Source: Bursaphelenchus xylophilus (taxonomy: Eukaryota; Nematoda; Chromadorea; Rhabditida; Aphelenchoididae). Taken from it: a stretch of DNA of 64,000 nucleotides. A program made the position numbers and the translations under genes. Under the pieces are notes generated by a model. That model saw only the letters and a list, made by a program, of their open reading frames with translations. It searched no databases and was not told where the DNA came from. Location: the NCBI GenBank assembly GCA_904066235.2, contig CAJFCV020000003.1:3410001-3474000 (forward strand), read 5' to 3'. Positions 1 through 64,000 of the stretch are shown here, in pieces; within the stretch, counting starts at the first letter, position 1; each line of letters opens with the position of its first letter.

Positions 1-585
1 CGTTGATAAAAAATGCTTTGACTCAAAAATCCAAAATTTTTGTGTATTTTTTGTCAAAAAAATTATTTTTTTGTGGGAAAGTAATTATTACTAGTAATAT
101 TTTGTCAGATAAGGTTCTCAGCTTACCAGACCCCGTATTTTAAACCTTCTCGCGGATTTTACGTACAAGTATTTGATTAAAAAAATTAAAAAATTCCAGA
201 AAAATTGCAAATTCCTTTGCTTTCGCGACGTCTTCAAATTCCTTCGTTTTGAAAGAAACGGTTTATCAGAAATGGCTGATAAACGAAGGGAAATAACCTT
301 ATTTTATTCGTTTTGAAAAGTTCAGCGATGGCACGGGAGAATGGAACGGCCCGGCTCAGCAAGGCCTTCGGCTGCAAGGGTAATACAAAATGATGATTTT
401 TTTGATTTTTTTTACTAATAATTCTTACTTTTGGTGTATGCATTTCTTGACCTTGGTATGGCAAAAATTTTGCGATGATTTGTAACCGATTTTTTCTTTG
501 AAAAAACGAAAAAAATGAAAAATTGCAAAAAATGGGAAATTTCATATTAGCCATGGCAAATTTAACACATTTCTCTTCAGATTTG
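1..585. other. Upstream region of rabphilin gene, no gene seen
   Basis: AT-rich sequence with no coding exon that I can support. The longest open frame here, on the minus strand, is low-complexity and has no recognisable family features. A 3' splice site (TTCTCTTCAG, ending at 580) lies 5 bases before the rabphilin start codon, so at least one noncoding exon or a spliced-leader addition site is likely upstream. A CGTATTTTA motif lies at 134-142. Confidence 0.6.
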
Positions 586-3500
586 ATGAATGACTGGGAG
601 ATTGGCGGCACGCAGAATGCCTGGGTATGCCCTTCAGATCGGCATCTTCAGCTCAGGGCGCAGTAAGTGTTTCGCTAACATTTTCGCAATTTAGGCATCT
701 GACTTACGTCAGAAACGTATGTCATGCATATATTACCGAAAGCGTCGTCATGATATAATGTCACTCAATTTGTAGGCTCAAGAGTGGCTGGAGTGTGCGG
801 ACAGCAACTGCTCGTTCCCCGACCACAACGAAAGCGGCCGCCATGAACGGGATCAGTGATGCTGAACAGGAGCAGATCAGGAAGGTGCTGGCAAGGGCAG
901 AGGCTGGAAAACAGCAGGAAAAAGAGAGGATAGGGTGAGTTTATTTTGTGGAGGTTGCTGTTGACAAAAAGAACATACAGAAACAGCTGAGAAATGCGGA
1001 AAATAGCCTATGTCATCACGCGTATAGTTTCGAGCATGATGACATAAGATATAAGCTAGCTATGCTTAAAAATTCTTTGAGTTGTAGGCAAATTCAGCTT
1101 TATTTTTTAGCGATTTTGCGCTGCTCGCAATTCCTTCAAATATTATCTAGCATTTTCTGGCGATTCGACCAGGATTTTAACCGGCTGAGACAATAGATAG
1201 CGGCTAAAAAGACCAGAGAAAGAGCTATGTATCTTGACCAGGCCATATCAAATTTTTCGGTTTTCTAAGCCTTTTGTAAACATTTAAAAACTAAAGAAAA
1301 GCGATAACTCTTTCTTGAGGAAGGCACTGAACAAGTGACATCACTTTCAGTTCTTTTGACCAGAGTTTTTTTTTTTTTGTTTTTTTCCAATAACTGCCTC
1401 CGCAATGAATCGTCAGCCACAGTTTTATAAAAGTTCACTGACCGCTTTTTTCTCTGTCTCCGTTGTTACTCCGGAAACATGCGAAATGACCTGTAATGAG
1501 CGTTCATTTTTTATAAATTTGCAAAAAAATTCATATATTTAGGTTATTTATTATATTTGCAACTCTCTCTTTGAATTCCTCGAAATCATCTTGCAATCTT
1601 TTTTTCGTTACTATCTTGAGTATTTCCAAGTTTTTCAATTTCCGAACTCCTCGTGGCTTCTTCGAAATCAATTATTTTCAAAGTTTTGGGGGATTTGGAA
1701 ATCGCTCAACCCAAATTGAAGCCGAAACATCCTAAATTCAGGTGCTGGCCTTTAATCGGAACTAGCATTTCCTCACTTCGTTTGCTCGAAATCTGTGTCC
1801 AAATCAATTAAAATCGCGTTTTCGGGAAAAGGTTTTTGGACGTTTATTAAATTAGCGTGGAGGAACGATTGGCCTGGTCGGCCAGTTTTTACTGGCTGAT
1901 GAAGTTTGAAGACAAAGTTTTTGTCCGAGTTTCTCAAGTGTTTTAGGCAACCTGGGCTGTGCGGAAGGGCAGAGGAAGGCATTTTTGTTCATTATGGGGG
2001 ATTTTGAGGGTAGTTAAAGTAATGTAAGCTGCAATTTTGGGCAAACTCAGAGGTAAAAAAAGCTAGACTTTGCCTCAAATAGCTATAGCTTTCATTGAAA
2101 CCACATTTTTTAGTCCTCAAATCATCCAAAATCCATTAGATGGCCCCTCATTTTTCTGGATTTTTTTTAAACTGCAAAAATTTTTTGATTTAAGCAAGTC
2201 AAAGATACCTAAATACTGCCTATAACCTTCTATCACGTTTTTAAAAATTTGTATGCCTTGTTTCGAATATGAAGTAGCTAGCTTTGGACTTTGGTATTTC
2301 CAAAATTTGATTTGCAAATTTCGAATTTTTCCCGGAATTTTTGTTTGCGAAATATTAGCTTTTTGATCCGTAAAGTACCACGTTATTTCTAGTTTTTTAT
2401 TTCTCGTTCGAACTGCAGAAAACTTCCGCTTCGGACTTATTTACCGGGATATTATTCTTCATGCTTCGAGAGGCATGAGATGCCAAGGGATATACCGAAA
2501 ATTCTCGATTCTTTTGCTTTGACTTTTTGGTCACGTACAGCTGCCAGTTATTTACCAGAATTTTATCGATCAGCTAGTATTACTTGTATTTCTAACGTCA
2601 TTTTTGCACGGAAAACCGGCATTTTTTATTTTTAATAACCTTTAAAGCGCTTCGAAACACGAGCTCTTCAAATATTGCCGCAGGCGTTCTAGATGCATCC
2701 CGCAAATCTAATAGGTCACAAAATTGCTTTGAGCAGGATGTTTAGTCTTTACAGATGCTACTTGGAATGAGTGAGGATTTGAAATTTGCATTTGTTTCAG
2801 AAAAATGGTCGATCGTCTTGAGAAAATGAAAACCCGCGCCAGTGGAAATGGAGTCACTCAATGTCTGATTTGCCAGACCGAGTTTGGACTGTTGGCCTCG
2901 AAAAGTTATGCGGCCATGTGCTCGGATTGTCGGAAGGTGAGTCTGATGATAATCAGGAAAAAAATTGGTTGCCGCTGACATGATATAAAGAGCAAAAAAC
3001 TTCTTCTCTTGTGACAAATACAACCTTCATTTTTTTCAGTACGTGTGCCAAAAGAACTGCGGAGTCGAGACCTTCGATCAAAAGCGAGGAGAGCCCATCT
3101 TCCTTTGCAAATTGTGCAGCGAGTATCGTGAGGTTGTAAGTTGCTTAGGCTTAACTTTTCGACTTTGCTAAACACTCGGTCCTGTCCTAACACCGGCTTC
3201 GAATTCACTCATCTATTTGGTAAATAGCCCTCTGAATTTTCCTCAAATCTAAATTGAGAATTCAGCGGGTTACTGTAACTTGTTCACTGGGGAAATTGTT
3301 TGTCCTAACAGTCCATGTTTTGCACTTTGGATTTGTGGCAATTTCCCGCAATGTGGCAATGCCAGCACTTTGTTACAATCTCTGTGTTTCACACGTTGTT
3401 TAACGCATATTTTAGATGTGGAAAAAGTCGGGTGCCTGGTTTTATAAAGAAGTCCCAACCTACGTGAAGCCCTGTGATTCCCCCGCGTCTTCGAGTGCTT

Positions 3501-6500
3501 ATCCCCCCGTAAATGGGTATCGGCACATGCCGAATGTTCCCTCAACGGCGTCACCGAGCAGTGGCTGGCCTTCGGGCTTCAGTCCCAGTCCCCGTCTTTC
3601 TCATGGCAATGTGGTATCGCCGCCGGTTGTGGAGCAGAACGGGGGTATTCCGGGTGCTCACGGCGCTCCAAGGCAACGACAGTTGCCGATTCCACCGGAT
3701 CAGCAGCAGCGGTAAGGGAAATAAGATTGTTTCAGTGCAAAAATTCCAGTCTTAAAACCACTCCTCGCCCTCGAATAACCCCCTCCTGGGTCCATGAAAA
3801 AGTCCAATCCTCCATGTCGATCGGCTCCGAAGACGAAGAGTCCTCTTCCTCATCCATCGACGCCATCGACTTCAAAACTCCCATTTCAAACCAAGTGCCA
3901 AGCCAACAACCCCAACCATTGCCGCCCTCCCGTCGTCATCATTACCGACCGCGGGAGTATCGCCATAATCAATCGCCTTCTCAGCAGCCCACCACGACCA
4001 GTTCGTCATGTGCCTCGTCGTCGACAGCTCCACGGAATCTGCAACGGTTCACCGTGAGCAATCGGAACCCGATCACGGACACAGGTACTTTGGAACGATT
4101 GGTGTAGTTGTTTGTGGTCGTGGAGGTTTAATGCAGCCAAACCGAGCTAACATTCTTTGGTTATCCTCAGTATATTCAGTTCGATTTCAAGTTCGGAGTG
4201 TGTAGATGTCTATTTGTTTAGTCTTGTCTGAAAATTTCTTACATTGAAAGGGGTATAAACCTAAGGTATCAAGGTACTAAACAGGTTTACCTTTCTGTCA
4301 CAACTAGCTTCACTCTATATATACGGTAGTGGGCCCTTGAGAATACTGTAAAAAGCATTAAGTTTCCAAGAAATGCTATACAAATCATCTAGTGTAGAAA
4401 TTGCTTATATACCCCTATCTGCTATCTTAGGCAATTATATGAAATATCATCCTTTTATTGGCGTTTTTGTAACCTAGCTTAGACGTACTGTGATTTATAA
4501 GCTATCTTCTTTTTTATCAACTTATATATTCCCCAATATCATTCAAAATCCCTGCTCAGTCAACAACATCTTCGATTTTGCCTTTTTCTCGCCTACTACA
4601 ACATAAATGTCGTGAATCTTTTTGGCCGGTTCCGTTCTGTCCTTTATTTTTACATCTATACCTGCATTTCAGAATAAACTAAATAACTAATAGAAACCTC
4701 TTCCCGATTTTAAAATTCTCCCTCATTTACAGCGGAAAAGAGCGCGCTCCTCCAGAAAATGAAGACCTTCTCGGTGACGGACGAGGAGTCCGAGTGTAGC
4801 ACGACGACCAAGGCGACCATCGACCCGGCGCAGCAAATCGACGAGGACGCTCTCTCGCATTCGTCGACGTCGCAGTCTTGAATGGAAAAGGTGCTTATCA
4901 GAGTGAAAATCCCCGTTTTCTCCGAGTGGTTGCAATAATAATGTCCCCTCCGAGTTCTGTTCACAACCTCTTCCCTCTGTCTTTTTCCAATTGTCGATTT
5001 GGTGGTTGTGTTGGGAGTGGTTCGTGAATGCTGTATTTTGTTTGATGATGACTCTGGTTATTCTAATCTGGTGATTTGATTTTGAGTTAGGGGTTGGATG
5101 GCGGGGCAAAAGGATGAAAAAATTTGGAAGTTTGGATGATAAGCAATTATGATAGACCCTACTGCGAATAAACGAGGATAAATCAATCCCATCCCCATCA
5201 TGGATCCGGCAAAGCTGCTTGTTCTATTAAGCAGCAAAAATCGGAAAAAAATTTTGGTTCATTCCAATAGTCCCGTGAATTTTTATAATGAGACGCTGGA
5301 AAATTGCGAAGGCGGCGTTTTATGATTTTTACCGCATTTGATCTCTATAGGTTCCTTTAAAAATACTAAACCACCGTTTTCCGTTAAAATCCCCCCATTT
5401 CCCGCCATCCATCCCCATCTTCACTCTCTACTTGCCTCCCTGAGTTCACTGTCACTTCGTTAGACCCTTCACACATCTCTAGATTCTTACAAACGCACGC
5501 GTGCTTACAAAACCTGAGTTTATTGCTAACACTTTGGCCAAGGGTTGCATTTGAGTTGATTATCCCCCTACTCTCCCAACTCTAACCCTTTTTCCGTTTT
5601 CAGAGGAGAGTGAGAACGATGAGTCGCGTCGAACAACCCCCTCAACTTCGCCGAGGCATTCGTTGGCAACGCCGAGTAGTTTCGGAGGCGACGACTTATC
5701 GCAGAATCACGTGACGTTGATTACGAACGAGGCGTCGGATTCGAAGAGTATCGACTCTGGAGGTGAGTGTTAAACTCTTGTTGTCGTAAATCTGTTACCC
5801 ATTGCGGCGCAGGGAGTAATTTGCGGAACGCGATGAGATAATTAGGTTACGGTAGAGTTGGAGGTCTCAACGATCGACGCTGGACCCGTTAGCATTTAGA
5901 AGTGGATGTCACTTGTTGTTTACATCTTTCTAAAAAACTTTGTGGGCATTTTCTTCCATTAAAAAAACGTAGGCTTCAATTAACATTACATTATGCAAAT
6001 ACCCAGCTTCAAGTTGGGCCTCATAGGCATGTACACGTAGTTTTGGGCGCTTTCATCACGGTTAACGCAACATTTCCGGCGTATCTTGGGCTCGTAGCGT
6101 TTTGAGGGCTCTTTAGGTCCCCCTTTAGCAACGTTTTATGTCAGATTCTGACCTTTTTGTGCTTGGATATTTGTGGAAACTTAAGCCGAAGACATTGTGG
6201 ATATTGGCTTTTAAAGTATTCTTGTTTCTTGCTCAAACACCGAACGCATTTATTGACCGTTAAAGTCGAAGATAAAGAAGGTTTAAAGCGAGGATTTGAA
6301 CGTTAAGAGGAGCGTAGAAAGGTCAGAATTTGTTTCGGTATTGACTAGGCGACGTGTATCCTAACTGGTCAATATTTTATCTACGGTTGAGAAATAGGGC
6401 AGCCAGGAGAACCTAGCGTTCTGCTAGTCAGCTAAGGCGCCTAAAATCGCGAATTTTGAGCCTGTTATTCGAGCTACCCGCAACTAGGGTGGGGTGGCAA

Positions 6501-9500
6501 AAACTCGCGAAACTTTTCATTCCCTGAGTGCGGCTTGGCTTGCAGTCGTTCAAAGCGACCACTCAATGCATCAAATCCGTCAAGTCATTCCGGCTGCAGG
6601 CGTCCCAGCCCCACAGCACCATCCGCCCACCGCGTTCACGCCCACGCCGCAGACTAATCTGGCCAATCCAGCGAGTCCCATGCACAATTCCTGCTCCTCC
6701 TCTTCGTCGCCGCCGCCCTCACTGCCGGGCCAGGTGCCGTTGCCCGAGATGCGCGCAATGAACTTGAACAAGGATCCGAAAACGAGTCTGCAACACATGC
6801 AAAGCAATCATATTGAGCGGCAACCGCAATGGCCCGGCTCGAGTCCGCGGAATTCCAACACCGTACCAAGCCTGTTTCAACCAACCGCGCCACCGCTTCC
6901 GCCGCGACATGGACAGAGTGTAGGAAACGTGGATCGAAGGCCTTCGAGTGGATCCTCATCGACCAACAATTCAATGGCCCGAAGAAATATGCAATCCAAT
7001 CCGAACAGCTCCCGCGAAAGCCTGAATATCACTCCGGCCGCGGCGTTGGCACAAAGTCAACTGTCGCTGATATCGAAGCCACGACCGCCAAGTGTCCACT
7101 CGACGGACAGAAAGAGCTCAATTACAGTTGGATCGAGGGAAAGTTTGAGCTTGGCGCCTACTGAAACGGTGAGTTTAGAGGGTCAAAACGTTCAGAGCGG
7201 GTGGGACTAGGACTACAACGTATTTTTGGAAGCTTTTAGCCGGTTCTTGGCCCTATTACAACCCATTTTTTGAGCTTCACACCCATCTGTAGCTTATTTT
7301 AGATCCTTCTTGTAAAACATGTGTCCTAATCAAAAATTCAAAATACTTCCACATCTTCTGACAATCCAGAACACAATTTTAGACACTCAAAACAAAGGTT
7401 GTCATAGCACGAAATCTTAAACTTGACGTATTTTTAACGTGACTATGCTTTAATATTCTAACTGAAGAAGTTTCAGGACCGACCTGCCGAGTCCCCGACA
7501 TTCATGAGTTCGCCGGAGGATGATTCGAGTGAGTTTGTCGGGGGAATAAAAGAACTTTTGTATGCTGTGAAACAAAGCTTCTATCGGCTTTAAAACACGC
7601 TTTTGGATTGGCTAAAGCTTTTGGAAATCAAATATAAAGCATGCCTTTTTATTTGATCGTATCTTTATTGTTAGAAAACACAAAAAATTATATTTTTCGG
7701 CCGCCTCAGGCAGTTATACAAGCCTAAATTCGAATGTTTTTTCACCGTATGCTATGTGCTTCAGTATCATCCAAAATCCGAATGCAATGTTGCTTGAAGT
7801 GCTTCTCTCCCTATCGTTTTATAACAAGTTTCACTTCTCTAACACGGATGGCTTTAAATTTTTCAACAGGGCTTCATTCAACGTTATTTTATGCGTTATT
7901 TTAAATATCCAAACCCGTTTTATACCCTTGAAAAAATCCCTTTAAAATCCCGCTTCTTATGTCCAGTTCGTTTTGTGTTCGTAATCTTACCGCTCGCTTT
8001 ATTTCAAGAAGCCGAGGACGAGATTCAACACGCCGGCAACGACGAAGAAGACCTCAATTTCCTGACCATGCCTCGAAACCGTTCCAAGTCCGACCGTCCA
8101 ACGAGAACCCAACGTATCATCTCTGTGTTTACGCGGCCTCAAACCACTTGCAGCAATTACCGACCGAAATGCAGCAAGCAGAACTCGTTGCAAAAAGATT
8201 CCCGAGAGCACAATCATTCAACAAATTCGTTGAGCAGTGCGTTGACTGCCTTCAACGAGAAAAGCAATGGCGAAAGTAAGAGTACGTCGAGATTGTCGGT
8301 GAATATGGAGTCCGAAAACGATCATGATGACATGTCAATGTCGAGGACCCCATCTCCACGTCGGCCCACTTCAGCCAACTCTTTGTTGGCCACAATAAAA
8401 GAGAAATCCCCGCTGGATCCGGCGGATGAGGAATTGGAGAATCGAAGGGGCAGTCCGACAGATCGCAAGACGCCTTCGCCAATCCGCAACCGACTCGGCA
8501 ACGAGCCTCCAGGTGCGGATTTGATCGTCGAACAACCCTTCAACACATGCTTTGTTATCACACCAGTTTCGTCTCTGTCCGACTTTCCAAGCACTTTCCC
8601 TCTATCGTTGAGTTCCGTTTTGTGCACGCGTTTTGTTGCAGCGCTTTGCCGATTAGCTGAGATTTGTTTGAGGCTGTGGAGGACTTTGCGGTGACAGATA
8701 TTACTTGGATAACATTTTAGTTCCTTTTTTCTATCCTATTTTGTTTTTGAAGGCTTCAAAAGATGACTAATCTTATTAATGCCATTTTTAGGCACTCTTG
8801 GCTCGATTCAGTTCAATTTGACCTACTTGTCGGAGGAGAAACAACTCATTATCCATCTTATCAGAGCTAAGGTGAGAGCTACATCAATTTATAAGGCGGT
8901 TGGTTTGGGTTATTGACTCGGTAGCCACATAAAATTTCCTTTTCCAGAACCTCAAAGCCATGGACAAGAATGGATTTTCCGATCCATATGTCAAATTCCA
9001 CCTGATCCCTGGGAATGTCAAGGCGACGAAGCTGACCTCAAAGACCATTGAGAAGACGCTGAACCCGGAGTGGAACGAGGAGATGATCTACTACGGTATC
9101 ACTGAAGATGAGAGGCTGAAGAAGACGCTGCGAGTGACAGTTCTGGACCGGGACCGAATTGGATCCGATTTCCTGGGCGAAACTCGAGTCGCCTTGAAAA
9201 AACTGCCATTAGGACAGACGAAGAAGTTCAACCTATATTTGGAACATGCCATGCCGACTCCGGTAAGGAGAAACACAGAAAAAAAAATTAAAAAAATATT
9301 ATAGAAAGTTTCAAAGAGTGTCAAAAAACCTCAAAATTCCTCAAAAATTAAAACGATTTTTTCAGGCCGAGCAAAGCGAAAATACCGAACGAGGAAAGAT
9401 CTTAATGTCAGTTTGCTATAACATCCAACAAGCATGCCTCTTCATCCATGTGAAACGCTGCGCTGAACTTATGGGAATGGACTCCAGCGGCTTCTCCGAC

Positions 9501-10060
9501 CCCTATTGTAAAGTCTCGTTGACTCCGTTGAGCTCAAAACAACATCGATATAAGACGGCGATCAAGAAGAGGACACTTAATCCGGAGTTTAACGAGGTAA
9601 TTAAAGTTTTGAAAGACTTGAGATGACATGTTTTTTAGGTGATCCAATTTATCGTCCCATTCAAAGATCTTCCCAAGAAAACGTTGGAAATTGGTGTTTA
9701 CGATCATGACGTTGGACGGCATGACGATTATATCGGTAAGCAGAATAAAAAAAAGATATTCAGCGACCTTTGCAGACGATAAAGTATTGGATTTTTAGAG
9801 ATATGACAATGATTTTTTTGCTAATTTTTTAAAAAATTTCAAAGATTTTAAGGACTTAGGTTTCAATTTCTCGTCATTTAAACATTCCCATAGCTAAATA
9901 AAGGTCTTTATTAGGAAATAAATCGTATTTTACCCCTCCTTTTGCAGGCGGAATCGTCCTCTCCACTGCGGCGAAAGGCGATCGCGGCAAACAATGGACC
10001 CAATGCATCGAGAACCCGGGCAAAACATTCGAATATTGGCACAAACTCGAGACGGATTAA
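586..10060 (+). CDS. rbf-1: Rabphilin (Rab effector with FYVE-type zinc finger and two C2 domains)
   Basis: Exons: 586-662, 776-934, 2801-2936, 3040-3135, 3416-3711, 3750-4084, 5604-5762, 6546-7168, 7477-7528, 8009-8512, 8792-8871, 8948-9262, 9366-9596, 9639-9735, 9948-10060. All phases agree and give 1090 aa. The N-terminus has the rabphilin WVCPSDR..LQ and LKSGWSV pattern, then the Rab-binding helix (RIGKMVDRLEKMK). An eight-cysteine zinc finger follows (residues about 98-150: CLIC, CSDC, CQKNC, CKLC), then the SGAWFYK element. A long Ser/Pro/Gln-rich linker covers residues about 170-810. C2A (about 813-944) and C2B (about 945-1090) keep their calcium-binding aspartates (MDKNGFSDPYV and LDRDRIGSD; MDSSGFSDPYC and YDHDVGRHDD). 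The family binds Rab3/Rab27 on synaptic and dense-core vesicles and acts in docking and exocytosis with SNAREs. RIM proteins share the zinc finger, but this order without a PDZ domain is rabphilin. Start chosen because the family's N-terminal motif begins there, just after an acceptor. Confidence 0.93.
935..2800 (+). other. Long intron 2 of the rabphilin gene
   Basis: A 1.87-kb intron between the first half of the Rab-binding helix and the zinc finger, much longer than most introns of this gene. I see no coding exon inside it: the short open frames are unlike any family and lack usable splice sites. It is a plausible place for internal promoters or enhancers, but no specific element is visible. 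Confidence 0.6.
4733..4881 (+). CDS. rbf-1: Alternative 3'-terminal exon of rabphilin (short isoform without C2 domains)
   Basis: This stretch starts after a good acceptor (CTCATTTACAG) and joins in phase to the rabphilin exon ending at 4084. It reads 49 codons rich in Ser, Thr, Asp and Glu (starting AEKSALLQKMKTFSVTDEE) and ends at an in-frame TGA. An AATAAA hexamer follows at 5167-5172. The next exon, at 5604, also joins the 4084 donor in phase, so the two look like mutually exclusive choices: a short protein with Rab-binding helix, zinc finger and SGAWF, or the full protein with C2 domains. The composition matches the rabphilin linker. Inference from phase, codon content and signals only; transcripts were not seen. 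Confidence 0.6.
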
Positions 10061-10442
10061 CACCCCCAATATCAGACACCTGTACAAACCCTACAACGTC
10101 AGGATTAACTTATATGTCCCACTAATATTACAGTTCACTTTGTAGAATTTTTTTTTGACTTTTCTCTTGCTTACTCCGGGTATGACACACAATATTTTAT
10201 TACTGTTTATTTTTTGAATTTTTTTTTTGAAAAAGTAAAGAGTTGGTATTTGAAGGGAGCAGAATATTTGAAGAGAGCGCTGAAAATAATGCCAAAGAGA
10301 GTCAAATTCAAGAAGCAAAAAACGAAATTCATCGAATAAATTTCTCTAAAACAATATAAATTATCAATTTCTCATGAGATTTCAAATATTTGGAGCTGTA
10401 TATACACATGAGGAATAAATTTACGATGCTACAGTAGCACGT

Positions 10443-11529
10443 CTAGTCGTCATATCGCTCTCGGAGCCATCGCTTTCCCTTTCTGACCACTTGAAGCACG
10501 TAGAAATAGATGTAGGTCACAAGACAAAGGCCGATCCAGTAAACCGGCACCAAAACCTTCTCCCGTTTGGTTATTTCTTCCTGTTTTCGGGCAATAAAAG
10601 TGGGCAGTTGAGTGTAGCCAAAGGCCAGAAATCCGATCATCCAGAGGAGGTAGGCGACGCACAGGATTGCCATGAGAAGGACGACTGAGAGCTGGAAATG
10701 GTCGGTAAAAGTGAATAAATTTTCTTGATTTTTCAGAAATTTCAAAGGTGTTTTACTTAATGTTTGAGTATATAGTGAAACTTCTAAACAATAAGTCACA
10801 AATAACCAAAAAAAATTAGTTTTTATAGATGAGTTTTGCTGTATAAAGGCTCCAGTTCACTTGAAGATACATGGACAAAGCAATTTTTTGCTTTTCCAGA
10901 TATTTTGCGTTGCCGAGAGAACAAATAAAGAAAATTTAAGAGAAAAAGATAATTTTTCGGCCGCGCTTTTCTACTTTTTTTTTATATCTACCGTACTGTA
11001 GATAGAGCGATAACTTTATCATACCGAAAGCTACTGTCCTCCCAAACCACTTACCATGCAAACAATGTATGGCAGATACAACGCCGGCCGTTTGAGACGA
11101 TTCCCAGCCAAGAGGATGGCCGATGGAATCATGGCAAAGATGGCGATGACAGTTAAAATTATCAAGCTATCAGAATGTTCCTTTCCGTCTAGAGTGGCAC
11201 CAATGCCAACAATAGCCCATATTGTGCAATGAAGAATGGAAATAATGGCAAAGAAGAATGTCCCGACCTAAAATAAGGTATATGTAAGTAAGGCGGAGAA
11301 GGTTTATTAAGCCGTGTATTTTGCAATGTAAGGCTGTACAGCAAGGCATGATTTTCTATATAAATGAATCGGATCATGTTACAACTAATCCTTTCAGGGT
11401 CAAAGTCCGACTTACATGAACATGCGTCCCGCACAAACATCGATAATATCCATCGCTTCTAACAGTCCTCAATTGCGTTAATTCCGCCTCCTTCTCATTG
11501 ATTCGAGATCCCGACCCAACTCGGAACAT
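10443..11529 (-). CDS. Small four-pass membrane protein, DUF7027/LAPTM-like
   Basis: Three exons on the minus strand (11529-11416, 11267-11055, 10691-10443), all phase 0, give 191 aa. The start is the first ATG in an open frame leading into SDGYYRCLCGTHVHVGTFFF, the Tyr/Cys-rich turn that precedes the first helix in nematode DUF7027 proteins and in LAPTM4-like lysosomal proteins. Four hydrophobic segments follow: about 41-60, 72-92, 101-135 (long) and 156-178. The protein ends in a basic tail, KGKRWLRERYDD. The exact function is unknown; an endolysosomal or plasma membrane location is inferred from the family. The gene converges with rabphilin, with 382 bases between the two stops. Confidence 0.8.
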
Positions 11530-12439
11530 TGTTCACGACCTTAATGTCCAAAAAGCACGGATTGTTTTTGTTGATATGTCAACAGCTTTCTTCTGATCGA
11601 TTTGTGAGACCGCTGAAAAATATGTCGGATCAAGGCAGGTAGTTTGTGGAACGACACGAGATTGTTTTATGATTCTTTAAAACACGGTGGGCCAAGAGAG
11701 ACTAAAGATTTTTTTACGCGTTGACATTTGATATCATATTCTACTTTTCAGAAGTAAAAAATTTTTAAAGTGATCTCATAGCAAAAGATGACTTCTTCCT
11801 GATCCTGTTCCGAAGTCGGCGGCCTGGAAAAATCTTTGATGTCCCGCCTATGGCGCACAAGCTAGTATGTACTTTAGATATTACGTAAGTCAGAAAGACA
11901 TGCTTTGAGAAATTGGATAAAAAAATCAAGCAATAAAACTTTCTGTCAAATTTTTTCTATTGGCCTTGCCATTATGATATAATCTAATGACTATGCTTTT
12001 AAATGTAAACATATGGGCATGGTATCATCTGAAGGCAATGACAAAAAGATAGTCGCAAGAAGACCTCTTCAAAAACCAGCAGCAGTCCGAACTTCCATTG
12101 AAAACTTTTCATATACATACTCTTTCCTGTAGACAAATAAAATCACCGTCAAATGAAACATAGCCGTCCAAAGAACACCAAAAAAACCCCAGACATCCAG
12201 ACATCTATAATCTCACAAACAGCACGTCTCAACCCAATAAAACGTAAATCACTGTTGAGAGAGCCATTCAAGTCACATTTATAAAACAACTGAAAAATCA
12301 AGTTGGCCACGAGGCGAGAGAAAATGATCTTTTCGGCACATTACGAGGGTTTTTTGAAGCTCTGACAACTGGGCTTGATGAAGACGCATAACAGGGAGGT
12401 TGAAAGTTTTCCAAAAACTTTTAACAGCTCGGGGTTTGA

Positions 12440-12640
12440 GACGGTTTAGAAAAAACACTAAAGATAAACCTCTGTACAACGAAATACCGTACAACAAAGC
12501 TTGTGTATAACGAGCAATTTCAGAGGGCCCATGAGAAGTATTGACCAAAAAGGTCTCCGTAAAACGAAGCTTTTTTATAACAAATAAATTTTCTAGTCTC
12601 TGGCAGTTCACTGTACAGAGACTTGACTTCAAAAGGACAG
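12440..12640. repeat. Decayed repeat, possibly pogo/Tigger-like
   Basis: Several variants of a phrase such as CTCTGTACAACGAA, CTCCGTAAAACGAAG and TTTATAACAAAT recur within 200 bases, and one end reads CAGTTCACTGTACAGAGAC. Similar wording (CCTCCGTACAACAAAATTG) appears near 13789. The phrasing resembles the ends of pogo/Tigger-type DNA transposons, but I could not define paired termini or a target duplication. Confidence 0.3.
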
Positions 12641-13429
12641 ATTTTGCTACAAAAATAAAAAAGAAATAAGACTAGAAAGATTGGCGCAGATCACAAGACG
12701 GCTGGCAACAAATGGACGAAAACAAAAAATCTTTTCGACTTCTTTGTATTCAAATTGCGGAATGTTTTCGAAAATATTTTGGACAGGGTCAGATGGGGTC
12801 AAAAAGTGATCTGATTTTTCTGGAAGAGCAGCAAATAAAAAATAAAAATTTACAAAATTTTTTAAACATGATGTTTGAGAATAGGATTTTAAGGACTTTT
12901 AGAGGTTTGTGGTACGGAAATTGAGTTAAAAGGTCAAAAATTTGAGTCCTTCCGGCAGCCGCTGAGGTGCTAAATGGGTTTGTTTTTGAGAGAACCCACG
13001 GAAAATGGCTAGCCGACCAGACCAATAACTTGCCAAGCTTTTTCCGTGAAGATTATGATCTTTATAGCATAGAAGTGCAAGATTGATTGATCCAGACATT
13101 TCAGAGCCACAAATTTTTTAAAAAGTTCAATATTTTGCGGATTCCGACAAAACAAATTTGGACTCTGGGAAGTGCTTGCTTGAAATAATACATAAATCAT
13201 ATAAAATCACGTCCTATGTGTGTGTGGAAGTCTACTAGACTTTCTACCATTTTTTTGTTAGTCCAACGTTAAAGTAGTACCTTGGAAAATTGCAACCAAA
13301 AAGTCTCGTATATTCAAGACTTTTAGGTTGCGCCATACTGCGACTACTAATATTTTTGGATCAACAATTTGCCATGCAGTCCTACTTTGTATAACAACCT
13401 CTTGCATAGCAACCAGCAGGCCCAGACTT

Positions 13430-13756
13430 GCGGGCAATCACTTTTCACGCAGCTAAATGAACCGCGGAGATTGTGCGGGCATGCTTGGGAATCAGTCTAG
13501 AGGTGGCAATCGGGCCGGGGTTTCCGGGTACATAAATGGCTTGAATAATTGCCATAAAGTTAACCAGGAATTTTTAGAGGTTCAAAACCCGTTTTTTGAA
13601 GACAAACTCTCACAAGTTTGAAAGCGGTCGATGAATTCAATAGATTCATGTACTTATTAGTACTAGGGAATTGGCAATGCAAAATTTCTATTATACTGCG
13701 CAGATCATGGTAGAAAAATCGTAATTTGTAAATGTCGGCTGCCTGTGAAGTGGTTG
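13430..13756. repeat. Possible small inverted-repeat element sharing ends with the 27.8-kb transposon
   Basis: The left end reads ACTTGCGGGCAATCACTT and the right end, reversed, reads TCTTGCGGGCAACCACTT. This is the same terminal wording as the 744-bp element at 27813-28556. The interior is unrelated to that element's repeat array. No clean target duplication is seen, so this is probably an old or incomplete copy. Confidence 0.4.
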
Positions 13757-16700
13757 CCCGCAAGAGAAGCCAATTTTATGTCAAAATAAGCCTCCGTACA
13801 ACAAAATTGATCTGGTTTGTTTTGTCGTTCTAAAACGTCTTTCTTTCAAACACTTTCGCCTATTACATAGGCTTTGCCAAAGCCCCATTACCGTAAAACT
13901 CCAACCTTCATTCCTCCAAAAAAGCAAACACACAAAACCCCGGGGCCCTGCAATCCTATCACTGTGCCAATTCCCGATCAGATGAAGGACTTTTGGGCCT
14001 CGTGATTAATCAACAGCTTAAGGGTCCTCCTAAATATACACTCTGGCCCCGAACAAATAATAGCTGAACCGGGGCCGAAGAGAATTCAACACAGGGCTCC
14101 GAAAACAAGTGGAAGAGGAGCACGTGTAACCAGCGGATTACCTCCAGCATTGAGTTGAGGAGCGAACCGGAGGAGGGTTCTGAGGAGGGTAATTGTGACA
14201 AATTGTTCCCGGAAACACAGTCTTTTCGATTCGAACAAGTGTCATGAAGCATGACAACTGATAAGGGATTTGCAACGAAAGAATGTCGAAAGAATAGGAA
14301 AGAATTGCGGGGATAAATCGCTAGGGAATGAGGACTTGTCCTTTTGAATAGTGTAAATAAAACGGAAGTGTCACAACAAAAAATTGAAGAAAAAATATAT
14401 TTTATAAAACACAGTCAAAACTCTATACGCAAATCGCAAGGAAGCAAAAAATAGATTTTTTAGCCCAGGAATTTACTCTCCGGAGGTTTTTTTGGCCTAT
14501 AATTGACTTACGGGCTTCTAAATTTGTTGGTAATATACAGGTTTATTTTACACGGGTTTTTATTTTGACGTCTGTTGTACAGAGAGAGCCAGGAAAATTG
14601 TTGATGACTTTTTGCGTCAGCATAGGAGAAATGATTTGTTTTTGATCATGACTAGCCGGAAAACGCCAAAAGATGTCAATTCTTATTTCACCACCTTCAA
14701 ATCAAAAAATCCCGTAATTTCCTGAAAAGCGGGAGCTATGATTTTTTTCAGCTGGCACAGTATTCATAATTGCTGGATTAAGTCTGAGCCTAGTTTCGGC
14801 CGACTTTGTGCGGCATAACGTCAAAGATCTTCTAAACAACTTCAACTTTTCTTGCTGACCGACCTACGAAAATTGGCAACAAAAACGAGTAATTCGACAG
14901 CCCTTACCCATGTGATAAATATCTCAGTAGGATTCCCAGAACGATGTCACGCGCTTATAAGGAAATCCCATTTGACAAAACATGCGACAAAAGAATAAAA
15001 TCCGCTCATCCATAAGCAAACGCTCGCACAAAACAAAGGAATATCCAATTATTTACCAGCAATGTGTTTAAGTCATAATACGATTACTGCGCATGCAAGA
15101 TAGGCTAGTAAATATTTTTATGGCGCAATTCTGCATAGAAAAAATTTCCTCATTACCGTGCATTCATCCGACTATCCAGCTCCTTAAAAAACATGACTTA
15201 GGTTCGGCAGCATGTCCAAAGTTGAAGAAACCATAAAAAATATGTACAGTACGTGGTAGGTTCTACTAGACCGCCCACAAAGTTGTCGTATTGAAATCGG
15301 TGACATGAATTGCGAGAAAACAAAAGTTCATTTTGCACATGGCAATTTGGGGTGGTAATGATTTTTTTCTACTGCTCGCACCTGACTAGTGCAAACTCCA
15401 AAAAGCAACTGCAACTTTCAGGAGGACTAGTTAATTTTCTGATTCCACAGCCAACCGAAAGGAACAACAAACGACCGGGGCTCAGCCCACCGTTCAGTCA
15501 TTATTCCGTTTCTTGATACAAGTGTACAGGTCCAGCTGGCATGCTTTATCTTGGGTCTGCCACCTTGAAGGCTTTCTTGAAGCTTATAAATAGCAACCAT
15601 TCAATATTTCTTGCTACGACTGCAGAATGTAATCTTATCACAAAAAGAATCTCAATTTCCATGATATAAAGTCAACGTCAAGAGTAATGTTAAGGGTATT
15701 TATAACGGCCATTGTCTTGCTTGCTTATGTTACATATATTTCCGTCTGATCACATTCCGCTTGTCTCATAAACATCATTTCCGCCTCACCATGCACAACC
15801 CACCCTGACGTCCTGATCTTGTCCACTTTGGAGCATCTGGCAACGAGGCAAGTGCAATGAAACCCCATTAAGCCATAATCGAGAGCGGCGAAACAAAACT
15901 TTGAGGCAAACGATGATCGAGCCGTCTCCCTCCAACCTGCCCCAGAGGGCATTTGTTTTTTGCCGGCGTTTCATATTTTCATATTATGTCAGCTTTGCGG
16001 AGCATTGAGAGATCACGCTGAAGGTGGAGATGGGAAGTGGTGGCTTGTGTTTTGAGGTGATCTTATCGTGTGAAATTTCGCGGGAGATCCGTTATTATGT
16101 CTTCTCGGAAACGTTTGAGTTATTAGTTGTATGCTGGAGAGGTAGAAGGTGTTGGAATGTCAGAATGTGTTAGTTTTGCCTCGTTTATTGTATAAAATAG
16201 AGCATTTTTTATTTTTCGGATTCTCAAGTAAACCCTGCAATTTTAACGACCTCTACGTAAGCGAAATAGAGTAGGAAATGAAGAGAGAAAGGCGGAAAAA
16301 TAAGTTCTTAGCTTCTATATTTGGTGATTTTATCTGAAAATGCAGTAGATTTGCTTGACGTACGAGATAATAGATATCATCAAATCTGCCACAAAACGCC
16401 TTAGAATTTTACATGAATCCATAAAAAGCGATGTCGCCTCAAAAGCACAAACTTAAAGTCTCAAAAATCCGACCGAAAAATTCGATCAAGACTCCGTCGG
16501 ATTCCCACTCAAACATCTTTTGGGGTAATTACTTTCGCTTGAAGCCAACTGACAGCTTTTCCGTAACCAAACAGAAAATTGTATTTTGGGCGCCAAAATT
16601 GTCGAAAGTCATCAATTTTGTAACAACATCGTGCTGAAAAGTTCAAAAATACAATCTTCTCCGCATGTGATGTTATTTTTGCTATTTGTTCATGGTTTTT

Positions 16701-17214
16701 ACCGACAGCAAAATGCTTTTCATTACTTTTTTCCACTTCTTTTTCTAATAGACTTCGTATTTTACCTTCTCATAAATTTTTGATGTTTTTGCCTGCCAAG
16801 AAATTCCTTAGATTTGATAAGCTCCTTCTTTGTAACCGCTAGGTCGTCTCCACCTTGCCACAAAACCAGTTGCCCTCATATTTTTGCATATATAATTTAT
16901 TTACCTTTCCGATCGGCGCTCGAGTAAGTTCTTCTTTGCGATGGGACATAAAGAATACTAAACAATTTGTGGCCCTCTTCTTTTTTGCGGTTTTCAAAAT
17001 CGTTTCAATTTTTGAATCGCTGTCCCCTTCTTCACTTTATACCCTCCGGCGGAAAGGTGGATGGCATTTATGCGATTTGCAGGGGAGTTTTGCGGGTCAA
17101 TCGATCAAAAAAACCGCCTCGGGGACAAGAGTTTTGAGGAAGGGGGTTGATTATTAATTTGGTTAAGGGCATGTGAATCGATTTTGATTTTTGGAAGGGA
17201 TCTTTTGAAAGTGA

Positions 17215-17545
17215 TTTTCTGATCGCGTACAACCTTTTTTATTTGACTCGAAGTCAGTAAAGTAGAACCAAGAAAATTACTCAAATTTTGGATATGCTTT
17301 GCTAAAAGTAAAGTTCCTAGCAAGCGTTTTTCAGAAACTGTAGAGATTTGATGATTAGAAACCTTCAAAAAGACATTTTTTGTGTGGTCTTTGGCGCTTA
17401 CAACTTTTTTTTTGTTTGACTCGAAGTCTGTTATTTAGAACCAACAGAAACCTAGTCAGTTTTAGGACATGATTTTCTAAAAGAAAAATTCCTAGCTTGA
17501 GTTTTTCAAAAACTGTAAAGATTTGTTGATTAGAAACCAAAATAT
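17215..17545. repeat. Diverged two-copy tandem repeat, period about 170 bp
   Basis: Two consecutive blocks share the same order of phrases: ACAAC followed by a T-run, TTTGACTCGAAGTC, TAGAACCAA, TTCCTAGC, and AGATTTG.TGATTAGAAACC. The copies have drifted in sequence and slightly in length. No coding potential is seen. Confidence 0.55.
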
Positions 17546-20500
17546 TTTTTTTGATCTTTGCATTAAAACAGTGTGACGTAAGACTTCTTTTTGCCAAAAA
17601 TCAAATCTTTGCGTTCATGGCAGCAAAAGATACGGCCAAAAATCATTTTTTACCTGGCCAACTCTCTCGACTTTTCGTGCTCTTTCCCAAGAAGGCCGTT
17701 GAGTATTTCGACTACAGTTGAAAAATGAAAACTAAAACTTATATTCGATAATTTGTAACAGAAACACATTTAAAAAATCCAAAAAGTACCCGAGCAAACC
17801 GGTTTTTACAATCACAACAAACGATTGTTTCATTTCCAAAAACTTCCCGCTCACGTGACTTCCAGCCTCAGGAAATGCCGGCAAACAAAACCGCTAAACC
17901 TTGAGGTGGCGCCCCGGCGATCCCTCCGCATCTTTTCTTAATCTATTCAACTCAATTTCCATACAAAATGTAAGGGAAATTAAGATGAGAAAGTTTTCAG
18001 GGTGGAGCGCAAAGGTGCCGCGAGAAAATGGACTTATATTCCGAAGACGATTCACAGAGTTTTATTATTCGTTTACGGCTGACACTCCGGGATCCTCCTC
18101 CAAGTGGTGGTTTATTATTAATTACTGGGTTAGTAAGCGGGTGGTTTAATGAATGGGTGGAATTTAGAGTAGGTTATAACCTTATGGCAATAATTAATAA
18201 ATCTCTGCAATCTCAGAAAAAGCTTGAGAACAGGGTTTTTTAGGAGAAGTTATTGGCGCAGTCGAAGTGATTAGTATGTAGTTTGATGTTATGTAAAGTT
18301 TGCGTAAAAGCTGAAAGAGAGCTATACGTTGGATCATTGAGAAATAGCTAAATTTCCAAACAAAAAATCAGATTTAGCCGGTTTTTTTATTATTATTATC
18401 TCCGATTTTGTAAACCAAATACTTCATAGCCCCTTTCAAAATAATACCAAGATGTTTTGATTAAAAGTTGGCAAAAAATTAACACTTTTTTTTGAAATCT
18501 TGACCTCTCAAGCTTTAGGCTGAGTTACTCTTCTTGTAAAAAATATTTCCGCAAAAAAAAATCATGTTCTGGGATGTGAAGGAAACAAAGTTATCAAAGA
18601 AACCTGGTTTTCGTCATGCCGACTCTCCTCATTTTGCGTGCTCTCTCAAACAGGGCTATTATCTCTGTTGCCGCTGGCGGTAAATTTGAAGAAAATATTA
18701 TATAATGTATCACAATTTAACAAACGCGTATTTTACCCCTATTTTTTTCATTTTCCAATACCACTTTCATACCATTGCAACTTGATCTCTCGACCGTATT
18801 AATCTCTTTTTTCGACCAGAAACTTCCAAATCTCCCCTCTTGTTGCCATATCCCATGTCCTCGACATCCGCCATATTGAATTCTATTTTTCAAAACACTA
18901 AAATTTTCATTCTCCGGCAAAAATGTTTTGAATAAACTCGGAAATATCATTTTTCCCCCCTCCGCCGGCGGAGAGACGGCAGAGAAACACGGAGGGAAAG
19001 GAGAAAAGGGCCGAGGTTAGAATGAAACGGTGATATCAAATTACGTTAAGCTTTTAACTCGATTGTAATGCCTTTACGTTTTCCGTTTTCAAGTGACTTT
19101 GCGTCTCAAGGTTCCTGGAGGCTGAGGGAGTGGGCTGAGGGATCGTTGCGGGATATTTGATTTTTAATGGATCGAAAAAGTCCGATCTTGTGGTTCAAAT
19201 TGGATAAAAATTTGATCGCTGATCCTATAGCTCCTCATAAAATTTTTAAACCCATTTTATTTCAATTCCTGCGGTCACTTTTCCAAATCTCAACCCGGAA
19301 ATCCCATTTTAGACCCTCAAATTTTGGCTGAAAATTCTTGGAAATTCTGCGGAAAAAAAATTCTCATGGAGAATATAAATTGATTATGGCCGGAAAGACC
19401 TTTGCACTTATCTGTTTACCCGCAAATCTCCATTGTTTGCATCACTTGTCTGAGAAAATCGTCAAGAATAAGTGTCCGAACGCTTGAGGGGTTTCCTGCA
19501 GGCAGAGTTCCGTGGTCGATCTTTGGTAATGACGTTCAAGTCTAATTGTCTAACAAGAGAAAAAGAAATTTTTTGAAGGGATTAGGCGATTTTGAGATCA
19601 ACGCTTTTGTTGGCCACATGAGACTTAGAACGCTGACTTGTGAGATTTTGAGTTTTGAAAAAATCCATGAAAAAAATCTGAAATGCATGTGGTATCTACG
19701 GCTAGAATGTTAAAAAAAGAGCTGATTTTTTTAGATCATAAATCGAATAAATCACCATTTTTTCATTTTTAAAAGTATATACTTGGCCATAGAGACAGAA
19801 AGTAACACGCAATTTGAGAGGTAGAAAAAAATAACAATAGCTATCACAAAAATTTTAATATTCTGATGATTAATCGCTGCACATGAATGATATGTCTTAT
19901 GGAAATCCTGCCTCTACAGGGTACCTAATCAAAAACAAAAAAAAATTTTTTGTAAAAAAAATGCTTACTTTGCCAATTTTGTTATATTTACTGCCAACAT
20001 TTCGCTAACACGAAATTTTTTTTTGAAATACGAAAAGCCGTGTTTTTTGCAACATTTATCCGCTGTGCATTTCCAAAACTGCATTCCTCTCCCCGGCCAT
20101 TACCACTTTTCAAATAAATTCCCATCCGCAAACAGAGACCGCAAAAGGAATTTGTTGACAAATTCTTTTGGACACCGCCGATTTTTTTTTTGATAGATTT
20201 GGCCAATTAGCGAGCGGCTTTTGGGCAAATTAGCCAATCCAAAAGAAGCGGGAGACAAATTGGGAGCTGAATTCATGTTTTCCCTTCGACTCCGGGCACT
20301 ACTTTAGCAACGTTCTCAACTGTTTAGCGATCTTTTAATTGCTTATCAGTGAAAACCAGCGCTAGCGAAGAAGCGCGTGATTTCGTACCCAACGCACGGC
20401 GACGACTAAATGAGAAAGGAATTATTTTCCCCGCAACGTCAATTCAAATCAAATTAGCGCGGTCCCAAGACTTTTTTCCCCCCGCAGGCCGTCTATTTTT

Positions 20501-23272
20501 TCGTCAAATCGGTGGCCAATAAATTTACTCACTTCCATAAAAAGGCATTAGGAATATAAATGAGTGAACTGGATAACCATTTGCGCTGTTATTTTGGTGG
20601 GGTTGCATCCTACAATCGGACAGTGAGGGAGCTAAGAGAGGAGATCCAAATGGTCTAAAAATTTGATAAATTTTGGCTTTTTTGATTCATTTTTGCAATT
20701 TTTAATACAATTAGGACTTGTAATGTATTTTTCTCTCCTTTGAGGTTACTTTTTGTGGTATCTTAAAGAGTTCTAGACGGCTTACTTGAATGATTTTGGG
20801 ATTCTTGAGGACTGGTAATCTTTGCGTTCTATCAAAATTCCCTTGAGCTCTCGATGATCTAAAACTGCCTCAAATACGTCCCACGGTCTCCTCTTGCTCT
20901 ACCTCTATCTTTGACCCATCTCACAACATCTATTCTCCATTATTCCGCCATTTCCTCCAAAAATACAATTCAAATTCCCCGTGTTCCCCTCATTCCCCCC
21001 ATTCTTTGCCCCATTTTCCCATTTTCACCGAGCCCACCAAAATTTTGTTGCTAACACCGTGTAATGTTTGTCATGTCGTCGTCCAATCCGAAAGCCAAAC
21101 GAAACGGGGCCTCTAATAATCAGGGCCGCACCCTTTGATTTTATCTTTTTCGCGTTATAAACGGGCTTTTTTTTGTTTGGGCGGCCGATTAATAAAACCG
21201 CGCGCGACTCTACTGACCCTTAAGCAGCGGCGGAGGAGCGATGGGAAGGAACTTATTTTTATTACCGATCGGAAGTGGCTTGGCCCGCGGTGGAGGTCCG
21301 TTCTTTTGGAGGGGTTCAGGCAGTTGGGGATCGATTTTACAGGGAGGAGTTCAAGTGGGATTCAAGGGATTTTGATCGCTTTATTTTGAGTGTTATTTAC
21401 CTAGGTAAGATTCTGGCCATTTTGACTCTTCCTAGCCGTTTTAGATGCATTCAACTCTTGAATGCAGTAACTGAAATCCTCGGCAAAATTACGTAATTTT
21501 CCGGCTTCTCCCTCAACGCCCATCCCTCAACCCCTCAGGGCATGATGCACCCATCCTCGCGCTGTTTGTTCTCGACGTCAGCCGCTCTATTTCCCCGACC
21601 AAATTATGATGATGATGATCTGTTGGCCGGTTCACCTAATTTCGCATGGCCCATAAATTATTGCGGAAGAAGATGGTTTGTTTACCGTCTGCGTATATTT
21701 TCCGTGTTCTCTCGTCCGGTGCAAAGCCCGGCGAACGTTTGCGCAATTTTTCGGTTTTTCCCCCTTCGCTTGCTCGGAGATCAGCAATTAATTGCGCGTT
21801 ATGTTGTTGTGTGGGGGTTCCTGATTGTCGCGCGCGCGAGCTCGGGAGGTTGCAAAAGTGCTCTTGGTCATGGCGGGGCGACGTGATGGTCATGGTGAAG
21901 GGGGGTCATTGAGGAGTCGCCGGAAGTCGGTGATTTTTCAATTTCCTTTTTGCAACCTGGGGAGTTTTTTTGACAATTTGAGGGGGTAAAAATTGGATTA
22001 ATAAGTTTAGATTTCTAGCTAGTCATGTGGACTTAATTTTTTCAAGGAAAACGATGAATTGATCACTCGTATTTTACCTCTAAAACCGATATGGCTTCGA
22101 TTTCACTTTTATTTTTTTCTTTCAATCAAAAAAACCGCTAAAATCACAAACCTCCGTGGAATACTCCCACAAAATTCTGCCCACTCCCTCAAGAATTAAG
22201 CCTATATCTTGTGGAACACTAGCCAGACATCCCCAAAATTATTACTCAAAAATCCCCTCAACTTTTTCAAAATCTTACCTCCCATCGGGTCATCAAAGCC
22301 CTTCGTCGCTTATGACAGCATGTGGATTTTTATGGATGTTCCGAACCCAAAAACCCCGCCGTCTTCCTCACCTACTTTCCATTCATTCCAGCGTCTCTGC
22401 GCCTTGCAGCCACAAAAACTCTGCATTGAGCAAATATTTGTGGACTTTTCCAACGTTGCGAGCCCGAGAATGAATAAAAAGCCAAAGCGGCGGACACGCG
22501 CTTATTTTGGTTAGCGCGATTCTCGCGGGGCGATTATCCACCGTGTAAATGAAACCTCAAGTTGATGTTCCGTTCTGGGGTCGGCGATTGTGTTACAACT
22601 CTATTTTTTACTCAAAATCAGCAATGTTTTGAGGGAAAGTGATGTGATTGCTGTATAGTATATTATTTGATTCTACGTATTTTTGCAATAAAACCTCCAC
22701 TTGAGACAGTCCTATTTTCCAACGGCGTGCTTATCAAGCCCGGCGCTCTTGGAGAATGTTGATAAGACCCAATATTTTCGTCGGAATTAGTCCGTTTTTG
22801 TGTGCTGATAGTCATCACTACTCCAAAAAGCATTTGCTCTCATAACTCACCTGATTTTCCTTTACATCATAGTGGGAAACCCTCAAAACCCTTCTGAAAT
22901 ATTTTATTATATATTGTTATCGCCATAAGTTGCCATACATATCAATTTCTTGCCGATTTCCTTTGATTTCCACATGATTCCCTGCGTTTATACGTGTTTT
23001 CTCCCCCAAAACTTTTAACGATTCCCCCGTGCGCAACGTACCGAGCATGTCATCGTCTCCGATGAACAAACAAATATTCTCGCGGTAATTTTACTCTTTT
23101 TCATTCACAGCTTACTCTTGTCCTCCCCGGGTACCAACCACACTTACCACACTTTCCGCCACACCTATCCAGTATTGTGCTCCATTCAAGTTCCCGAAAA
23201 ACCCGTGATCAGCCCCCGAATTCCCTCGCTGAAAAGCCGAAGATTTACCCGCTGTAGCCCGCCCAACTCTCT

Positions 23273-26265
<2,993 letters not shown>

Positions 26266-27330
26266 CCGCCTCTTCTCCTGATCTATCACACTTTTGATTC
26301 CATTATCCATTCAAAGCCAAAAAAATTTGTTGGGGTCTCCACGTGATCTTACTTTCAAAATCTACTTACAGTATTATTTTTTCTCGGTCTTCTCGCGAAA
26401 GGGTTGGTATTTTGTTGGTCTACTTACTATTTATGTGCAATTTGAGAGCTTCTTTGTGTTGCAAAAACATTCGTTGTGTAAAGTTTTGGTTGTTGTATAG
26501 ATTTATGAATTGAAAATAAATTTATGTAAATTTAGAAGCCTTTGAAGTGGTATTTTAAAAGAGCGGGTGAGTTGGATTAACTTGGAAATACAATGTTGTT
26601 GTCTATTACAAACTCTTCGCCTTTCCTAACTTGTTATTGGTTAGTCATTTAGGGAAGTTTTAAAGTAACACATAATACACTTTGTTAGCCATCTTCTCTT
26701 TAACGATAAACTGCTGATGGCGGTCAATTATAAACCCGTCATCTTTTGGAAAATACAATATTTCTAAGTTTCCCTAATTACCTAAAAACTAATCCGTTGG
26801 GACTTGTTTTGAAAGCACATCTTTGAGCTGGTCGAAGACTTTCTTTTCTGGCAACACCCGCATTTTTGGGATATTTCAACGACGTTGCAATACTTGGAAA
26901 TGTTTGAAAAAAGTTTTTTAAGCTGGGTGCTCGACTGACACAGGTTCAATTTATTCAAAATTAACAACATTGGTAGGACACTGCACCTCATTTTTTTCTG
27001 CCCATTACAATAATTTTTCCCTCCCCCGAGAAGCCGCAATTTCTCGGGTCGGCCCGGCCGCGAGCCAAATTGTAACGGTGCCAAAAAACATGAAAAAACA
27101 AGCTCTTTTTCAGAGACCATAGATCGTTTTCGCGAGTGTTTGTGTTTACGCGCATATTTCTAGATTTTCGAAAGTTGTTATTCCTTCCCTCTCCGAACGA
27201 CGAGGCCAAATAAGCCTCCGGTTTTAATCGAAGCGGACTTCGTTTGAGGGCGAAGATATTCTATGTAAATATTTTTATATTTTCCCTATAATCAAGTAAT
27301 TTTGCACTTTTTTTCAGATAATATTTCAAA
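26266..27330. other. Intergenic region between KH gene and SXP-like gene 1
   Basis: It holds the KH gene's 3' UTR with an AATAAA near 26516, then AT-rich sequence without recognisable coding. A T-rich acceptor (TTTTTTCAG at about 27318) precedes the next gene's start by 13 bases. Confidence 0.6.
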
Positions 27331-28017
27331 ATGATTCAGAGTCAGCTTCCCACTCAGACCCCGTTTATTCAAATCTACGACCGGCTGACCGAGTGTGAAA
27401 TTCGCGACCTTCATAAGGTTTTGGGTGAAAATAAGGATGCTCCAAGGCATGTGTTCAAACAAGAGGTTGACAAATTTGTCTCCAAATTAGATCCTGAATT
27501 CCAACGGGATTACAAGAGAATTGAAGAGGAAATGGAGAAATTGGAAATTAAAGAAAAAGAGGAGAAATCAAAGATTTTGAGTCATAACAGTCAAACTTCT
27601 TATGGAGAACTGGCCAAGGCTTTGAATGTGAGTTCGGAAAAATGAAATTAATTTACGTTGAATTTTCACTGTCATCCTTTTCTATCAAAAACGACGTTTT
27701 AGGATGACCCGTTGAGTGAATTACAGCAAATCCAACTAGTTCACAGGATCACGGAAAACATCGAACCGGAGATTATTCAAGAGCTCAAGTCTAGTGGCAT
27801 TGTCATCCCCAGGCGGGCGCACACTTGCGGGCAACCACTTTGCGGGCAACCAGTTTGCGGGCAGATTTTTTGCGGGCAGCCACTTTGCGGGCAGCCGACA
27901 TTTGCGGCCAGCACCGGCATTTGCGGGCAGCCTGGGACATTTGCGGGCAGGGTCGACAGTTGCGGGCAGCCTGGAAGATTTGCGGGCAGCCGACATTTGC
28001 GGGCAACCGACACCTGA
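27331..28017 (+). CDS. SXP/RAL-2-like (DUF148-type) protein, 3' end altered by transposon insertion
   Basis: Exon 1 (27331-27627) joins in phase to exon 2 (from 27703). An in-frame TAA just upstream of the ATG fixes the start, so no signal peptide is encoded, unlike secreted SXP/RAL-2 proteins. Residues 1-99 have the Lxx-E-hydrophobic helical pattern and a charged coil rich in Glu and Lys; the second part reads LSELQQIQLVHRITENIEPE and ends GIVIP. There a transposon (27813-28556) interrupts the frame, and reading continues into it as a Cys-rich tail with repeated CGQP until TGA at 28017 (about 203 aa). Downstream of the element the host frame resumes as SMPRS and stops at 28579-28581, so the uninterrupted protein was about 140 aa, close to the 139-aa paralog at 30019. 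Family assignment is tentative. Confidence 0.6.
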
Positions 28018-28556
28018 TTGTGAGGGTAACAGGGTGGACGTGGAAAAATTACTATGATATTTTGGAAATTTGCCGACATTTGCGGGCAGCCGACATTTGC
28101 GGGCAATCGGCACTTGAGGATAACAAGGTGGAGGTGGAAAAATTACTTCGATATTTTGGAAGTTTTCCGACATTTGCGGGCAGGCAATACTTGCGGGAAA
28201 CCGACATTTGCGGGCAACAGTTCCAAAAGTTCCTATACAGTCTGTGTGATTGTTTTTTCCTGTTGCCCGCAAATGTCGGCTGCCCGCAAGTGTCGGCTGC
28301 CCGCAAATGTCGGCAAATTTCCAAAATATCGCAGTAATTTTTCCACCTCCACCTTGTTATCCTCAGGTGCTGGTTGCCCGCAAATGTCGGCTGCCCGCAA
28401 GTGTCGGTTGCCCGCAAATGTCCTAGGCTGCCCGCAAATGTCTCAGCTGCCCGCAAATGTGACCCCCCAAATTTTGCCCGCAAAGTGGTTGCCCGCAAAA
28501 AATTTGCCCGCAAACTGGTTGCCCGCAAAGTGGTTGCCCGCAAGTGTCGCGACGCC
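27813..28556. mobile_element. 744-bp MULE-like inverted-repeat element with internal 17-bp repeat array
   Basis: The element is flanked by a perfect 9-bp direct duplication, CATCCCCAG (27804-27812 and 28557-28565), the length typical of Mutator-like transposons. Both ends start GCG and share about 60 bp of inverted repeat containing ACTTGCGGGCAACCACTTTG. The two arms are built from many copies of a unit like TTTGCGGGCAGCCGACA: forward from 27825 to about 28215, reversed from about 28262 to 28540. There is no transposase, so it is non-autonomous. It lies in the final codons of the SXP-like gene. Confidence 0.85.
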
Positions 28557-28581
28557 CATCCCCAGCATGCCGAGATCATAG

Positions 28582-30018
28582 TTATGCAATTCAGGGAAAT
28601 TCATTCCCGATATTCGAGTCTTCAATAACTTTTCTCTGTTATGCATTATAGAATTGTTTGTTAATTAACCTGTGCCATGTTGAAGAATAAATTTCCAACA
28701 GAACTTTGACTAATAATAACTTTAAACCCTAAAATTTTAATGTTCAATTTGTTTTATGTAATACCGTTTTTCTTTTGTCAAATTTTTTACGAAAATTGTA
28801 ATCTTCAACTAAAATATGTGTTGTGCTTTACGCATGCAGTGGAAATGCTCGAAATTTGACGTCCAAATTTTAATAAAACTTGGATCAAACTCCGACTTTA
28901 ATATAAGAGCTCTTAGAATCCTAAAACACGTTGCACTGGATGTTACTCACGTGGATGGTCAATAATCAACCAAATTCTGATTAAGCGTTTGAAAAGCTGT
29001 TAACAAAAAAACAATCCGATTAATTGTTTACCAATTTTCGAAATGGCCCACAGCGTTATTAAATCTAATAGTTTGGACTTTGTTGGTTCGCTGACAAGAA
29101 GGGAATTGTTATTATTTTCAAACGAATTTTTACTAGTTTGTCGGGCGAAGTCACTTCTTTTCTGCCGAAATATCATCCTTTGGCTCGGGAAATCAAGTTT
29201 TATAACAGACGAGGTAGGTATCTACTGGCAAGGAACTGAACTTTCTTTGTAAGAGATTACAATAAATGGGAAATGCCTTATCATAAACGTTTTCGACTAT
29301 TGTCGTTGGTCTTTTTGTCAATGCAATTTTTGCTTACAACGCATTCTCATTCGCCATCGGTCTTTGGTGCCTTAAAATTTAAGCTCGCAGCTTGCCCAGA
29401 TGGCCACGATATTGAACAAGCTTCTCAACGAGAAGAGTACGCTCAAGGCGGAGGGCGTTCATAGATAAAAGCGCACTTTGCCCATGTCTCTGCTCATTTT
29501 ACCTACAGAATTTTGAGTTTTGGTAGAAACGTTCCTCTCTAAGGTAAAAATCAGCCTGAAATAAATAAGTTATCCGAATAATAAAAATGTCGGCCATGAA
29601 CAGCTTTCGGACAAATAGTTTTTCTATATGGTGGGGGCTAGGAATTTCACGTATACCTGCGACAAAAATATGCCAAATTTTTGCCAAATTTCCTGGTCGT
29701 CGCATTCCTCTGTTGGCCTGCTTAGAATCTGTATGCAAGGTTGCGATAAATTAAAAAGGTCCAACTTGGGGCATTTTCCCAGAAGTCATTAAAAAATCCC
29801 TTCTAAAAAATTTAATGTTATTGTTTACCAATTTTTGGAATGCTCCCTAATCTTATTTTTTCGGACTTTGCTTCATTTTCGAACTATGAAGAATGGTTCT
29901 ATCCGGCAAGCTTTGGAATTTCACGGATCAAAATCTTTTCTCTGCTCTCATAAATCTTTTCAACAACCTCTTCGTTTTAGCCAAAGCCTAATTTTGATTT
30001 TTCAGATACAAGTTCACC
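28582..30018. other. Intergenic region between the two SXP-like genes
   Basis: An AATAAA near 28686 probably serves gene 1. The rest is AT-rich. From about 29400 to 29780 it contains a diverged copy of a repeat that also lies in the intron of the second gene. No exon is supported. Confidence 0.55.
29400..29780 (+). repeat. Dispersed repeat, copy A
   Basis: It shares ordered phrases with 30520-30870: GATATTGAAC..CTT, GAGAGTACGCT (here GAGTACGCTCAAGGCGGAG), a TGGTAGAAA phrase, and a CACTTGGGG-like end. It is diverged, with no open frame that matches between copies. Confidence 0.4.
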
Positions 30019-31033
30019 ATGTTCGAAGTTCATTGTCGTCTCCCCTCCAATTCACCGTTCCATGAAATCTACGAGCAACTGAACGAACGCGAACTCAGGG
30101 GTCTCTATTATTTATTCGAGGAGAAAAAGAAGGCTCCGAAATATGTGTACATGCAAGAAGTGCAGGATTTCATCTCCGGGCTCGATCCAAAAATTCAAGA
30201 GGAATTTCGACGATATAATGCAAAAATAGAGGAGTTGGAGAAAGAGAGGGAAGAACGGGCGAAACATTTGAGCCATGAGACGCAAGCTGTCTACAATGAC
30301 ATGGTCAAGATTTTGAGGGTAAGTGATGATGGTAAAATGAGGAAAACCGAACTTGTAGCCTTTGATTTGAAGTAGTTTTGTGACCAGAATCCAAAAAGCA
30401 TAGGATTTTCAAGATATTGCAAAGCAGTCATCGATTTTTTTAAATCTTTCAATACAAATTTTGCACAGATGTCGGTCATGAACTAAGCATCAATTCCTGA
30501 AAGTATTAGCCCGCGCTCTGCGATCGCCGTCGAGATATTGAACGATCTTTTCCGCCGAGAGAGTACGCTAAACGCGGAGAGCGGTCAGAGAGAAAAACAT
30601 TTTTTGATCATAACTTTGCTAGTTTCGTGCGGAAAAAATGATCTTTTGTGGAAAAAAACTCTCTATGGTAGAAATAAGCATGAAAGTTTTCGTGCCGGAG
30701 TTCGGCAGAAAGTGTCAAATTTTCGCCAACTTTCGATCTAAAAATCTCGGTTGTTTCTGCAAAGCGCGAGCTAGGATTCTCACATATATTTAAGAAAAAA
30801 TTATTCTGAATTTGTGCCAAGTTTCATCAAAATCTGAGCGTCGCACTTGGGGTACTTCCCTTGTGAGATCTGCGGATATTCTTACTGTCATCCGAAATTT
30901 GAACATTTTTCAGAACGACCAAATTAGCGAGGAAGAGCAAGTACAAAGCGTTCGGAAATATGCTGCACATCTTGAACCGGCAATCATTGAAGAACTAAAA
31001 TCTGCTGGCATTATTGTTCCCTGCGATGAATAA
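30019..31033 (+). CDS. SXP/RAL-2-like (DUF148-type) protein 2, intact paralog
   Basis: Two exons, 30019-30318 and 30914-31033, join in phase 0 to give 139 aa. The protein aligns along its length with the gene at 27331: SPFHEIYEQLNERELRGLYY, a Glu/Lys-rich coiled stretch (residues about 70-85), LSHETQAVYNDMVKIL, then EEEQVQSVRKYAAHLEPAIIEELKSAGIIVP and stop. It shares the intron position and phase with its paralog, so the pair arose by tandem duplication. No signal peptide is seen from this ATG, although the 13 bases between the acceptor and the ATG are open and an upstream coding exon cannot be excluded. Function is unknown; the family label is tentative. Confidence 0.65.
30520..30870 (+). 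repeat. Dispersed repeat, copy B, in the intron of SXP-like gene 2
   Basis: Matches the order of phrases in copy A (29400-29780). It includes TTTCTGCAAAGCGCG, which also occurs near 62686, and GCGTCGCACTTGGGG, similar to a phrase near 61299. This suggests an interspersed family in this genome. Confidence 0.4.
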
Positions 31034-32793
31034 CCAACCATTTCTCGTTTGATTTTCTTTATTTTTTCACTATTTATTTTTTGAATGCCTTGTAAACTAC
31101 AGTACATAAATGCCACTCACAAAAACTTTTTTGTCTGGTTTTTTCGAAAATCTCGAAAATTAATCTTCCAATTATCAATTGATCCAAGCAGCCGCAGCGC
31201 TTTACATTCTCGAGACGTTTCAAAGGTTTTGACGAATTTCTTTTCCGTTTAGCGTCGACCCGCTGATAATTCGGGTCAGATCGGACTTTTGCGCCATTTG
31301 GGAACGTCTTCGTGAATTTTCGGATAAAGCAGGCGCCACGGGAAGGGAGATAATATTATCGATACGTTCGGCGGGCTTGATCAAACTTTTTGGAGGGCAA
31401 AACTTTTGATTTTTTGTTGGCACAAAATTTGATTATTTGCCGAATTTCTAACAAGCTTCCTCTTTTAAGGCAATTTTCTCTTTTTTAATTAAATTTTCGA
31501 ATGTTTCATGCCATTTTTTCTATCACAGTAACTCCCATCCATTTTTAAAAACACTTTAAAATCTCCCACTTTTCCATAAGTCAGTTTTAAATTCGCCAAA
31601 ATCACCTCCAGACGCCCTTTATCATCAACGCAAGGGACTATAGTCGCCGGAGTGGCATTGCAATTATAACGGTAGGAAAGGTTTTCCTTTCCTTTCGCTT
31701 TTAACCGAAATCCCATCGACGTCGCTGTTTGATGTTGACGCGAGAATTCTTATCTCCTCGAGAGTGCGGTCTTGAATGGCGCGGGGATAAAACTGAAACC
31801 GGGCGATTTTGGGGGGCGCACCGAAAATTAAAATTATGATACGAAAGGTTGGAATGGGGATGAGTTTGACATGTTGGGGGCTAATTGGGAACTGCGTGAA
31901 AATTTGAGCTTGTGTTTTGCAGGGGAATGCTCAAGAGGCAACTTCGCGGTTTTATTAAAATTTTTTGGGCTTTTTGAACTTTATATCCAGGTCGACTTTT
32001 AACAACTAAAATTCTTAGCTTGTGCTTTAGGGATTCATCCAAAAATTGCTGGTTTTTTTGCTGATTAACGACAGCGATGAGTAAAATATGCTTGTTCCAG
32101 GAAAAGTAATCTTTGGTCATATGTATTATATATCTATGTGAATGCTCCGTAAAAATATTTGTTGGTAGAAATATATATTCTTTCCACGTAAATAAAGCAT
32201 AACGTATCGTATTTTACCGAGAACACTTCCAGATTTGTGCTTTTGGAAAGACCACACTTTAGGCATCAACGCAAGTATCGGTAATTGTCTCCTGCAAATC
32301 CGTTTTTCAAAGCTAACCGATCGTAAAATTGGTTGCTCCTTCAAAGTGTCAATTTTATCTTCTTCTTGTTTCTAAATATGTCAGTGTTCACGCTTTAGTG
32401 ATCATAAAATTTTTGTCGAGAGAACCCGCGATTCCAACGAGCTAACGATAAGCGAACTTCGACTCTTCCGTTCGTCGTTCGATTGTGTTATCCTTCACAT
32501 ATAAAATTTCAAAACTGATTCAACGTATTTTAAATACAAGCATTTTGTTTGTAATTATGTTTGTTTATTTATCGCACCCGCTACGTATTTTGTTCCGTTT
32601 TCTTTTTCCGGATTTGAAACCGATCCATCCGAGAAAAAAAGCCGCTGATAACCGACCCATTTTTTATCAACATAAAGCTTGTCGATCCTTAAGTAAACGT
32701 TTTCAAAACGCAGAGTAATTTCAACAGATTTTTTCCTGAATAAGACCGGCCTTTGTAAGAATATCGTATTTTAACCCAAAATTGCAGGTCACG
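31034..32793. other. Intergenic region upstream of the patched-related gene
   Basis: No coding exon supported. It contains CGTATTTTA-type motifs at 32208, 32524 and 32765. A 3' splice site (AAATTGCAG) ends at 32787, 7 bases before the next start codon, so a 5' UTR intron or spliced-leader site is likely. Confidence 0.55.
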
Positions 32794-35700
32794 ATGCCGG
32801 CTGAGGAACGCCGGGATGAAGATCCCCCGTCATCTCGGGCAGATACCGACCAGTCAAAGCGAATGTCCAGACAAATTGGAAGAGGGCACGATGACACATT
32901 ACCGGCTACACCGGGCTACAAGTCAGTGGACAAAGGAGGACCGGTAAGGAGTTGTAAAGTAGGATACGCAGAGTTGAAGATACTGTGATATTCGGCTTTA
33001 AATTTATCAAATTATACTCTAGAATTATGAAAACCTTGGATTTTATTATATGTACATCAATGTGATTTTTATTCAAGATTGCGCAGGCTTTTCTTACGCC
33101 TTGTTAAATCAAGTACGATGTCCTCTAGAGTCTAAATCCTTGCTTGACCTTCATGTATACTCATAGGTCAAAATATATTATACATTTTTTAAGGTTTTTT
33201 GGTACCTTATTTACTACTGTTCAGAAAAGGCATTCTAATCTTGTGCTTAGGGTTATATGCCTCATGATTACTAGATGTTTCACATGCCTGTTTCTAGGAG
33301 TCCCCCGGAAATGAATCGCCAGAAAGCGAAGACTCTTCTGAAATGCGAGTTGTCCCACGACAGCGATCGATGGCGGCAGCTATTCCTTATCATCGTTCTG
33401 AATTCGAAGTGCACAGTAAGTCAAACGTCAAAGATTTCATTCGTATTTTAAAATTCTTTAAACGTAATTCTAAAGCTGTTAAAGTGATATGCACGTATTT
33501 ATGGGAATCGTATTTTACCAAATCATTTTCAGCATATCAAGTTGCAACTTACCGAATCCACCTCTCGAAGTTTATTGAAGGAATGATCAAGCCATCGCTC
33601 TTTCACTTGGCCAAAACTGTCTCCAACAGATGCTTTTTATTTTTGACATTACCAATTTTTCTTCTTGGAGTTTCATTGATTGGCCCCATCTACTACAAAG
33701 ATCAGCTGCAGATCAGTGTCCCATTTCCGTCGTTTTTGAGTGGTCCTGATCCAACAGTAGCGGTGAGGTCGCTGAGATCGCAGGTGACAGTCCCATTTAA
33801 TTCGAGCAATCCAGAGTTTGATGCGCTAAAAAGAACAAGCTCTTCAGAGTTCGGGATTCTGTTGAGCACAAAGTAAGTTGTGTGGCTTTAGCCGTTTTAT
33901 GGAAGCCTACAATGTCGGAGCATATAAGGCGTTTGTGTGGTCGAAATTTAGTTTTATTAAGGTTGATTTTTGAGTAAAAAATGGTCTTGTGCCTTCGAAA
34001 TTTGCGTTAAATTACATAAGAGATTTTAAAGCCTTTTTTCATTCTTTCAACAAAATTTTAGTGAACAAAGTTAAGTTTTTTAAAACGGACTTTTTTACAA
34101 AGTGAAGCATGGCCCGGACATTGTTGCGGTGACCATCACCGAATTTCTTCAAATTTGGCTCATAGAACACCCACAGGGCATACATGAAAAGCGTCTAAGG
34201 TTTTTGCGAAATTTGCATTATTCCAGGATTACTGTAACATTTTGTGTTTTATAAAGCGGCCGTTGTGGTGGGCCGGGTGATGGCTCTATGAGTACAAAAC
34301 TTTCTGTGTGGCGGTTTTCGACCATGGCCAACATTTTCCTTACTGAAACATTTTTTGTATCTCTTCATCTTATGGTAGTACTGTAACCTTCAACATACCA
34401 TATCGATTACCGTTAAAAATTGGGAAAAGTGTAACCAGTTTTTAAGCTTGATTATAAAGGTTGGACACACTCTCCGTAAAATAAGACCAAAAAATCCAAA
34501 ATAAAAATATAAGTTTTTGAGATATGCGCGTTCAAAGTTGCTATGTTCGGGTACTGTAGGACCAAAATGGAGATGATGAATTCTCAAACGGTACCATTCG
34601 TTGCCACGCCTCACCCATTAATAGAGCAGCCTGAGAAAAATATTTTCTGATCAAAAAATAAATATTTGAGGCTTTATTTCAGGCTTTATACGATGGTTAC
34701 TGTAGTTTCTAACTTTTGTTAATTTCGCTAACCATTTTTTCCAGATAACGTATTTAGACTAGCTATCCCATTGAGAAATGTGTATACAACGTAAAAATAA
34801 AAAAATCAAGGTCGCAGTACCATCAATTCCTGAAATAAAGGGAGATTACGGTAGCCGTATCCGTTTTTTCGCTGTTTGGCCGCGGCATTCTTTGGAGCTG
34901 CAAGTGTAACCAGATTTGAGACTGGAAATTCACTCAGAATGGATAGATCAGTATTTGAGCAAAAAATAGCGAAAATAAAAATATAAGTTTTTGAGAAAAT
35001 CCGGGATTACGGTCATTTTAAGGGGTTTTTGGGCCGTTTGGCCGCGGCATTCTTTGGAGCTGCAAGTGTAACCAGATTTGGAAATGGAAATACACCCAGA
35101 ATGGATAGAGGAGTATTTTAGCAAAAAATAGCGAAAATAAAAATATAAGTTTTTGAGAAAATCCCGGATTACGGTCATTTTAGGGGGTTTTTGGGCCGTT
35201 TGGCCGCGGCATTCTTTGGAGCTGCTAGTGTAACCAGATTTGAGACTGGAAATTCACTCAGAATGGATAGATGAGTATTTGAGCAAAAAATAGCGAAAAT
35301 AAAAATATAAGTTTTTGAGAAAATCCCGGATTACGGTAATTTTAGGGGGTTTTTGGGCCGTTTGGCCGCGGCATTCTTTGGAGCTGCTAGTGTAACCAGA
35401 TTTGAGACTGGAAATTCACTCCGAATGGATAGTTGAGTATTTGAGCAAAAAATAGCGAAAATAAAAACATAAGTTTTTGAGAAAATCCGAAATTACGGTC
35501 ATTTTAGGGGATTTCCTGGCCGAAATTACCGTAATCCGGGATTTTCTCAAAAACTTATATTTTTATTTTCGCTATTTTTTTCTAAAATACTCCCCTGTAT
35601 ATTCTGAACAAATTTCCAGTCTCAAATCTGGTTACACTTGCAGCTCCAAAGAATGCCGCGGCCAAACGGCCCAAAAAACCCCTAAAATGACCGTAATCCC

Positions 35701-38700
35701 GGATTTTCTCAAAAACTTATATTTTTATTTTCGCTATTTTTTTCTAAAATACTCCCCTGTATATTCTGAACAAATTTCCAGTCTCAAATCTGGTTACACT
35801 TGCAGCTCCAAAGAATGCCGCGGCCAAACGGCCCAAAAACCCCCTAAAATGACCGTAATCCGGGATTTTCTCAAAAACTTATATTTTTATTTTCGCTATT
35901 TTTTGCTAAAATACTCCTCTATCCATTCTGGGTGTATTTCCATTTCCAAATCTGGTTACACTTGCAGCTCCAAAGAATGCCGCGGCCAAACGGCCCAAAA
36001 ACCCCTTAAAATGACCGTAATCCGGGATTTTCTCAAAAACTTATATTTTTATTTTCGCTATTTTTTGCTCAAATACTCATCTATCCATTCTGAGTGAATT
36101 TCCAGTCTCAAATCTGGTTACACTTGCAGCTCCAAAGAATGCCGCGGCCAAACAGCGAAAAAAACGGATACGGCTACCGTAATCTCCCTTTATTTCAGGA
36201 ATTGATGGTACTGCGACCTTGATTTTTTTATTTTTACGTTGTATACACATTTCTCAATGGGATAGCTAGTCTAAATACGTTATCTGGAAAAAATGGTTAG
36301 CGAAATTAACAAAAGTTAGAAACTACAGTAACCATCGTATAAAGCCTGAAATAAAGCCTCAAATATTTATTTTTTGATCAGAAAATATTTTTCTCAGGCT
36401 GCTCTATTAATGGGTGAGGCGTGGCAACGAATGGTACCGTTTGAGAATTCATCATCTCCATTTTGGTCCTACAGTACCCGAACATAGCAACTTTGAACGC
36501 GCATATCTCAAAAACTTATATTTTTATTTTGGATTTTTTTGTCTTATTTTACGGAGAGTGTGTCCAACCTTTATAATCAAGCTTAAAAACTGGTTACACT
36601 CCTTCCAATTTTTAACGGTAATCGATATGGTATGTTGAAGGTTACAGTACTACCATAAGATGAAGAGATACAAAAAATGTTTTAGTGAGGAAAATGTTGG
36701 CCATGGTCGAAAACTGCCACACAGAAAGTTTTGTACTCATAGAGCCATCACCCGGCCCACCACAACGGCAGCTTTATAAAACACAAAATGTTACAGTAAT
36801 CCCGGACTGGTTGAAATTTCGCGAAACCCTTCTTCGCTTTTCATCAACATGCTCAGGCCCTTCTATTGGCCAAGTTTCAAGAAATTTGGTGATGGTCGTT
36901 GCAACAATGTCCGGGCCCCGTGGAGGGAAGCTTCAGTTTGTAAAAAACTCTCTTTTAAATACGCCGGAGGTACATGTACATATAAATATATTTTACTGTC
37001 AGGTAATTACTTAAATCGCACATAGCCTTCCAGGCTCTCAAAAAATATTAAAAACAAAATCGATTACACTAATGTACCACCTGTGGCATCGAGTGCCTCA
37101 CTCACTTAAAAATCTTCTTTCAGGAACCCCTTTACAAATATCATTTCCAATTCTTCTCTGTCAACCTATGATCGGCTCAACTATATGATTGCGAACTTGA
37201 CTGTGGCTCATACCGTGAAGAGCTTGACGGTAAGTAATTTTTTCGTTGATAAAGCAAACTTCTTTGTCGAATTTTTTCTACAGCGTATTTTAAAATGCCA
37301 ACTTTTTAGTGGGACGACATTTGTCGAGAGAACTGTGATTCCGACAACTTGCTGATGAGAAATCTCCGAAATGGCAGAGCTTTGCTGAAATGGCCACAAT
37401 CGATCGTATTTGATGAGGAAAACAAACAAAAGAGGTTCTCGGTGGCCAATGTTTTTGGAGGTGAGTTGCGAATAAAATCTTGTAGTTTTGTCCAAATCTG
37501 CACGGTGATTTTAAGTTTGTAAATAGTTAAGATTAAGTCAATTATCTTCTTTTTTCCAGGGGTTGAAGCTGATGGAGACAACAATATCAACAAAGCCAAT
37601 ACGATTCAAATGAACCTCAAGCTCAAGGAGGATTTGAAAACTGAAACTTATGACCAGTTTGATGCCCGGCTAAAAAGTTTGGTATGATAATTCCAATTGT
37701 TTGAAACCGCGTATTTTACATCGAAAAATCACTCCGTTTCTCGATTTTAATGACAAATATTTTGCAGCTAACCAACCGATTTTCCGACAAGGAAATGAGA
37801 GTTTACTATTGGTCAATGTACAATTATATCAAGGAGGTTGTCCAGATGTTGAATGCCACTCATTATCGACTGTTTCCTTTTGCGGCGCTACTTGTGATCT
37901 TCTGCGTGTTGGTCAGCTTTCGAATGGATTCTTATCGGGTAAGACTGCTGCCTAAAGATATTATTTATTATTTCTTTGCCGTTGACTTGGCGGAAAGCCC
38001 AAATTTTACTTCGTCCTAAATTGAACAAGATCCCATATTACAGTGGGGGACCTGATCCAGTGGCAAAAAACCTACCATTTTGCGAATGGGAAGTGTCAAA
38101 AATGTGGCAAAATTCTTCCCTCTCCAAGTGCAAAAAACTCCTTATTTCAAAAGCACGCCCGCTCTTTTTGTGAGGGATAATGCGCGCCCTTCAAAACGAT
38201 TTTTTTTCACTTGGAGAGGGAAACATTTTGCCACATTTTTGATACTTCCCATTTGCAAAATGGTACGTTTTTTAACACTGGATCAGGTCCCCCACTGTAC
38301 CACCTCTCTTCTGACTGCATGCACTTTCAGACCCGTCCATTTGTTGGCCTCCAGACCGGTGTTGTGCTTGTCCTCAGTTCGTTCGTCGGATATGCCGTTC
38401 AAATCGCGGGTGCTGGCCAGATCAACGCCTTGGTCTTCCCAGCCGTCTTTGTCATCAGTGCTTGCGGAGCGTTGTTATTCTTTTCTTTGGGGCAATCTTG
38501 GAATCGATACTCCTTGGCAGCTCTTCATCCCGCCGAGAAATTGGCTTTCATCATTTCGTGGGATGGCCCATGCACCTTGTTGACGCTGCTTTGTGTTATC
38601 GCGGGATCAAGTATGTTATCATAAATTTAAAGACAAATATTCAAGCACAAACACAGCACGTATTATACCAGTCATAATCGATTTTTCCAGTTATTGTCGC

Positions 38701-41700
38701 TCTGTTTGCCCCATTGACTCTGATCCAAGCGAGTTTCTTTACCATTGCTGCCGGTTTGACCGCAGTTCTGATCTTTGGAATGCTCTACATGGCAGTTTGT
38801 TGGTTTTGGTCGGGCCGTCGCGAAGCTGAAGGCTTGAAATGGTGGCAACTCGGCAAGAAAGGCGATCAACAGTTCAACCGTTAGTTAAAAAAACTTCTAC
38901 GTTCAACAAAAGTCTACTAAAAACTCAAATAACCTTTCTATATTTTTCAGAAAAATGCGTCGTTGATTACGATCCGTCAACAGCCGCAATGCTTCATGAA
39001 AAATTGGCTGACTTGAAGCCCAATTTCGCCTCTTCGGTTGGAAAATTCTCTTCCTCATATGGAATGAGGGCTATTTCGCTTTGCATTTGCGTTGTCTTTG
39101 TAACATTCGCTGTGCTCGGATTAGAACACATTAATGTCCAAATGAAAGAGGAGGACTTTGTTCAGAGCAACTCAACTTCAGCTCAATATTTGAGCAAGTA
39201 CAAGACCGCTTTTCCGTAAGTCTTGTTTAAAAAAGTTATCAACCATTTTCAGGAAATACGAAGAGTACGTCGAGCTCATTATCGACAGCCCAATTGACTA
39301 CTATGACAAGAGTCGGCGAGCAGAAATCATGAAGTTGATGCGTCAACAACTTGAAGACGGCTACGTCGATCGCATTGTCAGTTGGATCCCTGATTTCGAG
39401 GACTTCCAAAGAAATACCGTCTATGATGTTAATCCAGACACAATTATTGATGTTATCAAGTTCTTGTTCTTGGAGTCCGACCATTATCATCGATATGCCA
39501 GTGATATCGTCATTGACAAGAGGAGAACGCAAATTTTGAGATCCCGGTCGTATTTGGAGCTGACCGAAAAGGGTGTTAAAGAGAGGCAGACGTTGGTGAA
39601 GAATATCTTGGAGAAGGCTGAACAGTTTGATCTTCCTGTTACAGTAAGAACACCATTGGCTTTCAGCCTGCATCATGATGTTCAGGTAGGGATTTAGGGA
39701 CATAAGACCGATATTTCTGCACCCATAAAGTCTCGAAAATTTTGAAAATACTTGGCACAAATACCCATCAATTTCCTCCAAGATATGTAGGCTTTTTAGC
39801 ACGCACTATCTACATAGATACGACCCAGTCCCTACAGTCTAAAAATACCAATTTTGTGCTTATTTTTCCTTCTGTCTAAAGTGGATTATATAAATTCATA
39901 TAAGGCAGTCTCTTCATCACGAAGCTCACGGCATGGAGAGTCTTTTTCCCTGATCCACCCTTTCCGTTTACAACAAAGTAATTTTCAGAAACCGCTGAAT
40001 TATTCAGCTATATCTGTCAGATGTTGTCATACTTGCTAGAATCTTTTTATTTACCGCAAAATGAACATGCAAGATTTGATAAAAAATTTTTTCGTTTTTG
40101 GTTCCCCCTAGGGATCAAAGCTCGCTTCCTTGAAGATTTTGACGACTTCGTTAAAATGAGGCCGTTTCCACTGTCCCAATTTATTTTTTTATTAACCACC
40201 AACCGCTGGTGCTCGTATTTTACCATTTCAGGTGCTCAACCGTTTCCTCCTCGCCCTCATCATCGAGATTTTGTCCATCACCGCCCTGAGTTTCATCCTC
40301 ATTCTGCAGCCATCAATCTCTCTGTGCCTTCTCGTCAATTGCTCGATAATTTCCTTCGGAATCATTGGGTATTCCTCGTCGCTAGGAATCCCTCTAAATG
40401 CACCGACATTAACAACCTTGCTCATGGGAAATGTCTACATCGCCGTGATGACAATTCATTTCTGCTATCAATTCGTGAATACTGGCAGTCGTCAGCAAGC
40501 AAGTATTGATCGAATTTGTTACGCCTTCCAATGTAGTCTGGCGCCCAATGTGTTTTCTGCCATCATTTTGGGAGCTTTCTTTTTCCCATTGCCTGTGGCG
40601 GTTGATGCTCCCGTCCTGATGCACGTATGGAAAATATTGATTGCTGTGGCGGTTCTATCCGTACTTTCGATGATTTGTGTGCTTCCATTGTAAGGCTTTA
40701 TCATATAGTATTACAGTCATATAAAATTTCGTATTTTACACTATGTTTTCCTATGTTTCAGGTTGATGATTACTCTCACCGAGACAATCGCCAAATGTTT
40801 TGGGAAGTTCCACAAAATTTGCGACAAAAATGGTGTCTTTGGAGTGGAGCATCCTTCCGAGAGCATCTACTATGTTCAAGGAAGTCGGCAGCTGAAGATG
40901 CTTGGCTATGGCCACGGTGGAATGCTGACGATAGATCGGCAAACTCGACAGATGATTTTGAACCCCAACAGACTTCCACAACCTCCTCCTGACTACACAA
41001 TGGGAGGAAATATGATTGTCGCCGATTTGTATCCGCGTAGAGCCGAGAGGTATCGGATTAGAGAGGCTGGCAGCGAGGTAAAAATTATGCATTTGATATA
41101 AGCTTGAAATACAGTGGGGGACCTGATTCAATGGCAAAAAACGTACCATTTTGCATCCCAGAAGTACCAAAAATGTGGCAAAATGCTGCCCTCTCCATGT
41201 GAAAAAAAACTCCGATTTCAAAGGCGCGCCCGCTCTTTTTGTGCGGGAAAGAGCGCACACTTCAAAACGAAGTTTTTCCACTTGGAGGAGGAGGCATTTT
41301 GCCACATTTTTCGATACTTCCCGGATGCAAAATGGCACGTTCTTTGCCACTGGATCAGGTCCGTCACTGTAGACGCTTAATTTCGATTCGTTGACCTTAT
41401 AAAAAGCAAATATTTTGTTTCAGACTGAAAGCCGGCCAGCTAGCACCAGAATTCCGCAAAGCCAAGAGTCCTCCAGAAATCATACCCCCAGGCACGAACG
41501 TCGCAATCGCTATCAAAGACCGATCGAGGAGGATGGCGAAGAGCAGATTTACGAAGAACCTGACACTCCGGTAAGTCCACAATCAATCTTGCATCACAAA
41601 ATCCACTCTCAGCCCCCTCATCGTCATCGTTCGTATCACACTTCGCCTCAGGCCAGATACATCCCTCGTGATTCGCAGGGCTTTCGCGTGGAATACCCTC

Positions 41701-41807
41701 CGGATGTGGATCCTATCCGCCAAACATGGCGTCAATATACCATGGATCCTCATGCTTTCGCCTATCCCTACCTCTCATCTCCCTCCTCATCCCGCCGATT
41801 TGCATAA
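32794..41807 (+). CDS. Patched-related (PTR/sterol-sensing-domain family) 12-pass membrane protein
   Basis: Fourteen exons in consistent phase (32794-32943, 33298-33415, 33533-33872, 37124-37229, 37310-37460, 37560-37681, 37768-37938, 38331-38610, 38691-38879, 38951-39215, 39253-39685, 40232-40689, 40762-41077, 41424-41807) give 1160 aa. Layout: hydrophilic N-terminus; one helix (about 123-142); a large extracellular loop; helices 2-6 forming a sterol-sensing-like bundle (about 364-540, including TRPFVGLQTGVVLVLSSFVG); helix 7 (about 580-600); a second loop; helices 8-12 (about 775-930); then a long Pro/Arg/Ser-rich cytoplasmic tail. This two-times-six architecture is that of Patched/Dispatched/RND proteins; nematode PTRs act in cuticle, trafficking and moulting. 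The usual intramembrane acidic residues of the RND relay are not seen. AATAAA near 41884. Joining exons 11 and 12 directly (39685 to 40232) is the least certain splice. Confidence 0.82.
34090..36940. repeat. Large palindrome (about 2.8 kb) with internal tandem repeats in intron 3 of the patched-related gene
   Basis: Two inverted arms of about 1.4 kb meet near 35520 with a very short spacer. Each arm contains at least three to four tandem units of about 162 bp, each holding GTTTTTGAGAAAATCC, GGCCGCGGCATTCTTTGGAG and GTGTAACCAGATTTG. Outside the tandem units the arms carry matching unique sequence, so the 74-codon frame at 34390-34614 (-) reappears almost unchanged at 36414-36638 (+). Outer ends match imperfectly around ACAAA..GAAGC and GGCCCGGACATTG. 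No transposase is seen. The long open frames here (for example 35477-36097) are products of the repeat, not genes. Confidence 0.88.
38041..38297. mobile_element. MITE copy 1 (Tc1/mariner-type, TA target)
   Basis: 257-bp hairpin element with ends CAGTGGGGGACCTGATCCAG and its inverse, flanked by TA on both sides. The two halves are imperfect inverted copies over nearly the whole length (ATTTTGC..GGGAAG, TGTGGCAAAAT, CTCTCCAAGTG). It lies in intron 7 of the patched-related gene, about 33 bases upstream of exon 8. Confidence 0.9.
41112..41369. mobile_element. MITE copy 2 (same family)
   Basis: 258-bp element with the same termini (CAGTGGGGGACCTGATTCAA on the left, a mismatch in the right end) and TA on both flanks. 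It lies in the last intron of the patched-related gene. Confidence 0.9.
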
Positions 41808-44041
41808 TATATAAGATTTAGATGAATCAGACCGCAAACATTGATCCAAAGCTAATATTGTACTTCGTATGGACTTGTAACTAAATAAACATGACATATC
41901 ATATAGTTTTATGGGCTACGTAAGCTAGTAAATTGAAAATTTTAGCGTTTTTTTTTTGACTAAAATCAGACCTGATGTCAAGTGTAATATAATTTTTGAT
42001 GACTTTCGAAGTTAATGCCTAAGTAAAAGAGTAGATATGCCCTCAAAGCTATAACGAAGTGATCAAAAGTTCCTTCCCACCATTATCTCCCGCATAACAA
42101 GCCAGTCGCAACACGATATCCGAGCCCCGAGAACACCCATATGCCGGCCGATAAACGATAGGAAGATTTGCTCCCGGTCCGCCGCGACCACCAGACTTGT
42201 CATAAAAAACGCTCGAGAGCCCGATGGGATTTCTTCGAGTCCTCACACCCCGTCTTTTCCCTCCTCCCTCACACTCGCCATTCACTCGTGGCTTTCGGGA
42301 CAAGATCTCGGGGAAATAATGGATCGAACGCACAAAAGGGGTCTTTAACCTTTTTGTTTCTTTTTCGCAAAAAAGTTTTCGACTCAATTACGGCCCTTAA
42401 TTCTCGCCTGCTGGCCCGAGGGATGGGAAATTTTTGGGGGATCTTTTGACTTTTTGATGACTAAATTGTTTGCCTAAAACAAAGTGCAAAATTGATTGAA
42501 AAAGATGTTCAAAATATTTTTCAAGTCCCAAGCTTGTTTTCCAGTTTTTCTGGAACCCATTCTTACCCCATCCCACCAATTTCCGGAGCTGGATTGCCCA
42601 TAAACAGCTTTCTTGGCTTTTTATGGGCGAAAAACGTAAATTTGAAGACGTCTGATAGGCAAAAAGAGTTTATCTGTGAGTCTCATCGTTACGTCATTCA
42701 AAAACTATTCGAAACGGTCTCTATACACCCATAAAATCGTGAAATTTCCCATCTTTGCCACCAAAAAACCGCGTTTATGTAGAAAAAACGTCAAATTTTA
42801 TGCATTTCGCGCAGCTCTCTCGCGAGCGGATAAAATGCGGAATTAGCTCGACTTTTTCGTGTTACCCTCAGATTTTGTCGCGCTAAATGTTTCAGCCGAC
42901 TTTTTCCGCCTCTTCCTCATCTTCTACGGACAAATTCCACACGGACATTCGACGTCGCAAAGTATCAATTTTTGCGTCGGAATTCGAGAATTTCTTGGGG
43001 CGAATTTCAATTCCAACGTCGAAACTAATGAACTGTGACGGGTAAATTGAGCGTTTCTTTTTTATTCTTTGGAGATTTTAGGGAGAATTTTTGGATTTAT
43101 GAGGACTTCCAATATTGTAGTAGGTCTGATGTCAAAATTGAGCCAAAACTGTCAGTTGTTTTTGGCAAAAAACTCTGCAAACCTTGCCAGTGCTCTACCA
43201 AAGACTTTTCTAAACCTTTTGTCCAAGAAACATCCTAATTTTTATTGTCTGGAGGCCTTTTTTGGAGAGACTCAAAAAAGTTATGAGGTGTTCCTCGAGA
43301 ATTAGATTGCTCGTCACGGAATTCGGAGCTTAAACAATGGAGTGGCACCCAGCTGGGTTTGCCATTCCTGAATTCCAAAAGAATTCGCGTTTAATTTCGC
43401 TGCTGGACAGAGGGTTTAATGAATTCATTTCTGGTGTGAAAAGTGTGGGAATCGCAAAGAAATGGGTCGAAATTGAGAGTCTAGGCAAAACTTGCTGTCT
43501 AAACAATATTGGGTGTTTAATTTATTCATTTATTTATGGCTTGAACCATATTTTATCTCTATTCTTTCATTTTGTTACCTAAAAAAGTGATATCACAGAT
43601 CGGGGCGATAAATTTCCCAACTTTTGAGAAATTTTCGCGGCCGTTGACCTTGTCGAAGGTGTGATCGGACCACTTGTTGTGTTATGAGTCAGATTCTTTC
43701 TCGTTTTGCCCTCAAATGTCTTCCTCACGTGAATCCTTTCTCCGGCTGCCTTTTCCACCTTTTTTTCGATAATTTTCGATTGCTCTTATCTTGTAATAAC
43801 TTTCCGAAATTCTTTCACATGATATGAGGATTAAAACTTTTACTGATTCCCCTCGATTCTGTTTTTTTAGTCGTTATTTTAGACATGATTTTTTAGGTAT
43901 AATAAGGTAATAAAAAAGCTATTTACAGCGTGATTTTGACGAGAATTTTACGGGTTTATTGCGAATATCCTAAACATGTTTAATTTTACTTTTTAGTGCC
44001 CAATGAATATCAGATATACGGAGGTTTTGTAAATATTTACC
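41808..44041. other. Intergenic region between the patched-related and LRRFIP-like genes
   Basis: After the AATAAA near 41884 there is no exon chain that I can support. The open frames on both strands are short and low-complexity. Promoter elements for the downstream gene presumably lie here, but none is distinct. Confidence 0.55.
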
Positions 44042-47000
44042 ATGAGCTCGTATACATCCTCATCCTCGGGCTATCGCCGCCGGCCTGTGGTCGGTTATGA
44101 TCCAGAAGAACGTGCGTTGGATCGCATTACTCGTGATGTAAGTGATTTGATGTTTTTTGTTGGTTTTTAGAGGATTCATCGGATTCTGGATGTTGTACAT
44201 GTTGCCAAGAGCGATTTGTTTTGAAAATCTTCGATGGGAACGATAGTTTTTGTATTATCGGCCTTACAACGGATGACTAGCGCTGTTTTCATACTCATAT
44301 TCACTTAGTCTTTTGATTCTGCTGGTTAAATTGAGTTTTCTGATTAAATTTTCCGTAGAAATCCTTAGGGACTTAGTCGTCAAAGTAAAACACTAAAATC
44401 ACTCTGAAAATGAAAGTTTCTGGTACTTGAGTTAATCTAATTTCAGGCCGAAGATCGGATGAGCAAAAAGCGCGAGGCTCGAGATGAAGCACGGCAATAT
44501 CGTCTAGAACAACTTGAGAAGCAGATCCGAGCCACAGATGAGGCCAATTATCTTGCAGTGGTAAGTTTTGTCCGTCCAAAATTGTCCGCTTTGATGTCAA
44601 AAGGTCGCAAATGTAATGTCCATTTACGTTCACAGCCTACTTTCTCTTGTCTACGTCTTTTTTTTCGTTTTCTCGTTAACTTTCGGCGAAAAACTAATAG
44701 ATTTGCGGTATTTTAATTATTCTTGCGAGATTTTTGTAGAATGGAAACGCGAAGGCGACCAAGACGAGGTCTCAATTAATCAAGGAGAAGGATGAATGCG
44801 AAAAGGAAGTGCTTAAAGTGAGTTTTATGCGTCGATTTGGGCTTGTTGCTGTTTTATGTGTTTAGGGACCGAGAATAAGATAAATTTATGTTGTTTTGGC
44901 GAGTTTGAGGGAATATTATGTGGGGAGTGGTTGTTTATTGCTCCAAATGAGGCTTAGAGGTATTTGAGCGGGATATTTTTGTTGATTTTAGAGGAAAATT
45001 TCGGCTTTGGATCAAGTGTAATATAAATTTTTCTTAGATTTATGAGTTTTTGGTCTTTTTTGGTCAGAAAAGTCAAAAAAATTATGGTTTATAAAAAAAG
45101 TTTATAAAAAGGGACTAAAATGGCATTTAATTGGGCTGAGACACACTTTCTAACAATAATTCTGATTTTTTTATTCTAGGATAAGGTCAGTGAGCTGGAA
45201 AACAAATTCGAACGAGCCATGATTCTGTATTCTCAAGTAGACAATGAGAAATCCACACTATTATACGAGATTGACCTCCTAAAAGACGATCTAGAGGAGA
45301 AAGATGAGCTCGTTTTTCAAGCAAAACGAGAGGCCAAAAACTTGGGAACGGAGGTGAAATTGCTCCAGAAGACGATAGAAGGCCTACAACTAACCCAGCA
45401 ACAACTCAAAACCGAGATTGAAAAGCGAGACGAACTGATCAGAGAAAACGGGTTGTGTTTGGTGGATCAGCTGGAAGAAGAGGATCTGGTGAGCTGCAGC
45501 ACGGCTTCAACAGAATTCCAACCGTAAGTGGGGGTGCTGGCTGAGAGGATAGTCAAGTTTCTTTATGAGGAAAGTGGACATAAGATCAAAATTTGGTGTT
45601 ATAAAGGGGATAGGGACGTTTAGTCCTCCTATTTTATCGCAAAATTTCAATTTGAATGGTTGGCGAAGATTTTCACAATTTAATTTTATTGTAAACTGTT
45701 TCGTTTTGGATTTCATTACTCGTTTAGTTGAGATACAACAACAGTGGGGGACCTGATCCAGTGGCAAAAAATGTACAATTTTGCATCCGGGAAGGATCAA
45801 AAATGTGGCAAAATGCTTCCCTCTCCAAGTGAAAAAAACTCCGATTTCAAAAGCTCTTTTTGTGAGGGAAATGGCGCGCCCTTCAAAACGAAGTTTTTTT
45901 ACTTGTAGAGGGAGGCATTTTGCCACATTTTTGTTCCTTCCCGGATGCAAAATGGTACATTTTTTGCCACTGGATCAGGTCCCCCACTGTAATTAATGCA
46001 GCTTTTTGAATTTTGTTAGACAAACTTTGGCTTAATGTATTAGGGTGAACCAAATGTTTTTGCCGTTTTTTCATGAAAACTTTAAACATAATTTTACAAC
46101 AAATGAAAACCAGTTAAGTTTCAAAGTAAAGGCCATTTGAATCTATGGCTTGAACCCATCTATAGGCAAGTTGTTCGATCCCGCTGCGGTACCACTCCTT
46201 TTTCTTAGAAGCGAAAAACTCGCGGCATCCGTCTTCGACATCGTCCAGATCATTGAAGCTACGACCACGCAAAAAGTGTGCCATGGAGCGGAAAAGGTGA
46301 TAGTCGTATGCCACAATGTCCAGACTATTTGCTGGATGTGAAAGAAGTTCAATGGCGTCGAGAGTTTTGATCTTTTCCTTCGTTTGTTTGGCGGTGCGAG
46401 GTTTTGCGCTGTCTTGTTGCAGGGGTACGCGGGTTCGATTGATCAAATCGGGATATTTTTTGCCAATCGCTGCATACATTCGATCGAGTGGAGCGTAGTA
46501 GAGGTCTGCGTCGCTAGTCCGACCATTCGGAACCAACTCGAAGTGAATTACGCCTTCAAAATTGTTTTTTAAGACGTCTTGCCCTCGAGGTCCGTGTTGC
46601 CGTCGTTGAATCGTTTGAACCAATCGCGCAGTACGATCTGAGACCACATTGTAGCCTTCAACTTCGCTTATCTTCTTTACTGCTGCAGTTGCGTTGAAGC
46701 CTTGTTTTCGGTAATAACGTAAAAAAACACGAATTTCGGATTTTTCCATGTTTTTTCTACAGGTTAAAAGATTTTAAATAAAAGACCAATTAAAAATTTT
46801 AATATATATTATGATAAAGCAGCTCAAGACCTTTAAAAATATATATAATACGTTCATCTAAAAGTCTTTATTTTGTACAAAAACAATTGGACAAAAAGAC
46901 ACCTAAAAAACGGCAAAAACTTTTGGTTCACCCTAATATAAGTAATGTTGAGTTCTCAAAACAAATATTTTTAACATTTTTGCTGTCCAAATTACTTTGT

Positions 47001-50000
47001 AATAGTTGAAAAGAAAATTTTGTGAAGCGTTAAGAGCGATATCCTTTCTCCCTTGAAATTTTCAGATATTATTCATGACAAATTTAATGATTTTTGATAT
47101 TAAACTTTACATACTCGAGCTGAAAATTTTCCAAACGCAGTAAAATTTTTGCGGTTTTTTTTATGAATCTAATTCTCTGAGGCCTTAAAAATTACAATTT
47201 ACAAATTAAAAATATATTTTCAGCCGACCGAACTCCATGTTACTATCCCTAAATACGATATCACAAATAGAAAAGGCCATCCCTGGGCAACAAAATCTGG
47301 ATGAGAAGCTCAAGAAGATGGTTGATATGGTAAGTGAACACAATTTTTATTTCTTTTGCGAAGCCTTTTTACAATTGCTATATTGTTTTAGGTATAAAAT
47401 TTCATTTTTTATGGTTAATTGTCATTTTGACCCTTTTTCAGAACAAAAAGCTACGTCAACAAGTTGAAGAGACCGAACAGATCCTCTATGCCCGAAGAAC
47501 CCGTCAATCCGACCATCAAAATAATATTGTAAATGGCGCTTCGATGGTGGAGATGGAGCGGGAAGCAGCAAAAACTTCCGAACTTCGGTTGCGAATTCAA
47601 GAAATGGAAAGAGAGCAGGCAACACGGCAGGGAAATGTAAGATTTTGAGGGATTTTTAACAGATTTTGTCATGATTTTAATTATTCTTGAGAGCAAAAAT
47701 TTTGTTTTAGTATTCACGAGTGGAGAGCCAAATGAATCGGTACAAATCACAGGCAGAACAGTCGGAAAAAGAGTGTACCGAACTCAAATCGCAGAATCGA
47801 CAACTCAAAAAAGAGGTAGGTGAATAAAAAAAATAAAAAAAAAATTTACTGGCGCTGTGTTTTTCACAGTACTAAAAATGTTATATCGGATTGTAAATTT
47901 TAAAAAAATTGAAGACCAAGAAATTTTTTCCAGTTGCGCGAGAAAGAGAACTCTTTGGAGGAGGCGAAAGAAACCAACGCCCATCTCCAGGCTCGGTTGG
48001 AAAAACTCAGAACAATGCGAAGGGTATAGCACAACTGCTGGCACTGTCTAAAAAGTTAAGCTCACAAGTTAACAAAATTTTGATTTTTTTCGTCTTGGTT
48101 CCTCCTGGTCTTTCTATTAGTTTTGATTTTTTTGGAGGTTGTCTTCTAAAATACGGAAAGTTTTGGGGCTAAAAATTGCTTTTCTTTAATGTAATAGTAA
48201 TTTTTTAAAATGCGAAATTGTAGATTTTGCTAGAAAATTGAAGAAAAGTACCTAAAATTGCCGTATTTTTAGCTATTTTTTGTTATTTTCGAATTTTTTA
48301 AAAATTTTCTAACATTTTTTCTTATCTTTTTTTTTGATATCTCAAACTCCTCTCACCTTCGAATGGTACTCTAAAATCCCGTCCAAATTTTTATTCAAGG
48401 ATAATATAATATTGTTCAAAACAAATCTAACAGGTTTTGTCACAGTTATTCAATAATAATTTTCATAATTTTTTCCAATATTGTAAATATTTTTCAGTCA
48501 TAATTTTGGTTGTATTTTCTTATTTTGTTGTCCTAAATTTTTTGAAATTAATTTTTAGCACTTTTTAAAACATACAGTAGTTGTCAACGAATTGTCAATT
48601 TTTTTATTTCGTGTGTAACTTCACTCAGACTCAACAGAATTTGATGAGACCAAGAGTGTTTAAGAGGCTGGGAGACATGCTTTAACCCTGTAAAATTTTT
48701 TTATTTCATATCGGCCACAGGCGTGGCAAAAATTTTAAAACAAATTTTTTTGGTGGGCAACGAATTGTCAATTTTTACATTTTGATGCATAAGATCTCAA
48801 TAAACCAGCATAAAAAGTCTGGAATGGAGGGTAATCAGTTGCTAGCAATCATAGTACAGCATACAACTGGTTTCAGCCATTTGTATAATCTCCTTTGCTT
48901 TCTATAGGTCGGGCACTTGGGGGTAGACCATGTACAATATAATGTCAGCCTGGGGGTTTCCAAGGCCGAAATTATTTTATATTCCGGTTTTTTATGGGTG
49001 TTTACATCTTTCTACGATAGGGAAAGTTAAAAAATTACAGCTAACAGGTTGCACTTGCGCCTTGTTACCTCAATTATGTTAATCATGGCCTTTCATACTG
49101 TTGGTCAGAGTATCAAAAAATCAAAAATGTCGCGCATTAAGATCGTTGGAGAAACCTTCTATGTTTGAGAACAAACTACACTAAAAGACAGATATTCAGT
49201 GCCTTTTACATGTCATTACCAGTACTCACGGAAGAGGTATGTAGATGGAAATATTTGGATTTACATGAATTTTCACGTCGGGTTTGCAACTCCCAGAAAA
49301 AATTATATTTCTTCAAGCCTGCGACTTCCAAAATATTTTATTTTTGTATTTAGAGATTTTTATAAGCATTAAAAATATTAGTTAAACGTAGAAGACGCGC
49401 AATAAAATTATTAATATACTCACCACCTTAGTGTGGCACAAGAATTAATTGGACCGTCAGAATCTCACCCGGAAATTTCAGGGCGTTGAGACAGGTAATG
49501 AAATAATTTGTAGAATGTCGTTAGTTTGGCCGTAAAGAAGGATTAAATGCACCTATGCCCCCAGTCGGCAAGAAAATTATCGATTTTTGGGCGTAACACA
49601 GAGTTCAGATGACCAAAAATAATATTATCTGACGAATGTTTGACCCGTAGCCCCTCCAAGTTGTAATCCGGTGCGAGTTCGTTAAATATAAGCAATAATG
49701 TTCCATTAAAAACCGGAATACAAAATAATTTCGGCCTTGGAAACCCCCAGGCTGACATTATATTGTACATGGTCTACCCCCAAGTGCCCGACCTATAGAA
49801 CGCAAAGGAGATTATACAAATGGCTGAAACCAGTTGTATGCTGTACTATGATTGCTAGCAACTGATTACCCTCCATTCCAGTCTTTTTATGCTGGTTTAT
49901 TGAGATCTTATGCATCAAAATGTAAAAATTGACAATTCGTTGCCCACCAAAAAAATTTGTTTTAATATTTTTGCCACGCCTGTGGCCGATATGAAATAAA

Positions 50001-50516
50001 ACAATTTTACAGGGTTAAAGCATGTATCCCAGCCTCTTAAACACTCTTGGTCTCATCAAATTCTGTTGAGTCTGAGTGAAGTTACACACGAAATAAAAAA
50101 ATTGACAATTCGTTGACAACTACTGTATATAAAAAATAAAAAGACAGAAAAGTATGAATGGCTTCTTATAAAATAAGACATTAAAAATGAAATGTTGCCA
50201 AGGAGAATATAAATCTTGCCAGGCAAGTTTTCTTGAGCCGCTCTTTTTTTGTTTGTAAAGGTCTTTGTTTTTTGTAATGGAATTTTGTTTTTTTCTGGGA
50301 ACCCGACTACATAATGTTGTCATTTTTCTCGAATTTTTTTCTTATTTCTTTGCCCCTCATCATTATTTTGCTTCGAAATGAATCAGACGTTTTTGGATTC
50401 CTTTTCTTATTTGCAAGTGTAATTAGTGTTTTATTTTTTGTCAGCCATGTGAAGAAATCTCAGATGTGGAAAAGAAGGTCGTAGAAGTGGTCCAAGTGAA
50501 CCCACCAGGATGTTAA
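44042..50516 (+). CDS. LRRFIP-like coiled-coil protein (Flightless-interacting family)
   Basis: Exons 44042-44137, 44447-44560, 44740-44817, 45180-45523, 47224-47329, 47442-47636, 47711-47815, 47934-48023 and 50445-50516 join in phase to give 399 aa. If the 48024 donor is not used, the frame stops at 48029, giving 377 aa. After a Ser/Tyr/Arg-rich start ([14 protein letters not shown]) comes [18 protein letters not shown] and [20 protein letters not shown], the N-terminal signature of LRRFIP1/2. The rest is long alpha-helical coiled coil with many Glu, Lys and Gln (residues about 70-185 and 235-375). LRRFIPs bind Flightless-I and modulate actin and Toll/Wnt-type signalling; this function is inferred from the family. 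Intron 4 carries two transposons and the last intron a third. Confidence 0.78.
45742..45989. mobile_element. MITE copy 3 (same family)
   Basis: 248-bp element with the CAGTGGGGGACCTGATCCAG terminus and an intact inverse at the right. The right flank is TA; the left flank reads AA, so one side of the target duplication has mutated. It lies in intron 4 of the LRRFIP-like gene, 50 bp from a mariner. Confidence 0.9.
46040..46936 (-). mobile_element. Internally deleted mariner element
   Basis: 897-bp element with terminal inverted repeats beginning TTAGGGTGAACCAAA and flanked by TA on both sides (46038-46039 and 46937-46938). It is shorter than the roughly 1.3 kb of an intact mariner because the middle of the transposase gene is missing. 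It lies antisense in intron 4 of the LRRFIP-like gene. Confidence 0.9.
46114..46749 (-). CDS. Shortened mariner transposase, open frame of 211 aa
   Basis: The frame is uninterrupted. Residues 1-45 are the first helix-turn-helix of mariner ([18 protein letters not shown], then [15 protein letters not shown]). The sequence then jumps directly to the part before the second catalytic Asp ([28 protein letters not shown]). It continues through the third Asp ([16 protein letters not shown]) to a normal C-terminus ([17 protein letters not shown]). The segment with the second DNA-binding helices and the first catalytic Asp is absent, so it should be catalytically dead but could still bind termini. It may have arisen as an internal deletion. 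Confidence 0.8.
   Translation of the reverse strand: MEKSEIRVFLRYYRKQGFNATAAVKKISEVEGYNVVSDRTARLVQTIQRRQHGPRGQDVLKNNFEGVIHFELVPNGRTSDADLYYAPLDRMYAAIGKKYPDLINRTRVPLQQDSAKPRTAKQTKEKIKTLDAIELLSHPANSLDIVAYDYHLFRSMAHFLRGRSFNDLDDVEDGCREFFASKKKEWYRSGIEQLAYRWVQAIDSNGLYFET
48575..50125. mobile_element. Tc-like element with terminal inverted repeats of about 430 bp
   Basis: The ends read CAGTAGTTGTCAACGAATTG and its inverse, flanked by TA on both sides (48573-48574 and 50126-50127). The inverted repeats run from 48575 to about 49000 and from about 49700 to 50125, nearly identical. The CAGT start, TA duplication and very long terminal repeats fit a Tc3-type Tc1/mariner element. The 700-bp middle has no recognisable transposase, so the copy is non-autonomous. 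It lies in the last intron of the LRRFIP-like gene. Confidence 0.85.
50445..50516 (+). CDS. Distal terminal exon of the LRRFIP-like gene
   Basis: A 24-codon phase-0 exon ([20 protein letters not shown] ... stop) follows a strong acceptor (TTTTTTGTCAG). It fits the phase-0 exon ending at 48023, whose donor reads AGG then GTATAG. It is separated from the body of the gene by 2.4 kb, mostly the Tc-like element. If unused, the protein ends two codons after 48023. The coil-like, charged composition favours real coding; transcript support was not available. Confidence 0.55.
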   Translation, partial: PCEEISDVEKKVVEVVQVNPPGC

Positions 50517-50937
50517 GAACTCCAAAAGGCTGTTAATTTTAAACATTCTTCCGTTTATGTAAGGGAAAGGAAAGTGGAATTGGCACGTTTCCTTCAAAGT
50601 GGTCGTTTTTGTCTCTACGCCATTCTTGAGAACAATGGAGTCACTTGGATCGCCTTTCCGGCATTTTTTTTTTTGTTGAGTCTGGCGCGGCAGGAGCTTT
50701 TGAAGATATCTGAATACGCATTCCGACGCAATTTTACAAGGGAAGTCACTTAAGTCACGGATCGATTTTTAAAAACGACTGTTACGGCAATATAGAGGGT
50801 GGAATGGGGATATCGAATCTGAAAACCGCTACCTCCACCGGCCTCCGGGAGCCGAGATAATCAACCAACAAGTTTGACCAAAAAAAAGTTGCCCCGAAAA
50901 GCTCTCCTTTTCGAAAAAAGGAAGGCAACGAACCGAA

Positions 50938-51008
50938 TGGTCCGGTGGTCTGGAAGCGCGCTTCCGGGCCTTTGCCTTTTCAGGTTCGAGTCCGCATGAG
51001 TTCGAACT
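50938..51008 (+). other. tRNA-like sequence, left arm
   Basis: TGGTCCGGTGGTCTGG resembles a pol III A box and D arm of tRNA-Glu type, and GGTTCGAGTCC is a textbook B box/T loop, spaced about 45 bases apart. The T stem and acceptor stem do not pair, so this is not a functional tRNA. It is either a decayed tRNA-derived unit or an internal pol III promoter. A near-palindrome lies between the boxes. Confidence 0.4.
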
Positions 51009-51212
51009 TGTAGACAATTTATCAAACTTTCTGTAATCCAGCAAATATACTGGTAAGATAAAATTTTCTATTTTTCCATATTTTGCGATGAAATTTCACT
51101 CTGTTTCAATTATAAAGTTAATTTCGACGTAAAATATGGAAAAACTAGAAAATTTATTTTACCAGTATCTCTGGTGAATTACAGCAACAGTTTCGTAAAT
51201 TTTTTTATATAA

Positions 51213-51290
51213 GTCCGGACCCAAGCGGACTCGAACCTCAAAAGGTGAAGGCCTGGAAGCGCGCTTCCAGACCACCGGACCATTCGGGTC
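51213..51290 (-). other. tRNA-like sequence, right arm
   Basis: Inverted copy of the left-arm unit. It keeps TGGTCCGGTGGTCTGG and GGTTCGAGTCC exactly, and between them has the perfect 18-bp palindrome CTGGAAGCGCGCTTCCAG and CTTCACC in the place of a Glu-type anticodon loop. Stems are again unpaired. Confidence 0.4.
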
Positions 51291-51479
51291 GCTCTCCCTT
51301 TCCTTTCGGAAAGGAGGCCTTTTCGGAGGGAATTTGGCAAAACTTGTTGGTCGATTATCTCGGCTCCCAGAGGCCGGTGGAGGTAGCGGTTTTCAGATTC
51401 GATATCACCATCCCACTCTTTCCATCGCTGTATCAGCCGCTTCGCAAAATCGATCCGTGATTTAAGTGACTTCCCTTGT

Positions 51480-52640
51480 TAGTCATCTTACCGGGCTTTT
51501 CTCACTCGGGAAGAAGGTCAAAAATAAGACGAATTTGGTGTTAAAAAAGTGCTGCTGACGAGGAAAATACTTTTATGGGGGCTCCTACTTTTTGACGGGA
51601 CATATGTCAAAAAATCCAAGAAATTGTGCTGATCAAGCATGTGTAAAAATTAGCTGCCCATTTTTTGGTTTAAGGGTCAAAAACGCCCAAAAACTCATTT
51701 TTTGGGTTAGCTAGTTATCAGCTGAGGCGCGCAACCCTGTTGTCATTTTGAGCGAAAATCGGGCCCGATCGGTGGCGGCAAAAAACCTCGGAATGCTGTG
51801 CGTCGCAAAAACGCCGTTTTGCTACCTCCTCTCTCGCGGAGGTAGCGAAAACGCCGATTCGCTACCGAGACCACGTCGCAAATCGATCATTTCGCTACTT
51901 TTTGAAATTGGTAGCGAATTCAGCAAACATTCTCGAGCTCGAAAAAAATTCTTATTCCTTCGCTCTTATATGTACAAAGCCAAACTCTTTTTTATGTTTG
52001 CACGGTGCTTTTTCACACAAATTTCGATGCATTCTTGATCTCGTGTTTGTTGACTGGAACAATTACATCCAGCTTCGTAATGAACGGTGACCCGAAATCA
52101 AGGCATAGTTTTGTAACATTCAATCAAGAATCAACGAATTCTCCTCTCTTTTAATAGTGAGATCAGTTTCAATTGTGGCATGTTTTGTGCGGCCCAAAAA
52201 TGACCTTATCAATGAATAATTGCTTTCTTCCCTAGCTGTCTTATCTAAAAGTACTTGTGCGTTGTCATCATAGAAGCCACATCAAAACAGGGAGTGGTGA
52301 GCAGATTAACCACACCCAATCTTTTTGTCGGGTTCGTCATTTTTTGGATCTTTTACAGCAATATGGGCGATGAGGGTGTCTTTGGAGTGAGGGTTTGATC
52401 GTTTTTATTTTAATGTGGAGGAAAATGATTGGAATATTAGGTTTCAATTGTAATGGGAAATTAGCAACACGCTTCGTTTAGGGTCGCCAAACATACAGTC
52501 TTAATTTTTGCTACTCTCATTACTGCATTCAGTGCGCCCTGCTTTTACCCTTATCTTTCCTGTTTCGCATTACGTTCTGCACCCCGTAAAAAACAATTTA
52601 ATTAGCATCTGATAACGACCGTTGTACTCATCGTCTTGTT
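51480..52640. other. Intergenic region upstream of the DUF1647 pair
   Basis: AT-rich, no supported exon. Around 51810-51920 there are several close repeats of the phrase GCTACC/TCGCTAC within about 110 bases, too irregular to call an array. Confidence 0.5.
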
Positions 52641-54505
52641 ATGCGGTTTTTAGACGGTTTCAGGACCCTCTGGATGCGTGGACCGTCTAAACTTGGATGG
52701 TCGATTATTGGCGGTATCTCTGCCTTAATCTTACTTGGATACAACCTTGGTTATGGCAAGCATACGTTTGAGAACTTGAATGTGTTGACAGATCCGATTA
52801 AAAAGATTGACGAGAAATGTCAGTGTGAAGGAGAGAATGTAAGCTAAATTTTCATTGGTTTTGAGGTTTAAGTGCAGATAAGAATCTCCTTGATCAGTCA
52901 AACAAACGGCAACGGAGAAAAGAGGCTCAAGTTCTGTCCCTGTTCCAAGTGATAAAAAATATCGAAAAAGTTATCAAAGAGACCTAAATTTGATAACAAA
53001 AAGAGTATCATGAAGGCATAAGGAAACTGTTGGTTTTAAAAAAAGGATAAATGTAAGAAATTTCTCATCAAAATCAACAGATTTTTATGTCTTTGTGAAA
53101 ATTTTTTGATATCAAATTTTTGAGACATTTAGCCCTGTCTTACTTGGTTCTCATATTGGCGTCCGACGCGCTCCATAAAATAATTTTTACGCAATTTTAA
53201 CGCAAAGTCCTTGCAGTTCTGCTTCCCAGGCCTCAATGAATCACTGGAGCGAGAATATGGCCGACCATTTCCCTGCGAATATTATAATTACCTAAAAGAT
53301 TTTCACATTACGGAAGCTGATATCACCAGTTTGAAAACAAATGGAATCAATAAAATTGATGACAACTGGATCCCTGTATTTGGAAGTGCCGCGTCTTCGG
53401 ACCATTTCCCAGAGCTTCGAAATTTAGTGTTAGATGTTCGAAAGAGAGTTCCCAATTCGAAGATCATTATTTATGATTTGGGGTTGAAACAAACTGAGGT
53501 AATGTTTTCGATATGGTTTGTATAGACTTCGATTTCTAGGCCGACGAAGTCAAATCCTGGTGCAATGTTGAATATCGAAAATTTGAATTCAAAAAATATC
53601 CGGCTCATGTTCGACACCTCAAAAACTACGCTTTTAAATTAGTGATTGCCGAGATTTTACAAACAGAGCCGAATTTCTTCTTTTATGACAGCAGTGTGAG
53701 GCTGGAAGGTGACGTTCACAAAATTATACCGAAAGCGCTGAAGGAAGGAAAGATCTTGCCGTTTATGAACTTCAACTCGGCTGGGCATAGTGTGTATGCC
53801 ACAATTCATCATGGTAAGGTCTTTTGTTTAAAACATGGACTTTCTTTTTTGATGCTCTCGCAGGAGAAGTGCTCGAAACTTTTCTGATCAACTCAAATTA
53901 GAGTAGAATTTTCTAATTTATACGGGGAATTTTTAAGGCGCGCTTTGCAGAAACCGGCGTCGTCTTATAGGCGAATGTTATTCGAAATTTGGCATTTTTT
54001 TACAAGTAAAGGATTTTTCACCACGTGTATTCCTGTATTGCTCTCTTCAGGTATGCTCAGCTACTTGCCATTTCCCCAAGAAATTCTGTACGGTCGGGAA
54101 TATCAGAGTCTCCTGTTCGTCTCCGATTCAGTCTACACTCGTCGATTTATCCGCTGGTTTCTCCTTTGTGTCCTCACCAAAGAATGCATATCGCCCAAGG
54201 GCGCCACTGTTTCGTGCGACCTCTCCGTGAAGGAGCGAATCCACAATAAGATGGGGAGGAATTGTCATCGTTTCGATCAAAATTTGTGGAATTTAATTCA
54301 ACTCGGATATCTGTTTGACCCAGTTGAACAGGGTGCGGTGTCGTTGGGATTGGTCGATAAGTGGGGAAATGGCGCTGAATTTATCAAAAATGTTCTGAAG
54401 AAAATAGATGACCGATATGTGCCGTTGGGGCTGAAGTTCTCAGTGAAACGAGGCGATCAGACCAGAGCCCCGATCAAAGTTGAATGCAACAATTTGGTTC
54501 TGTAA
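52641..54505 (+). CDS. DUF1647 family type II membrane protein, copy A
   Basis: Four exons (52641-52838, 53217-53498, 53540-53813, 54051-54505) in consistent phase give 402 aa. A short cytoplasmic start is followed by one hydrophobic segment (residues about 20-36, WSIIGGISALILLGYNLGYG), the layout of Golgi enzymes with a signal anchor. The lumenal part has the DUF1647 hallmarks: PVFGSAASSDHFPELRNLVL, SKIIIYDLGL, WCNVEYRKFEF, FFFYDSSVRL, then a C-terminal VSDSVYTRRFIRWFLLCVLT and CHRFDQNLWN. The family resembles glycosyltransferase folds in outline, but no activity is established that I know of. Its neighbour at 54847 is a close paralog. Confidence 0.82.
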
Positions 54506-54846
54506 TTTATTGCCTTATTTATCAGAATTACGGGTAACTTTGGAAATTTTAAAATAAACTTGCTATTTTATTGCTTTTGTTGTACGTTATTGAAGCTTGA
54601 ATTTTTTTCGAAATCGTTTAGAAAAAGGACAAAGATTGTTAAAAAGTAGAAAAATTGCAAAGCTCCTGTCGCAGAACTTTGCCATTTTTCTATTTATTGG
54701 TGAGAAGAACCGAGTATTCCAGTAGTAGCTTTTGTTGCTCTCCATCCTCCTTTTCACGGTCGTAAGTCGTTACAATTTGAATCGTTAAAACGATTTGTCT
54801 GCGGAATAATTTTTCACTCTTCTAATGAAGCCCGCCCAGTGGCCAA

Positions 54847-56380
54847 ATGCGTAAACGCGGCCTTGGTGGTCTAGTCGTCGGTGCAGTTGTTTTTCTGATC
54901 TTCCTCGGTTATCGGATTGATTATAAATACGACACTTTTTCCCAGTTGGTCGTGCGGTCGGATCCCCTAAAGGAGATCAAAGAAGGCTGTGGATGTCAAG
55001 GGGAAAATGTGAGGATTTTTTTGCATTCTTTGAAATTTTTAGAAAGCAACGATGGTTGAAAGTGGAAAGTGTATAAAAGTCCCCAATGATATTTGTTTTA
55101 ATTTTTCATTTGTATGTATTAGACCCTGGCCACAAATGGATTCCGAAAAATTTCAGCTCGGAATTAGAAACCGAATGATTTTTTTAGTTTACAGAAATGT
55201 GGTAGTCTCTGAATGGAATTGCAAATTAAAAGTCGCCTTTAATCAGAAAAAAAACTTGTTTTAGTTCTGTTTCCCCGGCTTGGACGAGTCTTTGAACCGA
55301 AAGTATGGCCAACCTTTTCCTTGCGAATACTACAAATACCTCATTAAATTTCATCTTACCGAATCTGATATTAGCGGACTAAAAACGAATGGAACCGACG
55401 AAATTGATGACAATTGGCTCCCTGTGTTTGCCAGTGCCGTGTCGTCAAACCATTTCTCGGAGACGCGAAGTTTTGTATTGGATATTCGAAAATGGGTGCC
55501 AAATTCAAAAATTATTATTTATGATTTGGGATTGGAGCGAAAGGAGGTGACTTTTTACCCATTTTTCTTCAGATCTTCCATTTTTTAGATCAATGAAATC
55601 CAGTCCTGGTGCAATGTGGAATATAGAAAGTTTGACTATGCGAATTATCCTCCTCATTTCCGGAATCTGCTTAGTTACGCGTTTAAAATAGTAATTGCCG
55701 AGATCTTACGGACAGAACGAAACTTTTTCTTCTATGACAGCAGCGTGAGGCTTGACGATAATCTACATAAGATGATTCCGAAAGCGATCAAAGAAGGCAA
55801 AATCCTGCCTTTTATGAACTTTAACGCAGCTTGGCATAGCGTTTACGCAACTCTCGCCAATGGTAAGTGATTGTTGTGAGCTTCTTATTGAGCGTTTCCA
55901 GGCACCCTCGACTATATTCCCCTCCCAAATGAAGTCCTCTACGCAAGGGAATATCAGAGTATCTTGTTCATATCCGATTCCGCCTACACTCGTCGATTTA
56001 TTCGCTGGTTTTCTCTCTGCGCCCTCACTGAAGACTGCATATCGCCTAAGGGCGCTATTGTTAACTGCACTTTACACGGGGATCCATTGCACGACAAGAT
56101 GAATTGTCATCGATATGATCAAAATTTGTGGAATATGATCCATCTTGAGTTTTTGTTCCATCCCATTGAGCGAGGGGCGATTTCGCTGGGATTGATCGAT
56201 AAATGGGGCAATGGCACAGAATTTATCAGGAATGTCCTTAGGGAAAGAGATAGCCGGTATCTTTGGTGGGGATCTAAATTTCTGGTGGTAAGAGCGGGGA
56301 GCCAAACTCCAATCAAAGTGGAATGTGCTGAACAGGCTAATTCGTCAACCACTGCAGTTTTAAAAGAAATTTTGCTTTAA
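54847..56380 (+). CDS. DUF1647 family type II membrane protein, copy B
   Basis: Four exons (54847-55008, 55265-55546, 55589-55862, 55902-56380) with intron positions and phases identical to copy A give 398 aa. A single N-terminal anchor (residues about 7-23, GGLVVGAVVFLIFLGYRI) is followed by the same conserved blocks, including PVFASAVSSNHFSETRSFVL, IIIYDLGLERKE and YDSSVRLD. The C-terminus is longer than in copy A by a Ser/Thr tail. It starts 342 bases after the stop of copy A, so the two may share a transcript. They are clearly diverged at many positions, so the duplication is not recent. Confidence 0.82.
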
Positions 56381-56523
56381 TATTGCGTACAATGAAAAAA
56401 ATCGCAATATTAGAAGTAGGTATAATAAGACAAATCGCTAAAAAATTTTTATTTCTCTATGAATATTTTTTTTCGCAACCGGTGTAATAAATTTATAATC
56501 TTTGATAATTCGGAGTGAGGTTA

Positions 56524-57310
56524 TTAACCAGTTCTGGAGCCGGAGCGGACGGTGGAAGACCCGGGGCTTTTGGAACCGCGGGTTCTAGTGGAACGGGCAG
56601 GGCTTGGTTCTGATTGGTTTTTCCTTCCTTTGTGAGCTTTAGCTTGATAAAGCGAGTCCTTGAGTATCTTCGCTCCGACCTTCGGTTGCTTCGCTGGGAT
56701 CTTTGCCTTCAGTATTGGAGCCGCTTTCCGAACCTTCCCCATTGCTTCCCTTGGTGGGGTAAGCTTCTCCTCGAATCCCGCGGTTTCTGGAACCTGTCTC
56801 TTACTTTCATTTTTCTTCTCGTCCACCTTGGTTTTGTAGCCCTTGGGCAAGAGAGCGGGATTCAGATTTGGCACGACGCCAGAATGAGGAATGCTGACTC
56901 TATCCAAGAGCTGGCTGATCTCCTCGTCCTTGCGAATGGTGAACAGCAAATGGCGAGGGTTGATGCGCTTCATTCTTGCGGCCTGAAATTGACATATTAG
57001 AAAATTACATGCAAAATGTTTTTGTAAAATTTAATCTAGAAATTACAATAACCCAAAGAAAAATCCCCAAATTCAAAAAACGAATCCCTTCACTTACCTC
57101 GGATTCCAGGCCGGCAAAATCCAAAATTTCACTCGTCAAATATTCCAAGACTCCACTCAAGTAAACGGAGGCGTTCGTACGGATAGTCTTCCTAGTTGCA
57201 CGCTGGAGCTTCTTGTGGATTCTGGTGACAGGGAATACAAGATTTGCTCGATGGGATTTGGTGAAGCGAGGTTGGCCTCTGGCAGCGGCGAGCTGAGGCG
57301 GCTGGACCAT
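56524..57310 (-). CDS. Divergent histone H2A variant with long basic C-terminal tail
   Basis: Two exons (57310-57098, 56982-56524) in phase 0 give 223 aa; an in-frame ATG at 57328 would add six residues. Residues about 18-110 are a histone H2A fold: KSHRANLVFPVTRIHKKL, VYLSGVLEYLTSEILDFAG, INPRHLLFTIRKDEEISQLL, SGVVPNLNPALLPKGY. Acidic-patch positions are kept (E in LEYL, E in TSEIL, D in place of E, and DEE). Loop 1 is strongly altered (QRATRKTIRTNAS in place of the usual GNYAERVGAGAP region). A tail of about 110 residues rich in Lys, Pro, Ser and Arg follows, with SPGSS and RSGSRTG at the end. It has an intron and a poly(A) signal, so it is not a replication-type histone gene. It resembles H2A variants used in special cell types; no macro domain is present. 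Confidence 0.85.
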
Positions 57311-57474
57311 CTTCGATTCGCAGCGCAAAAAAGAATGGCCAGTTTTGTGGTGGCTTAGGAATGAAAGATAAATTTTATGAACTTTTTGAACTTTGGTAGA
57401 AGACTTTGAATTTTGGAATGAAAAATTTGCATAAAAAATCTTTTACTCCCCCGTCTCATTTATTAATCAAAAAG

Positions 57475-59035
57475 TTATCGTATTTTATCTCCATGTTCAT
57501 GATGATGGCGATGTCCATTCCCATGTTCATGTTGATGCGAGTGCCCATTTTTAGCGAAGTCTAGGAGCGTTTGATTGTGAGGGAGTGGTTTGACATCCGG
57601 ATATTGCAAATTTTGCTCTTCAAGAGCATTTCCAAAGCAAACTGAAGAGTTTGGAAAAGGATCCGGGTCTTCAGCTGGATAGTAAAACATAATTTGGAAA
57701 TTGCACATCTCATGAGAGTTTGTCATCCTGTAAATGTCAATATTAATCCATTTTGAAGTTCCGCAGAACGTTTTTTTAATTAAGTTTTGTTTTAAAAATT
57801 TTTTGTAATATGTGGCGCAGAAATTGTAAAATTTCAAAAATTTACCCCATCTGAAGTCGTTCTCTCTCCCCAGTGGTGTTGTAGATGCATTGCGCTGCCA
57901 GGATAGCACCTTGTTGCGCGGGAACAGGATCGATTACCTTTTCGAAACTCTAAAACATAATTTAGGCCAAAGTTTATCGGAAATTCGGGTTGCTTTGTAG
58001 CTAAATTCTTACTTGTGGCCATAGAGGATGTCTCTTTCCCACTAAATGGGGTTTGTGTTTCGGATCGATAATAAACGCCGACACGATTTTTCCATGGTCA
58101 TGTGTGTGTACTCGGTAGTAAAATGGAATCGCCTTTGTGTTGCCTGTAATAAAAAATGTTTATCATTAGTTTTATGCCAATTAGGAAGCCAAATCAATCT
58201 AACTTACTTCTGTAATGACAGCTGATATTCATCTTGTAATTCTCTTGTCCTGGTGGTATTTCATCGCCAGACACGAACAAATACTCGACGGCATTGTACT
58301 TGGTAGGCTCTTTACTCATTACCAAGGTCAATCCAGAATTGTCCTTATAGTCTCCCGTCATTTTATTTGCATAGTGAATAATCATTACCAAATATTGGAT
58401 AGAATCGTTTTCATGGCCCACTTTGTAGGCGACATCTTGAGGCAAACTTAAATTCCCGGCATTCTTGGCCCAAGAATACAGATATCGCTCTCGTCCTAGG
58501 CAGGTTGCGGGGCCTTCATTTAGCCCAATGGGGTGATAAGGTTGTTCACAGCCGGCCAACATGATATGGTGAACATGTTCGGAGCTGGCGTGGGGTTCGT
58601 AACGAACTAAAATACGACAATATGTGGTTAGAAAAATACCGTAGTAAAACGAAAATAGGACCATTTGAAGGTGAAATATGCTTCTAGAAACTTACTTATA
58701 TGGCCAGCAGGGGCTTTGATGGTCAGCGAAATGTATTGGTCATCCTGAAAAAGTTCCTTGTTTCGGTAAAAGTTCTTTTTATCAAAAATTGACAAAAGTT
58801 AATCTTTTATTAATAATTGTTAAAATAATGCAGCGTCACTCACATACTCCGTCCTGAACCCATTCGCTCTGATGTCGTGGCGAAAGACTGTGGCCTCGAC
58901 ACCATTTCGAAGAACGCCGAACAGGAGAAGAAAGGAGATGGGCTGAACGAACATCAGAATCGAAATGAGGGAAAGGAGTTCGATTGAATGCATAATCAGG
59001 CAGAACGATATGTTCAAAATTACGTGCGAAAACAT
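57475..59035 (-). CDS. pghm-1: Peptidylglycine alpha-hydroxylating monooxygenase (PHM, single-function)
   Basis: Six exons (59035-58844, 58744-58696, 58606-58208, 58143-58013, 57949-57846, 57727-57475) in consistent phase give 375 aa. A hydrophobic N-terminus serves as signal peptide; a second ATG 42 bases downstream gives a cleaner one. The two-copper PHM core is complete: the HH pair in SSEHVHHIMLAGC, His in MIIHYAN, HxH in YRVHTHDHG, and Met in HEMCNFQIMFYY. PHM hydroxylates C-terminal glycine of peptides, the first step of neuropeptide amidation, in secretory vesicles with ascorbate and O2. No lyase (PAL) domain follows; instead the protein ends with a His-rich tail (HSHQHEHG and HRHHHEHG). 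The early Cys of the usual YFCMS motif is absent (YISLT). AATAAA on this strand near 57460. Confidence 0.9.
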
Positions 59036-59361
59036 GGTGTGGGAGGGGAGGGAGACATGATCGATCGTACAATGGGCAGAAAATTAAACTATTCTAACGT
59101 GATATGGGCATAAATTAAAATTTAAAATCATGAAGTGTTATCGTTTTTTTGTGATATCGATAAATTTTTTGATAATTATGGGCTGATATTGTTATTCTGC
59201 AATTTATAGCCTTAGGGTAAAATTAGGAATTAAGCGTAGAATATTATGCCAAAAATACGTAGGGCGCAGCTCGCCTGCCGCAAGACATACCACACTTCGC
59301 TAAAACCATGTAACAATATTACAAGGGGGCAATACAAAATTTATTTTTACAATCAGATATA

Positions 59362-60089
59362 TCAGACTTTCTTTCTTTTTTCTCTACTTTTTCCCTTCTT
59401 GGAGCTCTTCTTTTTGGAGGAATTTCCCTCATCGGTCTTTTCCGATTTGCAACTGTCCACCTTCTCTAATGTGTCATCCTCGTCCGACCTGGACTGGAAG
59501 AAGCCTTTCTCGATCTTCTCCTGTCTCTCCTTCTCCAATTTCGCTTCAATAAGCTTCTTCTTCTGGGAGTTGAAATCGGCCTGAAATGGAAATTAGAAGA
59601 TTTTTCAAGGGGGGAAAATGACGACTAGTAAACATTGTAAAATCATATACCTCAAGAGGTTTGGCCACTGACTTCTTTAACTTGGATTTCTCTTCAGGCT
59701 CGGCCTTCTTTGTCGCTGGAAGTCAAAAAATTATTTCGTCAAAAAATTCTCAAAATTCTGCAAAAGCAATCCCAGAACTTCCGCCTTAAAATACTCCAAA
59801 CACCGACCTGGGGCAGCCATTTTCGAGCCACCTTCCATTGGCTTCACATTCGAGCTGGTGCTTCCTTTTGAGGCGTTTTTACTTCCAGCTCCAGTTGGAG
59901 GAGCCGGCGGCGCTTTGGCCTTCTTCTTACCGCACTGACATAGCAGTGCTGCTGCGACGGCTGAGGCTAGCCAAATCAGCAGACATGCTTGCTGAAAGAA
60001 GAGGAGGAAATAAGAAAAAAATAAAAAAAATAATGTATATAGTAAAATCGTGGTAGAGATAAGGAACATACCCATAACATTTCCTCCAT
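59362..60089 (-). CDS. Small single-pass membrane protein with charged Lys/Ser-rich tail
   Basis: Four exons (60089-60072, 59991-59808, 59715-59651, 59580-59362) in consistent phase give 161 aa. The start MEEMLW leads directly into one hydrophobic helix (QACLLIWLASAVAAALL), then CQCGKKKAKAPPAPP, a Gly/Ser/Lys linker, and a Glu/Lys-rich, probably coiled, C-terminal half (NSQKKKLIEAKLEKERQEK) ending in a Lys/Ser cluster. It looks like a nematode-specific membrane-anchored cytoplasmic protein; I do not recognise its function. It is the first of three same-strand genes separated by 326 and 164 bases. Confidence 0.72.
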
Positions 60090-63000
60090 TGGCTCGAAAG
60101 CAGCGGGATTACCGCACTGGGAGAGTGATCTTACCACCAATGACAAGAATTCTGTGTAAATGAAAATTTTCCGAAGGTTTGTCGCAATTTTTGAGAAATT
60201 TGAATTTTCGTGGGAAAATTGTGTTGTGTAAAATTTTGTTTTTTTTTGGGGTTTTTGGGATTTATGTTATACAAGATTATGCCATAGGGGATCAGCTTTT
60301 TTTAGCAATGTGATGTTTCAAAGTTTAACGCGGAATTTGAGGGGATTCCTGGGGATAAGAAGATTTACAAAAGGTCGTAAAACCAAAAAAACCTAAACTG
60401 ACTTTGCTTTTACACACGTAAGAGGTCTTCTTGGAAAAAAGTCAGAAATTGAAGTCAAAAATTACTGGTACAAAGATTGTTATCGAACATTACAGACGCC
60501 ATCGAGAAATTCAAAATAATTTGGCTATTTCGGCTTCCCCAATTTTCCATAATCTGTCTCCTAAAAGGTCATTGAATTTTACGGCTGGTCCTCCCAAGTG
60601 AGAACTGACATTTTCAGCAATCAATTTTGTCGTTAATTAATCAAAAACCTGAATTTGGGGATTTTGGTGAGCCACTATTTTCTCGAATGTTCAAAAAATC
60701 CTCCCCAGTTCTTTCATTAAATTAACACTTTTACTGTAATTTATAAAATTCTCAAAAGAATAATCCGACCATATGAAATCTCCATACAGTTTTTAAACCG
60801 GCAAAAACAAGACTACCGGAATGTATGTAATCTCAAAAATCCGGATTTCTTAACAATGTTAATCCGCACAAAACTACAGAAGCCTCAACATACCTCGAAT
60901 TGTGCCTTGCTGATTGAATTTTAATGAGATTAATCCGCCTACTGTTTTTTTGTTCAGACTCCCCATAGGAAAGGATTTGGCCGCATTTGGACAGTTTTTT
61001 GGGGATGACATAAATGCTAAGTGGAATTTAAAGGTTAACCATTAATTAGACAATTATTTAATAATCAAATTAACTGTCTGAGCAAGCCGGATTTAGAGTA
61101 ATTCGCCGGATTTGTCGGCATGATAAATTTTGGAATTTTGAAAATTGTAATTTTTTTTGATGAGTATTTGCGACACCGTGGAGAGTGAGTTGAAGAATAG
61201 AAAGGCTTATGAGGACATCATCCGCCAAAAAATCACATGCCAAGTGGAGAATTTATCACAGAGAGAAGAGCTTTTTGCCGTACATCTAAAATCTGAACCG
61301 TCGCACTTCAAGAACTTTTCCAGTGTTGGTTTTTGAGCAAAAACTCTACATTTTTCCGTAGTTGAACGTATGCTGGTTTGCAAATTATTCAAAGCCCATT
61401 GTGCGACATGGTGGAATATTTTATGGGCTTTTGTTGCATGTTCTTTTGCTGCGCTTTTGATATTTGATAGTGGGTAATGTCCCGACCCGGATCCGTAATT
61501 GAATCATTTGAGAATTTGGGGACGAGTGGGTCGTAAAATTCCATTTGGGAAATGTCAGCGGGTCAACAGATGGCATAATTCAATCAAACAGTGTGCCAGA
61601 AAGGTGTTTGTTTTTGGGTATAAAAATTGGATCGTACAAACGGGGGCCGCAAATTTTAAAATTTTTATCTCATTTTCCAGGGATAATATAAGACTATGTT
61701 TATAGGCCTTTAAAGATTTGATTAGATTCAGCAACTGTAGGAATTGCAACCAAAAATTACAAGTTGAGAACCTCGTGTATACCTTCAAAAATGAAGGCTT
61801 TGTTCCAAGTGTCATTAAAATCCAAGCTTCCCGCTATTAGCTGAATATTTTTTCTCATTTTGATGCCAACTTTCCGGGAAGAAATTTGACCTATTTTTTG
61901 CAGACTTTGCAAACTTCCAAGCGAAGACCCTTCTTGTTGACCAGAAATCCTTCAACCTTTGGCCCGAAATATCTCCTTTATCAAGCATACTTAGAAGACG
62001 TCTGCTCTTTAGCCCCTCGGCCAATTCATTCTTCATCTCTTGCCTCAAATGTCTAGCCAAATTCCAAAAAAGAGGCTTGCAAATGTCGAAAACATGGGGT
62101 TTTGTAATTTCCGTTTTTCGACTTTTTGTAACTTTCAAACTTTGAGACATGCAGCGCAAATGCCAAAGTGTCATTTAGAGATTTGTTCGAAACCCGATTT
62201 CACGGAATCTCCGTGAAAAATTTCCGTCAAATCTCCGGAAATGACTCAATGACGGGTATTAGAAGATAATGATATTAGCCCCCCTGTCTTCCTGTCCGAA
62301 GCCATTTGACCCCGACCTTTGAAATCTTTTTGGTATTTGCAGGGGAATAAGTAATGAATAAGAAAGAAGACATCTTGTTAGGCTAATCCTGACATTTAAC
62401 GCGTCGCTCTTCTGGGAAATGGAAATCAGCTTTACAATAGAAAAGGGAGGAAGAATATTGGGCGGGGAATATATAAGGCGGCGGAATCCGGACGGACACC
62501 AGACGGTGGACCTTGTAATTTATTAATTAGCGGACGTCTAATTTATAGAAGGTTTTTATTTTTGGCGGTTTTAATTTGCAGGTACTGTAGGGTGGAAGCT
62601 GTTGTCTTATGGAGAAATGAATTTTTGCTTTTGACGAGGGCTCTCGGAGATTTTTAAAAGAGTTGATCTTCTTATTTCCATTGTTTCTGCAAAGCGCGGT
62701 CAATAATTTTTATTCAGAAAATACGAAGAAGAAATTTTTTTATAAAATAATAAGCCAGATATTGAAAAAAGATTTTGGTAATGTTATATTTGACAAAGAA
62801 TTAAATTATTATGTGGGGCTTTAGCAGGTGTTCAAAGTTTGCAAGTCCGGCGGCTACTTTCTGGTGAAAAAAATTTTTGTTCAGGGCCTGAGGCAAAATT
62901 TTTCTTTGTGGAAAGACATTGAATTTACAGCCAAAAAACCGACTTTTCTCTTACCGTTTCTCTTTATTTTTGAATTTCGTACCTTATCCGCGAAAATTAA

Positions 63001-64000
63001 AGTCTTGTGTGCTGTGAAGCACGAGTTATGATAATTTTGTAACGACTATGCCTACATAAAACGGTAGGGCTAAAATCTGACATTCTGATTTGAAACTACT
63101 AACTACTGTGTAATACAAGAATTTTTCCTTTCAATTCATACATATTAATACTCTTTGGCCTAAGCGAAATGTTGTATTTTTAGGCCGCGTTTCGAACAAT
63201 TTTTTAAACCTATCCTATTTATTTTGACTTTTCGCACTCCTGCCCTTTTCAAATCTCCCAAAAAGCCCCTGTTGAACTCTGAGACATCACTTATCCCGTG
63301 GCGAGGAAATTTGATCTCAAAAAACTTAATCCCCATCAAAGCATGATACTCTCCACCGCTTCAAATTTTCGTATCTCCAGCAAAAATTTCTTTGTCTTCG
63401 CTTTGCACCCAATTTCAAAACCCATTTATCCGTGGAATCTCGGGGTTCTGTGAAAGTGGCCAAAACAGCTTGGTGGCATTTCACGGCCTGACGTTCGGAC
63501 CGTAGCGCATTTGAGGGCCCGATTATCCGCGAATTCCTTCGGACAGAATCAACAGGATTAGTGTTGTGGACGTAATTGCGGGTAAACAAGTGTTGGACTT
63601 GACTTGACTCGGAAGAACGGGGAGTTTTGTGAATACGAAACAGATTTTGGCCGTTAAGCAATAATTTTTGACAGTTTCGCCGACTTCTGGCTCAAAATTT
63701 CTGTTCGTTTCTTTATACTGCGACCTAGAAATCTAGCTTCAGTTTACCCTCAATTTTTGCATAATTTGATCAAAAATGAAAGGTGGTAAATTATGTAGAG
63801 CAAGCTGAAATTAGAGAGTAATCCTTGCGCTATCAAGTTTCAAAACAATTATAATCGTCATCCTGAGGGACCTAGGCATCAAAAATTCAGAGACGCCATT
63901 TTATGTTCTGTGCTGTGTTAACCTACACGTCCCCCAACCCCGCTCGTTTTACAGAAAACAGACGAAAGATATTCGAATATTTTCAGACAAAAGGATAGGA
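60090..64000. other. Region without a supported gene
   Basis: AT-rich sequence with short open frames only; none shows a family pattern or a partner exon. Small pieces resemble the dispersed repeat of 29.4-30.9 kb (CTGCAAAGCGCG near 62689, GTCGCACTTCAAG near 61301). The promoter of the minus-strand gene cluster is probably in the first kilobase. Confidence 0.5.

What the first reader, a model, noticed from the sequence alone, without database searches (positions are those of the whole stretch)
27804..28565. Inverted-repeat transposon with a perfect 9-bp target duplication in the last codons of a gene
CATCCCCAG flanks the 744-bp element on both sides. The host frame before it ends ...GIVIP and resumes after it as SMPRS-stop. 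The intact paralog at 30019 ends at the same place (GIIVPCDE-stop), so the boundary is confirmed twice. A 9-bp duplication points to the Mutator superfamily. The insertion replaces the last five residues with a Cys-rich CGQP-repeat tail of about 67 residues, an example of a transposon providing new protein sequence.
Basis: partly seen in the sequence, partly recalled or inferred. Interest (0 to 1): 0.75.

Follow-up and report, generated by a model that had tools for sequence, protein, structure and literature searches.

The report
Foldback transposon in a gene's end
A short, protein-less jumping gene, one of many close copies in the pine wood nematode genome, has landed in the last codons of a small gene, whose predicted protein now ends in 68 residues read from the transposon; the insertion is real but of a known kind.

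Summary
CATCCCCAG flanks a foldback element, yet in 29 of 30 fetched copies the element starts one base earlier (GGCGGGCGC...). 26 of the 30 have an exact 8-bp target duplication, 1 has nine, 1 seven, 2 none. The window's element is 27812-28556 (745 bp) with duplication CATCCCCA; the ninth base matches by chance, as in 15 of 44 copies with 8-bp duplications. The 9-bp argument for Mutator therefore fails. The species is Bursaphelenchus xylophilus: a 203-aa UniRef protein is 100% identical, tail included. The genome holds 244 right ends and a ~396-bp sister form with the same right end. No autonomous partner was found, though not all ends were read. GG termini with 8/9-bp duplications fit Merlin; composite tandem-repeat ends fit Tm1-like Mutator/Foldback elements, and a MULE of that design exists in this genome. 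The 68-aa tail is generic element sequence: 25 of 30 copies carry the same frame and stop. A second gene model carries such a tail too. No expression data or formal selection test were available.

The parts
27812..28556 (+). Non-autonomous foldback-type element, 745 bp, starting GGCGGGCGCA and ending TCGCGACGCC
   Evidence: Borders set by 30 copies in the genome; first-reader borders were 27813-28556
27804..27811 (+). Left copy of the 8-bp target duplication CATCCCCA
28557..28564 (+). Right copy of the 8-bp target duplication CATCCCCA (the following G at 28565 is a chance ninth match)
27812..27820 (+). Left outermost motif GGCGGGCGC, different from the right one
   Evidence: 114 exact matches of the 19-bp left end in the genome
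28548..28556 (-). Right outermost motif, GGCGTCGCG on the minus strand
   Evidence: 244 matches of the 19-bp right end with up to 2 mismatches (control pattern: 1)
27821..27893 (+). Outer inverted-repeat arm of 15-bp units (TTTGCGGGCAACCAC type)
   Evidence: I3, 97% complementary to 28475-28547; period 15
28475..28547 (-). Outer inverted-repeat arm, partner of 27821-27893
28073..28220 (+). Inner inverted-repeat arm with 17-bp units (TTTGCGGGCAGCCGACA type)
   Evidence: I1, 92% complementary to 28260-28407
28260..28407 (-). Inner inverted-repeat arm, partner of 28073-28220
27331..27627 (+). Host gene, first coding exon (99 codons)
   Evidence: exon borders predicted from GT/AG; the resulting protein equals the public P0002
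27703..28017 (+). Host gene, last coding exon as predicted: 36 native codons, then 68 codons (27811-28014) of which all but the first base lie in the element, stop TGA 28015-28017
   Evidence: P0002 identical over all 203 residues
30019..31033 (+). Uninterrupted paralog (exons about 30019-30318 and 30914-31033, my prediction), 44% identical, ends GIIVPCDE
   Evidence: 43% for the first exon

Best explanation
A non-autonomous, foldback-type miniature DNA transposon (745 bp; two different 9-bp outermost motifs, then inverted arms made of 15-17-bp tandem units) was pasted by a DDE transposase acting in trans into the last codons of a small two-exon gene. The staggered cut was 8 bp. The predicted translation now runs into the element for 68 codons before a stop. 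Shown: the borders, the 8-bp duplication, the copy number, the low divergence among copies and the reading frame. Inferred: the trans-acting transposase, of a class with GG termini and 8-9-bp duplications (Merlin somewhat ahead of Mutator/Phantom), with the tandem units as its binding sites; and that the tail is a passive by-product, with most of the hairpin lying in the 3' part of any transcript.
For: The first look gave 244 candidates in the own genome, of which 40 were scored and all 40 matched; the 39 others are 91-97% identical and lie on contigs C1-C6. 244 right ends with up to 2 mismatches; 114 exact left ends. 26 of 30 copies have exact 8-bp duplications at the same borders, 1 nine, 1 seven, 2 none. 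Of 52 further loci 31 gave both ends: 18 eight, 4 nine, 9 without a perfect one, five of these with one mismatch in eight; one of the nine, L045, has an 8-bp one at another right end. The 30 copies lie a median 1.7% from their consensus, this one 1.3%. A ~396-bp sister form with the same right end, a near-identical left end, a unique middle and mostly 8-bp, sometimes 9-bp duplications ties the foldback form to ordinary MITEs. Fold energy -579 kcal/mol against a mean of -281 for 20 shuffles. Terminal 5'-GG and 8- or 9-bp duplications are published Merlin hallmarks (PMC8101967, passages).
Against: No autonomous partner was found, so the enzyme is a guess. The genome searches returned 3 MULE, 3 IS1595/Merlin and 4 hAT loci. 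Nine of these ten were read with kilobases around them; eight contain no match to the element's end core within 3 mismatches, and the ninth (hAT, L034) only a truncated copy of the same MITE whose end lies 7.6 kb away. The tenth (hAT, C5:9107218) was not read. The unpaired ends on C5, C6 and part of C3 and C4 were not examined. Five of 61 copies have 9-bp and 11 no perfect duplication. Transcription of the host gene was not tested.
Confidence: 0.82

Rival explanations
1. It is a Mutator/Phantom-type foldback element, as in Meloidogyne Tm1, whose transposase in this lineage usually makes 8-bp instead of 9-bp duplications.
For: Same architecture as Tm1: asymmetric outermost motifs outside the inverted repeat, arms of variable numbers of ~14-bp tandem units, many MITE-like copies, duplications of 8-10 bp (PMC3169594; abstract, passages, section 9). 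In this genome a 4,007-bp element (L080, C6:5795915-5799921) has a MULE match (34.7 bits in the genome search; 27.3 bits, just under the 27.6 cut-off, by hmmscan of one of its frames), inverted ends of 441 aligned bases at 94% whose outer part is 6.5 copies of a 15-bp unit, GG termini and a 9-bp duplication AAAAATTCT.
Against: Modal duplication is 8, not 9 (44 of 61 against 5 of 61). L080 shows no match to this family's end or unit motifs within 3 mismatches. L080's A/T-rich duplication and its termini rest on a single copy and were chosen to fit each other.
Confidence: 0.37
2. It is a Merlin-type (IS1595-like) non-autonomous element with tandem-repeat ends.
For: GG termini and 8/9-bp duplications match the published definition, and Merlin families with highly imperfect ends and internal tandem repeats are described (PMC8101967, abstract and passages). 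PF12762 sequences exist here, one as a 368-aa open frame.
Against: None of the three PF12762 loci carries this family's end core within 3 mismatches. No convincing inverted ends span them: L075 only weak pairs (E 0.16 or worse), L076 none spanning, L077 low-complexity T-rich pairs and one GG-starting candidate with an 8-bp repeat but only 9 of 16 matching bases.
Confidence: 0.43
3. The tail has become functional: a transposon-derived, Cys-rich C-terminus kept by selection.
For: The frame is intact and the public gene model includes it. The tail is 1 of 204 bases off consensus, the rest 9 of 541. A sub-threshold match of residues 140-167 to a high-sulfur keratin family (19.9 bits, cut-off 27) reflects the Cys-rich repeat.
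Against: The numbers are small and no formal test was made; the same frame and stop are open in 25 of 30 copies. The six frames entering from the two ends are more open than in shuffles anyway (mean 95 codons; 7 of 1000 shuffles reach it). No relative outside this species was returned, though these searches also missed the paralog.
Confidence: 0.06
4. hAT or P element derivative (both make 8-bp duplications; recalled).
For: 8-bp duplications; position 2 is T in 26 of 44, as in hAT targets (recalled).
Against: Termini GG, and some 9-bp duplications; position 7 shows no clear A preference (16 of 44). P-type PF21788 and KDZ PF18758: no match, but neither rang in any control genome, so absence is not shown.
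Confidence: 0.1

Closest known systems
Tm1 Mutator/Foldback family of Meloidogyne (PMC3169594)
   Same: Asymmetric 7-bp outermost motifs, arms of variable numbers of ~14-bp tandem units, MITE-like copies, length variation
   Different: Published duplications 8-10 bp, most often 9; motif sequences (CGGTTAA, CCTACCC, CGATTCAGTATCCGC) unlike GGCGGGCGC, GGCGTCGCG, TTTGCGGGCAGCC; Tm1 has a Phantom-type transposase, this family none found
Merlin superfamily (PMC8101967)
   Same: Terminal 5'-GG, 8- or 9-bp duplications, reported cases with imperfect ends and internal tandem repeats
   Different: No Merlin transposase linked to these ends here
4,007-bp MULE at L080 in the same genome
   Same: Outer part of each inverted end is a 15-bp tandem array; GG termini; different outermost bases at the two ends
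   Different: 9-bp duplication, encodes a MULE-type transposase, other unit sequence (GGGTGATGCAAAGTC)
In-frame palindromic/MITE insertions in bacterial genes (Rickettsia palindromic elements; recalled, only a review listing seen)
   Same: A hairpin repeat read as protein sequence in a host gene
   Different: Eukaryotic transposon with target duplication; the host frame is replaced at its end, not resumed

Membership tests
Non-autonomous inverted-repeat DNA transposon (MITE / foldback) | Multiple dispersed copies with common borders | tested here: met
Non-autonomous inverted-repeat DNA transposon (MITE / foldback) | Target duplication of near-constant length | tested here: met
   8 bp in 44 of 61 copies with both ends, 9 in 5, 7 in 1, none perfect in 11
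Non-autonomous inverted-repeat DNA transposon (MITE / foldback) | Arms built of short tandem units, variable in length | tested here: met
   57 pairs of ends 301-845 bp apart
Non-autonomous inverted-repeat DNA transposon (MITE / foldback) | No transposase inside | tested here: met
   The 30 copies are 727-769 bp of repeats; open frames are repeat translations
Mutator / Tm1-type foldback | Duplication typically 9 bp | tested here: not met
   26 of 30 eight, 1 of 30 nine; 18 of 31 eight, 4 of 31 nine
Mutator / Tm1-type foldback | Asymmetric outer motifs plus ~14-15-bp tandem units | tested here: met
   PMC3169594 section 9
Mutator / Tm1-type foldback | Autonomous relative with MULE transposase and the same ends | tested here: inconclusive
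   3 MULE loci read with about 4-5 kb around; none has these ends; not every end in the genome was read
Merlin | Terminal 5'-GG and 8- or 9-bp duplication | tested here: met
   definition from PMC8101967
Merlin | Autonomous relative with DDE_Tnp_IS1595 and the same ends | tested here: inconclusive
   3 loci read with about 3.5 kb around; none has these ends; not every end in the genome was read
hAT | 8-bp duplication with nTnnnnAn bias and CA/TA termini (recalled) | tested here: not met
   8 bp met, position 2 T in 26 of 44, position 7 A only 16 of 44, termini GG
P element | P-type transposase in the genome | tested here: inconclusive
   PF21788 no match, no control rang

The most novel reading that the evidence does not exclude
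A transposon family whose 15-bp end unit has no stop codon in any of its six frames, so that insertions into coding sequence tend to add pentapeptide-repeat tails instead of stopping translation at once; two B. xylophilus gene models (the window's gene and P0003) carry the same RRAHTCGQP start of a tail, and one or both are made as protein and tolerated or used.
Probability: 0.13. Interest if true: 0.55.

Novelty: new member of a known kind. Interest (0 to 1): 0.3.

Why it matters
It adds a fairly young, high-copy foldback/MITE family with an 8-bp duplication to a plant-parasitic nematode, and shows side by side a plain ~396-bp MITE form and a tandem-expanded foldback form with the same ends: a handle on how foldback elements arise. 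It also warns that public protein models of this species contain transposon-read tails, and that a single locus can mislead about duplication length by one base, and so about superfamily.

Tried and rejected
Autonomous partner: families MULE, IS1595, hAT, P (TNP-like) and KDZ were searched in the own genome. One hAT locus lay 7.6 kb from a right end (C3:6567622), but that end belongs to a truncated copy of the same MITE. Pairing of ends used 100 of 244 right ends and 74 of 114 left ends (of the 100 listed left ends the 26 on C5 were dropped, because the right-end list stopped in C4): 57 pairs, 60 unpaired. Of the 60, 41 were fetched with about 1 kb inward in 40 loci, 5 lay in loci already or separately held (L005, L020, L023, L027, L034), 14 were not read. 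Of the 40 loci 29 gave an opposite end within 1.2 kb; the other 11 align to the foldback form (6) or the sister form (5) well beyond the end motif, so I saw no long element among them. Twelve further loci found through the sister form were fetched and their ends examined. A MULE fragment of L080 matched only L032, L033, L080 and L081, and the Merlin-type frame of L076 only L075-L077, among all loci held.

P0003: its copy is L045 (C1, left end 11915034; 828 bp; 8-bp duplication ATTCTATC; frame KFY-RRAHTCGQP). One search had scored L045 as without a duplication because it took an inner right end. P0003 looks like a loose gene model, so I do not count it as proof of a second protein.

Empty site in another isolate or species: three protein searches gave only P0002 and P0003; the paralog at 30019 was not returned either, so they say little about absence. 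The public label 'DUF148' of P0002 was not reproduced by Pfam (E up to 1). Rfam, gathering threshold, 26000-31500: none. Phage collection: none. Six other inverted repeats of the window: no 7-10-bp duplication within 25 bases of the borders tried.

Full report
What is there. The window belongs to a 78.25-Mb genome in 8 contigs. A 203-aa protein predicted from the window is 100% identical over its whole length to a UniRef protein of Bursaphelenchus xylophilus, so the species is the pine wood nematode. The reported repeat CATCCCCAG is present at both places. Between the copies lies a dense foldback structure of short tandem units in two orientations that folds at -579 kcal/mol against a mean of -281 for 20 shuffles.

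Borders. A DNA search of the own genome scored 40 of 244 candidates; all 40 matched, the 39 others at 91-97% identity, a few over part of the length. Thirty came back with flanks. In 29 of 30 the element begins with the G that stands at window position 27812, and all 30 end like the window's copy at 28556. With those borders 26 of 30 have a perfect 8-bp duplication, one 9, one 7, two none. Among the 44 copies with 8-bp duplications, the next base on the right equals the element's first base in 15; the window's copy is one of these. The element is therefore 745 bp with CATCCCCA duplicated, and the '9 bp' is a one-base chance extension.

The family. Right ends with up to 2 mismatches: 244; exact left ends: 114. 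Pairing 100 right with 74 left ends gave 57 elements of 301-845 bp, one of them with two right-type ends. Of 60 unpaired ends 41 were fetched and 5 more were in other loci; 14 were not read. The 40 fetched loci are copies of the foldback form or of a ~396-bp form with the same right end, a near-identical left end (GGCGGGCCC), a unique middle and 8- or 9-bp duplications. Pattern searches for two inner stretches of that form gave 42 and 43 places. The foldback form looks like this MITE with its end units multiplied; the direction is my inference. The 30 foldback copies are a median 1.7% from their consensus, the window's copy 1.3%.

The enzyme. I found none in the copies read, and of ten transposase loci found, nine were read and none is bounded by these ends. 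Two known kinds fit in part. Merlin: 5'-GG termini and 8- or 9-bp duplications (PMC8101967, abstract and passages). Mutator/Foldback Tm1 of Meloidogyne: asymmetric outer motifs and ~14-bp tandem units, 8-10-bp duplications, usually 9 (PMC3169594; abstract, passages and section 9). A 4,007-bp MULE in this genome (L080) has the same design with other sequences and a 9-bp duplication, seen in one copy. I rate Merlin slightly ahead on duplication length, Mutator on architecture.

The gene. Two coding exons (27331-27627, 27703-) give 135 native residues and then 68 from the element. The uninterrupted paralog at 30019 is 44% identical and ends three residues after the aligned P. Besides these two, the genome search gave four weak matches of 27-31% identity. 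No Pfam family is above its cut-off for the host gene or the paralog's first exon; the label DUF148 comes from UniRef. The tail is the family's common sequence: 25 of 30 copies have the same frame and stop, and the window's copy differs from consensus at 1 of 204 bases in the tail and 9 of 541 outside it; I made no formal selection test. The 15-bp unit TTTGCGGGCAACCAC has no stop in any of six frames (read directly), and the element's six entering frames are more open than in shuffles (81, 174, 67, 37, 167, 43 codons; the mean is reached by 7 of 1000 shuffles), so read-through tails are expected when it lands in exons. A second gene model, P0003, shows such a tail at C1. Nothing shows that either protein is made. 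The nearest AATAAA lies downstream of the element at 28686, so a transcript would probably carry the whole hairpin, a possible RNA-silencing trigger (inference).

In print. Searches of the held library for Bursaphelenchus with transposable-element, terminal-inverted-repeat, DNA-transposon, Mutator or miniature-inverted-repeat terms and for foldback elements in nematodes listed no title or abstract start describing this family; listings only were seen except for the two papers named.

Verdict. Real, correctly spotted from sequence alone, off by one base in the detail on which the superfamily call rested, and of a known kind.

Noticed in passing
window 34111-36917: Large inverted repeat: 759-nt arms 95% complementary, starting GGCCCGGACATTG, with four-copy 162-bp tandem arrays in mirror orientation in the middle; another foldback-like element, no 7-10-bp duplication found near the borders.
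   Followed up: partly
window 48572-50128: Inverted repeat with 426-nt arms 98% complementary, 705 nt apart, ends ATACAGTAGTTG...; likely a recent DNA transposon.
   Followed up: no
window 38039-38299, about 41110-41371, 45741-45991: Three related ~260-bp hairpins with TACAGTGGGGGACCTGATCC at or near their ends, 82-89% alike over about 100 bases; look like a MITE family with TA-type ends.
   Followed up: no
L080 2416-6422 (C6:5795915-5799921): A 4,007-bp MULE with 441-bp inverted ends whose outer part is a 15-bp tandem array and with a 9-bp duplication AAAAATTCT; a relative at L081 has an 85% identical transposase stretch.
   Followed up: partly
L076 3455-4561 (C4): A 368-aa open frame with an IS1595/Merlin-type transposase domain but no inverted repeat spanning it in the 7.7 kb read; possibly a domesticated gene.
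   Followed up: partly
L075 4534-7392 (C4): A 952-aa frame that reads like a protein-primed DNA polymerase (by eye, recalled), near a Merlin-type fragment; perhaps part of a Maverick-like element.
   Followed up: no
L045 (C1:11914970-11916040): A second copy, 828 bp with 8-bp duplication ATTCTATC, is read in the same phase in the NCBI gene model P0003.
   Followed up: yes
target duplications of the family: First base is T in only 4 of 44 and second base is T in 26 of 44 eight-bp duplications, read from the GGCGGGCGC end: an orientation-dependent target bias.
   Followed up: no
window 53204-56271: Pairs of ~73-76% alike direct copies about 1.8-2 kb apart over several hundred bases in all: probably a tandem gene duplication.
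   Followed up: no
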